This document shows, piece by piece, positions 1 to 64,000 of a stretch of 64,000 bases of DNA. The stretch lies in NCBI GenBank assembly GCA_002104985.1, contig MCGO01000092.1, forward strand, positions 96,929-160,928, in the 5' to 3' direction. The first letter of the stretch is position 1. Every line of letters begins with the position of its first letter. The DNA is from Rhizoclosmatium globosum (lineage: Eukaryota; Chytridiomycota; Chytridiomycetes; Chytridiales; Chytriomycetaceae). A model generated the notes under the pieces. It saw only the letters and a list, made by a program, of their open reading frames with translations. It had not been told where the DNA came from and ran no database searches. The translations under genes were made by a program, and so were the position numbers.

Positions 1-1
1 C

Positions 2-1883
2 AATTCACAAACTGCGGCCCAATGTAAAGCAGATTGTGAAGCAATGTTTTCTAGCACCCCCAAATGTGTGGCGGCCAACTGGTCGCCATCTCAAGTCTGT
101 AATCTGAAATCTCAAGCTGGACTTGATGTTGGATCAACAGCAACCCTTGATTCGAACTGGAGGATTTTCGCACCCCAAAATGTTCAGGCCTACTTTTACG
201 GAATTGCATTTACAAGTTACGATGGGACGCAAGGAGGAGTTACTTCGAAGGAAGCATGTGCCGCGGCGGTCGTGGGTAATGTTTATAACGATGCTTATGC
301 CACATTCGATACATCTGCTTCAACTTGTACGATTCAGCCTGAAGCTGCGAACGGTAATCCGAATGTGGTCTCCCTCCAAGCGGGGGTTTTTTTGGTGATG
401 GCTGGACCACTTCCCCCAACAACAACCACATCCACCACAACCACAACAATCACAACGTCTACATCTTCTTCCACAACCACCAAAACCACTTCTTCTTCTA
501 CCTCCTCAACCACATCCACTTCATCAACGACCAGTACTTCGTCCACCTCAACGTCAACGTCAACATCAACCTCAACGTCAACGTCAACATCAACCTCAAC
601 GTCTACTTCAACGTCGTCTTCAACCTCCACATCCACAACTAAATCGTCATCTACATCCACTACGTCATTGACTACTTCATCCACGACATCAACCACCTCA
701 ACCTCAACTTCAAGCTCCACAACAACAACCACGACAACCACGGCCGGTAATACCAGTCAGAATCAATTATATGACGAATGCACACTTCTTGTCAAATTAT
801 TTTCCTCTGTCGCGTATCCATTTAATTGCACAACATTTGATCCAAATGGTAAATTCGTTATATCTTCGCTGAAGAATCAACGCCGAGACAATAGCGTTTC
901 CAGTCGTGACGAGTAAGTCTTTTGATATCGCGTCAATCAATCCATTTACTGAGTATCCACCCTTTGAAAGCCCCAAATACGTGTTGTTTGAAAATCGCAG
1001 AGTGAAACATATCGTGTTTCCTCGACTCGGCCTTTCTCAAACTATCCCACAGGGTGTATCTGGATTCGTAATACTGAATATTCTGTTAGTTACTTTCATA
1101 AGATACACAAAGTTCATACTTACCTGTCACAGCGATCTTTCTGGCAATCAAATTACAGGAGGTATACCCACCACAATTGGATTGTTGACCACTCTTCAGA
1201 CTCTGTGAGTAGATTTTGCCTATTTATTCATGTAAATCTCATTGCCAAAACACCACAGCAACCTTGCCGGAAATGCAATCACGGGTACGATCCCTACGCA
1301 GGTTGGAAAGCTGGCGAGTCTTCAAAAATTGTAAGATATGAATCAAAAAAGACAATCGTTCTAATTTTGTATGACTTGAAGGGATCTCTCCAGCAATCAG
1401 TTGACAGGAGGTATTCCAGCTCAGCTGAGCCAACTTTCGAATATTCAGTACATGTACGTGCCTAAAACAGATTTAAACAACTGGACAGTTGAACCAACTA
1501 TTTACAGTTCGATTGCCGATAATCAGTTGACTGGTGTGATTCCGGCTGCCCTTGTTGCAGCCATTGCTGCCAAAGGCGCCACCATCAACGTTGGACCAAA
1601 CTGCCTCGCCGGCTCGACGAACCAAAGTAAATTCTGCAACAAAAAGCTTCCTGACTGTCGCGCCATTTCTTTGGACAGTGGATACTTGGACTCTCGTTGG
1701 ACTCCATTGTGGAATGCACTGGCTGCAGCACAGAATGACATGAACGCATTTGATAAGGCAGCAGATGCGTTGGGCGCTGCTCATTTTGGAGTTCGTGAAT
1801 ATGAGTTCCAGGCGTTCAAGTACTATGCCGCACGTCGTGCTTGGTGCATGGCCAAACACCCAGAGTATGTCTACTTGGGCTGA
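2..1883 (+). CDS. Extracellular leucine-rich-repeat protein with Ser/Thr stalk (5' partial)
   Basis: The frame is open to the window edge, so the start is missing. Exons read as 2-912, 1001-1084, 1133-1204, 1259-1330, 1382-1453 and 1508-1883, all joined in phase 2. The N-terminal part is cysteine-containing (CKADC, then C and W spaced as in PAN/apple-like domains; tentative). A Thr/Ser-rich stretch of about 110 residues follows (about 410-740), typical of O-glycosylated wall stalks. The C-terminal half holds plant-type LRRs of the form DLSGNxITGxIP. Three LRRs are each coded by one exon of exactly 72 nt (24 residues) and split at the same Leu codon. The last exon adds a cysteine-containing cap ending in CMAKHPEYVYLG. 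No membrane segment is visible in the part present. Likely a secreted or wall-attached recognition or adhesion protein; ligand unknown. Confidence 0.8.
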
Positions 1884-2008
1884 TTCTCAATCCATATTTA
1901 CGTTCTTGATTTTCTTCCTTCTTTATTTCTCATCCTTCAGTTCCCCCCCTTAGAGTTTCTTTCATAGAATTTATTCCTTCTTTTTTTTTCCTTCAAAAAA
2001 TCCTAAAA

Positions 2009-3150
2009 ATGTCCTCAATTGAACCAACTTTTTCAACATCTAAACTGGGCACAAAGAAGCACTGGGACGAATGCTATGAGCGTGAGATCACTGTATGTGC
2101 TTTCGCCATTGGGCTACGCTTATGAATGCTTGAACTGACTCTGATCATCTGCTTCCAACTTATGCAAAAACAGAACTTTGAAGAGATTGGTGATATTGGT
2201 GAAATCTGGTTTGGCGAGGATTCAGTTGTAAAGATGATGGACTGGTGTGAAGAGCATCAGCCTGACTTGGATGTGAAGACGATTGATCTTGGTTGTGGGA
2301 ATGGACACATTCTCTTTGAAATGGTAATGCAAGACCAACAGCTTTCCTTGAAGTGATGAAGTGAAGGGATGGAAGCTCGGTCTTGAGTGGATTGTAGGAT
2401 TGGAAGCTTGAGCTTGTTGATGTGAAACAGTGCCAAACAAATGTGCAAAAGGTCCATCTAGTGCGACTATCATCATATCCCACGAAAGAAGAAAGTCTAT
2501 TAGGAATCTCTCTCTCATCTTTACCCTTCCCGATACTCCTTCCTATTCTCCCCCGTTCCTTGTCTTTCAGGTTGTAACTTCTGACTGTCAACACAAACCC
2601 CCATAAGTCCGAACTCGGATACACAAATCTGCATGGAGTGGACTACTCCCCAGCCTCCATAACCCTCGCCGAAAAAATCCACCAGACCTCCTACCCAGAC
2701 GCATCCATCACCTGGGCACCTCTCGACTTCATGCCCTTCTCCGCCACATCTCCACCTCCACCAGAATACAACCACACATTCCAACTTGCTGTCGATAAGG
2801 GTACCTTTGATGCCATCAGTCTTGCGAACGGAGTTGTCGAAAGTGACGATGGAACGCCTGTGAATGTGTTTGAACGGGCAAAAGTTGCGTGCAAGTATGC
2901 GGAGGCTGTTGCTGCTATGCTTGTTGAGGATGGAATGTTGTTGATTACGAGTTGTAATTGGACGGAGGCGGAGTTGAAGGAAGGGTTTAAGGAGTGTAAG
3001 TTTGTTTGTTTGTTTTGGTCCGAATAGTCGGTACTAACTTTAATATACACAGATTTTACTTTTCATAGCCGTAAAAAGTATCCGACATTCACGTTTGGTG
3101 GGGTGGAGGGTCAAACGGTTGTTACTGTCGCTTTCAAACGGGTTCAATAA
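2009..3150 (+). CDS. EFM4: eEF1A lysine methyltransferase, EFM4/METTL10 type
   Basis: Exons 2009-2092, 2174-2323, 2608-2995 and 3053-3150 give 239 residues. The protein begins MSSIEPTFSTSKLGTKKHWD, and the LGTKxxWDxxYxxE start is characteristic of this family. NFEEIGDIGEIWFGE follows. The SAM-binding motif I is IDLGCGNGH, then GVDYS, and the post-motif block is DKGTFDAISL. ITSCNWTEAEL and the C-terminal TFTFGGVEGQTVVTVAF complete the family pattern. Members transfer methyl groups from SAM to a lysine of translation elongation factor 1A in the cytosol. Length and motif order are normal for the family. The 284-bp second intron is longer than most here. The next gene starts 43 bp downstream on the same strand. 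Confidence 0.9.
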
Positions 3151-3192
3151 ATGTTACTTTTTGAGTTTATCCATTAATACAAAAAAAACCAA

Positions 3193-4127
3193 ATGACTTC
3201 CATTGCAGCTGCTCACTTCCCGACGCATCCACCCGCATCCCAACCACAACAACAAGCGAGTTTACTTCTTCCTGATTCCGTACTGCGTCAGGCTGTGATG
3301 CTACCTGCCGGAGAAGACTTGAATGAATGGATTGCCGCCAATTTAACAGACTTTTACAACCAAGTGAACCTAATTTATGGGTGAGTTGAGTGATTACTAT
3401 AAAGATATCTGTGCGGCGTTGGATTTGGATGTACAGAGAGCGTGTATGAAATGGTTGTTTGTTGTTTGTACTCGAAGGATCAAAGGGATGGGGAATACTC
3501 TATACATCAGAAACACGAATCGAATGAATTTTGGATGTTCGAGCTGTGAGAAAGCAATGGGATGGGAGAGATTGTGGGATCTATCAAAGATGCATCCCCC
3601 CAATCATAACACCTGACAAACTCATTTATTGATACCCCCCCTTGAATTACTATAGATCCGTGACACAATTCTGTACACCCGAATCATGCCCAACAATGTC
3701 AGCAGGTCCTAAATTCGATTACCTGTGGTCCGACACTGCATTATTCAAAAAGCCAATCCGATTGTCAGCCCCCGAATACATTGACACTCTCCTCTCGTCA
3801 GTGCAAACAGCACTGGACGACGACACACTGTTTCCAACAAAGCCAAGTATGCCTTTCCCGAAGCATTTCATGGTGACTGTAAAAACCATCTTTAAGCGGT
3901 TGTTTCGGGTGTATGCGCACATGTGGCATGCGCATTTCGCGACAGTGGTTGTGTTGGGGGAGGAGGCACATTTCTGGACTAGTTTTCGGCACTTTGTGTT
4001 GTTTGTGAAGGAGTTTGGATTGGTTGAGAGGAAGGAGTTTGCGCCGATGGATTCCGTTATTGATGTGAGTTGTTTGTGTTTCCAATCATCAATTGCTAAC
4101 CCCTCTCTCTTCAACCAGTTTCTCTGA
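3193..4127 (+). CDS. MOB1: MOB kinase activator 1
   Basis: Exons 3193-3380, 3656-4064 and 4119-4127 give 201 residues; the last exon codes only Phe-Leu-stop. Recognisable MOB1 blocks are LRQAVMLPAGEDLNEWIA, the Cys pair in FCTPESCPTMSAG, LDDDTLFPTKPSMPFPK, and KRLFRVYAHMWHAHF, whose His pair completes the zinc site with the Cys pair. MOB1 binds and activates NDR/LATS-type kinases in the Hippo/mitotic exit network, acting at spindle poles and division sites. The N-terminus is Pro/Gln-rich and diverged, as is usual. The 275-bp first intron contains a short unrelated open frame that I regard as chance. Confidence 0.93.
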
Positions 4128-4191
4128 ATTCTCTGATTAATGCATTTTCCAATAAATTTTTATTTATTTATTTTTCATACGAAAGAAAGAG

Positions 4192-6818
4192 ATGGAGAGA
4201 GCACCTTCTCTGTTCCCCACATTATCGTCAATAGTGCCAGATGCACGCAAGCGAGGAGGGGCAGCCGCAGGGACAGCAGGACAGGGACAAGGACAGGGAC
4301 AGCAACAGCAACAAAGGGGGAATGCATCTTCACATGGCTATGGCTATGGTATTGGTTCTGGTTCTGGACCTGGATCGAGTGGAAACAGTTTAATGAGCCG
4401 GTCCTTCTCGGCCGATGCGCAGCGACTTGTCTCCGCGTCTCCCTTGGTTTCGGTGTCGGTGTCGGTGTCAAATCCATCGCATCCGAATCCATTTGCTGAT
4501 CCCTCGCCCGAATACCCGGACTCCCTCACTCCCTCGGAGGCCGCAGCCCTGCTTTCGGCGGATCCGCGTCTTGTTCCGCGTTCGAAGATGGTTGCGTTGC
4601 TGTCAAAAACGTGCGTGTTTTGTTTGGTGTTTGGTGTTTGTTTGGGGGGGCGATACCTTATCTTGTACCCCTAATCTGTCTTCACTCACCCTTCATTCAC
4701 ACAATCAGCGATGCCTACCACAAATTGCTGCTCAAAGAATACATTGAAACCCTGCCCAGTCCAGCAGACCTTGTCCATGCCCTGCGTCTGCTCTGCCAAC
4801 GCATTCCACTCAAGGGCGAGGCACAGCAAATCGACAGAATCATTGAAGCATTTGCTCAACATTGGTGGCATTGCAACGGTCAATCATCGCTGTTTCGATC
4901 TCAGGATATTGTCTATGGAATGGTCTTTTCAATTGTTCTCCTCAACACGGACTTGACCTCTGCAAATGTAAAGACAAAAATGAGCGTGAAGGCGTTTGTC
5001 GTCAACACAATGGGCTTTGTGGATTCTATTCTGGCACCAGAGAGACGGAGTATTGATAATGATAAGCGGGATTCGTCAACAACGTCACTTCCTCCTCCTT
5101 CATCATTTACGCCATCCACTCCACCTTCTTTACCAACCCCTTCAACTCCCCCTACTCCGCCTTCTTCTGGCTACGCAGTTCGAACAACCTCACCCTCCGC
5201 ATCCCCTGCAATTGAATCCCTCACTCTCGGACCCAGTCTCATGAACGCCTCCGAAGATGCATGGCGCCGTGACTTGGAATCCGTCCTCAAGGTAAAAACT
5301 CTATTTTTTCAACCACCACCCCCCTCTCTCTCTCTAAAAAACCAACCAAATTATTAGACAATCTACTTCTCCGTCAAATCAGATCCAATCCTCACATCCG
5401 ACCACATCGACTCCACACAACAACAACAACAACCCATACCCTCTTCTCACCTCTTTTCACCTACACCTGCACCCCCGAAACTCCGATCCCGTGCAAACAC
5501 ACTCACATCAACGTCATCAAACACGACACCCCCATCGTCATTCCTCACCTCTCCTCCTCCTCCTCCTCTCCAGCAACAACAACAACAACAGCAGCAGCAG
5601 CAAGGCACAACAAGCCCCACCCGAAAACAATCTCTCTACTTCTTGTCCTCCTCCACACCGAAACGGAAAAGCTTGAATATCGAAGTATCTGGGTTCTCGG
5701 GTATACTCTCGCAACTGGAGGCTACGCTTTCGCAGAACAATGGGTCTGGTGTTGGCACGAATGGTGGTGCTGGTGGTGGTGGTGCTTTCGTCAGTGATGC
5801 GATTCGGAGTGTTGATGTGACGGCGGCCTCGAAAAGGGTTCCTGAGACGTGTATGGCGTTTGGGAGGGAAGAAGAAGGTGGTGGGGGTGTTGTTGTTGAG
5901 GGGCCTTTGTTGCGACGGAAGGTTGGTGGTATCAGTAGTAGTAGTGGTGGTGGTGGTGGTGGAGGGGTTGATGAGGGGTGGGTGAATTGTTGGGGAGTGT
6001 TGAGTGTAGGGCCTTTGAGGGGCCCTGAATTGTACATGTTTTTGACTGGGGATGAGGTTGGGGTTGTGAGAGAGGAGACTGTGCCTGAGGTTGTTACTGT
6101 GTTGCAGAGTTTTAGTTTTGGCGGTGGAGGAGGTGGAGGAGAGAAGCCGGGGGTGTTTTGTACACGGTTTGCGGGGGGTGGTGTTGCTTTGTTTCAGGTT
6201 GGAGTTGGTAGTGTTGCTGGTGCTGACACTGGTGTTGGAACCAGTGGAACAGAAAAGGAGGTTAAACTTTGGTGTGATACTATGAATTATTGGGCAGCGA
6301 GGTATAGTGTTGGCGCTATTGGAAGAGGAAGTGGGGAGTTTGGGTGGGGAGAGGTTTCCGAATTGGGAGATGGTGTGGGTCGAGGGAGTGAGGAAGGCAG
6401 AAGAGGAAGCGATGAAAGCAGTAGTGCCAGTAATGATGGGTTGGGAAAGGACCAGCCAAAGAGGAGTAGTGGTTTCTTTAACCGAAAAGTTATTGAGGAT
6501 TGGGAGCCACCTCGCAGTAGTACAAGTATTGTGAGTTTGTTGGATGAAGGTGAACAGCTGGGATCTGTTGGGAATCAGTTGCAATTGTTGGGGCAGGACT
6601 TGGAGTCGCATATTGGGTACAGGAATGTGATTGAGCGCAAATACCTCGTGAATCCAGTTGCACGAGCGCGGGCTTTGAACAATTGGAATCGCAAGAAGGA
6701 GTGGCTAGAGGAGGAAATTGAGCGATATTCATTGTATTATCGTGCATTGAGCTTTGGCCATGTCGCCAGTGTTAACACTACGAACGGAGTTGGATTAGGT
6801 TTGATAAATGATCATTAG
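4192..6818 (+). CDS. Sec7-PH ARF guanine-nucleotide exchange factor (EFA6/PSD-like)
   Basis: Exons 4192-4610, 4709-5291 and 5358-6818 give 820 residues. After a Gly/Gln/Ser-rich N-terminus, the Sec7 domain spans about residues 100-290. It includes LKGEAQQIDRIIEAFAQ, where the Glu of GEAQ is the catalytic glutamic finger, and FSIVLLNTDL. A low-complexity Pro/Gln/Gly region separates it from a PH-like domain (about residues 550-680, WVNCWGVLSVG to KLWCDTMNYWAARYS). A helical tail with RALNNWNRKKEWLEEEIERYSLYY follows, the PH-plus-coil arrangement of EFA6/PSD and yeast Yel1-type proteins. It should load GTP on an ARF-family GTPase at a membrane. Long Gly runs in the PH region are unusual and may be flexible insertions. 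Assignment to Sec7 is firm; the subfamily is likely. Confidence 0.85.
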
Positions 6819-6862
6819 AATACACAGAAAGTACTTTTACTGTTAAGTTTTGGTAGCAGAAA

Positions 6863-9800
6863 ATGTCCTCCAATAGCAATGTTGGTGTCCCCACGATTGA
6901 GAAGCCCCCACCCAGCGATCCAACCACAACAAACCAAACAAACCAAACAAACCAAACAAACCAAACAAACCAAGCACAAGTACTAAGCGCCGCTGCCGAA
7001 TTCGAAGCGGGGACCCGGGCGGCAAAGCACAGCAAGGCCGCACTGCGACGGCTTGCAACACGCACGAATGCTCTCTTATTGGCCATTTCAGAATCAGGAC
7101 ATTCGGCTTCGAATTGGTCGTTTGTCTTTGAAGAACTTGCTTTGTTTCTGACTGAGGCGAATGCGGTGGTGCTGTCAATCAACTCAGAGAATGTATGTTG
7201 AGTTGTTGATTGTTGGTTGCATCACCCTCTATCTAACAAGCTAACATTACTATTACCTTTCAGTTCATGCACTCATTCGTTAATCGTGATGTTGCTGCTG
7301 CCAAACTACTTGATCTCAATAACCATCTCTCGTCCATCGTCCTTGATGTTCAACTCGCCCTTCAAATCGACAACAACTCTTGGGCTCAAGAAGATGCTGA
7401 AGATCGGCAAATTGATAAAGAAGAGCTGGACATGACGCTCCAGCATTTGGTGGACAATGATTACAAAATCCTGAATGCGCTGGAACTCAAACAAGTAGAA
7501 TACCTGGAAGCAATCGACGCTCTTCAAAAACACATTTCAGAGCATTTAGATGCTGCGCTGGAACGGAACTTGGAACGCATCTTTTGTGATAAGGCTCTTG
7601 CCAATTTAAGGCGTGCCACAGCTGCTACCCGCATTGCTGGTACCGGTATCCCAAAACATCAGCAAAATGAGGAATGGCTCGTAACTTCATGGGAATTTGA
7701 AATCGGTCCATTGATCTCTCGTGGTGGTTTTGGTGAAGTTTTGAAAGCAACTTGGCTCGGCCATTCATCAGTCGCAGTGAAACGCCTTCATATCCGTCTC
7801 GAAACTGCAAAACTCCGCGACGATTTTTATCGAGAGGTTAAAACCTGGTTTCCTTTGCGGCATCCCAATATCTTACCTCTACTGGGTGCATGTGCGAACG
7901 CCGAAAGGCCTTTCATGGTCTCGCCTTTCATGGAACGTGGCCATGCGCTGCAATATCTGGAATGGATCGGTGACGGGCATGGATCCATCGAACATGCCGG
8001 AATTAAACTTTTGTACGAGGTCTCCCTTGGCATACAATACCTCCACGCACGTGGCGTTACCCATGGAGACCTGAAAGCAGTCAACATTCTCGTGGATGAG
8101 TACGGCAAAGCCTGTGTTGCGGATTTCGGATTCGCGCAACTTAAGCGATACACAACCACAAAAACAACGGCGGGTTCAAGTACTCCTTTTGGTGGTACAC
8201 TTCGTTGGATGTCTCCAGAACGTCTACAAGGCGCGAAACTGGCTCCACCTGTTGATACTTATGCCTTCGCTATGACTTGTTATGAAATTCTGACAGAAGG
8301 CGATGTACCGTTCACTGAGACTCCCGATGCGTTGATTTATCAACATGTTGTGAACTCAAATATTAGGCCCGAAATGCCAGATGCTGCCAATTTCGTATCT
8401 TCACGAGAGAGAATGTGGACATTAATGAGCCAATGCTGGCAACCTGATCCGATGGCTCGTCCTCCGTTTTCGGCAACTAGTGTCACGTTACGTTCTATTC
8501 TACATGGACTTGGTGATGCAACTGAAAGTGTTGGATCTGTTGTTGACAAATCCGTTGGAAAACAGCCAGCTACGAGGCCAGTTGCGGAGACCATGTCACC
8601 ACCTCCTTCTGATATTGCTAGTACACTCAATGGATTAACGTTGAGTGGAAATGTCTTGGATGCAGCTGTAGCCACTGACCAGCCTGCGATTCCGATGCCA
8701 CCACCCAAACCCAGTGGAACTCCACCGTTGATTGACCCCTTCAGAACCTCTGCATCCGCAATAATTCAATCGCCTCAACCACCTCAACCTCCACAACCCC
8801 CTCTACCACCCCAACCTCCCATACCATTCCCTGGCCCAGATCCTCACGTACAACGCCAATTCCAGCAACAGCTCATGCAAATGCAACAAGCACAACAAGC
8901 ATTACACGCACAACAACGTCAAGTCCTCCAACAGTCATTCGTTGCAGGAAAACCAACACCATATCTTCCCCTCCCACCGCCATTCCCACCTCTACATCCA
9001 ACCTTTCCTGGACCATACCCTCCGCCTCAACCTTCTGCCCCCTCTTCAATTTCAACCGCTCCTCCTTCACAAATCCCTGCCACGATACCATCCATCCCTC
9101 GAAACACAGATTTTGGAGCAGGTGACGGAAAAAACGTGATTGGCTTCCCCTTTCAAAACCTGCACATCCTAAGCCAAGGTCCTGGCTTTTCTGAAATAAC
9201 TGTGAAGCGGGGATCTCCGGGTGATCCGAACGCATACCTCCATGTCCAAAGGAGCGGTGGCGGCGGTGGTGGTGGTGCGGAACAGGTTGTTCGTGTGCAC
9301 AGTATCGACGTTGATTCCGTTGAAATTAATATCGCGTATCCTGTTGGGATTGTGTATCGAAAGCGGAGTAGTGCTGGGGGGCTTGTGTCGCGGTTGTTGA
9401 GTCGAGGTGGTGGTTCAGAGGAGAGTTTGGAGGGACGTAAAGGCGGTGGGAGTGGCGAAGTTGAAACGAAGCTTGATCTTGTGCTTCCACGCGATTTGGA
9501 AACGTTTGTTGTGAATGGGGAGAATATTACGTTGTTCTATGAGGGTACTCGAGTTTTGGATCGATGTGAGACTTTTTTTCCCTTTTACGTGAACTAACGC
9601 CTTTCCTAGTTGACTATAAGGTCAAGAAAGGTTCGCTGTTTGGGAACATCGAAGGGTATCTAAAGTGCACAGCCGAGACTGATGTCGGTGCGTTGGATGT
9701 TCGATTGAGGCCAGGACTTCCCGAAAGTGAAAACGTATTGCGTACATCGCGTGGATCAGTAAATGCGTTCATTGCAGGGTATCGGGGGCTTGTCAAGGCC

Positions 9801-10004
9801 AATTGCTACCTTGGCCAGATCTATGTGACGGGGCTAGACCCTGGAAACGGAAAAACCGAAGACAGGACAATATTTGTCATTGGAAATGGAGAAGGGGAAG
9901 GAACTGTTGCGGTTGGCGACGGGAAGGGGAAGGATGTGGGAGGCCGATTCACCGGATCAGCCACGTTTGGATCGTTAAATCTATCATTCCAAGGCAAACG
10001 ATAA
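6863..10004 (+). CDS. TKL-family protein kinase with MLKL-like helical N-terminus
   Basis: Exons 6863-7192, 7264-9565 and 9610-10004 give 1,008 residues. Residues about 35-250 are helical and resemble the four-helix bundle at the N-terminus of MLKL and related adaptor domains (inference from pattern). The kinase domain (about 265-530) has the glycine loop SRGGFGEV, the lysine in SVAVKRL, HGDLKAVNILV (HGD in place of HRD), ADFGFAQ and GTLRWMSPERL, so the catalytic Lys, Asp and DFG Asp are all present. A Pro/Gln-rich linker follows (about 590-750). The C-terminal part (about 750-1008) is Gly/Val/Thr-rich with alternating beta-type residues and may be a repeat beta-sheet domain. The N-terminus holds a 9-nt tandem repeat coding Thr-Asn-Gln units (6928-6971). 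Substrate and pathway cannot be deduced. Confidence 0.8.
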
Positions 10005-10102
10005 GTTCATTTAAACACAAAGCATTTTTATAAAGCATTTTTATACGTTTTGGTTGAATCTGTCATTTCAAGGCAAACGATTTTCTAAAAAATAAAAAGT
10101 TC

Positions 10103-13100
10103 ATGCCGAAAGAGCCACGAAAGATGGATCCGATTGCATTCAAAGTCACACACAAGAACACCACCCTCGAGATGAGTATGGGAGCAGACGAGACTGTTCT
10201 TGAGCTGAAGAAGCGCATTGAGGAAAAAACTGGGATTGACCCCAATCTGCAAAAGGTATCCTTCTCAATCTCATGGTCCATTATCCTTGCATAGTATGGT
10301 GTTGCCTGTGTCAGTGGTGGTACTAGGTCAATAAAAACACTTACATCAGCTATACGTCGCTACCGTGTCCAGCAGCTCCACGGGAGGCCAATTGCAAGAT
10401 AGGAAAGTGTGTGGATTTGTTGTCCACTCGCTCAGATCCTCCGTAGTCATCCTCAGCCTGCCTCGAAGTGGAACCAATCCCACCTTTGTCCAATCTCCCT
10501 TCCACCTCCTCCACCACAACATACTCCAAACGCCCTTTAATAATACGCTGTTTTTTTGAAGGAGGAGGTTTGGTGTTGCCTCCACTTGGTCGACCACCAC
10601 TCCCTCCTCCACCACTCCCACCTCCAGGTCCTCCACCACCGGGATCGCCGTTTCCATCACTGTTTTCACCACCTCCTGTCCCACCACCTCGAATGTGGTG
10701 ATGAACCCGCATCAATGCAATTGCCCACGTTAGATTCTCAATGAATAAGCCGCTTTTGATGTCGCGTGGGAGACGAAAGGTGAGACTATCACGTGAACAT
10801 ATTGCACGACCACTGCACCGTGGGTTGGAGCATTTGAACGTCTTTGCCTTTCCAATTCGAGAGATGCGGCCGCAGAAGCACATGATTGTTGACCCAATCT
10901 AGTGAACAGTGAACAGGTTAAATAAAGTAAATTGGATGAGACTCTTACCTCAGTCACTATGACTACAGCCTTGATCTTTCCAACTCTGCCAACAAGAGGA
11001 AACGCAGGATCAAATTCTTTGGCCATGACTTTCTTCATTTTGGATATATTCCAGGCAGGTCCACCAGGATTAAAGAATGCGCCGTCATTTTCCGACTTTT
11101 TGTACGCCATTACTGTGGTTTGTTTCCTGATGGAAGCATGGGCCGCATATGAGAGGACAGTCTTGACCCATTCTAAGACAGAGGTGGTTAGATTCAAAAT
11201 TCAGTGATCAATCACACCCACTTGGAATACCATCCTTCCCAGAAGTCACTTTCTTGTTTGTGGTTTTGGAGTTGAAGTCAGATGTAGCGTATGAGTCTGC
11301 ACTAGAATTCCATTCCGCGGCAGATCGACGAACTCGTTGAGCGTACTTGTTCAAGTCCTCTTGCGCGTTCTTGAGAAGGCGTGAGAAGTTGTTGGCGTCG
11401 TCTCCACCACCACCACCTCCATCAAAGGTGACATTGAATTCATTTCGCATCTTTTTCAACTCCTTATCCACTCTCCCCACTTCATCCAGAACATCATTTT
11501 CCTTGTCCACCAGATTCATGTCATCTGGGCCAGGAGTTGGTTTACGAACCATTCTTGCTGACGCGCGAAGCTCCTTCAACCTAGCCTCCAACTCCTGCTC
11601 TGCTGAAAGTACAAGATTTTCCAGTCGCAATGTTTCTTTTGCCACAACTTGATCACCAGAAGCGTATTTAACAAGATCCAATTCAGCAGCGGCAACACGA
11701 CTCCGTAGCACTATCACAGTGTCAATTTGATCAATGGCCCTGTCTCGAAACGATTGAAGAGTGCTAATTCGCTTCTGAAGACGACAAATCACTGCTTCAA
11801 ATCCGACTCCAATCTGAACAACATGGCCTGTACTCGCCATCTGCGTTTCCACTGTTCTTCCACCTGGATCACTGCTCAACAATAAACGAGATGTTCCAAA
11901 CGCATTCCGAAACGCAGACTGAACAGCTTCTGATGGATTTGTGATCCAAACATCAGGACTGTGGAAGGATCCCATCCGAGATTTGAATAGTTCCGTATCT
12001 TCAGCATGAACTGCGCCCAATTTGACACAGTCGTAGCGAAACGAACCAAAGTTGTGTTGACGAGCATAAACAGTCATGGCATCTTCCAGTTTGCGACGAT
12101 GCTTTGCAGAACATTCATTCTGAATTCGATTTCGGAGGTACCGAACCAAGTGTGATGCATGCCGATATTCCTCGCGTGCCTTCAAGTTTGATGGATTTGC
12201 AGCATAGTATTTTCGAGTCTCAGCCATCTCTTTCAAAGAATCTGACAATAACTCTTGGACTTCATTAAAGCTGACATCAATGGAATCGCGGTTGACTGCG
12301 GGTGTTGTTGTTGGATACCGTCGAGGGGCATTGTTGTATGAATAATGTTTTGTAATCTGTCCTAATTCATGGGTGTTCATGTGGTGAGTTTGAAGCGGCA
12401 GCATTGATTTGAAGATTCCAGTTTCCCTGTCATACGTAATACTGATTGCACCTGGCCTATACGTCACGAATTCATTCTTGGAAGTCGGGAAGTTAATTGT
12501 TGAGTTCTTTGTCAGACAAAGGTGGATGACATTCCTTGCACTCGCAAATATCTTGAATCCTAGTGGATGCACAACAAGTCTCTGACAGAGTGGACCTCCT
12601 TTTTCTAAAGCCAGACGCATCAAGTTCAAGTAATGCAAATTGACAGAAGGGAAGTTAGGCGGCCATGGAATGTCTCTGGTGGGTTCATCACAAGAATCAA
12701 GGAAATAGCCTTCAATGTGTGCAGCTGTTTGTTTGTTTTGATCAAAGACAGCAGACTGCATCCCACGAACTTGCGAGTCAGGCAGTCTAGGAAATATGGT
12801 GTGACCATCAACTGAGAGATATCGACGATTTGAGTGGCTGAACTGGTCATGGAATGATTTTCCTGGTTAAATGTGTTGGATTAGGAAAGCGCAATGAAAG
12901 ACATGATGTCAAAGAAAGGAAAGAAGATTACCAAATTTCAGGCCAGTTGTAGTCCATGTCTTGTATCTCGCAATAGCGCCTTTGAACGCACCCTGCACAA
13001 CACCTGTGTTATTGAGCTGTTCACCGACCTTGTTTTCCAAGTATCCTTCATTCCCAAACAACAAATACTTGCTCTTGCTCAGCTTAAATATATCAGTGAA

Positions 13101-14570
13101 CAAGTTTACAAGATCATCTCGGCATAAATGTGTGATGTTGACATATGCCTTTGAAGATACTAATCGTGTTCCAGTTTCCAGACACAAGCCCCACTGAACA
13201 GGCTGGATATATTGAAGAATGGAGGTCTTGAACAAGGTTCTTAGTTGAGCAAGAGTTAGCTGGGAGTTGTCCTCTGGGGCTTTGTCTTCTTCATCCACTC
13301 CCTCTTCCATTTGAACTCCAACTCCACCTCCAACTCCAAGTCCAACTCCAACTCCAACAGGTATTTCAACATCAATTTCTTTCACGGGTTTGATGACAAA
13401 TGAAACAACAAGAGCATCCAGAAACTGGGAAAGAGCCTTAGAGTAAAAGTTGCCTCCGACAGCAGGCTGAACTCCAGTGATGATTGCCGGATGCCTGTAA
13501 CGCTCAATATTATTCCGCGACTGTATAGTTTCATCGATTTCCTCGTCCAGTTGGTAGGCAGGTAAATTCATAACATACTGATAGATGGAAAGTTCATGTG
13601 GACTCAAAGAATTCAGAGTCACTTGATGATCAGCACCAACCAGAAACCCATCAACTATACTGAACGGGCCAGTTTCAATAATCACATCCATGGCTCTAGT
13701 AGTACCAAGTTCTGCATCAGTCAATGGGACTTTGGAATCAGGGAACCGATTAAACAAGAGATCTGAGAAACTTTGTGCAGCATCATGAAGATTTTGGCAC
13801 TTCTGACCTTCACTTCCCCCTTTTAAAGCTTCTATACAAGGGAATGCTCAGTGACGAGAAGACAATTGGCGAATCCAAGATTGTAGCTGGCGCCAAAGTA
13901 ATGCTGATGGCTTCTTCTGCAAAGGTGCGTGTTCATGAGTAGCGTTCTACTTCCACACTATCAAGTTTCATCTGAACATACCCACAACCCTTGAAACCCA
14001 AATTAGGATATCATGACTGTAGTTGCACCCCCACCCGTGGATGCTGCCACCTCAGGATCAGGGGCTGCGGCTGAGAAAGTCTCCATCTTCACTGAGACTG
14101 AACACGCCAAAATCATCAAACGTGGAAAGCCCGACTTTGAGATTGAGAAGGGATTGACTACAGGTGCGTTTTGGTTTTAAACCGACGGATTGAAGGTGAT
14201 GTTTGACTTTGTTCTAACAGGTCGAGTAAGCTTACCAAGTCTCGGAGTCACGGTTCTGAATCAACGCGGAATGAAGACACGTTTGTCGTTTAGGAATGAG
14301 ACGGCTGAGTTGCAGATTGCTACAGCTGAACGCACGCAAAAAGTGCCATTTGGCTCTGTATCTCGAATTCGATCTGAGGATATGCCGTTAGAGCATGGGG
14401 GAGAAGGATATGCTGCCATTGGAATTCAAGTGGGCCCTACAGAGAAGAGTATTGTATGGTTCTACTGGGTGCCGAGACAATATGTTGAGAATATTAAAGA
14501 CACTGTGTTGGGAACTTTTCCTGGTGCTCAATATCTACTGGATTCCATTTTGAACTTTAAATCGTCATAA
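10103..14570 (+). CDS. UBFD1: Ubiquitin domain-containing UBFD1-like protein, split by a transposable element in intron 1
   Basis: Exons 10103-10255, 13829-13924, 14007-14163 and 14221-14570 give 251 residues. The first two exons code an N-terminal ubiquitin-like domain (ADETVLELKKRIEEKTGI, then LQK joined to LLYKGML). The last exon matches the UBFD1 C-terminal block (GMKTRLSFRNETAEL, VGPTEKSIVWFYWVPRQYVENIKDTVLG). UBFD1 is a poorly understood ubiquitin-like-domain protein linked in animals to NF-kB signalling. Intron 1 is 3,573 bp because it contains a truncated element copy in antisense orientation; other introns here are about 45-300 bp. Splice phase is 0 on both sides, so the gene can still be intact if the intron is removed. 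Confidence 0.85.
10339..13797 (-). mobile_element. RuvC-bearing element, copy 1 (5'-truncated), inside UBFD1 intron 1
   Basis: About 3.46 kb nearly identical to 31650-35147 of the full element. The left limit is the shared sequence ACTTACATCAGC, which lies just past the element gene's stop codon. Copies 1 and 2 also share the preceding A-run and CAC. The right limit (13797) falls inside exon 17 of the element gene, where similarity to copy 2 stops abruptly. CACTT occurs at both edges (10338-10342 and 13798-13802). It could be a 5-bp target duplication, but copy 2 also has CACTT at this edge, so microhomology is equally possible. All introns of the retained part are present. Confidence 0.85.
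10350..13797 (-). CDS. Truncated element gene: RuvC (Fanzor/TnpB-like) region, copy 1
   Basis: Exons on the minus strand are 13797-12932 (cut at its 5' side), 12862-11222, 11172-10949 and 10898-10350. Exon lengths of 1,641 and 224 nt equal those of the full copy. The first in-frame ATG is at 13757, giving a possible protein of 1,079 residues without stops. It keeps SSDPGGRT, the [13 protein letters not shown] zinc-ribbon start, the KCSNPRC second Cys pair and the SRD motif. The Gly-rich linker after the zinc ribbon differs in length from the other copies, but by a multiple of three. It lacks the roughly 2,750 N-terminal residues of the full protein. Whether it is expressed is unknown; it lies antisense in the intron of UBFD1. 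Confidence 0.7.
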
Positions 14571-14633
14571 AACAAACGCTATCATTCAGTTTATTATTTT
14601 TAAAACAAACGTCTCCCTTCTTATCCAACTTTT

Positions 14634-16031
14634 CTAAATTGATTGATTTCCTCCATTGACCAAACCACCAACACCACCATTACCTCCTCCACCTCCATTA
14701 ATAGGCATAGTAGGTGTGACACCTCCTTGTTGTTGTTGTTGTTGTTGTTGTTGTTGCCCACTTACCGCCCTTGACAACCTTCGAATCACTTCATGTAATC
14801 GCCGAATCTCACGTTCCCTCTGCTTCTTTTCCGCCTGCAATTCCTGAATATACTGTAACCCACTATCCAACAACCGACTCTGCGACCAACTCTTTTTCTC
14901 ATTCAAGACAGTATCCGGCAACAACTCCTTCATCCTCTCGAACCCGTTCTTGAGAGACTCTCTGCGCAGTTTTTCGGCGTCACGGTGGACTCTGCGTTCA
15001 CGGACTTGTCGTTCGTTTGGGTCGAGGTTTGGTTCGTCGTCTTGTTGGTCGTTGTTGTTGTTGTTGTTTGTTGAGAGAGATGAGTTTAAGATTTCTGTGG
15101 ACGAGGAATTTGACGATTGGCCAAAGAGAGTGGTAGCGTTTGAGTATAGGGAGTCAAGGGGCACCATTTGTGGGGGGTTGTAATTTTGGAAAGGTTGAGG
15201 TGGGGGTAACTGTGTCTGTTGTTGATGCTGTTGTATTTGTTGCTGCTGGTACTGATTGTACTGGTCTTGTTGTTGCTGTTGTTGCTGTTGTTGTTGTATA
15301 GCTTGTTGAGCTTGTTGTTGAGCTTGTTGAGAGCAAGCCTTATGGTAGGCTGCAACTGCCGCCGCCGACGATGAATCGACAGGCGAAGTACGTCCACTAT
15401 TTACACGATTTTGCTGATGCTGCAGCTGATTCTGGTTGGGCATTGTTGGGGTGCCTCCAGTTGTGTTATCGTCTGTGGGAGTTGTCCGCAGCAGATCGGC
15501 AAGCGAGCCGTGTTCGTGTTCCGTTGATTGATTTTGCTGTGACTGAGATTGCTGCGAAGTAGGATCGGCAGAGGATGCGGAGGACGATGACGGGTCCCAC
15601 AGGCCTACTGCAGGAAACATGTTGTTTGGATAGTTGAACATTGCCATGCTCTGGGCGGCAACAAGGTTCTGCGCAGCGGCAATGCTCATCATGTCAATGG
15701 CAGGATTCGCAGCGATTGGAGAGAGTGTTGGAATTGCGTCATCCACGGGGGGCCGGGAATATGGTGTCTGTCTCTGCTTTACAGTTCGCTTCTTTGGCTG
15801 GTCGGTGTTTGGCGTAGACTGTTGCTGATGGTCATAGTGGTGGTTGTATTCGGTGGCGGGGCCATTGGTTGAGGAGGAGGTGGAGTTAGTGAAGGAAGGG
15901 TACGGAAGCCCAGCATCCGCTGCTTGAACTTGGCCCGGGTTCTGCGGGTTATGTTGATGTTGCTGATTCTGCGCTGCTTGCTGCTGTAGTATATTGTTGT
16001 ACAGCAGCGAGGCTAAGACGTTGTGATCCAT
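14634..16031 (-). CDS. bHLH transcription factor (Gln/Asn-rich)
   Basis: A single exon of 465 residues from the chosen ATG at 16031 (MDHNVLASLLYNN). An in-frame ATG at 16133 would add 34 residues and is the alternative. The first two thirds are rich in Gln, Asn and Ser, a common activation-domain composition. Near the C-terminus is the bHLH domain: basic region RRVHRDAEKLRRESL, helix 1 NGFERMKELLP, loop, helix 2 WSQSRLLDSGLQYIQELQAEKK, continuing as a possible leucine zipper. His, Glu and Arg sit at basic-region positions 5, 9 and 13, the arrangement that reads CACGTG E-boxes in Myc/Max-type factors. A second bHLH gene lies just upstream in the same orientation (137 bp between coding regions). 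Confidence 0.85.
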   Translation of the reverse strand: MDHNVLASLLYNNILQQQAAQNQQHQHNPQNPGQVQAADAGLPYPSFTNSTSSSTNGPATEYNHHYDHQQQSTPNTDQPKKRTVKQRQTPYSRPPVDDAIPTLSPIAANPAIDMMSIAAAQNLVAAQSMAMFNYPNNMFPAVGLWDPSSSSASSADPTSQQSQSQQNQSTEHEHGSLADLLRTTPTDDNTTGGTPTMPNQNQLQHQQNRVNSGRTSPVDSSSAAAVAAYHKACSQQAQQQAQQAIQQQQQQQQQQDQYNQYQQQQIQQHQQQTQLPPPQPFQNYNPPQMVPLDSLYSNATTLFGQSSNSSSTEILNSSLSTNNNNNNDQQDDEPNLDPNERQVRERRVHRDAEKLRRESLKNGFERMKELLPDTVLNEKKSWSQSRLLDSGLQYIQELQAEKKQREREIRRLHEVIRRLSRAVSGQQQQQQQQQQGGVTPTMPINGGGGGNGGVGGLVNGGNQSI

Positions 16032-16167
16032 CAACGGCAAATCAAAAGGTGGGTGACGACGACTTGCGGAGTTTTTGCGACACTGGATGGCGTCAACACT
16101 TTTGATCTCCCAAACTTTGTTTTTTTTACACATTTTTTTCTGATTACTATCTTTTATTCATTAATGG

Positions 16168-16992
16168 TTATTGCAATTTCTTCTTCCCTAGGACAGCCTC
16201 TTCCAATACTTTAACCTCCCTCATCCGTCGCTGCACTCGTCCCCTCACCTCCTCCACTTGTTTTTCAAGCTCCATTAAATACTTGACCCCCTCCTCCAAA
16301 ACTTCTCTCCTACAATGTTGCTTCATCCGATTCTGAAACGGCAGCACACTTTTCAACAGATCAAAACCGGTGTTCAAACATTCCCGATGTTTTCTTTCTT
16401 TCCTTCTCCTTGCATTCCGAGTACGCTCTTGTTCTGGAGTTTCATCTGTATTGTCTTGTTGCTGTGAGTTTTCTGTTGACATTATACTTGCAACAGGATG
16501 GACGGGCGTTGCAAAATGATAGGGTGAATGTTGCATTGCAAAAGAAGAAAATGATGATGCAGAGAAAGAAGGTGGTGGTGGTGGTGGTGGTAGTGGCAGA
16601 AAGTTTGAAGCTGAATCTGCAATATGTTCAAGAATTGGACTTTCCAAGGCATAGTGACGAAATGCAGGAGTAGGACAGTTGGATACTGTAGTCGATGATT
16701 CATGGGTTTGATGCTGAGGTTGTTGTCCATGCAAAGGGTGAAGGAGATATGGGCCGCTCGATAACAGGTTTGTGAATGTCATTGCCAAGTGCTGTTGCTG
16801 TTGCTGTTGCGATAAGCGATGCGAATGTGCCATGAGTTTCAATAGATGCAATTGATAATCTTGTGAGTCTTGTGCTGCTTGTTGTTGCGGTTGCGGCTGT
16901 ACTGATTGGACGTCATACGACCGATGAAACGGCGGGTCGCACGGAATAACAAAAGAACCAAACGAAGAGTAATCTGGTGGCATACCGGGCAT
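16168..16992 (-). CDS. bHLH transcription factor, second of a tandem pair
   Basis: A single exon of 274 residues starting MPGMPPDYSSF. The N-terminal 190 residues are Gln/Pro/His-rich with a run of prolines. The C-terminal 80 residues hold a bHLH: NARRRKERKHRECL (basic), LNTGFDLLKSVLP (helix 1), a loop, and CRREVLEEGVKYLMELEKQ (helix 2), running into a coiled coil. Glu and Arg at positions 9 and 13 are kept, but position 5 is Arg and not His. The protein may therefore read a different E-box or work as a heterodimer with its neighbour. A perfect CACGTG lies 120 bp upstream of the ATG. Confidence 0.8.
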   Translation of the reverse strand: MPGMPPDYSSFGSFVIPCDPPFHRSYDVQSVQPQPQQQAAQDSQDYQLHLLKLMAHSHRLSQQQQQQHLAMTFTNLLSSGPYLLHPLHGQQPQHQTHESSTTVSNCPTPAFRHYALESPILEHIADSASNFLPLPPPPPPPSFSASSFSSFAMQHSPYHFATPVHPVASIMSTENSQQQDNTDETPEQERTRNARRRKERKHRECLNTGFDLLKSVLPFQNRMKQHCRREVLEEGVKYLMELEKQVEEVRGRVQRRMREVKVLEEAVLGKKKLQ

Positions 16993-17047
16993 TGGCGAGA
17001 GTCGTGATGAAAAGACAAGGGATAGGGTTCCTCTTGAGGCTTGAGTT

Positions 17048-17080
17048 GGAAAGGTCTTTTTATGTTCTCAACAGGAAAAA
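17048..17080. repeat. 33-bp copy of the full element's 5' terminus
   Basis: The 33 bases here are identical to 44782-44814, which are the last bases of the 13.2-kb element before its 18-bp target duplication. Identity starts and stops sharply on both sides, and on the right it stops exactly at the element/target boundary. The piece sits 56-88 bp upstream of the second bHLH start codon, in its presumed 5' leader. It is most simply a stranded element end left by excision, deletion or abortive insertion. The reverse, capture of host leader DNA by the element, cannot be excluded. Confidence 0.7.
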
Positions 17081-18447
17081 TGGCGCAATTGGCCGTGCAC
17101 CACCTTAGTAGCACGTGCGAATTCCGTGAAATTAGTTCGCACCTTTTTGAGAGGAGGTATTAATATATTAAAAAAGCCAACTTCTTCTCTCATTCATGCG
17201 CTCTCTCAGATGTCGAAATATTATCCAAATCTGACAATTCCAGCTCCGTTCATGGAAAAACTACAAAAGTAACGCCAGCATTGTATTATAAATTCGGCTT
17301 CCTCCACCCAAAGCTGACAATCCCATCATTGAAAAAACAACAAACAAACGCAAAAGTATCAGCAACAGAGAAGAATGACAGGAGGCTCAACTGCTCAATT
17401 GATTCTGAAGCTTCGTCTCCAACGGAACCGCTTCTTTCATCAGAACTATTTCTATACCATGATGGAAGAATCGTCGACAAACAACGTTCCGGCACAAACA
17501 TGACGCGACTGAACAAAGCAGCTACAATGTTTCCTTCGCTGTCCCCTTTGTTGTATCTGAGTATATGGCATTCGTTTTAGGTCACCCATCCAACCATTGA
17601 CAACAAGAGACTGTGGGATTGAAACAATGCTCGTTTGTTCATTGGCGCTCGAATGTTTGGACCGGGATTCGATTGGAATGATGTGGGAATGATGGGAATG
17701 ATGGGATTTGATTCGGGGATCGGGAAATCAATGGGAGAACGAAACAGTGGATGATGCCGAAAGTCGGGCTAAATCCCACAGTTAGAAGCAGCTAAGGTTA
17801 TCTCCCGCTTATCTTCCTTTCTAATTACCACCTCTAAAAAGTCTTGAAGTTTAAACGGATGATTTAGTCAGACGTTTGGAAGAATGCTGGCTTTAAAAGT
17901 GCCATTCCTGGAATAATTTTGGAGAAGACTCGTAAGCAGCGGACCTAGAAAATTTAAACATGGAAATATGTGTCTGCGCCTAAGCCTTAACTCTAATTTG
18001 TGTTCAAATTGATTTCTAAATCGACCTTTTTATTGAACTTAATTTAAATACTGTCTGTACGTGTTGGTGAACTTTAAATTGCCAAGATAGTTTTGGCCAC
18101 TTTTTGCCATGAGCCCGTAGATTCAAGGAAAACATAAATAAAATTTACGGTTGTGTCGTAACTCTGAATCAAAGATGAATCCCCAATGCTTCATGTGCGA
18201 ATCTCGTATTGGTTCCCACACATCGATTCCCACACATCAATTCACATGCTTCGATTCACACCCATCGATTCACAATCGATCACATAAATTTCATGATACA
18301 AGAATTGATTTACGGAAGCGCAAATGCATTTCCAGAAAGTACGACTATCATATGCTCATATTCCCAACACACAAAGTTACATTCTCGCATGGGTGACCTA
18401 AAACGAATGCCATACTGAGTATACCTGTCGCAATTGGAATCACACGA
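17081..18447. other. Intergenic stretch without a confident gene
   Basis: No open frame here has a recognisable domain. The longest, 17281-17580 on the plus strand (99 codons), has no support beyond length. Two short repeats are visible. GGGAATGAT-type units occur around 17686-17710. An imperfect array of ATCGATTCACAC-like units occurs at about 18218-18275. The region lies between a minus-strand and a plus-strand gene, so both promoters should fall within it. Confidence 0.6.
17112..17117. promoter_or_regulatory. CACGTG E-box upstream of bHLH gene
   Basis: A perfect palindromic E-box 120 bp upstream of the ATG of the minus-strand bHLH gene ending at 16168. Factors with His5-Glu9-Arg13 basic regions, as in the neighbouring gene, bind this hexamer. 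Cross- or auto-regulation of the pair is therefore possible. The call rests on the motif only. Confidence 0.35.
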
Positions 18448-18911
18448 ATGCAGCAATTACAAGGAAGAGTAGGAGGAGGAGGAGGAGAAGGGTGGGAAGT
18501 TTCAGCAGAGGAGAGGGGGGCTCTTTTGGCTGTTGCTGCGTTAATGATCTGCGCTGCCGTATTGTTTTCAACGGCAGTGCAACAGTATTTCAGCGTGAAG
18601 CAGAATCGAGCGATTGTGGGATTAGAAGAAACGTTGAAAGAATTGAATAGTGAGTCTGTGAGTGGTGTTTTGTGGACATACGAGATTTGTTGTCGTCGTG
18701 GCTTCATTAAGAAACGATCTGATGCAATAGAGATTGTGAGTGTCCACTTGAATTTTTTAACAACTCATGTAGTTTTATGATATAGTTTGTAAATGTATTC
18801 GTTGGGGATGATAGATACACGTCAATTGATGTTGGAATAGCACGTGAGGGAGAAGAAGAGTATCGACATATCAATGATGATGATGAGGATCTGCCAGCAT
18901 ATATCAAATAA
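18448..18911 (+). CDS. Small single-pass membrane protein of unknown function
   Basis: Exons 18448-18735 and 18786-18911 give 137 residues; the 50-bp intron has consensus ends and phase is kept. After a Gly-rich N-terminus there is one clear membrane segment (about residues 24-47, GALLAVAALMICAAVLFSTAV). A charged region and an acidic C-terminus ending DDDEDLPAYIK follow. No known family is recognised. The acidic tail would face one side of a membrane and could recruit partners. The short intron and in-phase join argue that it is a real gene. Confidence 0.55.
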
Positions 18912-19094
18912 ATTTAAAAAAAGGGGTCACTTAGAGACAAGAAGGGAGAAAGAGGCATAATGTGTCACCAAGGAACTTAAGTGCACGCATCCAACAGTGT
19001 TGATGAGTCATTGTTACTACTAATTTATTTTGTTGCCTTTGAAACAAGAAACCTCCTCCAAATCAACCAACCAACCAACCAACCAAATCCAGCA

Positions 19095-19223
19095 ATGTTC
19101 TCCAAACGATCGTTCCGACTGATCGCCGCCACGATCGTCGGCCTAGTTCTCGTTCTCACTGTTGGCGTAGCAGTTGTCCTTGATGGGCGGCCGTCGCTTG
19201 CCGATCTGTCGACAACCTCTACA

Positions 19224-19272
<49 letters not shown>

Positions 19273-19859
19273 TGTGGTCGCAGCTGTCGTCCTTCTCGCT
19301 GGCGTCAGGTTCAGGTTCAACATCATCGTCGACTTCGAGAACGGCGCCCGCTGAGCCGATGATGGGCGCAATGAAGAACGAAACCGCAAAGGCTGAACTG
19401 GGCCGCTCCGCCTGGCGCCTGCTCCACACAATGGCTGGGAAGTTTCCTCACAAACCAACTAAGGATCAGCAGAATGCGATGCGGGACTACATCTACTTGT
19501 TTGCTCAGTTGTATCCTTGTGGTGATTGGTGAGTATCGACACTCTCCTTCATCACACAATTCTATTCACCTGCTGCCCTCTCAACTTCAATTTCAATGGA
19601 TTCTAACATCTTATACTATATACAGTGCTCGTCACTTCAAAATCATCCTCGAAAGTAACCCACCCGATGTCTCGAGCAAGAAGGCTGTGGCGGAATGGGC
19701 ATGTAGGGTTCACAATATCGTAAACACACGGAAACAGTATCCTCAGTTTGATTGCTCTCGTATTCTAGAGTTTTATGATTGTGGATGGTATGTCTGTCTC
19801 ATATTCTATTTTTGTCTCACTGACTGTGTGATTCCAGTGGCCCAGAAGAAGAAGCGTGA
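19095..19859 (+). CDS. Erv-family FAD-linked sulfhydryl oxidase
   Basis: Exons 19095-19528, 19626-19787 and 19838-19859 give 205 residues. An N-terminal signal-anchor segment (LIAATIVGLVLVLTVGVAVVL) is followed by a poly-Ser stretch coded by a GTC trinucleotide run (about 19225-19271). The catalytic core begins GRSAWRLLHTMAGKFP. It contains the redox pair in YPCGDC, split by intron 1, the FAD-contact block EWACRVHNIVN, and FDC. It ends shortly after a second Cys-Gly (CGPEEEA). The N-terminal anchor points to an Erv2-like enzyme of the secretory pathway that passes electrons from protein thiols to oxygen. The mitochondrial Erv1/ALR type is less likely given the membrane anchor. Confidence 0.87.
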
Positions 19860-19977
19860 TTTGCGCACAACCTGTACCTTATCTCAACCAGCTCATTTCT
19901 CCCTTCCTTCTTGTGGATTGTTGATTAAATATAGAAAGAAATCTGTGGATTTACATAAAAAAGAAAAGGGGGAAGAG

Positions 19978-22900
19978 ATGACGGATGTGGGCAGTCGAAG
20001 GACTTCTCGATCCGAAACTCCTCAACTATTTCGAAACGAGCCCAGAGGTCCTGTTCGCGACTTTTCAAACAGTACGTTAGAAGAAATACTGGCGTCTCAA
20101 ACCGCATATTCCCGCCCAAGAACTGCAGATCGACAACGACGCCGATCCAATGTACCCTCCCGTCTACAACATGTTCCTTCAGGCGATATACCTTCGAATT
20201 ATCAATCCCCAAGCGCAGAAACTTGTGAGGCCAATGTCAAACGTGGAGATGGAGACGAATGGAAATCTGAGGAGGACGAATCTCTTGTGGGGGAAGAAGA
20301 ACCTGTCACATCCCGTTGGCAGCTGTCAGAACAACGCTTCCTCGAACTCTTTTTTGGTGAAGATCTTATACTTCGCTCTCGCCAGCGCCATCAACATGTC
20401 ATACAGTCTCTCCGCCAGCACCAACAGCCTCATCTCCATCAACCCAATCCTCGTCCTCGACCCCACTCAGGAGCACCGCAACCTCCTTCCACGCCTCAAT
20501 CAGCTTCATCAAAACCCCGCCCAAAATCAGCCCTAATGAACCAACAACAACAACCCTCCAACCCCAAAAACGTGTCCTTCAACTTAACCAAAAACCTCCA
20601 ATACGACTTCCGCCCCTTCCCAAACCCACCCACTACAACCACAAAATCCACATCAAGACCAACAACCTCCTCAACCGCAACCTCCGAAGAAGAAGACGAC
20701 GACGATCAAGAAGACCCCTCCAACGCCCTCAAATCCCTCTCCCTCTTCAACTACCGTCACCTCGACACCTTCCGCAAAACAAAAACTACAAACACGGCTG
20801 CGACGACGCCTGTCTCGCCGCGCGACGTGAGGATCCTGAGACCGAGGACGGCGGAGTTGAGCCCGGATTTGAAGAGGCGGTTGGAAGGGTTTCGGGAGTT
20901 GGATGCGTTTGCGTTTGTGAAGCCTGTTGGCAATGGCGGTGGTGGTGGTGGTGGTGGTGGTGGTGGTGGTGGTGGTGGAGAGAGTGGGGATATGCAGAGA
21001 CGGAGTTTGCAGACGAGTCGGAGGGAGAAGGCGAGGAGTGATGGGGGTGGAGGTGCGGGGTTGGGTAGTGGTGGGGTTGGGTCGGCTGGGAGTTTTGCGG
21101 CGTCGATTCAAGGTGAGTTTTGAAACTCTATTTTTCTTCTTGGTGTGTGTTTAATGTTAATATGTGGGTTGGCTAGTGAATATGGGGGCCCGTAAAATGT
21201 CGACGGCGGCAAGGTTGTTGCTTGCGAGGGCGGGGTCAGGGAGTACACTGAACAGTGACGCTGTTGGGCGACATACTCCTGGAATTGGGTCTGCTTCTTC
21301 CATAAGGAGTCGTGTGTCTGGTGGATCTGGTGGTGGAAGTGCGACTCGATTGCGGGGTTCTGCAAATGCAAAAGCTCCTGGTAGTGGATCGGCTGCCAAA
21401 ACTCGACCTATAGATAGCGCACATACATTCAACGCTCCCAGTGCCATTCAGGTGCTCTCCAAAAACTCATATGCAGTGCCAAAGCATAAACGACCCTTGT
21501 CAAGTGGAGTGCGGAAGTTTCTTGTGGATGCTGTGGTAGAGGACTGTGTTCATCCAAAACTGGGTGCGGAAGCAGCATTGAAACTGAAGATGGAGGCGGG
21601 TACCGGAGGTATTGGTGGAGAGGTTCAGGGTCTCGAAGCCATCGGCGGGGTTGCTATTGATGGTGTGTTGAAGAAGCTTGTGAACGAAGCGGGGAAGCGG
21701 GTTGCGCCGTTTGTCAAGAGTCTCCACTACCACTTGCACCCTCCTCGATTGCCCATACCTGGGTTGGGAATGGAGCCTTATAATGCAAAAGAACAAAAAC
21801 CACCCATCGAAGCGTTTCGGTTGGAGATTCCGCGGAAGTTGACTGAAAGTTTGGTGAGTTGATTGCAGGAATTTTTTTTTCTCCCAAAATTTTTTGACCC
21901 CACACATTCAATCATCACAGCACGATCCAAGGAATTTGGTCGGACTTGAAGGTGAAAAAGTTGGTGGAAGAATACTGATGCGCAAGTTTTCGTGCCTATA
22001 CGAAGTTCCGAAGTGTCCTCGTGTTAATGGTCGTATTACTCCAGTTCATTCAAAGAGTAACTTGGGCAAAGTATATGATGATGACGAAACTGATATAAAC
22101 ACATTGGACTTGCCTCTTGAGCCGCAGGACCAACCAACAGTTCATTTTGCAGCAGTCGCCGAAGCAGCTGAAGAAATGAATATTCGTCAACGAACACCGC
22201 CCCCCACTATCGATCAAATCATACAAACTATGGTCCTTACAAATGCGGAAGAGGATGAACTTGAAACCGATCTTGCCACTCCTTCAAATCTGAGCCGAGA
22301 AAAGCATCGTCGTACCCGAGCTGAAGTGCGGCAGTCGTTTACAAAAATGGTTGGCTCTGTATTTCCTCTCGACTATTTCATGGATCAAGAAGAAATTGAT
22401 GTCTTGATTTCACGCGTGGAACAATGGAAACTAAAAAAGGGGCCCATCGTGCAGTGTCAAGGATTGATTCAAAAATTTGAAAACGCCACGCGAAGTCGAA
22501 AACAAGTTGAGGAAATTTGGCATTCCGGATATTTGTCCGATTATGATGCAAAGATTAAGCAGTTTCGGATTGAGTGGGACGAGCCTTACCCAACAAGAAG
22601 ACCAATCAATTACATCCACATCCCGGATCCAAGTAGTTCTTCCCGATGGCTTTCAAGAGCTGAAATAAAATTGGACAAAGACAGTCCTCAGGGCCACTTG
22701 AATCATATTTCGAAAGCTAATATTTGGAGAGCAGAATTTGAGTCGAAATTGACTCAAACACAAATATGTGGGATGGTTGCACCTGTCGTTACGCCTTCGC
22801 TGCCTGGATTTCAGAAAGTGATTGTTGACTTGATGTACAAACAAATCGCGTATGTTCAGGGATTGTTTATGAACGCCAAAAAACGTCGAACGTCTTCTGG

Positions 22901-25900
22901 TAAGTGTTTCCCCTTTATAAAAACAAATCCTAATCTTTATTTCTGAAGCTAATGCCGATCAAGAGTTTGATATTCGGAGTTTTCAGTCTTCTTTTGTTGC
23001 CGAGATTCTAAATGAGTTGCGAGACACGTACTTTCTTTCCCAAGTGCAAGCATCCATACAACTGAATCCACGTCTTGAGTGCCTCTATGCTCCTAAAAAG
23101 CTCAAAAAGCTTCTTGCACTGAGCGAGATTCCCCACAAGTTTTACTCAACGAATCCGAAAAAGTTTCTTAAAAATTTGAATCAAGTTCAATCATCGCCGT
23201 TTCTTGTGTATAGCCAAGTAATTGGGAAGCTATTGAACCATCTAAGAGTGGATCTAATGATCGAGTGTGGCGTGTCCGATTTATTGAATCAAGTGTGTCG
23301 AAAGGAAAAGTCTATACTTCGGTGTGCCCGACAAGTAGAATTTACCACTTCTTTGCCGTCAGATAATCAAGAAGTAACGCAAGACGAACCAAAATATTGC
23401 AGACGGACTTCAAAGACTGGCAAACTTACTAGTAAAAAAGTGGCTCGTATATCTTCCACTGTCCGAATTATCAACGCAAAGACTCAAAGCACCATCGAAC
23501 CAGCTCAGCTTCATAAATTACCTATCGTTCATGTTTGGAATGATATGTACAAGAATGATTTGTATGATTTCATGCATCCTTTGTTTGATGGTGAGTCGTT
23601 GCTTTTTCTCTTTCGCTAATAATAGTTTTCTTTATCTCTGTAGAATCGTTGACGGATGTTGAAATCAAGCAAATTGTGCGACAAAATATTTCTGCTTTGA
23701 AGGTCATTTCTCTCAAAGATTTTGAAATTATTTCAGATGTGTTGCTGGAAAAGTTCAAGACTGGCTTATCAACAACTCTTGGAACATTGGGCTCGCAAGA
23801 ATACTCACAAGCGCTTGCTAAACATAAAGATTTGTCCATCAAAAAGGGAACATCAATGAAAGCCACCCCTCTCTCAGAATCCGCAATTCATTTTATCATT
23901 CTTGCCAACTTGTCCAATGGTATCAAGGCACGATATTTAGATTTAGTCAAAGTGCTGAGAGATGGAGAGTTGCATATTGGGGTCGATGCAAGACTATTAT
24001 TAACACCTAAAAGAGAGCCTGAACCTGAACCTGAAGTATTACAGCAACCGCAACCTCCACAGCCTCCTAACCGCACACAATCCATTTCAATGCGCGACGC
24101 ATTCAGATTGCAACAGCTTCGATCGGGATCTCAAACTCATTTCGGACCATCATCCCGGCAACCATCAACCGCAGTCAATGTATTACCCGTTGAACCACCA
24201 TCGGTTACAAATCCTTCTATTGCTTCTACAAATGTTTCTCGAGTACTCAGGTTTCCATACCCTCCATTTGTTGCCCAATTAGAAATCGTGGCATACCCAG
24301 ACCCAACAAGAGTATCCAAAACTATTGAAACAGTTTTATCTACTTGGCTTGATGAACATCCCATCAACTTATTTCCAGAATCGAAAGTCATCACCTCACA
24401 GTCTCCGACATTGGAAGGAGATCAAACAATTCGAATTTTTACCACGACCCCAATCGACCATCGGGCATTATCAATGCTTTCCAAAGAACTTATTACTGAT
24501 ACCCTCGAGAGTACGACTGCTCTTCTTCTGGACAGGCAACAACTCATAAATCAGTGGGTAATTGAGTTTGAATCATCAGTGTCTCAAGGAGTTTGGGTTC
24601 TTCTGCAAAACTTGACTGCTCAAACAACGAGTTCAGTAGCTTTTAATAGCACAAGATCGTCTATTTCGTCAACCTCATCTGACACACCTCGTGAATCAAC
24701 GGCAACAAATGCGCTGCCATCAATTCAAGCACCGCAGTCGTTCATAAATACACTTCAGCAAATTCAAACTGGCTTTTCGTCTGCTATTCATTTACTGTCT
24801 CTAATATCTCAGCGTGCGGCATACACATTCAATCCGGGCCTCATCGCCCCTAATAATCGATTCCCCACCGCTTCTGAAAAATCAGCGTATTATAAAATGC
24901 TGGCTTCATCTGGAAATGGAACCTGTAATTTAGAGCTTCGAGGATTCTGTGCCGTGCGATGTTCGTTATTGCAAACCGGGGTGGAAATGTGGATAGCTCG
25001 ATGGCACGATTGGATTGAACAGTGTGTTGGCGTATTATTGGAGAAGTGCTGCGACGATGTGAGGAAAGGATTATTGGAAGTTGAAAAGCTATTGCTGTCT
25101 TCAAGAGACCCTATTTTAGAAGAGGACAAAGAGGCAACACATTCTGTTCGCCAAAGTACAGTCAAAAGTACAGTGTCCTCTCGTCAGCCGAGTACCATTG
25201 GAGTAGGTTTAACTCAGTCAACGATATCTCTCACAGGAGATGTTATTCGTGCAGTTCCTAATGTTGACAAGGATGCGAATGTCTCTACACCAGCTTCATT
25301 GAGGACAGAAGTTGGTCCTTCAATTCAAAATTCAACTGACGATAAAACCTACGACATCAATTGCATACAAATAATTGCTGTACCAGACGAGAGTGCCCCA
25401 ACAGTCCTTGAATCCACTATTGAATCTACGAAGCTGAATAACGTGTTATCAAACACGGTAGAGGCTTCTCTTGAACTTGAGCGTACCACCGCTTCAGAAG
25501 TCGAAACACCAAAATCACTTGAGGCAGACCCAATGCCTGAGAAAGCGGAGGAATCTCAGCAAACTATAAGAACATCGTTATCTCAAGAACCAATGCAGAA
25601 TGTTACAGAAGTCGAAGTGCAGACATCCACAACCCAACAACCTCTGAGAGAAACTGTCTTGGTTGAATTACCATCCCCAAAACAAGAAGCTCCAGAGTCA
25701 AAACCACAAAGTCCATCAAAGCCTCCAACTCCAAGTGCCCAATTAGATGCTGATTCTACAGTCAATAGCCTTAGAGTCTCAACAGCACCAGGAAAACGAA
25801 CACCACGAAGCAGATCTCGTCGTCCTAGCCAATCCAAGACCCCGAGAACGCAATCATCTTCGCGCAGACCCTCATTCGTTCCACCGAAACCTCCAATTTA

Positions 25901-26048
25901 TAAGGAATTGCAAGACTTGCTAAGTGCACTATCGGACTTTGAAACCAATTTTCTTGAAGCGCATCTGATATCTGTTCCAGATAAACCTGATATCCAGCAA
26001 ACGTGGATATGTGATAGAATCAGACTTCAAGGCCTGTTGAACCAATAA
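19978..26048 (+). CDS. Large uncharacterised protein (1,945 aa)
   Basis: Exons 19978-21112, 21177-21853, 21921-22899, 22949-23590 and 23644-26048 join in phase. The first 380 residues are disordered, with poly-Gln, Asp/Glu and a Gly run coded by a GGT repeat (about 20935-20979). Residues about 550-1350 look globular and mainly helical, with aromatic and charged residues and no low complexity. The C-terminal third has Ser/Thr/Pro-rich linkers, a basic RTPRSRSRRPSQSKTPR-like patch, and a final helical 45-residue block. I do not recognise the family. No ATPase P-loop, membrane segment or catalytic motif is visible. A scaffold or cytoskeletal role is possible but unsupported. The ATG chosen is the first one downstream of the Erv gene's stop codon, in a frame that stays open upstream. 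Confidence 0.75.
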
Positions 26049-26117
26049 AAACAGGATTTTGCACTATATTGTTGAAACATCATCATAATCTAACCACAAA
26101 ACGAAGTACACACATCT

Positions 26118-28789
26118 TTAAAACCATCCCTTTTTCTTGCTTGAGCTGCTATCGAAGCTTCTCAAGGAAGCAGTTGACGGCTGCCTCAAAGGTCCATTCC
26201 TCACATCATTTCTACTTCCACCCGCCGATCCCAACACTCCACCAAAGAAGCTACTAGAGCTACTCAACTTCTTTTTCCTCTCCTGATACTCCTCCTCCAT
26301 CCTTTTTTCCTCATCCTCGTCCACCTCACCAACCATATCCATTAACTCCCTCCTAAACATATCCAAAGCTTCCCCGCCCAACACCGACTCCTCCATCGGG
26401 AAAAAATCACCACTCGTGCCACGACGAACCCACCCGTTCTCATCAATCCCAACAACAACAAGTCCAACAGTGACAGCCTCCACGTCCACCCACAAGTCCG
26501 TAAACCTTGTACTATTCGCAACAGGCTCCGCAGCGTCAAGTGCACTGATATCCAACACACACCGCTTCTTTGTTCCACTTCCATACACCGTAGACAATGT
26601 CGTGACAATCGGTGTAGCTTCCCCCGCCTTCTCCTCCCTCACAAACTCCCTCATCCCTTCCCCAAACTCCCGCGCGAACCAGTCCGCCATCGCGTGCATC
26701 CCTATGGGTCCGTTCGGCGCTCGGTGAGAGAGTTTATGGAACGCTGGGTAAAAGTGTTCGGCGAATTTATATAACTGCGCTTCGAGTTTTGTGATTGTTG
26801 ATTCGTAGAGGGATTGGGAGACTTCTTTTTTGGGGAGGGAGGATGTTGTGGAGTATGTTGAGTGGATTGAGTCTTTGTCTGTCGCGGCGGTTGGGGTTGT
26901 TGGGGTTGTTGGGGTGAGGGAGGAGGTGGAGGCTCGGTAGACGGAAGAGGCGATGGATGAGAATGTGAAGGATGTTGGGGGACGGTCGGGAATTGTTGTT
27001 GGGGGTCCAGGTTTGGTTGAGATAGAGGCAACATCATTCTCCAAGTTGCTCGAAAGATCGACTTCTTCTTCCTTGTCGTATCGGCCCATGATTTCAAGCA
27101 TTTCGGTGAGGGAGTCAAATAAGCTTTGGAGGAGATCTGCCATATGGATGCAGTCCCAAAGTTCTTTAAGGATTGGAGGAAGGAATTTGATGACATGGAC
27201 AATTAAGCTTGTGAACTCATCAGAACCGAGGCAATCTATGAATAGAGTCTTTTCCTTTTGACGGAGAAGAAGGCGTGCGTATCGAGTATTGAGATTGTAT
27301 TCTTCATCGTTTGAATCCCGATATGTTTCGTTGACAAAAACGCCAGCATCACGAAGGGCATCAAGAACACGCTGCTCGTCTTGCGGTGTTGATGATATTG
27401 ATGTCTTTGTGGACTCCCATAGATGATTCATTGTTTTCTCAATGTCTGTTCGATTTTGCGGGGATACTTTGGCACGAAGAGCCTTCACTTCTGCACGAGT
27501 CTTCGACATTGAGCAAATTACACCGGCAAGTGACTGAAGAAGAGAATGCAAGCCACCGGGAGGTTTCCAGATGAAGATTCTGAGTAATGTTTCAACAAAC
27601 GGAACACTATTCAAATAAATGGTCCGTTAAGAAAAGTCAGAAAAGTCAGAAGAATTCTCACGGATTAATCAATCGCAGAGATGTGACGACGAGTGTGAGA
27701 GGCATCTTGGCCCAAACTCTCCGGGCTTTCCCTCTCCAACCTTCGTCATCCAGAATATTCTCAAAACCAATCGCAAGAGCTTTCGCAAGCGCATGAACCC
27801 AATCTTGGAGGAGAGGGTGAACTTGATGCAATTGTTGGGCATCCTTGCACAAGTCAAACAAGTTTGTGGCATAAGGATATGGGTCGGAGGGATGTGGTGG
27901 GGTAGAGCGCTTAGAAGGATCAATCAAGAGAATGATATCGGCACCGAGACGCAAGAATTGGGTAAAAGAGAGGGAGAGAGATTCATAGCGTAACTGTTGA
28001 ATAGGATTTGGGAGGGTGTGAATGTGTAAGTGAGATTTATGGACATGTTGAGTTGACGTAGGATAGGTTGTAAATCTGCCTGTGGGAGTGACAGTAGCAG
28101 CCAAACGTTGTAGGGCTTTTGAGTTAAATGAGAGGGAGGGAGAGTAAGCGAGCAGAAAGAGGGCATAGTGATGTTTCGCAAATCCGAGCACGTCAAACTG
28201 GGTCGCACGCAGCCACGCCGCCACCGCTGTTCTGAAAGCAGCATCTACGTGGCCATCTAAAGCAGCAAGGTATGCGGACCCGTTCCCCGCCAGCCATGGA
28301 AGACGTCTGATCCAGCGCCTGTAGCCACTGTTTGACAGTGGCGGCAGTGTTTTGAGTCCTTGTTCTTGTTCTTGGTTTAAATGATTTATATTATGTGGAT
28401 TTGGAGGTGTTGGAGTTGAAGGAGCCGTCCAATAGACCAGGGACATCCCTTTGAGTGGCTGTGTTGTCAAGACTGAACTAGCTTCCAAGCCAAAGAAGGA
28501 CACAAACTCGGAGGTCATCAACTGGGCTCCGAGGACATAGCGCAGAACTAGAAAGAGAATGGCTGCGTGTTAGGATATGTCCTAGCCAGCACTCAAAGTA
28601 GTGCCACCCCTCCCTTCTAAAAGAAGTAGATAGTAGATACTCACCCAGTCGCTGAACCACCTCCGAATCAAGCTCTTCATCTGTGACTACTGCTGCCAGT
28701 GCACCCGCTGCAGCTTCCGGTGTTTCCTCAATCCCGCTGTCCCACTCGGATCCAGCCTCCTCAAACACTTCCGTTTCCTCTTCGCTCAT
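26118..28789 (-). CDS. PXB/DUF3818-like membrane-trafficking protein
   Basis: Minus-strand exons 28789-28645, 28547-27662 and 27606-26118 give 839 residues. The N-terminus is acidic. Exon 2 is helical and resembles the PX-associated PXB region of fungal PX proteins. The start of exon 3 (VPFVETLLRIFIWKPPGG followed by LHSLLQSLAG) resembles the DUF3818 block found in fungal proteins such as yeast Ypr097w. The C-terminus is Ser-rich and ends KKKGWF. No PX domain is present in this protein. One is coded by the divergent neighbour starting 166 bp away. A role in endosomal lipid binding or sorting is inferred from family resemblance only. Confidence 0.55.
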
Positions 28790-28955
28790 TTCACGTCAAA
28801 GTTCTGCACAAGAAAAAGGTGGCAAGTCCGACGCAAATTGATACCAACCAAAAAGTTATAATATTAGAGGAGAGAGAGAGAGAGAGAAAAGAAATATGTA
28901 CAGCCAACAAACAATTTTCCGAAGAATTTGAATCACTTCAAACATACCGAAAAGA

Positions 28956-30263
28956 ATGCTTGGACCGCACGAACGACAGGCGGCAGCTACTTCGACACAG
29001 CTAGTTGAGGCCTGGCTGACAGATAATGCTGCTGTATTAGCTGCAGAGGAACCAGCCGGAGCCCTGACAACCCTTCCCCTGCTTAACCCTACTACACCCA
29101 CAACTACTACACCTGTCGCTACTCGACCAGCCCTCCAACCGCGAAGGCATTCAACGAAACCAAGTCCGTTCACTTCAAAGGTTTCAATCAGTACTGCCTC
29201 ACTGGCACAACATACCCAACCAACACACCAAGCACAGCAAACTCAGCAGGCTCAGCATCCATCGCTACTCATAAAGAAGCGATCTCTCTCTTCATCCCTT
29301 CTGAACCTGCTCCGAACAACTACCGCCGCTCCTCTGCTCACAATCAACTCTACAATCACTGAAGAAGAAGTCCCTACTCAGCCTGCCATCAACCACTTTA
29401 CAAGCAATAACCACCATCATGACTTCAACCCTACCTCATCCCCCACATCGACTGTATCTTCCTCCTCTCTTTCAGACATGCCTGCCTTTTTCCATTCTCC
29501 TGCAACAGATGAAGTATCTCCATACTCCACAGTCGACCGCAGCGGTTCAACACGACACCTCTTCGCATTCAACCAACAAGAATACGAATTCATTCCTCCA
29601 AATCTCCATTCTCCAACCCTTCGTTCCCGTTCCCGCCCTCTGTTCCACGATAATGCCAGTGTCAGCACGCCTGAATCAACATCCCATCGCGACATTCTGT
29701 TCCACGAAGGCGACGACGAAGAAACGGAAGACGTTCTTGTTCGGCGTATCACTCCGTCGTGGGTTGCTTGGATTTGTGGGGCCATGGAGGATTTGTTATT
29801 GCCTGCGTCATCATCACTAACACGAGGCAGTGATTCTATACCTGCTCCCGTGTTTGGTGGTGTACCAGCATTTATTACTGTGCCCTCTGCATTCTATCGA
29901 AATGGCGTTTATGTGACGGTATCGAAACCAAAGTACAATCCTGTCCTTGGCGCAATCACCTACACTGTCGCATGCAGTCTGCTGAAAATTAATATTCCTC
30001 AAATTGGGAACGAAGTTACTCTTCAAATTGCCGTTGAGAAGAGATTTACTGACTTTAGAAATCTATACGGCAAACTTCGACGAATGTTTGCATCCGAAAT
30101 TCCATCGTGGCCAGATATTCCTTCAAAAAGTTACTTTAAAAGGTTCCATGCCTCAACTGTCAACATGCGTTTATCTGCTTTTAGCAGTTTTATGACTTTT
30201 GTGGTCTTGCACCCCATCTTATACAACTCTCCCCCTTTTTTGGACTTTATGAAATTACGTTAA
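28956..30263 (+). CDS. PX-domain (sorting-nexin-like) protein
   Basis: A single exon of 435 residues. The first 300 residues are Thr/Ser/Pro-rich and poorly ordered. The C-terminal 120 residues form a PX domain. It has a strand-rich start (VYVTVSKPKYNP, ITYTVACSLL), VEKRFTDFRNLYGKLRR with the conserved RFTDF motif that contacts phosphoinositides, a proline-containing turn (SWPDIPSKSYFKRF), and a helical end to FLDFMKLR. It is predicted to bind phosphatidylinositol phosphates on endosomal membranes. It is divergently paired with the PXB-like gene over a 166-bp spacer that must hold both promoters. Confidence 0.8.
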   Translation: MLGPHERQAAATSTQLVEAWLTDNAAVLAAEEPAGALTTLPLLNPTTPTTTTPVATRPALQPRRHSTKPSPFTSKVSISTASLAQHTQPTHQAQQTQQAQHPSLLIKKRSLSSSLLNLLRTTTAAPLLTINSTITEEEVPTQPAINHFTSNNHHHDFNPTSSPTSTVSSSSLSDMPAFFHSPATDEVSPYSTVDRSGSTRHLFAFNQQEYEFIPPNLHSPTLRSRSRPLFHDNASVSTPESTSHRDILFHEGDDEETEDVLVRRITPSWVAWICGAMEDLLLPASSSLTRGSDSIPAPVFGGVPAFITVPSAFYRNGVYVTVSKPKYNPVLGAITYTVACSLLKINIPQIGNEVTLQIAVEKRFTDFRNLYGKLRRMFASEIPSWPDIPSKSYFKRFHASTVNMRLSAFSSFMTFVVLHPILYNSPPFLDFMKLR

Positions 30264-30351
30264 TTAGAAAATAATACTTTTTTATCAATTATTTATGAAA
30301 TCAAGCAAAACAAACAAACAATACAATACCAATGACTCTCAAGCTATCCTT

Positions 30352-31448
30352 TCAAAACAATGCAACCAACACCGAAATCAAACACATTGTCGCTGTAGTA
30401 GCATCCACCGCACCCACAACACCGCCACTGTTCTTTGGCAACGCAGTCAAAGTTGGGAGTCCACCCGCAGACCCCGGAATCGTCAACACAGGTCCCGTGT
30501 TGGAGCTCCCCGCATTCGCAGTCGGTGCAACAACACCCCCAGAAGTCGCGGGAGCAATTGCGGAAGCACCTGGTTGGTTCGTAACAGCGGGAAGCCCCTT
30601 ATTCAAACTTGGGTCAAAGTCGGGAACGAGTTGGCAGTACGAGGCACGGAGAGAGTTCAGTTGAGCTGTTGTTGGATCCTATTCAGATGCAATGTCAATA
30701 TTTGTGTTTCAAAAGGGACGGGGTGATTATTTTTTGTGTCTGAAGGGAGAAGGGTTGAATGAAGGGTCCAACCCGTCAATCAAAAGCTGAAAGAGAACAG
30801 GAGTATCCGAAAGCGTTTATTATTACCTGGGGACAGAAGGAGTTGTAGCAATACGCTTGGTTAAAGTATTGTCCACACAGGCAAATGTTTTGGGCCTTGG
30901 AGCCGTTCACTTGACCTGAACAGATGGATGTAGTTCCACCTATTTTGTTTATGTTAGTTTTGAGACTCTCCTTTTAAAATTTATGGAAAGGAAGGAGAGA
31001 GAGGGGGGTGGGTAAGGGTGTGAAAAAGGAGAGGTTTCTGATAAGGGCACAAGGAGATGAACTGCCAAGATTGGTTTGTTGTTTTTTTGATGTGATCACT
31101 ACAGTTGATTCGACAGCTTTAAGATATAACCCTTTACCCTTTTGATCATTGAAGATAGAACACTGAAGAGCGGACCTGTTACGGGGAGTTGGTTTGCCGC
31201 AAAGTTCGAACCGTTTACACATCCGCCAACTCCCCCTCTCCCTTCATGAACTCCATCCACAGCATTACAGCCCACAAAGTATCAATAGTATCAGTGAATG
31301 CAACTCGCTCTTGCTCGCTGCCATCCTCTTGTGGGATCTGAGATCACTTGCTGTCACCAAGAGACATACCCGATTGCCAGTTTCCAATACACAGATCAAA
31401 GGTGGCTTGGTTCGAACAGACAATGTTTGGGTCTTGGTTGGTTGCCAT
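30352..31448 (-). CDS. Cysteine-rich secreted-type protein with GPI-like tail (5' end unresolved)
   Basis: Two 3' exons are clear: 30939-30827 and 30678-30352. They code a Cys-rich stretch (ICSGQVNG, ICLCGQYF, YCYNSFCPQ, RASYCQ), then a Ser/Pro/Gly-rich stalk and a hydrophobic end (MCLISVLVALF) that fits a GPI signal. An upstream exon ending at 31370 (IVCSNQATFDLCIGNWQS) joins in phase 1, with an ATG at 31448, but no signal peptide is visible upstream of it. The 430-bp gap may hide another exon. The family resembles other small Cys-rich proteins in this window. Either the first exon is missed or the gene lost its 5' end; the giant element is inserted about 150 bp upstream. Confidence 0.45.
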
Positions 31449-31583
31449 ATCAGAAGTTGAGGAGGGTTTGAATGCGGTGATGTTTTTGTGGGCAAAACAC
31501 ACTGCTTCTTTTTTTGGAAGCAAAGTCCTGAACAAAGTCACCAGAAAATGATTTAATTGTTGTTACATAGGATTATATTTTCT

Positions 31584-31601
31584 AAACATCATCTAGGTTT
31601 G
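31584..31601. repeat. 18-bp direct repeat, left copy (target-site duplication)
   Basis: AAACATCATCTAGGTTTG, identical to 44815-44832. The two copies flank the full element exactly. The right copy is host sequence, because it contains the stop codon of the EXORDIUM-like gene. The left copy is thus the duplicate made on insertion. Confidence 0.8.
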
Positions 31602-31660
31602 GAGGTCAAAGTTTTTTAAAAGTTCTCTTAGACTTGTTGCTAAAAAAACACTTACATCAG

Positions 31661-34600
31661 CTATACGTCGCTACCGTGTCCAGCAGCTCCACGGGAGGCC
31701 AATTGCAAGATAGGAAAGTGTGTGGATTTGTTGTCCACTCGCTGAGATCCTCCGTAGTCATCCTCAGCCTGCCTCGAAGTGGAACCAATCCCACCTTCGT
31801 CCAATCTCCCTTCCACCTCCTCCACTGCAACATACTCCAAACGCCCTTTAACAATACGCTGTTTTTTTGAAGGCGGTAGTTTGGAGTCACTTCCACTTGG
31901 TCCTCCATTTCCTTCACTGCCTCGACTTCCACCGCTTCGTCCACTCCCTCCACCTCTCCCTCCACCTCTCCCTCCTCCAGGTCCTCCACCACCGGGATCG
32001 CCGTTTCCATCATTGTTTTCACCACCTCCTGTCCCACCACCTCGAATGTGGTGATGAACCCGCATCAACGCAATTGCCCACGTTAGATTCTCAATGAATA
32101 AGCCGCTTTTGATGTCGCGTGGGAGACGAAAGGTGAGACTATCACGTGAACAGATTGCACGACCACTGCACCGTGGATTTGAACACTTGAACGTCTTTGC
32201 CTTTCCAATTCGAGAGATGCGGCCGCAAAAGCACATGATTGTTGACCCAATCTAGTGAACAGTGAACAGGTTAAATAAAGTAAATTGCATGAGACTCTTA
32301 CCTCAGTCACTATGACTACAGCCTTGATCTTTCCAACTCTACCAACAAGAGGAAACGCAGGATCAAATTCTTTGGCCATGACTTTCTTCATTGTGGGTAT
32401 AGTCCAGGCAGGTCCACCAGGAACAAAGAATGCGCCGTCATTTTCCGACTTTTTGTACGCCATTACTGTGGTTTGTTTCCTGATGGAAGCATGAGCCGCA
32501 TATGAGAGGACAGTCTTGACCCATTCTAAGACAGAGGAGGTTAGATTCAAAATTAAGTGATCAATCACTCTCACTTGGAATACCATCCTTCCCAGAAGTC
32601 ACTTTCTTGTTTGTGGTTTTGGAGTTGAAGTCAGATGTGGCATATGAGTCTGCACCAGAATTCCATTCCGCGGCAGATCGACGAATTCGTCGAGCGTACT
32701 TGTTCAAGTCCTCTTGCGCGTTCTTGAGTAGGCGTGACAAAAGGTTTGTGTCGTCTCCACCATCACCACCTCCATCAAAGGTGACATTGAATTCATTTCG
32801 CATCTTTTTCAACTCCTTATCCACTCTCCCTGCTTCATCAAGAACATCATTTTCCTCGTCCACCACATTCATGTCATTGGGACCAGGAGTTGGTTTACGA
32901 ACCATTCTTGCTGATGCGCGAAGCTCCTTCAACCTAGCCTCCAACTCCTGTTCTGCTGCAAGTACAAGATTTTCCAGTCGCAATGTTTCTTTTGCCACAA
33001 CTTGATCACCAGAAGCGTATTTAACAAGATCCAATTCAGCAGCGGCAACACGACTCCGTAGCACTATCACAGTATCAAGTTGATCAATAGCCCTGTCTCG
33101 AAACGATTGAAGAGTGCTGATGCGTTTCTGAAGACGACAAATCACTGCTTCAAATCCGACTCCAATCTGAACAACATGGCCTGTACTCGCCATCTGCGTT
33201 TCCACTGTTCTTCCACCTGGATCACTGCTCAACAATAAACGAGATGTTCCAAACGCATTCCGAAACGCAGACTGAACCACTTCTGATGGATTTGTGATCC
33301 AAACATCAGGACTGTGGAAGGATCCCATCCGAGATTTGAATAGTTCCGTATCTTCAGCATGAACTGCGCCCAATTTGACACAGTCGTAGCGAAACGAACC
33401 AAAGTTGTGTTGACGAGCATAAACAGTCATGGCATCTTCCAGTTTGCGACGGTGCTTTGCAGAACATTCATTCTGAATTCGATTTCGGAGGTACTGAACC
33501 AAGTGTGATGCATGCCGATATTCCTTGCGTGCCTTCGGGTTTGATGGATTTGCAGCGTAGTATTTTCGAGTCTCAGCCATCTCTTTGAAAGAATCAGACA
33601 ATAACTCTTGGACTTCATTAAAGCTGACATCAATGGAATGGCGGTTGACTGCTGGTATTGTTGTTGGATACCGTCGAGGGGTGTTGTTGTATGAATATTG
33701 TTTGGTAATCAGTCCTAATTCATGGGTGTTCATGTGGTGAGTTTGAAGCGGCAGCATTGATTTGAAGATTCCAGTTTCCCTGTCATACGTAATGCTGATT
33801 GCACCTGGCCTATACGTCACGAATTTATTCTTGGACGTTGGGAAGTTAATTGTTGAGTTCTTTGTCAGACAAAGGTGGATGACATTCCTTGCACTCGCAA
33901 ATATCTTGAATCCTAGTGGATGCACAACAAGTCTCTGACAGAGCGGACCTCCTTTTTCTAAAGCCAGACGCATCAAGTTCAGGTAATGCAAATTGACAGA
34001 AGGGAAACTAGGCGGCCATGGAATGTCTCTGGTGGGTTCATCACAAGAATCAAGGAAATAGCCTTCAATGTGTGCATTTGATTGTTTGTTTTGATCAAAG
34101 ACAGCAGACTGCATCCCACGAACTTGCGAGTCAGGCAGTCTGGGAAATATGGTGTGACCATCAACTGAGAGATATCGACGATTTGAGTGGCTGAACTGGT
34201 CATGGAATGATTTTCCTGGTTGAATGTGTTGGATTAGGAAAGCGCAATGAAAGACATGATGTCAAAGAAAGGAAAGAAGATTACCAAATTTCAGGCCAGT
34301 TGTAGCCCATGTCTTGTATCTCGCAATAGCGCCTTTGAACGCACCCTGCACAACACCTGTGTTATTGAGCTGTTCACCGACCTTGTTTTCCAAGTATCCT
34401 TCATTCCCAAACAACAAATACTTGCTCTTGCTCAGCTTAAATATATCAGTGAACAAGTTTACAAGATCATCTCGGCATAAATGTGTGATGTTGACATATG
34501 CCTTTGAAGATACTAATCGTGTTTCAGTTTCCAGACACAAGCCCCACTGAACAGGCTGGATATATTGAAGAATGGAGGTCTTGAACGAGGTTCTTAGTTG

Positions 34601-37600
34601 AGTAAGAGTTAGCTGGGAGTTGTCCTCTGGGGCTTTGTCTTCTTCATCCACTCCCTCTTCCATTTGAACTCCAACGCCTCCGCCAACTCCAACAGGTACA
34701 TCAACAGGTATTTCAACATCAACTTCTTTCACGGGCTTGATGATAAATGAAACGGCAAGAGCATCCAGAAACTGGGAAAGAGCCTTGGCGTAAAAGTTGC
34801 CTCCGACAGCAGGCTGAACTCCAGTGATGATTGCCGGATGCCTGTAACGCTCAATATTATTCCGCGACTGTATAGTTTCATCGATTTCCTCGTCCAGTTG
34901 GTAGGCAGGTAAATTCATGACATACTGATAGATGGAAAGTTCATGTGGACTCAAAGAATTCAGAGTCACTTGATGATCAGCACCAACGAGAAACCCATCA
35001 ACCATACTGAACGGGCCAGTTTCAATAATCACATCCATGGCTCTAGTGGTACCAAGTTCTGCATCAGTCAATGGGACTTTGGAATCAGGGAACCGATTAA
35101 ACAAGAGATCTGAGAAACTTTGTGCAGCATCATGAAGATTTTGGACTGGAACAGCTTGACCAACACCTGGTGCAAGTCGAACTCGATAAACAACCTCTCC
35201 AGATGTATCTTCACTTGTGTTCTGTTGGCGTGGAATGTAATCCTCATTATCCTCACCCTGAAGACTTTCTTCATCGTCACCACTGTCTGCTTCAGCTGCC
35301 TTTGCAGCCTTCTTTTCTTTCTTCAAGTCATCTTCAAGCCAGATGCTCAGACTCAATTTCAACGCTGAGATGCTAGAGTCCTTCAAGTACACTGCAAGGT
35401 AATGTTCCTTGTAAGGGATGTTGAAGCCAGATTCTGGATCCAAAAGTTGAGTAACAACAGCAGTCCTTAAGAGCGCGAGCTGTTTGGCAGAGTGGTCTGT
35501 CGGATAGTACCAATACTGTCCAGAATCGGTGATGAACCCAACAGCTCCGTCATTCATTTCTTCTTCCCAAACTTGGAGTGATTCACTGGTATTTGCTGCT
35601 CCCAACAACATGGCCAAGATAATCATTCGATCCCAAGAACTCGACTTTGACTGTTTGAGACCATCAAGTTCGACAACAATATCAAACAGAATTCTCAGTG
35701 GATTTGAATTTTTGGCTTTGAACAGGTCGCGTATAATCTCAAGAAGATGTTGAGGTTGCTGACCAACAGATAGACGATTATTCTCAATCTCAGGGCTCTG
35801 GTTTCTTTTGAATGTTGGAGAGTCTAGAAACAATAATATTCTGTGATGCACTGGATACTGATTCTGATCTTGGGGCAGACCATTGTGAAGTCTAATGTTT
35901 ACAGCGGCTGCATGCAACTTGTTGAACAAATTGATGGTTCCAGGAGTAAGCACGTGGACAGTGTCAAAGATCAAGGTTGAAAGGTCCACGTAAGCTTTGA
36001 GCGACTGTCTTTCAGCTTCATTTGGAACCGTTCCTATTCAGCAAAAGTGATGAAATGAGAAAAACAAAGAGGAGTATAAAGTTATCTGAGAAACATACCA
36101 TAAGCTACATATGTATTCAAGAAATGCTGTTCGTGGTCTTTCTTGTCAACTGTCATCCTTTTCCGCTCAAGTATCATGTCTGCTTGTGCAGCAGTCATGT
36201 CCCTAAAACCAGAAAGGTCAGTTCTTTGATGACAACGTTGAAGTAAAAGAACACTTACGCAAGATCAATTTGTTCTTGGGTTGCATCATCAGCAAGGTTG
36301 CGGCGATTCACAAATGCTTGTTTTAGCTGACGTTCCTGCTCTTCTTTGAGAATCTTGATCACTTTGGGAGCCATTTGTTTCAGCCTTTTGTTGTCTAGTT
36401 CAAAGATTGAAGTATCAATCTTGCGACGAGGTTGTTTCTAGGTATTTGGGTTAGATTACATTAAGGTTCCATACTTCAAATATTATACCAAGACTTGAAC
36501 TTCTTCAATCTCAATGGGGCCATCACTCTTGGTCTTGTCACTCTCGGTCTCAGAATCTCCAGTCTTGTTCTGTTTGAAAAGCGGCAGAAACAAAGCCTCG
36601 TATTGATTGTTGTTGGACCAGTTACGCGGAACCTCGCCCAGTTGCGGAACTCGTTGTGAAGGCATAGTACCAGACATGTGGGCTCCTTTGTAGCCACGAG
36701 TGTGTTTGAAAGTAAACTTGGATCCATCCAAGGAAACAACAACTGGACGGATGTTCAAGACTTTGGAATCAGAAGGAAGAATATTGGTTTGAAGTGTCAG
36801 ATTCGGAAAGTTGTGCTGAGCAAATACAAAATCCCAGTCATCATCATCAAAGCGCTCTTGAACTCTTTGATTTAGGACAAAATCAAGAGTCAGCTGCGCG
36901 CCACCTTCAAAACGTTGCTCCATATACGGCAGAGTCTCTTCCAGCTTTAACCACCTTTGGACTACTGCGCGCATGTTTGCATATCCAAGCTTCGAGATAG
37001 ACAGTGGAGACGACATGGGTTGTGCGACCCGACCACGACCAAAGTGGGTTGCGATGGCAGCGTTCAAAACAAGATTGTTGGAATTCTTGAACTTTGGGTG
37101 ACGAGATAAGAGCTTCCTTATGACTGTGTTGAAGTTGTTTCGGTACACAGAGGCATTGTCTTGACTGCCAGACACAGAAACAAGAGAGGCAGGCTGTTCA
37201 TGTACCAAGCCAGCAACAAAGTTTTGGATTCCAACAGCAACAGAGTGGCCTCGAACACGTCGAAGAGTATCATTCCAAGCTGGAGAAATAAGTTCATTCC
37301 ATAGATAGACTTGGGTTTCGTTGGTGTCAGGTCTTATGAATGACTGAGAAATGGAATACAGTCTTTGATGTGACTCTTTCCCCACGTGGAGCAAATGAGT
37401 TGTTTGATATCGGAAATCCCGAAGAACCACAGTCTCGCCCATAAGAATTGAGTGAAGACCCAGCACTTTGATTTTGGCAGAGACAGGTTGATTCCTGGTG
37501 GGATTGAAAGAAGTTGTAGCCAGCACTTGAAACAAAGGTAGAATCTATTGTTCAATGCTCAGTTTTAATTCTTGGAAAGAAGTGGAAAAAACATACATGA

Positions 37601-40600
37601 GATATCTTTGAATCCTTATTCTTGAAGAACACAACACCAAGCTCCGTAGCTCCTGAAAACGTCATTGGTTCTTTGGTGAAATCAGGTGCTTTCGAATAGT
37701 GCTTGAACAAGACAGACCCAGAACACCATTCTCCATTTGTAAACGTTGGCCCATTGTCAGCAAGCCCGTTCAGTAACGTCAACGCTGATTGGAATACATG
37801 ATGCATACCATTCTTTTGTACTTTGAGGCTGCGACCAATAACCTTCTTGTTGAGCAAAGAAAGTCCAATCAACATCAGTTTGCTCAAGTCCATCAGCTCT
37901 GTGTAGTTTTCAGAAGACTGGAGAAAAAATGCGGGACTGATTGGAGTGGCATCAATGAATAGCTGACACTCTCCCAATCCTAGTCAAATGGTAAGTTTTG
38001 ATACTTGGTTTAACAACAAACACTAACCATGTGCCTCTCCCATCTCAACGTCTTCATTATCGTGCAAAACGTCAACACCACCAACAACTACGTTTCCAAC
38101 TGCATCAACTTGAAGATTGAGACGGTGCTGGTTGTCCTGAGCAACTTGGACTCGGTGTTGATGAATGGGGGTGTTCAATAAACGTGCACTGTTTGTCCAG
38201 TGCAGTGTTTCTACAATAACCCCAGTCACATTCTTGATCCCGCCCTTCTTGTTGTACTGCTGAACTGCACCAAACAACTCTATTGCCTCCTTGTCACTCA
38301 GCTTGGATTTATTGGCTGCTGCGAAATCAAGTCGGTGCGCCAAGTACGGACCATAGCTTTGAGAAACGTCTTGATTCTTCAAAGCGTGATATACGTTAGT
38401 CATGTCAACGTCAGTCGGATCACCATTTGTGAACGCCTGCCAGGTAGCAGCCAGTTGGCGAAGAACAATAAAGTCATGAAGTTTAAGCTCCCGATTTGTC
38501 ATGGCTGTCCGTGGAGGTTTCAACTGTTTTCCATCGTTGGTCTTGATCCAAATTGGATAACTGCCTGGACGCATAGAGTGAGCTGCTGTTGCTGGATGAT
38601 TGACTGAATACACGTGACTTGATCCCATTTCGAAGGCCTGGTTTACTAGACGAGCGTCCATAATCCCAAGCAACGTGACACAGCGAGAGGCGTCGGAACC
38701 AGCCACCAATTGTCGGTTCACAACTGAGTTGGAACTTGTGGATGGAGCGACAGTAGTAGTTGGATCAGCCAGAGCCGGAGAATCAAGAGCAACAGGAGCT
38801 ACGGGAACGACGGGAACGACGGGAACGACGGGGACTACAGGTGCAACAGGGGCTACGGGTGCGACGGGAGCAACGGGAGCAGTAGGAACAGTAGGAACAG
38901 TAGGAACAGCGGTAACAGCTGGATCATAGTTTGGGTGTGACTCAATCATGTGTCGAATCAAGTCTTGACAATATCCATCTTGAAGGCAGACAGGACAAGT
39001 ATCGTCCTACAACAGAACCACCACGTAAGTAAAATATAAATTGGCAAGATTCAAAACAAACCTGTGATCCAGCTTTGGGTGAGTTTGAAATAAGTCGAGC
39101 AAGATGGATGTTGAAAAGATTGGCATCTGTGTACGATCCTCTCGAAGGAAGGGTAGGCCGTGACGAAGCAGGTCGATGGAAATGGTGAGCCAACAGGTGG
39201 GCTTCAAACGCAGCCAACGTTGCCGCGTCACTTGACTTTTGGTGAGAAGTCCGACACAGTGGACAGAAGCCATTCTAAGTGTTGAAATGAGTATGACAAA
39301 CAAAAATGAAACATCATACCAAGAAGTGTTGTTCGGTAAATACCTCCGCAAGTCGATAATCTTGATTCTGCAATTTGTCCATTAGTATGAAGTGCTCCTT
39401 CTTCCAAGCTTCGCTGCTGTCTGGTCGAGGACGTTGAGGCCAGCTTCCAAACACAGAGCTACTTTGTCTTTCTTGTCTTCCCCCACCAAGTACATTGGAT
39501 GTTCTGCCAACATCTCTGACCCCACCACCTCCAAGTACATTGGATGACCCTCCGAGAATCCCAGGTTTCCCACTGCCAACAGCCGCGAATCCTTCGTCCG
39601 CAACAAGACGTTCCATTCCAACACTCCCGCTTCCTCTTCCACTCCCACTCCCACCAGCACCAACACCAACACCAACACCAACACCAGTTCCAGGTTCAGC
39701 ACCAGCACCAACACCAGCACCAACACCAACACCAACACCAACACCAGTTCCAGGTTCAGCACCAGCACCAACACCAACACCAACACCAACACCAACACTA
39801 AAACCGCCAATACCAATACCATCTTCACCAACGTCGACCTCTGCTTCATCCATCAAAGAAGCAGCACCAGCCTTGACCATAAGCGCCAAAGTCACTTTGT
39901 ACATGGCTTCGTGAATGGCCTCAACATTGGCAACCTTGGTTCCCAGAACTGGTTCAGCACACACACCAACGTCCAGGAGTATCTTTGGACAGAACAGATA
40001 CCTATAAATCAAAATGCGTCAAGTCCAACAATTCTACTGTAAGAAAGAGAACTAACCGATTCAGCGACAAGATAAACACAACAGTCGGAACAACGTTTTG
40101 CCTTCGAGATACCAACTCCTTCCTCAACTGTTCCGAAGATCCACTCAGAGGGAATACAGTAGCTGCATGGGTCTCTTGAAGTACATCAAAGGTTGCTTGA
40201 TTGATACTGTAGCTCCAGTCACCAGTGAAACAGCTGCAGTGATCCAATCCATCAATCATGCCCTGAGGACACTTGTACAGTTGAGGTACTATACTGAACT
40301 GCGTTTCACCCTCCAGATTGTTTTCAGCATTGTGTCTGCGCACGGAAATAATGCGATTACGAATCGCAATCAAGGCAGGCCCGGCTGGATGAATGAACCC
40401 AAACTGAGATTCAAAAGAGGCCAGAGCTTCATGGATGGTCATACTGTCAATAGTATCCAAAAAGGCTTGGCAAGTAAGTAGCGATCGTGAGGTACTCAAG
40501 AATCTATCATAAGCACGAGCAAACAAACGGTAGCGTGGCCTCAGGGTGTTGGGAATAAATGATGTGCTGGCATCAACATAGATAGAACCTCGAGGTACTT

Positions 40601-43600
40601 TGACGCGGGTAAGAGACAAAGGCTCCTATTACGAAACAATAATAATGTGGTTAGAATCAAGATGAGAGACATTTTGCTAAACTCACCATTGGTACTGGAT
40701 CCAAAGGAGGATTCTCTTCAACATCATCGGCATCATCATCCTCCATAGCTCTCTTTCCTTTCCCTTTCGCTGATTTCGCTGTTGCTGCTTTCACTTTCAC
40801 TGATTTTTTGGCCGGTTTTGACTCTTTTGCTTTCTTTGCTCCTTTGCCTTTTCCAGCAGCTGATATGAAAGGAGCAGTGCCATACCCAAGATCCAGATCT
40901 GCCAGGTTTTGCTCCAGTTCAAACAGATCAACCGCATCAAAGCTGTCCAGATTCAAAGTTGTGGTTCCGATCAGCAAATCTTCCAGTCCACCAACAGAGT
41001 CCACATCCGAGTCCACCTCCAAGTCCACCACACCCAAGTCCAAGTCAGGGTCAGAGTCAGAGTTAGAGTCATTGGAGTCGTCGAAACCAAATCGCTGAAA
41101 CCAATCAAGTAGGTCGGAATCAATGTCACTGACCTTATTATCAAGAGTTAGATTCAACAGAGTATCAATCAAGATATTACCTCTACATCAGCCAGAGATT
41201 CAGGGTCAGACTCATTACAAGTTGAGGGTTCAGTTTCTGTCTCAGAATCAGACACAATAAACGAAACATATTCTGATATTGGAGCCGGAGGAGCAGACAG
41301 CGTGGACGCACGACCCGACTCGGCTTCAACGGTTTGAGACAAGGCAGAAGGAATAGAAGTCGCATCAAAACCAGACATTTCGAATGGAGCGTATTCAGGC
41401 AACGGAGAAGAAGTCAAAACGGAAATAGAACTTGTTTCGCCTTCAACGGAGCCAGAAGTGGCTAAAGTGTTCGACATCAGTGGGACAGTCGTCTCTTCGT
41501 CAGACTGATAATCAATTTGGTTCAGATTCTTTGGTGTTGGTGTTGCCGCTACGTCGAGGTAATCACCACGTGATATAGTCGCAGAAGAGTCGCCAACGTT
41601 GAGATCAGAATCCTAAAAAACCAGTGAGACAACACTATTTCGAATAGAACAAGAGAATGACTTACAGTTGTGGATGATTGGCGGGAATAATGGAAGGGGC
41701 GACGACCTCGGTGCGAATATGGCTGTATTGGGCTGAAACTTGGAACAGACGAACCAGCCACTGATGACCCACCAAGAGATGGAAGCTCATTGGACTCATC
41801 ACGAAGTGGGATCGGGGGTGGTGGATCTGATGGAGAACTGCGAGTTGATGCTTCGACAGATGAAGTAGTGGAAAATGGACCTGTCTCGGTTGTTGGTGTC
41901 GCATTACTTTGGGATGGTCGACTATTTGAATAGGTAGTCGTCAAGAACTCCTTCGTATCATCTTGAGTTCGAGAGGCACGATCTGCTCCTCCACGTACTG
42001 GCACCACAAACTTGAGAGTTGAGTCAGTTGGAATGTTGTACGCTATTTTGAAGGTTAAAATAGAATACATTTTCAAGTTTAATACTTACAAGACAAAAGG
42101 CTCGAGTCTTCCAACTTGACGAAACCAAAGGCAAGAGTACAAGATAGAGCATAAACCACGTTTCGTTCTTCATATAGAAATTCTCGAAGGTCACGAATAG
42201 TTGACACAGAAGGTATTTCGACAAACAGATTGTGACCATCCACCAGTTTGACAAAAAAGCGTGAGAGTGGAGTTTCAAGAGTAGTGGCCAGATCCAAGGA
42301 TTCAATTTGAGCAATAGATGTTGGACACTCGTCAAGTTGTGACCATGACTTGAATAAAGTAGACATGATGGCCCTTTTCTGGTAAATACAGCTGATACTA
42401 TCCAAGAAACCAAATACGGCCAATGCAATCTCAGGAGTTGGAATCCAATCTTTGTACGACACGGAATCCAGTGAATAACCGGCCGCTTGATTGTTCAATG
42501 CAGTCACTGGTTCAAGAAGTGGTGGTGGCTCTCGCGGTGGACTGTCTCCTTGAGGGATGGTATTCACTTCAATCAGAGTTGATTCAATAAGCTCAGCCGC
42601 TTTTGATAAACCTGTTACGTTTAAAGGTTTAGAGATTAGAAACAAAATGTTAAGGGACTGGGTCAAAGCGCTTACCAAGATGAGCAACTACATGAGATGG
42701 AATGAAGTCAAGTAGGGTAATTGGAGGGAATGGTGGGTGGTGTATAGTTGGTTTGGGGGTTTTTGGGAGAGTGGGTGAGGCGGCAGGGTAGTCCAAGGGC
42801 AAATGGGTGCGCTTTCCAACTGGAAGAGAATTACTTGTCACCGCAACACCAACAGCTTGATGTATGTCAACAGCGATAGACCAAGATGGCGAGACCTGAG
42901 GATTCATATCCGAGAACCAAATCCCAGTGTGGTGGCGAACAATATTCTTGGCTGTCAACTTGGTGCGGTCGGACTTGGTCGCCGTCTGTGACAGACGAGG
43001 ATTTCGAAAAACAGTTGTTTCAACCATAACTGGAATGGCTACGACTGAATCAAGATGGTTAGAAGTAGGAATTGGAGTGGAGGTCTTGGTGGTATTTGAT
43101 CCGCTGTGTGGCCTTGGACGTGACCCAAGCTGCACAAGAGTACTGGGATTCAGACCAAGATCTATGAGCTTGAATAAGCAACAACGAATTTCAATGAACG
43201 CAATAAAAACTTACCATAGAGTGTTCGAGATGAGGGCAATCGCTTCCAGTGCCGACCAGGTCGATACAGTTGGAGACCAACAACTGGAAGACCAACAGAT
43301 GCAGCCTGCTTTGCTTCCAGCACAGTTGAATCATTGGAGACAAGAACCATCGTGATTGAGCCATTTGGCACGATAACAGATAGATAGAACTTGTCATGAA
43401 CGGACAGCGGCTTTGAAGGCACTGATAACCAACTGCAACTGGACAGCCAAGAGTAGCAGACATACTTGATGAGATCCAAGAACCCGCCAATCATAGACCC
43501 ACAGAAGTCCAGGAGTGAGTAGAGCGGGGTAACAAGGTTCTCATAACGAGCAAGTAGCTCGGCAACACGAATCTCCTGGATAAGTCGTTCATAACCAGCA

Positions 43601-44209
43601 AGCAGCTCCACCAGTTGAGCAATCTTCTGTTCCTTCTCCACGGCTTTGAGAGTTCTCTTGGCCCAAGACTTGTGTCGGCGATGTTCTTTCCTTCTTCGTT
43701 CGTACCTGGCAGACCCAAAGAGTGCATGATTTCTCAACCATTTTGAGTGGAACTTGAACTGGAGACGTAGTGAGTTCTGGAATAGAAATCTTTCCCAAAC
43801 AAGTAGAAAGAATGGAAGAGGGCATGAGATGGACACGGAAAGGAGTGACGAAATTGAGAGTTTCAAGGTGACCTGGGTGGGGAAAGGAAAAGACAAACGT
43901 TAGAAATGCGATTCAAAGAGGACACAAGAATTGTACCTGCGTGTCCACAAGTGGAAGACAGATTGAAGCCAAGAATCCTCCCACGGTGGTTGGCGACCAG
44001 TGTTTGGAACCCCTGATTACATTCACTTGGACAAGAGACATCAAACACCGACAAATGATCAGCGAAAGACCACGGAATAAATAGGATACTATGTGTCAAT
44101 AATATTGTCAGTGATGCTCATTGCGATTCAGGAGACACAACACACCTGCTGCAGTGAAGACCTTCGAAAGGAAGGCAAAGAGAGCGACGACGGAGAAAGA
44201 GAATAGCAT
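31661..44209 (-). CDS. Giant multidomain protein with C-terminal Fanzor/TnpB-like RuvC region
   Basis: Twenty minus-strand exons: 44209-44146, 44088-43937, 43872-43215, 43161-42676, 42611-42090, 42042-41666, 41612-41181, 41133-40687, 40625-40057, 40001-39320, 39274-39062, 39006-38028, 37979-37597, 37544-36489, 36437-36259, 36202-36099, 36033-34285, 34215-32575, 32525-32302 and 32251-31661. All 19 joins keep phase, giving 3,835 residues. Seen in order are a hydrophobic start (possible signal or anchor), a ubiquitin-like segment near 235-310, acidic Ser-rich linkers (about 680-1000), a Gly/Val repeat, two C2H2-like fingers (CPLC...H...H near 1465; CPVC...RH...H near 1537), large unrecognised globular regions, and then the RuvC-like part. 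This has DPGGRT near 3348, VVIVTE-IGST-x-x-CFCG near 3640, KCSNPRC, and SRD near 3676. The order DPG, E/D-x-(T)S-x-x-C-x-C, C-x4-C, RD is that of TnpB/Fanzor. The RuvC-II acidic residue is not assigned. The start codon is uncertain. Confidence 0.7.
38799..38921. repeat. 9-bp minisatellite coding Pro-Val/Ala-Pro units
   Basis: Tandem units of the type GGAACGACG / GGGGCTACG run for about 120 bp inside exon 12 of the element gene. On the coding strand they give Val/Ala-Pro-Val triplets. The unit length of 9 bp keeps the frame when copy number changes. Confidence 0.85.
39655..39800. repeat. GGTGTT-type minisatellite coding Val-Gly repeats
   Basis: CACCAACACCAACACC units are interrupted twice by the same block (CAGTTCCAGGTTCAGCACCAG), giving a higher-order repeat of about 60 bp in exon 10 of the element gene. 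The coding strand reads VGVGVG...AEPGTG. Unit length is a multiple of three. Confidence 0.85.
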
Positions 44210-44814
44210 CGTTTAAGTCTATTCGGATATTTAGTATCAGTGCTTAAATCAAGAAGAAGAGGAAAGGCATGGTAGGAATTAGGCGTAGACAGCCTCTGCA
44301 AGTTTCCACTCCTTCACCAACAACAAACATTTGACACAACCACAGGTTCATAGGGAAGGAGGAGTGAATAACCAACGGTATCAAGAGGAATTGAAGGGTG
44401 AGATATGGGCAGATGGGATCGTAATCAAATTGAGTGGGGGACGGTGGTCCAGACCAATGACAATCCAGATCACGGAATGAGAGGATGCCGTAAGATCGCA
44501 GAGGACCCAAGGTGAACAAACAGTCCTCAATCAACGGCAACTAACGCGCGCAGCTTGAAGAAGGGAAGGGAAGGGGAGGGATGAAGGGGAAAAAGGGGAT
44601 TCACTTGCAAGCGTTTGTTCAAATTTGTGAGGATTTTCAAAATTTGGCTCTCTATCCACAGGGAGAGTGAAGAGAATGAACAGAAAATATATGTCATTAT
44701 CACCTCGTTGTTGAAACCTGTCCTTAAAAAACGGCAGTATTTTGCACTATAACGTTCATTCAAGTATTGCAATCTGGATAGGGAAAGGTCTTTTTATGTT
44801 CTCAACAGGAAAAA

Positions 44815-44832
44815 AAACATCATCTAGGTTTG
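44815..44832. repeat. 18-bp direct repeat, right copy (original target site)
   Basis: Identical to 31584-31601. It includes the stop codon (44820-44822, minus strand) and the last three sense codons of the adjacent secreted-protein gene, so the element sits five bases past that stop. Confidence 0.8.
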
Positions 44833-46190
44833 AAAGCAGTTGTTCTCTGTTTAGGAACGACATTGGTTGTTTGAGCAACATACTCTGGTCTTAGACTTTT
44901 TGCAAGCGTGATTGCGGTTGGTTGCTTGGCAGATGCGTTCTTTGTGTCTTTTCTGCTAGATTCTGCTCCTATAGCGCGTTTTGTTGTGGTTATGGAAGTG
45001 GTTGGTTTCTTGAAACTTGGGATTGTTGAAGTGGATGATCGCCGCGTTGTGGAAAGTGATGAACTCTTTGCTGTCGATGATTTCAGTTTCATTGCCTGTG
45101 AATTCGTTGGTGTAATTTGAAGAAGAGTGGTAACTTGCTTCCAAGTCTTTGTTGTTAGTAAAGTGGTAGTCCTTTTTGAAGTCACAGTCGTAGCACTCGT
45201 TTGGACAGTTGATTGCACAGTACCACCTAGCCTTGGATCAGATGCCATACACTTCACATTCTTGTTGGACCAGACTTGTTGCACAACCCAACTCTTTCCC
45301 GTCAACGGATCAATCAAAGTAGACTGCATAGCGTTACAAATATCCGCAACCTCGCCTCCCAAATAATTTGATGGGGAGAACCAACCCATCGGTGCCGCAG
45401 GGCTCCTGCTATTCGTGTACGAAACAGCTGGATTCGTAACCGATTCTGTAAATTCGTGCGACGACACTGAACACAGGTTTTCAAATGGATCCCTCGATAT
45501 ACCGCATCCTCCCATGCACGTTCCAGATTGGTCTGCAATGACGGCGTAGTAGAGGTAGGGAGTTGACGGGATGCCGAGATCGCTAATATCGAAGGTACCG
45601 TGGTATCCACAGAAATGGATGCATGATTTTGAGCCTTGTTGTGTTACTGTGACACCGGGTTGTGTATAAATGGGAAAGTAACTGTTTGGGGAAGGCCAGA
45701 TGATTCCGTTCACGATTAAGTCAAAAAGGTAAGGTAGGATATCGTTGTCGTCGTCTAACGTCTTTGCGCCTGTTATGAGGGGATCCTTTTCGACGTACGG
45801 AGTTCCTAATCGGCCATAGCCAATTTGTGCTGTGGAGGTTGAATATTCGGAGTTGAGTATTTGAGCGAGAGGAGATTTTACTAGAAACGCGTAGTACTCG
45901 AGCAGTCTTTTACTGTCTGGAATAGGTCCAATGAAGATCGGGTTTCTGGTTTTGGTTTAGAAAACCGTTCAGAACTCAGGTAATTCATACACAGTCGCAG
46001 ACTGAAGTACAGGGCCACCATAATAAACAAGATTCTTTGAAAAGGTGCCTCTACTTTTTAACTGCCTCTGAAGTGTGGTGAACCCAACGCGTCGCAAAGT
46101 AGAGTCCAAGATCGGAGAAGCCGCAGCAACGGCAAGAAGGTATACTGTTACAACGAACACGAGGATCATCCATGCTTTCATGAAAATCAT
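44820..46190 (-). CDS. Secreted EXORDIUM/PHI-1-like protein with Ser/Thr tail
   Basis: Minus-strand exons 46190-45991 and 45945-44820 give 441 residues. A signal peptide (MKAWMILVFVVTVYLLAVAAAS) is followed by NLVYYGGPVL, the YxGGP motif near the start of the EXORDIUM (phosphate-induced protein 1) domain. HFCGYHGTF, a Cys pair in CMGGCG, HEFTESVTNPAV and GGEVADICNAM complete the pattern. The HEFTES stretch could also be a metal site, which plant members lack. The tail is Ser/Thr/Lys-rich, like a wall-protein stalk. A start at the second Met (46181) is possible. The giant element was inserted five bases after the stop codon, so the 3' untranslated region is now element sequence. Confidence 0.65.
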
Positions 46191-46254
46191 TGAAGTGTCT
46201 GGAAATCAGTGAACTGGCAGAATCCAAAAATACATTCTGAAATCCAAAATCCAA

Positions 46255-47750
46255 ATGAGTGAGGAGGGAATCGAGTCATCGTTCAAGATCAAGGACATTG
46301 GCGATGGAGCGCGGATGTTAACGCAGCAAGAGAATGGGCCGTGTCCGTTGCTAGCGATAGTTGAGTAGTTGGTTGGGATACCCTAGCTGAGGCAGTTACT
46401 AACACTCACTACTCACCATCACTAGGCCAATATTCTCCTTCTTCGCGGCGACATTTCAATCAAGGCCGAGCAGTCGAGCATCAGCCTCGAATCGCTGATT
46501 GGACTCATTGGCGACTTTCTGCTTCGACGGGGCGTTGAACTGTCGCCATCCATTCTGCATCTTTTGTCCGTTGCCCAGTTTGGCCTCGATGTCAATGTCA
46601 AGTTCGACTCGGTTCGCGGCTTTGAAGACGCGGCGCCGGTCCACCTGTTTTCTGCGTGCAACATTGATTTGGTGCATGGTTGGATTCCGGATTTGGATTT
46701 GGATTTGGTTTCGGATTTGGTGTCGGTGTCGGTGTCGGATTTGGCGATACCTGCAGATGGTCCGTCGGGTGGTAGTGCTGCGTTGTTGGATTCAAAGGAT
46801 TCAAAGGACTCGCCTCAACGAGGAATCGGTGGCTTTGCGGAACTTGTATCCTACAACCACCTCATGGAAGCGGTTCGAACTCTGTCTCATTTTAATAGCA
46901 CCCTCTCAAACTAATCTCCTCTTTGAAATAGTTGGTGGACGCCGAAGTCGCTGCAATCGAACTCTCGGGAATGAAGGATTCCGCTGTTGCCGACATGGAT
47001 ACTTCACCCGTTGCTGAAGGAAAGAAACCTGTCACTGCAGAAAGCACAAGTGAACTAGAAAAACATGCTGCGCTGGAAAAAAGAATGAATCTTGGTGCAG
47101 GTGAGAGATCCAGTCTCACACTCAGATGATGGTCGTAACTCTCTCGCATTCCAGTCGCTCAACAATTTCTTTCATCCACAAGCACTCAATTGACGCGTAC
47201 TGGACTCTCTCAACTATCTTCATCCCTTCAGCCAAACTCACTCTCTGTCCTCTTCAGAAACAACCACTTTTCTACTCTCATAAATCACGCCCAACTCGGA
47301 CTCTTTACCCTCGTCACCGACGAAGGTTTCCTCACAAAGAAATGTATTTGGGAATCCCTGTCTCTCGATGGTGACTCCATGTTTGTCGATGCAAAATTCA
47401 ATGCCTATGTACCTACTGCAAGCGATGAAGCAATGGAGACAGTCAATATTGACGGCGTCGATGTGGCTGAACAGGAACGTGCGTGGAAAGCGATTGTTGA
47501 TGGAGATGTCGGTGGAATGCGTACTCCTCCAGCCCCGCTTCACAATGAAGATGCGGATCTAGCACTTGCCATGCAATTGCAAGACGAAGAAAACCAACAA
47601 CAAGCAGCTGAACAACAACGACGTCAACAACAGCAACAGCAACAGATGCAAGTGTCTCAACAAGCATCCCCTGCTGCTACAACAAGACCTTCCCCTGCGG
47701 CTCCCGTCAAACAAAAGAAAGAATCAAAGGAGGATTGTTTGCTCATGTAA
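46255..47750 (+). CDS. MINDY-type Lys48-specific deubiquitinase
   Basis: Exons 46255-46359, 46426-46872, 46932-47100 and 47155-47750 give 438 residues. The catalytic cysteine lies in QQENGPCPLLAI and the catalytic histidine in LFRNNHFST. Other MINDY blocks are GLDVNVKFDS, LVHGWIPD, VSYNHLMEA, QLTRTGLSQL and LVTDEGFL. The family trims Lys48-linked polyubiquitin in the cytosol. Toward the C-terminus there is an acidic motif (LALAMQLQDEE) that fits a ubiquitin-interacting helix, then a Gln-rich run. The protein ends DCLLM, a CaaX-type prenylation signal, so membrane anchoring is likely. Donors of introns 1 and 2 are gttgag and gttcga, weaker than usual, but both joins keep phase. Confidence 0.87.
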
Positions 47751-47838
47751 TACTATACTATTATGTATGAATGAATGATAAAAAATGAAATAAACTACAA
47801 ATCGAATAATTATATGATGTTGTAACAGATTTGATGAA

Positions 47839-49525
47839 CTACATTGTCTTTTTCGCAATTCCAACTATCGCGGCTGTAGTATTAGTTGTGGATGTTGGAG
47901 TTGTGGTTGACGTGGTTGAAGTTGTGGTTGAAGTTGTGGTTGACGTGGTCGAAGTCGTGGTCGAGGTGGTCGAAGTTGTCGTGCTAGTTGTGGTTGACGT
48001 CGTAGTACTAGTAGTGGTTGAAGTTGTTGTCGTTTTAGTAGTAGTTGTAGTAGTTGTCGTGGTTTTCGTCGTTGTTGTAGTTGTGCTAGTCGTAGTAGTT
48101 GTCGTGGTTGTAGCTGTCACAGGCAACACAGCATAACACTAAACATCTCCATAAGCGATACGACAAAAAAAAATCAAAAGTAAAGTGTCCCAAGATACAT
48201 ACCCCTCCCCACAAGTTGGACCACAACTTTTGAACCGTGTAAGTATTCCCCTTCCCATCTGAAAGCTGGTCTTGGATCGCATTACCTAATTGGTTTGTTT
48301 CCGCATTAATACTGCTTTTATACAACCCTCAAAAAGAGCAGGAGAAGGGAATGAAATCTTACAAATATCACCAATTTCACCTCCAGATTTCGAATACCAC
48401 GCAATCGGGAACTTAAGGTATGGGTTCTGTCCGACAGCCGGGTTCGTGATGGATTCGGCAAGTTCATGACTAACTACACTTTGCAGGTTCGCCAATGGGT
48501 CGTCATTGTCTCCGCACCCGCCATAACAGTCTCCCGTTTGGTCTGGGTGAACACCATAATATAAGTACGGAGTTCCAGGGATATTAAAGCTCTGAATATT
48601 GATTGATCCTTTTTTTTTTTTTTTAATATTGTAATATGATTGTTTTTGTGAGGGGAAGGGGAAACAAAGGGCGTTTCGAGTTCAAAACGTGCAACAATAA
48701 GAGGGGGTTCGTTATTGTACCATGATATCCGCAGAAGTCAACGCACGACCATCCACCTGCTTGAGTCACAGATGTTGTTGGATTGAGGAAAATTGGGAAG
48801 TATGTGTTGGGCGTTGGGAAAATGATTCTGCTTTTAACTAAGCTGACGAGGTATGGTTGGATATCCTTAACGTCATCCAAAGAGCTCTTTATATTGTTTG
48901 TTTCTACGTAGGAGCGGTTATAAGAGCCATGGCCAATCTTTTGGGCTGGGACACTGTATGCAGAGACTGTATTGTTGTGTATGTGTTTTGTTGGGTTAAA
49001 CGAATCGTTAAAAAAATATGCATGCTTAACGCGTGTCCATGTATGTAGAATTTGTAAGGAATTTGAGGAATGCGGCCATTTCGTTTTGATAGTATGTGTT
49101 GGCGCCATAAAAGATTGGATTCCTGGGTTTGAAAAAATAGAAAACATTAAGAAAGAGAGTTCGAGCAAGAGATATACTTGGATATAAGTAAAATTCCGGT
49201 GAGAATGAGGGGCAAGTTTTCGAGGAGAATATGTGATAATGAAGGGTGGCGTTCTAATTACTCACACGACAATGTTTCCAATCACAGGCCCCGTGTAATA
49301 CTTTAACAAATTATTAGGAGTCGGAACAGCTGGAGCTGCACCCGCAACAGCAGCATTCCCAAGAACAGTGAGCGTGGTGGTAGGTTCTCCAAGCAGTTCG
49401 CGTCCTATATTGTTGAAAATGTTGGCAAACGAAAGCATTTCAGCTTGCGTGTCGCCAGTCACAGCATGGACTGTGGGCCCAGCACATATGAGGAGAGTAA
49501 TGAAGGCAATGGTAGCTCGAAGCAT
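47839..49525 (-). CDS. Secreted EXORDIUM/PHI-1-like protein with poly-Thr tail
   Basis: Minus-strand exons 49525-49266, 49122-49031, 48966-48721, 48608-48363, 48285-48203 and 48138-47839 give 408 residues. A signal peptide (MLRATIAFITLLICAGPTVHA) is followed by LLKYYTGPVIGNIVV, NPIFYGANTYY, the VDFCGYHGT motif, CYGGCG, SHELAESITNPAV and GGEIGDICNAI. All are shared with the gene at 44820-46190, so the two are paralogues. The last exon is almost pure Thr with Ser, a likely O-mannosylated wall stalk. The intron before exon 4 ends in a long poly-A/T tract (48609-48626). Extracellular; the biochemical function of the family is not established. Confidence 0.68.
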
Positions 49526-49725
49526 TTTTGTAAACCCTCCGTTGTCTTTTTTTGTTGGTTGATTATTATCCCCCGTTTGTCTTTTGCTATGTGATTCTTT
49601 CAGGATTTACATCCGAACAAGAGACTTGGAAATCTCTTTGTCGGCCATTCGGATAAAGCGATTCTAAACAAAAAAATATATATAAAATAATAATATAAAA
49701 ACGAGACCAGATATATTCATTTGAA

Positions 49726-50489
49726 TTACATGAAAAAAGCGATAACTCCACCAAGCAAAACAGCTGGAGCAACGGAAAAGGCACTGCTGGCGGCCTTGGT
49801 GGTAGTAGCAGCAGCAGCACCAGTGGCAATTGGAACTGCAGTGGAGGTCTTCAAAAGAACAGGACCCTGATCAGTGGCAGATGGAGTGCTGTTGGTCTTG
49901 AAGAATTCTATTGAAAATATTAATATTAGAACAGCAGCCCGTTTGGATTAGAACCCTGACGTGTCATTCACTTCCATCCTTTCCCGAAAAACATGATCAT
50001 TTGCATTGTCGTTTCCATAATACATTCGTTACAATTGAGGTTATTTGGTAGCAATTGATTCCAATCGATTCTTATCCTTCCTTTCCTTCCTTTCGTTTGG
50101 AGATGTGCAAGGGTGTCAAAATCACCTTGGCACACGGAGTCAGCAAGCCCCTGCTCAACAGTGCTGGCAACAAGAGTACCCGCGAGTGATCCTTCGTTGC
50201 AACGACAGGCTGGTGGGTGTTTTGAGAAGGTGGATGTGACAGGTGTTGTTTGAAGGATAGAAAATCAGAGTTAGCGAATGATCACGGCATAAGCAAGGCA
50301 GTAAGTAAGCAACTTGTTACCAGCACAGACTTGGCCTGGCGCTGGGTTGTAGCACAATGGCGTAAGGGTGATGCCGCAGCTGTTTGGGTATGGGGTGATT
50401 CGGCACTGCGTTGGCCAGTCCGCACAGGTCGTGAAGGCTGCCATCGTTGATGAGGCGAGAACTGCTGCGGAGATTAAGGCGAATTGCAT
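49726..50489 (-). CDS. Small Cys-rich GPI-type secreted protein
   Basis: Minus-strand exons 50489-50321, 50209-50126 and 49907-49726 give 144 residues, all phases kept. A signal peptide (MQFALISAAVLASSTMAAF) is followed by a domain with seven to eight cysteines (TTCADWPTQC, SCGI, LCYNPAPGQVCA, ACRCNEGS, SVCQ). A Thr/Ala-rich segment and a hydrophobic C-terminus (SVAPAVLLGGVIAFFM) follow, fitting a GPI signal. The Cys pattern recalls CFEM and related fungal surface modules but does not match strictly. Probably a plasma-membrane or wall protein. Confidence 0.65.
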
Positions 50490-50679
50490 CTTGGTATTAA
50501 TGGTGGTGGCTGGCAGAGGTTTTTTGTGTTTTCTTTTTCTTGTTGAGTAATTCCAGAATTGGAAGAAGAAATGGAAACGAAAGAAGGAACGGCGGAGAAA
50601 GGAAGCCCCGTTCTAGAAGCCGTATCACAATTCACCCATTACTAGGAAAAAATAGGATTTGAATAACAATACGGATTGC

Positions 50680-53160
50680 ATGGACGCTGCCGCAGACGAA
50701 TCAAAAGAAAAAACACGCGTGTCTGTCACAGCTGCACCGAAGAAAGACGTGACTGTTAAACCAGGCCGGCCGCGACGTCAAGTCGAAGATACTTTCTTCT
50801 CACTTGATATGGCGGCCGTGTCTGCTGCTCCTCAACCTCGCCCCGGAGTAAGACATACCTAAACTCAAACTCAAAACACAATTTCTGATATATATACAGT
50901 CCGGACGCTCGGAAGCTTTCTTTGTCGACCCTTCAGACCCAAATCCCCCACAACATCAATCCGGTAGTAATCAACCCGAAAATGCCGAACAGTCTGCCAC
51001 AAATTCGAACGGCAACATTGATTCTGATCAGCAAGCTTCAGTGAATGTGGATGCCGCGCGTATTGAGCAACTTGTAATTCAGCTTGCTTCAGACCCTCGC
51101 GCTGCACTTAAAACAACTCTTCTTGACACCCCACCTCCGTTTGGCGCAAAAGACTTTTCGGTCCTTATCGATCAAGTGCTCAAGCAAGTCGCGGTTGAGA
51201 TGGGCGTCAACATCCGTGACGTCGCCGCGGCTCATGTTCCTGGCGCCGTTGCTTCCAAAAAGGACTCTCCAAACAACCAACTTGGTCTAACTCCAGCCCA
51301 AATGTCTCTCAAAATCAAAACTCTGAGCTACACAAACACGGAACTGGGAAAGAAGCTTGAAATTGCAAACAACAGCATCAGTTCTCTCATTTCTCGTATT
51401 GCGGAGCTAGAGGGTGAAAAATGTGCCGCTTTGCTTATTGTTGAGCGCATCAAGAAGGAAAACGGTGCATTAGAGTTGCGTGCCAAAACAGCTGAGGGTG
51501 CTGTCAATGCATATAATCAAGAATTCAAGCAGAGTGTGGAAGCTTTTCAGCAACAACTCATTCAAAATCATTCTATTCCTGTAGAAACTGCTACTGAAGG
51601 GCCAAATGCAGAAACCCCTGCGAACACTGATGCGCCAAATGATAACCCCACACCATCGTCGATAGAATCCATGCCAAAAATCATCTCTGTAAAGCTACAT
51701 CAAAGTACAGCTCCGCCATCTATCGCTTCCACTAAAATCACGCCGAAACATAAGTCAAGAAAGTTGACATTCACTGACTTTTCGTCCGATGAAGGCAGCG
51801 CATATAACTCTGAAATGGAACAAGAGGGTTATGCAAGTTAGTATTCATTTCTCTTTGAGCCATCATAATTTAATGAATTGTAGGTGATGACCCCACCAAA
51901 ATCACAAAAAGGTTATACATGATACTGCAAAAATGCTCGCAGCCAAGAAGAAATTTGATCCGCCGACTATACTCTCTGTTGGATTGAAAGCATGTTTGGA
52001 GAAAGAAGAGCTGCTGTGGTATGGATCTCGTTGTTTACAGTACCCATTTTAACACCAATGCCAGTAACCCCAACTCACCAATCAATCCAACCACTCGGTC
52101 GGTTCCACCCAATCCAAACTCTTTACCAGCAACTTCGTATCGCCCCTCTAACACCGTCCCACGTCTTGCGCATCAGTCCACTGATCACGTACACCACCTT
52201 TCAAACGTCCTCTCCGCTCAAACCCAGCAACTCCTCTCTGCAACTACCCCACAAGAATACCTACGAATTCTACACACCCAATTAGAAGGAATGACCCACT
52301 CCCTCCACGAAACCCTCGACGCCCTCGCCGAAGAACGGCGCATCCGCGAGACTTGGCGAGCACGCTGGGAGAAAGCAAGTTGGGAGCTCAAAAAAGAAAT
52401 CACGAAACGGAAAAAGGAGGCGGAAGAGCGGGAAGGATGGAGGTATCGCGGAACATACCTTGTCAATGCGTTGGAGCCTATCGGCAGTTATCGTGGGACT
52501 GTTGATATGCTGGAAGATGTTATGGGGACTATGGGTGTTGGAGGGGGTGGGATCCATCAACACCCTTCTTCACACTATTCTGGGCGAAACAGTCCAACAA
52601 AGATGCGGATTGTGGAGACTGGAGATCATTACCCGAAGTTGACTGGGACTCTGCCGCATACAAGTGAATTTTTACATCGTCCCATGATGGGTAACTTTGT
52701 GGATGATCCGGACGCAGGAGATCGTTGGGAGAGTCGGGCGCGAAGCGTGAACTCTGGACATACGAATCGGCCAAGATATCAGTCGAATATTTCATCACCA
52801 AACGATGCGAATCGACAACGTTTTACTTTGGGACAAGGTTCTGGTGACAAGAAAGGAAACTCAACTACTCGAATTCCAACCGCCAAGACTGAAATTAATG
52901 CCGAGTACATGACATTTACGGACCCGCGATTAGTGGAAGTTGCTAGTTCCAAGTATACACCTTCGATTGCATCTTCTGGATCGTTTGCGTCAGGACTTAC
53001 GGGGAGTCGAAAGGGTTCCAAGAAAGCCAATTATTCGGTCCCATCAGTTTCTTCTGTCGTTCCGTTTGAGAATCCATTGATTAAGAAAAGGTTTAGAAAA
53101 AAGTCACCAGCTTCTGCCGGTTTACAGGTTCATTGGGGAACATCAGATCGTATTCTCTAG
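50680..53160 (+). CDS. Coiled-coil protein of unknown function, with apparent frameshift
   Basis: Exons 50680-50847, 50900-51836, 51894-52018 and 52065-53160. The first part is disordered and acidic with a predicted helical block (VDAARIEQLVIQLASDP, FSVLIDQVLKQVAVEMGV). A long coiled coil follows (about 51290-51570), then a Ser/Thr-rich linker and, in exon 4, a second strongly charged coiled coil (LAEERRIRETWRARWEKASWELKKEI). The C-terminus is basic and Ser-rich. Exon 3 changes frame at the A-run 51906-51910. Six As in place of five would read DDPTKITKK followed by VIHDTAKMLAAKKK and join exon 4 in phase. I treat exons 1-4 as one gene with a probable 1-base deletion or sequencing error. No known family is recognised. 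Confidence 0.55.
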
Positions 53161-53192
53161 TGTATTGATTTCATAAAATAATAATAAACAAC

Positions 53193-53824
53193 TTATAAAA
53201 TTAACGAAAGAATGACCAATACTGTAAAAGCACCTCCTGTAGCCAACCGAATCCCAGCGGAAGTTGTCGCAATGTTCAAGGAGGCTGAAGTACTTAAAGC
53301 GGCAGCACCTGCCGTCGATAAACTGCTTGCGACAACAGGTTTGCAATACTTATGATGCGATAAAAACGAATAAGCTTTCAAAAATAAAATGCGTCATATG
53401 ATTCTTTACCTGAGCAATCTGACTGGATAAGTTTCTCGCAACCCCCAATCCTGTAGCCATATCCGCACTGGAGCAGTTCTTGTTCAAACACGGACCAAAG
53501 TTATTCGCGAGAGTTTTGTTTGATCCAGTCGATATTGAGCAAAAAGTAGCCAGGAATGAGGTGTCAACAGGAGTATTTGGATCTCCCGATACGCACTATG
53601 ATTTATCCCCGTTAGTAAGATGCAAGTGGAAACCCAAATAACGAAGGGATAGGTGTGATACTTACTCCAATGAAGCACTTTGGAACAGTAGCAAAACCTG
53701 TCAAAAGCGAGGTTGTTGTTGGATCCGCGGCTCGCGCTGCAATGCCCATAGGTGATACGGCAGCCCAAGTAACGCCTGAAGTGAAGAATATCGCAAGGAG
53801 GAGGAGTCCAATTGATGAGGCCAT
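53193..53824 (-). CDS. Small Cys-rich GPI-type secreted protein (CFEM-like)
   Basis: Minus-strand exons 53824-53666, 53595-53410 and 53348-53193 give 166 residues. A signal peptide (MASSIGLLLLAIFFTSGVTWA) precedes a Cys-bearing region: PKCFIG, CVSGDPN, ATFCSIS, GPCLNKNCSSAD, YCKP. This is followed by a Ser/Ala/Thr stretch and a hydrophobic end (GAFTVLVILSLIL). The spacing C-x-C-x-C-xxx-C resembles a CFEM module with a GPI tail. Likely surface-located; CFEM proteins elsewhere bind haem or act in adhesion, which cannot be inferred here. Confidence 0.65.
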
Positions 53825-53934
53825 TCTTCACAACTGACAATTTCAGAATGATAGCAAAAAAATGACAGAGAGAGTCAGCGAAAAATACGCGATTTTATTC
53901 CAAAACGATAAAGAAATATATTAAGAAGTCAAAG

Positions 53935-54541
53935 TTACATCCAGAATGCTGCAGCAAGCATACCAGCAAAGACAACCCCGGACGCAGCCTTGAAACCGGC
54001 AGAAGTAGCAGTACCAGTCTGGGCAGCTGAAGGAGAGGCAGCAGCACCACCAGTAGCAGCTGGGGACGCGGAAGGTGGTGCAGCGATGAGGATGGTAGTA
54101 CATGCCGACGCAATCTGAACAGCCTGGGTGTTGAAAGTCATCATTTGCTGCAGAGCAGTGGCAGCATCCGTTGAGCTACACGTGTTTGTCACAGAGCAAG
54201 TCGCGGCAGTTCCAGAGAACTGAGCAAGGAGAGTCGAGTTGGTCTACATAAGAGTGGGAATAAAACGCGTACGTGTCAAATATGTCAAACACAGCAAAAA
54301 AAGTAGATTTTGAACTTACGACAATGTTACAGAACTGGGTGGCAAGCTGGGAGTTGACAGCTGAGGTTCCTGGCAAAAGACACGAGAGGAAGCACATTGG
54401 GAAGGTGCCCAAGAGGTTTTGAATGTCAGACAAGGTCATTATGGTTCCCGCAGTAGCAGACGCAGAGGCCGATGCATTGGTTGCAGCAAACGCGGTCGAG
54501 ACGGAGACAAGGACGACAAAGAAGGCGCGGATGATTTGCAT
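53935..54541 (-). CDS. CFEM-like GPI-type secreted protein
   Basis: Minus-strand exons 54541-54320 and 54243-53935 give 176 residues. A signal peptide (MQIIRAFFVVLVSVSTAFA) is followed by FPMCFLSCLLPG, TQFCNIV, ATCSVTNTCSS and SACTTIL, a spacing close to CFEM. An Ala/Pro/Ser/Thr stalk follows, then a C-terminal hydrophobic segment (ASGVVFAGMLAAAFWM) fitting a GPI anchor signal. It lies next to a similar gene in the same orientation, suggesting a local family of surface proteins. Confidence 0.68.
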
Positions 54542-54689
54542 GTTTGCTGTTTGGTGGGTGTTAATTTTTTGCTGTTTGGTTTCGTTGGTTTTGTTTTGTA
54601 TTCAAACTTTGACAGCTTGGGCGGGAAAAAAGAAGGCACAAAACAAAGATTGGAGGAAAAAAAGGAGAAGAAAGAAAAAGAAGAAATTC

Positions 54690-57104
54690 CTAATAGTCAG
54701 CGTGATAGGCTCTTGCTGATTCCGCCTCCGCAGCACTCATAGCGGCGGTCTCTGGTAAATTTCCACCCAGCCCGAGGAAAAAGCTCAACTCTTCATTTTC
54801 ACGTTCCTCCTTCAACCCCATCGTATCACGCCAAACACTAACAGGATTGTTCACCACTTCTTCACTGCCCATCAATTCTTTCAAGTCTTCTTTCTCCTTC
54901 TTGGGCTCCATCCACGAAAGTCCCTCTCCATTCGTATTATCCGCCGCATCCAACTTCCCATCCAAAAACTTGGTCCACATTTTATCTTCCGGGTTCACAA
55001 TCATACGCGGGTGGAAAGCCGTCAAGAACGACACGTCGCGTGAGATTTGCCGAGACGCAGCGTCATAGTCAGATACCTTCAATCGTCCCAACGTGGCATC
55101 CCGCGACGCTTCAGCTGCAACCAACAGCGCACCAATATCATTCGACGTGACAACTACATCGCTTCCACCTGCACCCACGCACCAGGTCCCTCCCAAGGTT
55201 TCAAAGAGCGCCATAGCGAGGGCGGGTGGAATCGAATCAGACGCGTTAATGACAAGGTTTTGGTTCCCGACTTCCGCGAGACTCCAGGTGGATGCAGTGT
55301 CCAACCAGTCCATTTGGATAGACGCCGTTTCAGCAAGGTATTTGGCGGCTTCAAAGTGTCCGAGTTTCGAGGCTGACCACAAGTCTTCTTTGAGGTCGGC
55401 TTTGTTGAGGGTGTTGAGAAAATATGGATAATGCGTGCAGAAGAATTTGATGCATGCGAGTCTGTGGGCGGCAATGTTTTGTTTTGCGTCGGTGGCTGTG
55501 AGACCGATTTGGGGGGCAAGGTATTTGTCGGTGATGTGGCAGTATCTATTGAAGTATTAATTTACATTTTCAGGGAGATATGTGATGAAGGGAGGAGTGC
55601 TGTCAAAGGGATGAGTCATTGAGGAAGAAAAAAGGGGGGTGGGATAACGATCAAAGCCACCAAACAAATCACACCTTTTCAAAAGTAGAGTGACGCGGTC
55701 GTTGGCAGAAGATAGAGATCCAATACCAGCAAACATGTTTTCATTTCCTGCTTCAATAGTAGTAGCACTTGCATCAACCTCTTCTTTCGCTGCCAACTCG
55801 AGAATCTCGTGACCCATAATTGGATACCCATTCTGAATAGCCAAAGCAAAGTTTCTCAATTTCAGCTTCATTTCGCCGTCCTGAATCTGTTTTGGAGTTC
55901 TGGCATCGAGCAATTTACGAATCAAATCCATGTAGTTTCGTTCCGACGCCATTTCTCCAGCCATTCTCCATCTCATTGGATACATATCTTCTTCTCCAGA
56001 TTGCATCCAGCCTTCAATAACGCTTGAGAAAGCCGAGTCAAGCAGGTTCTTTTCAGTTGCTTCGAGCAAAATGTGCAGACCACGGTATGTCTTTACAAGG
56101 GCATCGTGATGGCCAGAGAAGCCTCCACGACCGACAAGATACAAGACTAAATCACGGTGACCGTTACTTGCGGCTGCACGGAGCATTTCATTTCCACGGT
56201 CCTGGATAGCTGTTGCACCAACAGGAGTTTCCGATAAGAGAGTGAGAGCACGTAATTTTCCAGTACTCGCAGCAATAATTGAGGCATCAACCTAAAAAGA
56301 GTATTTTTAGGAACTGGTGAAAAAAGAGGCGCACCAAAAAGGTATTCAAGGGGCATCGTCTTTGCTTCAAGGAAAGAAACAAGGAAACGATATTAAATTA
56401 CTTACAATGTAAGGAGTAACTTGTTCCAAGTATTTCTTGAGGATTTGATCCATGATGCGGTGATTCTCTTTGGATAGCTGAACAGCAGAAAGCAGAGTAT
56501 CACGCCAAGACGCGTCATCCAAAATAGCCGACAGATTGAGCAAGGAGTTCTGGCGACTGGCAACAGTCAATGGCGCGTCAGACAGAACTGAGAAGAGGAC
56601 ATCGGCATAAAGCCTTGCGCAAGAGTGGGCCCAGAGAGCACGCAGAACCAGAGTTGAACGCGAGGCAGTTTTCTGATTTGATTGTTGTTGCTGATTGATT
56701 GACAATGTGGCGTAGTAGTCAAAGGCAAGGGCAACGACAGCCTCGGAAAGAAGAGTTGCGGGAAAGCGAGTCAGGGCCTCTTCCTTTGTTCCTCCTTCAT
56801 CGGAACTTGAACTTGAACTTGAACTTGAACCGGAAGTTGTTCCGCAAACACGGGAAACACGTGTCGCCCACGCGTCCACGATCGCCGCGTTGTGTCGCAG
56901 CCAGGCCATCCGAACAACGTCGTTCCGTCCAATGGTCCACATTTGCGAACATGTTTGAACTAGCTCGCTTGGTGACTCAACAAACGAGAATACGAGAGAA
57001 AGTATCGGTTTGGGGAGTTTGTTGGTGATGGATTGCATTGTATTGTGTTGGGTTGGGGCGATTCTTTTTCTTCTTCGCCTCCCCATTCCTTTCATCTCAA
57101 CCAA
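54690..57104 (-). CDS. F-box/ankyrin-like protein
   Basis: Minus-strand exons 57104-56406, 56291-55675 and 55545-54690 give 723 residues; a start at 57038 (MQSITNKLPKPILSLVFSF) is equally possible. The region KLPKPILSLVFSFVESPSELVQTCSQMW looks like an F-box. Then come ankyrin-like units with weak consensus (AAASNGHRDLVLYLVGRGG, LWSASKLGHFEAAKYLAE) in a mainly helical body. Ser, Gln and Glu-rich loops interrupt it; a GAACTT hexamer repeat (about 56804-56830) codes part of the poly-Ser. If the F-box is real, the protein would connect a target to an SCF ubiquitin ligase. Confidence in function is modest. Confidence 0.6.
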
Positions 57105-57142
57105 TGGACAAGAAAAGAAACCACTAATTTAAAAGGAAAAGT

Positions 57143-59161
57143 TTAATTTCTCACGGTCATTTCTGTTTCTCCTCCTTCATCTGTTTCGGCTAATCGCCCC
57201 CATCCTGACCTTCCTGTTGTATCTCGTATCTCTAATCCCAACAACCCACACACCCGGTAAAACTGAGCCATAAACGCTAATAAATGCAGATGGTTAGTAC
57301 AAAAAATCTTCCATGAAAAGGAAGGAAGATCAAGTTTTGTCTCACCGTCACTTTTCCTTTCTTTGATCCACCAAACAATAATGCCGACAATCAGGAACAA
57401 TAGCCCAAATGCTCCCTCCTTTGGCTGCTCATAAATACTAAACACCACCAAAAACAGTGAAGAGGCGCAGAATGCAATTGCAACCCATATTGGAACTCGG
57501 AAGGGCCGGTCAATATAGGGATGTGTCCATCGTAACATGATGATGCCCCCAAATACTGCCAAAAAGTAAAATATCCATGTAATGTTTCCAGAAAATACAA
57601 CAAGAGGCTCAAATGAGGCCGCTAGACAATAGAGACTCGCCAGCGTAGCCTGCAAAACAAGTGCATTTGCAGGAGTATGATGTGTTTGATGCAAATGTGA
57701 AAACACGGAAGGAATCTGGTTTCTCATTGCAGCAGACGATGTAATTCGTGCACCAGTGAAAATAGATGCATTGCACGCTCCAAACGTTGATCCAAGTACA
57801 ATCAGAGGAATCAAGATGGCACTCAATGTATGTCCCATAACATGATTTCCAAAATCCATGGCAACTGATTTTGTAACGGCTACAATTTCGGAATCCAAGA
57901 TCAGGTAATATGATAGATTGACCAGCATGTATGCGAATATCACAATCGATGGCCCAATAAAGACAGCTCGCGGCAGATTTCGTGCTGGATCTTTCAGTTC
58001 TCCCGTCACCAAGTTCAGATTCGACCATCCATCATAAGCCCACAAGGCTGAATAGAAAGCAATAGCGTAATCTCCCACACTTTGACTCGTCCGTTGCCAT
58101 GCAGCATCAGAAAAGTTGTGCGCTTCGTGATATTCCGGGTGATCATATAGATAGACAAATCCCCACGCACTAATCAAAATCAACGAGATGAGCTTCAAGA
58201 TTGTGAATACATCCTGGACCATAGTTCCCATCCGATTTGACGAGATATTCAAAGCTGTAAGCACCCAAATCAACGTTGCTAATTGTAAATGCCATGATTA
58301 GCATACCAGCAAAAACCACAACCACCACAAAGAAAAAAACAAACGAACCCCCAAGAACCCTCGGCAACACAGAAACCGCCTTCGCCCCTGGAATCAATCT
58401 CGCAAGATACTCTCCCGCAACACTCGCCACAACCGCAACACCACACGGCTTCCCAACCAACACATTCGCCCACACAAACAGAAACGAAAACATGGACCCA
58501 ACAGCATTCGCTTCATCCGTTGCATCCGTACTCTTATCCATCGAAAACGAGTGCAACAGGTAAAGCCCCTCTCCACCATTCCCTGGAAAACACGCCCCCA
58601 ATTCAGCGTAACATCCACATCCGAGGAGGACAAGTATTCCGGCGAGGAACCATACTGCAAGCGCTGCGACGCCTGACCCGACTCGTGTCAATACAGGACC
58701 TGGCGACGCAAATATGCCTGAACCGATGGAGAGACCCAGGATAAGACCAATGCCCGTAAACAGCGAGATGCTTCGTTTCTACCGCAGTGTACTTTGTCAG
58801 ATCAAAGAGTTTCTTAGAAGGGTGGGGGGCTAAAAGGGAGCTCAACTGAAGAGGCGTTCGTTCCCAAGTTCTTGTCTTGCTGTGGATTCCTGAGGAGTGT
58901 TGAGCTGAGCGGGATCATAAAGACAGCGTCCTCGTTTGTGTATTCGTCAAAGCCCCATTGACGGGACTGGGAGGTTCGAGGTGCAGCGACCCGAGATCCA
59001 CGCCGGGATGCATCTGCTGTCAGGCCTTGTCGCTCGTCGTCAATGCCGTCTCCTTCTTCAGCTTGAACGTAACTGGCGAAACTGGCGAAGGAGTCACGCG
59101 GGGAGGAAAAGGCGCTGGGAGAGCATTTGTTCCCGATCTGAAGAGTTTCTTTCGTGTTCAT
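57143..59161 (-). CDS. SLC7/LAT-type amino-acid permease
   Basis: Minus-strand exons 59161-58847, 58778-58349, 58278-57346 and 57276-57143 give 603 residues. A hydrophilic N-terminus precedes LFTGIGLILGLSIGSGIFASPGPVL, the first helix with the GSGIF substrate-binding motif of APC transporters. About eleven further hydrophobic helices follow, with AIAFYSALWAYDGWSNLN (TM6 region of LAT proteins) and GELKDPARNLPRA. It should move neutral amino acids across a membrane. The intron 2 donor is read as gttcgt at 58348, giving a join like other LATs (VLGATLIWVLTALN). An in-phase 28-bp alternative exists but is implausibly short. Confidence 0.85.
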
Positions 59162-59253
59162 TGCTGTTTTATTTGTTTGTTTTTTTCTTTTCTCCTCATC
59201 ACCTTCGCTGTCATCCCCGCGTGATTAACGTGTTGATGTGGGGGATGTTAATA

Positions 59254-62200
59254 ACTTACATCAGCTATACGTCGCTACCGTGTCCAGCAACTCCACGGGA
59301 GGCCAATTGCAAGATAGGAAAGTATGTGGATTTGTTGTCCACTCGCTCAGATCCTCCGTAGTCATCATCAGCCTGCCTCGAAGTGGAACCGATCCCACCT
59401 TCGTCCAATCTCCCTTCCCTCTCCACCTCCTCCACTGCAACATATTCCAAACGCCCTTTAACAATACGCTGTTGCCGGAGGAGGTTTGTTGTTGTTGCCA
59501 CCACTTTGTCCTCCGCCTTCCCGTCTGACTCCACCACTCCCTCCTCCTCTCCTTCCTCCACCCGGTCCTCCACCTCCTGGATCGCCGTTGCCATCATTGT
59601 TTTCGGCACCTCCCGTCCCACCACCTCGAATGTGGTGATGAACCCGCATCAACGCAATTGCCCACGTTAGATTCTCAATGAATAAGCCGCTTTTGATGTC
59701 GCGTGGGAGACGAAAGGTGAGACTATCACGTGAACAGATTGCACGACCACTGCACCGTGGATTGGAGCATTTGAACGTCTTTGCCTTTCCAATTCGAGAG
59801 ATGCGGCCGCAGAAGCACATGATTGTTGACCCAATCTAGTGAACAGTGAACAGGTTAAATAAAGTAAATTGCATGAGACTCTTACCTCAGTCACTATGAC
59901 TACAGCCTTGATCTTTCCAACTCTGCCAACAAGAGGAAACGCAGGATCAAATTCATTAGCCATGACTTTCTTCATTGTGGGTATATGCCAGGCAGGTCCA
60001 CCAGGATTAAAGAATGCGCCGTCATTTTCCGACTTTTTGTACGCCATTACTGTGGTTTGTGTCCTGATGGAAGCATGGGCCGCATATGAGAGGACAGTCT
60101 TGACCCATTCTAAGACAGAGGTGGTTAGATTCAAAATTCAGTGATCAATGACACTCACTTGGAATACCATCCTTCCCAGAAGTCACTTTCTTGTTTGTGG
60201 TTTTGGAGTTGAAGTCAGATGTGGCATATGAGTCTGCACTAGAATTCCATTCCGCGGCAGATCGACGAACTCGTTGAGCGTACTTGTTCAAGTCCTCTTG
60301 CGCGTTCTTGAGCAGGTGTGAGAAGTTGTTGGTGTCGCCTCCTCCAACACCACCTCCATCAAAAGTGACATGGAATTCATTTCGCATCTTTTTCAACTCC
60401 TTATCCACTCTCCCCTCTTCATCCAGAACATCATTTTCTTCATCCACCACATTCATGTCATCTGGGCCAGGAGTTGGTTTACGAACCATTCTTGCTGACG
60501 CGCGAAGCTCCTTCAACCTAGCCTCCAACTCCTGCTCTGCTGAAAGTACAAGATTTTCCAGTCGCAATGTTTCTTTTGCCACAACTTGATCACCAGAAGC
60601 GTATTTAACAAGATCCAATTCAGCAGCGGCAACACGACTCCGTAGCACTATCACAGTGTCAATTTGATCAATGGCCCTGTCTCGAAACGATTGAAGAGTG
60701 CTGATGCGTTTCTGAAGACGACAAATCACTGCTTCAAATCCGACTCCAATCTGAACAACATGGCCTGTACTCGCCATCTGCGTTTCCACTGTTCTTCCAC
60801 CTGGATCACTGCTCAACAATAAACGAGTTGTTCCAAAAGCTTTTCGAAATGCAGACTGAACAGCTTCTGATGGATTCGTGATCCAAACATCAGGACTGTG
60901 GAAGGATCCCATATGAGATTTGAATAATTCCGTATCTTCAGCATGTACTGCGCCCAATTTGACAGAGTCGTAACGAAAGGATCCAAAGTTGTGTTGCCGA
61001 GCATAAACAATCATGGCATCTTCCAGTTTGCGGCGGTGCTTTGCAGAACATTCATTCTGAATTCGATTTCGAATGTACCGAACCAAGTGCGATGCATGCC
61101 GATATTCCTCACGTGTCTTCGGGTTTGATGGATTTGCAGCATAGTATTTTCGAGTCTCAGCCATCTCTTTGAAAGAATCAGACAATAACTCTTGGACTTC
61201 ATTAAAGCTGACATCAATGGAATCGCAGTTGACTGCGGGTGTTGTTGTTGGATAACGTCGAGGGGCGTTGTTGTATGAATATTGTTTCGTAATCTGTCCT
61301 AATTCATGGGTGTTCATGTGGTGAGTTTGAAGCGGCAGCATTGATTTGAAGATTCCAGTTTCCCTGTCATACGTAATGCTGATTGCACCTGGCCTATACG
61401 TCACGAATTTATTCTTGGACGTTGGGAAGTTAATTGTTGAGTTCTTTGTCAGACAAAGGTGGATGACATTCCTTGCACTCGCAAATATCTTGAATCCTAG
61501 TGGATGCACAACAAGTCTCTGACAGAGTGGACCTCCTTTTTCTAAAGCCAGACGCATCAAGTTCAAGTAATGCAAATTGACAGAAGGGAAACTAGGCGGC
61601 CATGGAATGTCTCTGGTGGGTTCATCACAAGAATCAAGGAAATAGCCCTCAGTGTGTGCAGCTGTTTGTTTGTTTTGATCAAAGACAGCAGACTGCATCC
61701 CACGAACTTGCGAGTCAGGCAGTCTGGGAAATATGGTGTGACCATCAACTGAGAGATATCGACGATTTGAGTGGCTGAACTGGTCATGGAATGATTTTCC
61801 TGGTTGAATGTGTTGGATTAGGAAAGCGCAATGAAAGACATGATGTCAAAGAAAGGAAAGAAGATTACCAAATTTCAGGCCAGTTGTAGCCCATGTCTTG
61901 TATCTCGCAATAGCGCCTTTGAACGCACCCTGCACAACACCTGTGTTATTGAGCTGTTCACTGACCTTGTTTTCCAAGTATCCTTCATTCCCAAACAACA
62001 AATACTTGCTCTTGCTCAGCTTAAATATATCAGTGAACAAGTTTACAAGATCATCTCGGCATAAATGTGTGATGTTGACATATGCCTTTGAAGATACTAG
62101 TCGTGTTCCAGTTTCCAGACACAAGCCCCACTGAACAGGCTGGATATATTGGAGAATGGAGGTCTTGAACGAGGTTCTTAGTTGAGCAAGAGTTAGTTGG

Positions 62201-62526
62201 GAGTTGTCCTCTGGGGCTTCGTCTTCTTCATCCACTCCCTCTTCCATTTGAACTCCAACTCCAACTCCACCTCCAACTCCAACTCCTACAGGTACTTCAA
62301 CATCAATTTCTTTCACAGGTTTGATGACAAATGAAACAACAAGAGCATCCAGAAACTGGGAAAGAGCCTTGGCGTAAAAGTTGCCTCCGACAGCAGGCCG
62401 AACTCCAGTGATGATTGCTGGATGCCTGTAATGCTCAATATTATTCCGCGACTGTATAGTTTCATCGATTTCCTCGTCCAGTTGGTAGGCAGGTAAATTC
62501 ATGACATACTGATAGATGGAAAGTTC
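59254..62526 (-). mobile_element. RuvC-bearing element, copy 3 (5'-truncated)
   Basis: About 3.27 kb nearly identical to 31650-34945 of the full element. The left limit is again ACTTACATCAGC. The right limit is inside exon 17, about 200 bp short of the copy 1 limit, and there the sequence changes to the 3' region of a Ty1/copia element. All introns are kept. I see no target duplication. Confidence 0.85.
59265..62526 (-). pseudogene. Truncated element gene: RuvC region, copy 3, with late frameshift
   Basis: Exons on the minus strand are 62526-61869 (cut), 61799-60159, 60109-59886 and 59835-59265. The DPGGRT, zinc-ribbon and SRD motifs are all present. The last exon is 571 nt, against 591 and 549 in the other copies. 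It is therefore out of frame by one after the zinc ribbon, near 59470, and stops at 59458. An ATG at 62610 in the flanking copia DNA opens a frame that runs into the exon, so a chimeric protein of up to 994 residues is possible. The loss affects only the Gly-rich linker and tail, so the nuclease-like core may still be intact. Confidence 0.65.
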
Positions 62527-62584
62527 GTAAATATGTTTTGAGGTGACAAAAGTGTTTATTATTATTTGACACGTCACGTATACA

Positions 62585-64000
62585 TCAACGGACGTAGTTA
62601 TTTGGTACAAATACAGTGAAAAATGTTTTTAAGTGGGCTTTCTGTGGTTCCACAAGTCCCAATTCCAACAAGGCCCTTTCATGCTTGACACTTCTTAGCG
62701 GTTTTGTCATAATATCTGCCTTATTTTGATCTGTTGGGCACCATTGGAATCTGATTTGATTATTTGCATGGCGGTCTTTTAGTACCATATATTGCAAGTC
62801 CAGGTGTTTTGTTTTGTGTCGTCCACTTCCTTCCAAGACATTTGTAACAGCTTGAAGGTTGTCACAGTGGAGTGGGGTGGGGCTTGATTGGTCATATCCC
62901 AGCCATTCAAGTATATTACGGAGGTATAATAAAGTGTTTGATGCAGATATTGCTGCTGTTGTTTCTGCTGCAACTGTTGAATCGGCCACTGTCTTCTGTA
63001 GTTTTGAGGACGCAGATACTGTTCCGTTTGCGATAGTTGCGACAACACCAGAGCGAGACTTTCTTGTTTCCGTGTCCGCTGCAAGGTCTGAATCTGAGTA
63101 TCCCTTAAGTTGGATCGAGCTTGATTTGTTGTATCGGAGCCGTTTTGTTGATGTTCTGTTGAGGTATCCAAGAAGGTGTTGAAGGGCTTTCCAATGTATA
63201 GGTTTTGGTTGTTTCATATGTTGTCCCAGTTTTCCCAGAGTAAATAAGATATCTGGTCGAGTTTTGTTCAACACAAGTACCGTTCCAAATGCTGATGAGT
63301 AGTCGCGGGTTTCCATTTCTTTGCTTTCCTCCGCTGTTGGGGGTTTCATGTCGTCAAATTCTTTCATGTTCACTCTGTTGTCCCATGGTGTTTTTCTTGA
63401 TGATAGAGGGTCCTCCATTAGGGGAAGGCAATTATTGGTGATGTAAAATTCTTGGTCCATTTCAAATGCATCCTGATAATATGTTTTCCTGCATCCAATT
63501 ATAGTACCAACTTCATCTTCAATTGTAAGTGGTAACCTTGAGTTAAACCAATTTAAGAATTTTGTTCTTTCGTTTTCGCATCCTGGGTCAGCTGCTACTT
63601 CTCCGTCATCCACGAACCATTGCATGAGTAGGATCTTTTCGTTACGTACAGGAGAGAGTTGTTTCATCCATAAGCATGGACTTGAAGGGCATTTTTCAAA
63701 TCCATATTCAAGAAACAGTTTGTTCCGGTGTTCCTGGAAAATGAATGGGCCATTGCGCTGACCATTACAGATTTTATCCCAGAATATACAGTGAGTGTTT
63801 GGTGAAATTCCTTCTGGGAGAGGCATGCCATATGGGATAGTGGTGTACGTTGGGTATTTAGGGTCATTTGGAGTATTAGGATAAGCACCAATTATATCAG
63901 TTTTGATGGTCGACATTCCGCGCTGAAGGACATGAATTGAGAAGATTTTGTTTGTTTCTACGTCTGGGGTGGAGGCATACACCTGACCTACATCTGCTAA
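62585..64000 (-). mobile_element. Ty1/copia polymerase: reverse transcriptase and RNase H (5' partial)
   Basis: The frame is open to the window end and stops at 62585, giving at least 470 residues. The reverse transcriptase has the copia-type catalytic stretch LMQWFVDDGEVA. Downstream are YSSAFGTVLVLNKTRPDILF, YSDSDLAADTETRKSRSG and ASSKLQKTVADSTVAAE, then HCDNLQAV and KHLDLQYMVLKDR, the RNase H landmarks of copia elements. This is the usual pol C-terminus. The polypurine tract and 3' LTR expected after the stop are missing: only about 58 bp follow before copy 3 begins. The element is therefore broken or interrupted there. Confidence 0.9.

Follow-up and report, generated by a model that had tools for sequence, protein, structure and literature searches.

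Non-LTR retrotransposons (LINE, R2) are characterized by a common 3' end, many 5' truncations, target duplications of variable length, and extra 3' sequence. Rolling-circle elements of the IS91 type have one fixed end just past the 3' end of the gene, the other end being variable. Penelope-like elements are described as having introns in genomic copies, 5' truncation, and target duplications (PMC3846280). The motif published for Fanzor proteins reads D-X(125,275)-[TS][TS]-X-X-C4-X(5,50)-RD. An alternative position of the RuvC-II glutamate is given as six residues before the zinc-finger Cys (PMC10711439). Crinkler-type proteins are described as combining a ubiquitin-like part with a presumed nuclease and as having transposon links (PMC5289972). 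The locus considered here lies in a 64,000-nt window of the Rhizoclosmatium globosum genome and is best interpreted as a new mobile element that probably encodes a Fanzor-like nuclease and is copied starting from its 3' end.

A multi-copy element encoding a single giant protein

The insertion named copy B carries a minus-strand gene that was rebuilt by script from 20 exons and 19 GT..AG introns (45-69 bp) without phase conflict; its coding sequence of 11,508 nt corresponds to 3,835 codons and a stop (Table 1). Seven diverged copies are colinear with copy B. In two of them, L033 and L037, exons 2-20 are all open and differ in length from those of copy B by multiples of 3 only, so the gene model is beyond chance. 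Exon 1 shows weak conservation, but L031 contains at this place an exon that has an ATG and ends in the same phase. Exons 2-20 are free of stops in five of the eight full-region copies (B, L033, L035, L037, and L039); L031 contains a frame break in exon 17, and the 3' end is missing from L041 and L043. The dN/dS ratio is 0.23 for the pair B-L037 (3,676 codons) and 0.24 for B-L033. Because frame and purifying selection continue across the tested exon junctions, an interpretation as several separate genes is rejected. Copy B is a complete representative of a mobile element that is present in multiple copies and encodes a single, selected 3,835-aa protein. The sequence-only reading, which had proposed one giant 20-exon gene in a mobile element, is supported in this respect by the colinear diverged copies, the kept frame, and purifying selection. 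The public proteins found for this gene are pieces of it (NCBI P0005 and P0006).

The 3' quarter of the gene has at least 20 near-complete genomic copies, 13 at 89-100% and 7 at 75-78%. Two further copies in the window, A and C, are 5'-truncated; copy C has 6 stops in the projected frame, exon 18 nonetheless being open. No relatives were observed in scans of the viral_contigs and genome_contigs sets, and protein-database searches returned five Rhizoclosmatium fragments only, all these searches being limited by length, word, and candidate number; confinement to Rhizoclosmatium is a statement about searches limited in this way. Among literature titles and abstract beginnings, no description of this element was found.

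Enzymes of known mobile elements were sought in the copy B protein and in the searched part of a paralog. The reverse transcriptase model RVT_1 has no match in any piece of copy B or in that part of the paralog; the same model identifies 132 places in the genome, none of them inside a located copy (compared by eye). There is likewise no Pfam match to GIY-YIG, transposase, helicase, or Rep in the copy B protein or the searched paralog part, or to P-loop NTPase and REase in the copy B protein. Neither the Rep/helicase of Helitrons nor the features of DDE cut-and-paste elements are observed, the 5' ends being variable and both a transposase match and inverted repeats of at least 25 nt at the ends of copy B being absent. 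Of the other segments named in the sequence-only reading, the ubiquitin-like one (split by intron 5) is suggested by PF00240 matches with E values of 1e-4 and 3.7e-5, both below the curated cut-off. The zinc fingers are suggested mainly by two C2H2-like spacings that are indeed present; the sole profile match, zf-Di19 at the second finger (E 0.0029), is below the cut-off.

Table 1. Positions of the element, its gene, and its sequence features in the window
Feature	Position	Strand	Basis or remark
Copy A, 5'-truncated (cut at 13801)	10333..13801	-	
Target-site duplication, 18 bp, 3' side	31584..31601	.	
Whole insertion of copy B, 13.2 kb, between 18-bp target-site duplications	31602..44814	-	CAAACCTAGATGATGTTT at both ends
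3' tail of copy B, 48 nt, between conserved end and duplication	31602..31649	-	
3'-terminal block, 69 nt	31650..31718	-	conserved as nucleic acid; frame differs between copies
Giant gene, 3,835 aa, 20 exons	31661..44209	-	script rebuild, exon-by-exon frame conservation, dN/dS
Exons 1-5	44209-44146, 44088-43937, 43872-43215, 43161-42676, 42611-42090	-	
Exons 6-10	42042-41666, 41612-41181, 41133-40687, 40625-40057, 40001-39320	-	
Exons 11-15	39274-39062, 39006-38028, 37979-37597, 37544-36489, 36437-36259	-	
Exons 16-20	36202-36099, 36033-34285, 34215-32575, 32525-32302, 32251-31661	-	
R3684-D3685 ('PRD'), favoured RuvC-III aspartate	32114..32119	-	invariant in paralog
D3676 ('SRD'), alternative RuvC-III candidate	32141..32143	-	8 residues past last Cys
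C4 stretch C3646-x-C3648 ... C3662-x4-C3667	32168..32233	-	right after S-T-x-x
E3639, presumed RuvC-II glutamate (Fanzor 'E_alt' position)	32302..32304	-	invariant in paralog
DPG, D3349, presumed RuvC-I aspartate	33215..33223	-	motif; invariant in paralog
Two C2H2-like zinc-finger spacings, ~aa 1467-1560, across intron 11	38932..39265	-	sequence
Ubiquitin-like segment, aa 573-641	42004..42255	-	PF00240
Filler at 5' junction, 33 nt, identical to 17048-17080	44782..44814	-	
Target-site duplication, 18 bp, 5' side	44815..44832	.	overlaps stop codon of ORF 44820-45956
Copy C, 5'-truncated (cut at 62526)	59254..62526	-	

Ends of the insertions

The duplication match around copy B was reached by none of 1000 shuffles, and no inverted repeat of at least 25 nt is present at the ends of this copy. 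A genome search with the filler region at the 5' junction yields the junction itself and positions 17048-17080 only. Among 15 insertions, target duplications are clear in three, borderline in one, and absent in 11; the duplications are of 18 bp (copy B), 25 bp with 2 mismatches, and 17 bp with 1 mismatch. L073, counted among the 11, probably marks where a longer decayed copy ends, with hits at C179:9112-10489, and is not informative on duplication. Judged by score only, six full-length copies with both flanks also have no convincing duplication.

The copies have a common 3' end and variable 5' truncation, with exceptions. The terminal 32 nt of the 3' end occur at 25 genomic places (up to 3 mismatches), including stubs of 37-136 nt, and nine other 5' junctions start at seven different places, with a common longer 5' end in L048, L050, and L052. 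The 3' end is missing in four copies (L011, L019, L020, and the copy with the 5' end at C413:36720), and in six others (L023, L024, L027, L028, L070, and L073) similarity ends 6-18 nt before it. Insertions carry along 6-48 nt of flank, and independent copies have common flanks of at least 19 nt. The intron-less form of the B-type exon 19/20 junction has no genomic occurrence at up to 3 mismatches, which rules out retrocopies of spliced mRNA as judged by this one junction. The overall pattern looks like target-primed copying with introns kept and with no recognizable reverse transcriptase.

In the diverged subfamily, identity of the 3'-terminal block is 93-94%, compared with 77-78% for exon 18, and L006-L010 and L012 translate the block in a different frame. 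Its single-strand folds are not significantly better than those of shuffled sequences (equalled by 13, 145, and 77 of 200 shuffles), and Rfam gives no match.

The C-terminal region of the protein

The sequence-only reading had assigned a Fanzor/TnpB-like RuvC region to the end of the protein, with the RuvC-III residue in 'SRD' and no RuvC-II residue. The latter is in fact present: E3639 is located exactly six residues ahead of the first zinc-ribbon Cys (E3639-IGSTIM-C3646), that is, at the Fanzor-specific place, and hence the motif is better than had been judged. The C4 stretch is identical in 17 of the 20 copies, these being all that are readable there. In a 29%-identical paralog, D3349 (DPG), E3639, and R3684-D3685 (PRD) are all invariant; against the assignment, the paralog has only 2 of the 4 zinc-ribbon Cys. 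The copies read retain D3676 of 'SRD', the preceding Arg being Ser in L031, L033, and L035; in the paralog it aligns with Glu. Thus, 'SRD' is rejected as the sole RuvC-III candidate, and D3685 is favoured. When the protein is shuffled, none of 20,000 shuffles contains the string DPG...E-x6-C...C4...RD, and a lenient form of it arises in 1 of 10,000. All elements of the published Fanzor motif are found in order, with a C4 spacing of CxC/Cx4C; the protein nevertheless falls outside this motif, since D3349 and S3642 are 292 residues apart, 17 too many for the limit of 275.

Profile comparison and structure prediction, both proposed in the sequence-only reading as checks, lend no support to this assignment. 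PF07282 and PF01385, which mark prokaryotic TnpB (IS200/IS605, IS607), and NCBIfam models are silent on the C-terminus at E values up to 10; as a control, E. coli InsQ matches PF07282 at 2.4e-23. Profile-profile comparison with nine TnpBs of plasmid, phage, or E. coli origin and with three of the E_alt type taken from viral contigs gives a probability of at most 1.3%. Sequence searches of PDB return nothing relevant to the protein, and AlphaFold2 run on P0005 with a five-row alignment of close relatives gives a pLDDT of 34. Since the TnpB profile tests are negative and this model is unusable, the evidence for Fanzor kinship consists of motif and spacing. On these grounds, the stretch of ~380 residues that precedes the Gly-rich tail is most likely a Fanzor-type RuvC nuclease, in which D3349, E3639, and D3685 (or D3676) would be the metal-binding triad, accompanied by a putative long helical insertion and a zinc-ribbon-like segment.

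Possible origin of copies and relation to known systems

The end structures suggest how the element may be copied. Recognition would involve the conserved ~70 nt at the 3' end, in which the nucleic acid and not the protein is maintained, and a broken or nicked target end would serve as the primer. Copying would start 6-48 nt beyond the 3' block, head toward the 5' end, and often stop early, after which the 5' side would be joined by end repair, sometimes with filler. The template would be unspliced, either unspliced RNA or the DNA of the element itself, and the polymerase might come in trans from the host or from some other element, or might lie unrecognized in the middle of the protein. We give about an even chance to a selected giant protein with a Fanzor-type RuvC end, together with 3'-anchored copying, as the whole explanation. 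The stronger claim that this nuclease, as the terminal part of a ~3,800-aa protein, itself binds the conserved nucleic acid of the 3' end, opens the target, and initiates 3'-first synthesis on an unspliced template, leaving 5'-truncated intron-bearing copies and defining a new class of eukaryotic elements, is speculative and distinctly unlikely to hold in full.

A serious competitor, with somewhat less than an even chance, is convergence of the C-terminal motif, the protein being a transposition protein of another kind with a zinc-binding end and no Fanzor/TnpB kinship. The silent profiles agree with it, as do 292 residues between D3349 and S-T where 125-275 are published, and CxC/Cx4C in place of CxxC/CxxC; against it stand the exact E_alt spacing, the D-E-C4-D order, the rarity of the motif in shuffles, and a D/E/D set invariant at 29% identity. 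It is unlikely that the element is a non-autonomous passenger copied in trans by another element, with the giant protein acting in regulation, defence, or similar. The 132 genomic RVT_1 places could provide the copying enzyme, but the giant protein is under purifying selection, and each of the 25 genomic sites that bear the 32-nt 3' end falls on a match to this family, so that a distinct partner element with the same terminus is not seen.

An improbable alternative is a LINE-like or Penelope-like retroelement with its own reverse transcriptase, too diverged to recognize. In its favour are the common 3' end, the truncated 5' ends, duplications of 17-25 bp at some insertions, and kept introns, and intron retention, 5' truncation, and duplications are likewise described for Penelope elements (PMC3846280); yet the RVT_1 model, which finds 132 places in this genome, is silent on copy B and the searched paralog part. 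We consider very unlikely an RNA-guided insertion, in which the flank past the 3' block would act as a guide that directs new copies to sites matching it. The 3' block does occupy a plausible position for a guide-RNA scaffold, and flanks of at least 19 nt are common to independent copies. But all genomic occurrences (up to 1 mismatch) of one 19-nt tail (6/6; three flanks, two occurrences each) and of one 21-nt tail (3/3) abut element 3' ends. These two flanks therefore moved with the element, which rules them out as pre-existing guide-matched targets.

Compared with described systems, the element resembles non-LTR retrotransposons (LINE, R2) in the common 3' end, the 5' truncations, some variable-length duplications, and the extra 3' sequence, but it has retained introns, no recognizable reverse transcriptase, and no visible poly(A) tail. 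Penelope-like elements are similar in retained introns, 5' truncation, and target duplications; the differences are a single giant ORF and the lack of a reverse transcriptase or GIY-YIG match. The fixed end near the 3' end of the gene and the variable other end are reminiscent of IS91-type elements, from which the element is distinguished by target duplications and the absence of a Rep match. A ubiquitin-like part, a presumed nuclease, and transposon links are shared with Crinkler-type proteins, whereas the giant protein is far larger, has no P-loop NTPase/REase match, and carries the ubiquitin-like segment internally (aa 573-641).

From Fanzors (Fanzor1/Fanzor2) the element differs in protein size, 3,835 aa against mostly 600-700 described for Fz1 (PMC11423790), in CxC and Cx4C, in the 292-residue distance from D to S-T, in the lack of TnpB profile similarity, and in that no terminal inverted repeats of at least 25 nt are seen in copy B. 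It resembles them in DPG, E six residues before the first Cys, S-T-x-x-C, four Cys, and RD, in its residence in a mobile element, and in the overlap of the last coding nucleotides with a conserved nucleic-acid block. None of the tested families accounts for this element with its selected ~3,800-aa protein in 20 exons. If the motif is convergent, it would still be an unclassified mobile element with unfamiliar enzymology. If the Fanzor-like end is real, the RuvC/TnpB lineage has been built into a giant transposition protein, which offers direct access to the question of how Fanzors serve the elements that carry them; and if a Fanzor-type nuclease does initiate 3'-first copying, the RNA-guided nuclease lineage would be joined to copy-and-paste transposition.

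The gene of copy B and its family

The sequence-only reading had proposed a single 20-exon, 3,835-codon gene in copy B, the complete element copy of the window. A script that rebuilt the gene from the minus strand arrived at the same model (3,835 codons plus stop, with 19 introns of 45-69 bp, all GT..AG), and diverged copies keep the exon frames. The 3.3-kb 3' part of copy B has at least 50 matches in the 57-Mb genome. At least 20 cover ~2.4 kb or more, with 89-100% identity in at least 13 and 75-78% in at least seven. Seven diverged copies, each taken with 18 kb of surrounding sequence, run colinear to B, starting at 44095 (tblastx); in five the similarity reaches ~31643-31652 at the 3' end, in L041 ~32299, and in L043 ~32570. 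Similarity to B is mostly higher in exons than in introns.

Five of the eight full regions have no stop across exons 2-20: B, L033, L035, L037, and L039, the last read open with the intron 15 acceptor shifted by 1 nt. The remaining three are L031, with a frame break in exon 17, and L041 and L043, which lack the 3' end. In L033 and L037, all of exons 2-20 are open, and every length difference from the corresponding exon of B is a multiple of three. Exon 1 is poorly aligned among copies; L031 still has an ATG exon with the same end phase there. The dN/dS values are 0.23 for B-L037, 0.24 for B-L033, and 0.32 for L033-L037. For the C-terminal part, the projected frame is stop-free in 14 of 20 rows, B included, and contains six stops in L004 (copy C) and 58-74 in L013-L016 and L019. 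Because exon 18 alone is stop-free in 19 of 20 copies (the copy at C179:176647 has two stops), these 58-74 stops are largely due to the frame projection. A single gene across the region is by far the best reading of these alignments.

Introns 3 and 5 are exceptions to the general pattern, being 83-100% identical between subfamilies (43215-42042, B versus L031-L043), while exons 3-5 of the same region are 76-86% identical and most other introns 38-69%. Synonymous difference between subfamilies is also lowest around introns 3-5. This region looks like the product of a recent exchange between subfamilies. A further copy at C413:27402-36720 includes exons 12 and 14 as well as the 5' end, and its 3' quarter is absent.

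A protein search with exon 18 revealed one distant locus, the paralog, at 26% identity (C334:104267-105073, open). Its spliced model, from 8 kb of analyzed sequence, comprises 2,214 aa to the stop, is open at the 5' edge, and aligns to B from ~aa 1637 to the end. The locus is single: its own exon matches itself at 100% in the genome, and the 20 other matches are at 24-35%. A C-terminal profile search of proteins found P0005 (R. globosum BCR33DRAFT_727891). Fragments in relatives, P0007 from R. hyalinum and P0008 and P0009 from Rhizoclosmatium sp. JEL0117, resemble the L037 and B types by eye. No relatives outside Rhizoclosmatium were found in three protein-database searches or in the two contig collections searched.

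Insertion ends and a possible mechanism

Coordinates of element features and neighbouring ORFs in the window (A and C, 5'-truncated copies)
Feature	Coordinates	Strand	Remark
Copy B, gene	44209-31661	minus	
Copy B, whole insertion	31602-44814	minus	larger than gene; between 18-bp duplications
Duplication CAAACCTAGATGATGTTT, 5' side	44815-44832		same 18 bp on both flanks
Duplication CAAACCTAGATGATGTTT, 3' side	31584-31601		same 18 bp on both flanks
33-nt piece, copy B 5' junction	44782-44814		identical to 17048-17080
Copy B, 3' block	31718-31650	minus	last 69 nt of element
Copy B, tail	31649-31602	minus	48 nt
ORF beside copy B	44820-45956		stop codon overlapped by 5' duplication
Copy A	10333-13801	minus	5' cut at 13801
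Copy C	59254-62526	minus	5' cut at 62526
Two ORFs upstream of copy A	14640-16990		ends presumably basic helix-loop-helix-like

A flank match as long as the 18 bp of copy B was reached in 0 of 1000 flank shuffles. The 33-nt piece at its 5' junction was located by the genome search at the two tabulated places only, and looks like filler from end repair. Nine other 5' junctions were compared: similarity to B starts at seven places, equal to 44619-44750, and three of the nine have a longer 5' end in common. In contrast to these variable 5' ends, the terminal 32 nt of the element occur at 25 genomic places with up to three mismatches (reversed control, 0), including 3'-end stubs as short as 37-136 nt, and in six loci (L023, L024, L027, L028, L070, and L073) similarity ends 6-18 nt before the common 3' end. 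Four copies without a 3' end (L011, L019, L020, and the copy with its 5' end at C413:36720) are evidence against a strict 3' anchor; these ends could have been lost by later deletion.

The 3' block of five diverged copies has 93-94% identity to that of B, versus only 77-78% for exon 18. In L006-L010 and L012 its reading frame differs from that of B, and the paralog retains CACGGTAGTGACGTCATAGCTG across its stop. What is conserved in the block is therefore its DNA or RNA sequence. Its folding is not significantly better than that of shuffles, and it has no match in Rfam. The common 3' end is followed by a short tail that is specific to the lineage and ranges from 6 nt in the stub L072 to 48 nt in copy B. 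Six element ends are followed by TCATTTCCAATTTTAAAAG, in three different flanks that each occur twice, and three by ATTGACCTAGTACCACCACTG. Since both are found in the genome only at element ends (6/6 and 3/3, up to one mismatch), the tails travel with the element.

Clear duplications flank three of 15 insertions: 18 bp in B, 25 bp with two mismatches in a 55-nt stub, and 17 bp with one mismatch in L072. L025 is borderline (p 0.013), and duplications are absent in 11, among them L073, which probably marks where a longer, decayed copy ends and is uninformative. No convincing duplication was seen by alignment score, without shuffles, in six full-length copies for which both flanks were available. 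The 55-nt stub is located ~675-730 nt upstream of a full-length copy (L031+L032).

The element encodes a single protein under selection, and its copies have a mostly constant 3' end, a variable 5' end, tails, some duplications, and retained introns. A plausible scenario is that the 3' block would be recognized, the C-terminal nuclease would open the target, copying would begin at the 3' end, and the 5' side would be closed by end-joining. Because RVT_1 is found at 132 places in the genome, none of them inside a located copy (compared by eye), a reverse transcriptase might be supplied in trans. DNA as the copied template would be a simpler account of the kept introns; the one intron-less junction searched, B-type exon 19/20, has no occurrence in the genome with up to three mismatches.

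The C-terminus and classification of the element

The Fanzor/TnpB-like end proposed from sequence alone was supported in part, by its motifs, with DPG, S-T-x-x-C, four cysteines, and RD in order, but not by profile tests against TnpB. In Pfam, the five pieces of B gave only two matches, one to ubiquitin and one to a zinc finger (E 0.022 for the latter), and short pieces at E up to 10 matched neither PF07282 nor any NCBIfam model. PF07282 had no match in the whole genome either (positive control, E. coli InsQ, 2.4e-23). Hhalign with the C-terminal profile gave a probability of 1.3% against nine TnpBs, 0.6% with three displaced-glutamate TnpBs added, and 0.1% against those three alone. These negatives are weak, because the query profile is thin (three sequences, Neff 1.5) and the targets were TnpBs rather than Fanzor1 proteins. 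AlphaFold2 on P0005 with a five-row alignment reached a mean pLDDT of 34, too low to bear on the fold. The paralog lacks two of the four zinc-ribbon cysteines.

B and the paralog share 29% identity, and among the positions unchanged between them are D3349-P-G, T-E3639, F-C-G, P-x-C, and R3684-D3685. The presumed RuvC-II residue, previously reported as not found, is present: E3639 lies six residues before the first cysteine (E-IGSTIM-C) and is invariant in the paralog. The stretch from E3639 through the four cysteines is identical in all 17 of the 20 copies that the script could read (14 of 20 in the first set, plus L014-L016 read through L031, L033, and L035; L013, L019, and L020 were unread). 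A strict motif string drawn up in this analysis was matched by 0 of 20,000 shuffles, and a lenient form by 1 of 10,000. The motif as quoted from Bao and Jurka (2013) is D-X(125,275)-[TS][TS]-X-X-C4-X(5,50)-RD. B has S-T-I-M-C, the four cysteines, spaced CxC and Cx4C, and RD, but does not match the motif to the letter, as 292 residues separate D3349 from the S-T pair.

Two aspartates are candidates for RuvC-III. D3676 of 'SRD', the earlier choice, is kept in the copies read and lies eight residues past the last cysteine, which fits the 4-8 residues given for related TnpBs by Yoon et al. (2023; PMC10711439); however, it is Glu in the paralog. D3685 of 'PRD' lies farther from the last cysteine, is invariant together with its arginine, and is the favoured candidate.

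TnpB-like proteins from three viral contigs (L075, L078, and L086) have the displaced glutamate E-x6-C, yet DLG at the presumed RuvC-I, a mixed state.

Searches with the element protein found no match to a reverse transcriptase, a DDE transposase, Rep, or a helicase, and inverted repeats of at least 25 nt were not seen at the ends of copy B. No tested family fits, and the element is considered new as a mobile element. For its C-terminus, a link to Fanzors has about an even chance. According to Yoon et al. (2023; PMC10711439), the RuvC-I motif of Fanzors is near exclusively DPG, and their RuvC-II glutamate is displaced to a position six residues before the zinc finger; copy B likewise combines DPG with a glutamate six residues ahead of the zinc-finger cysteine.
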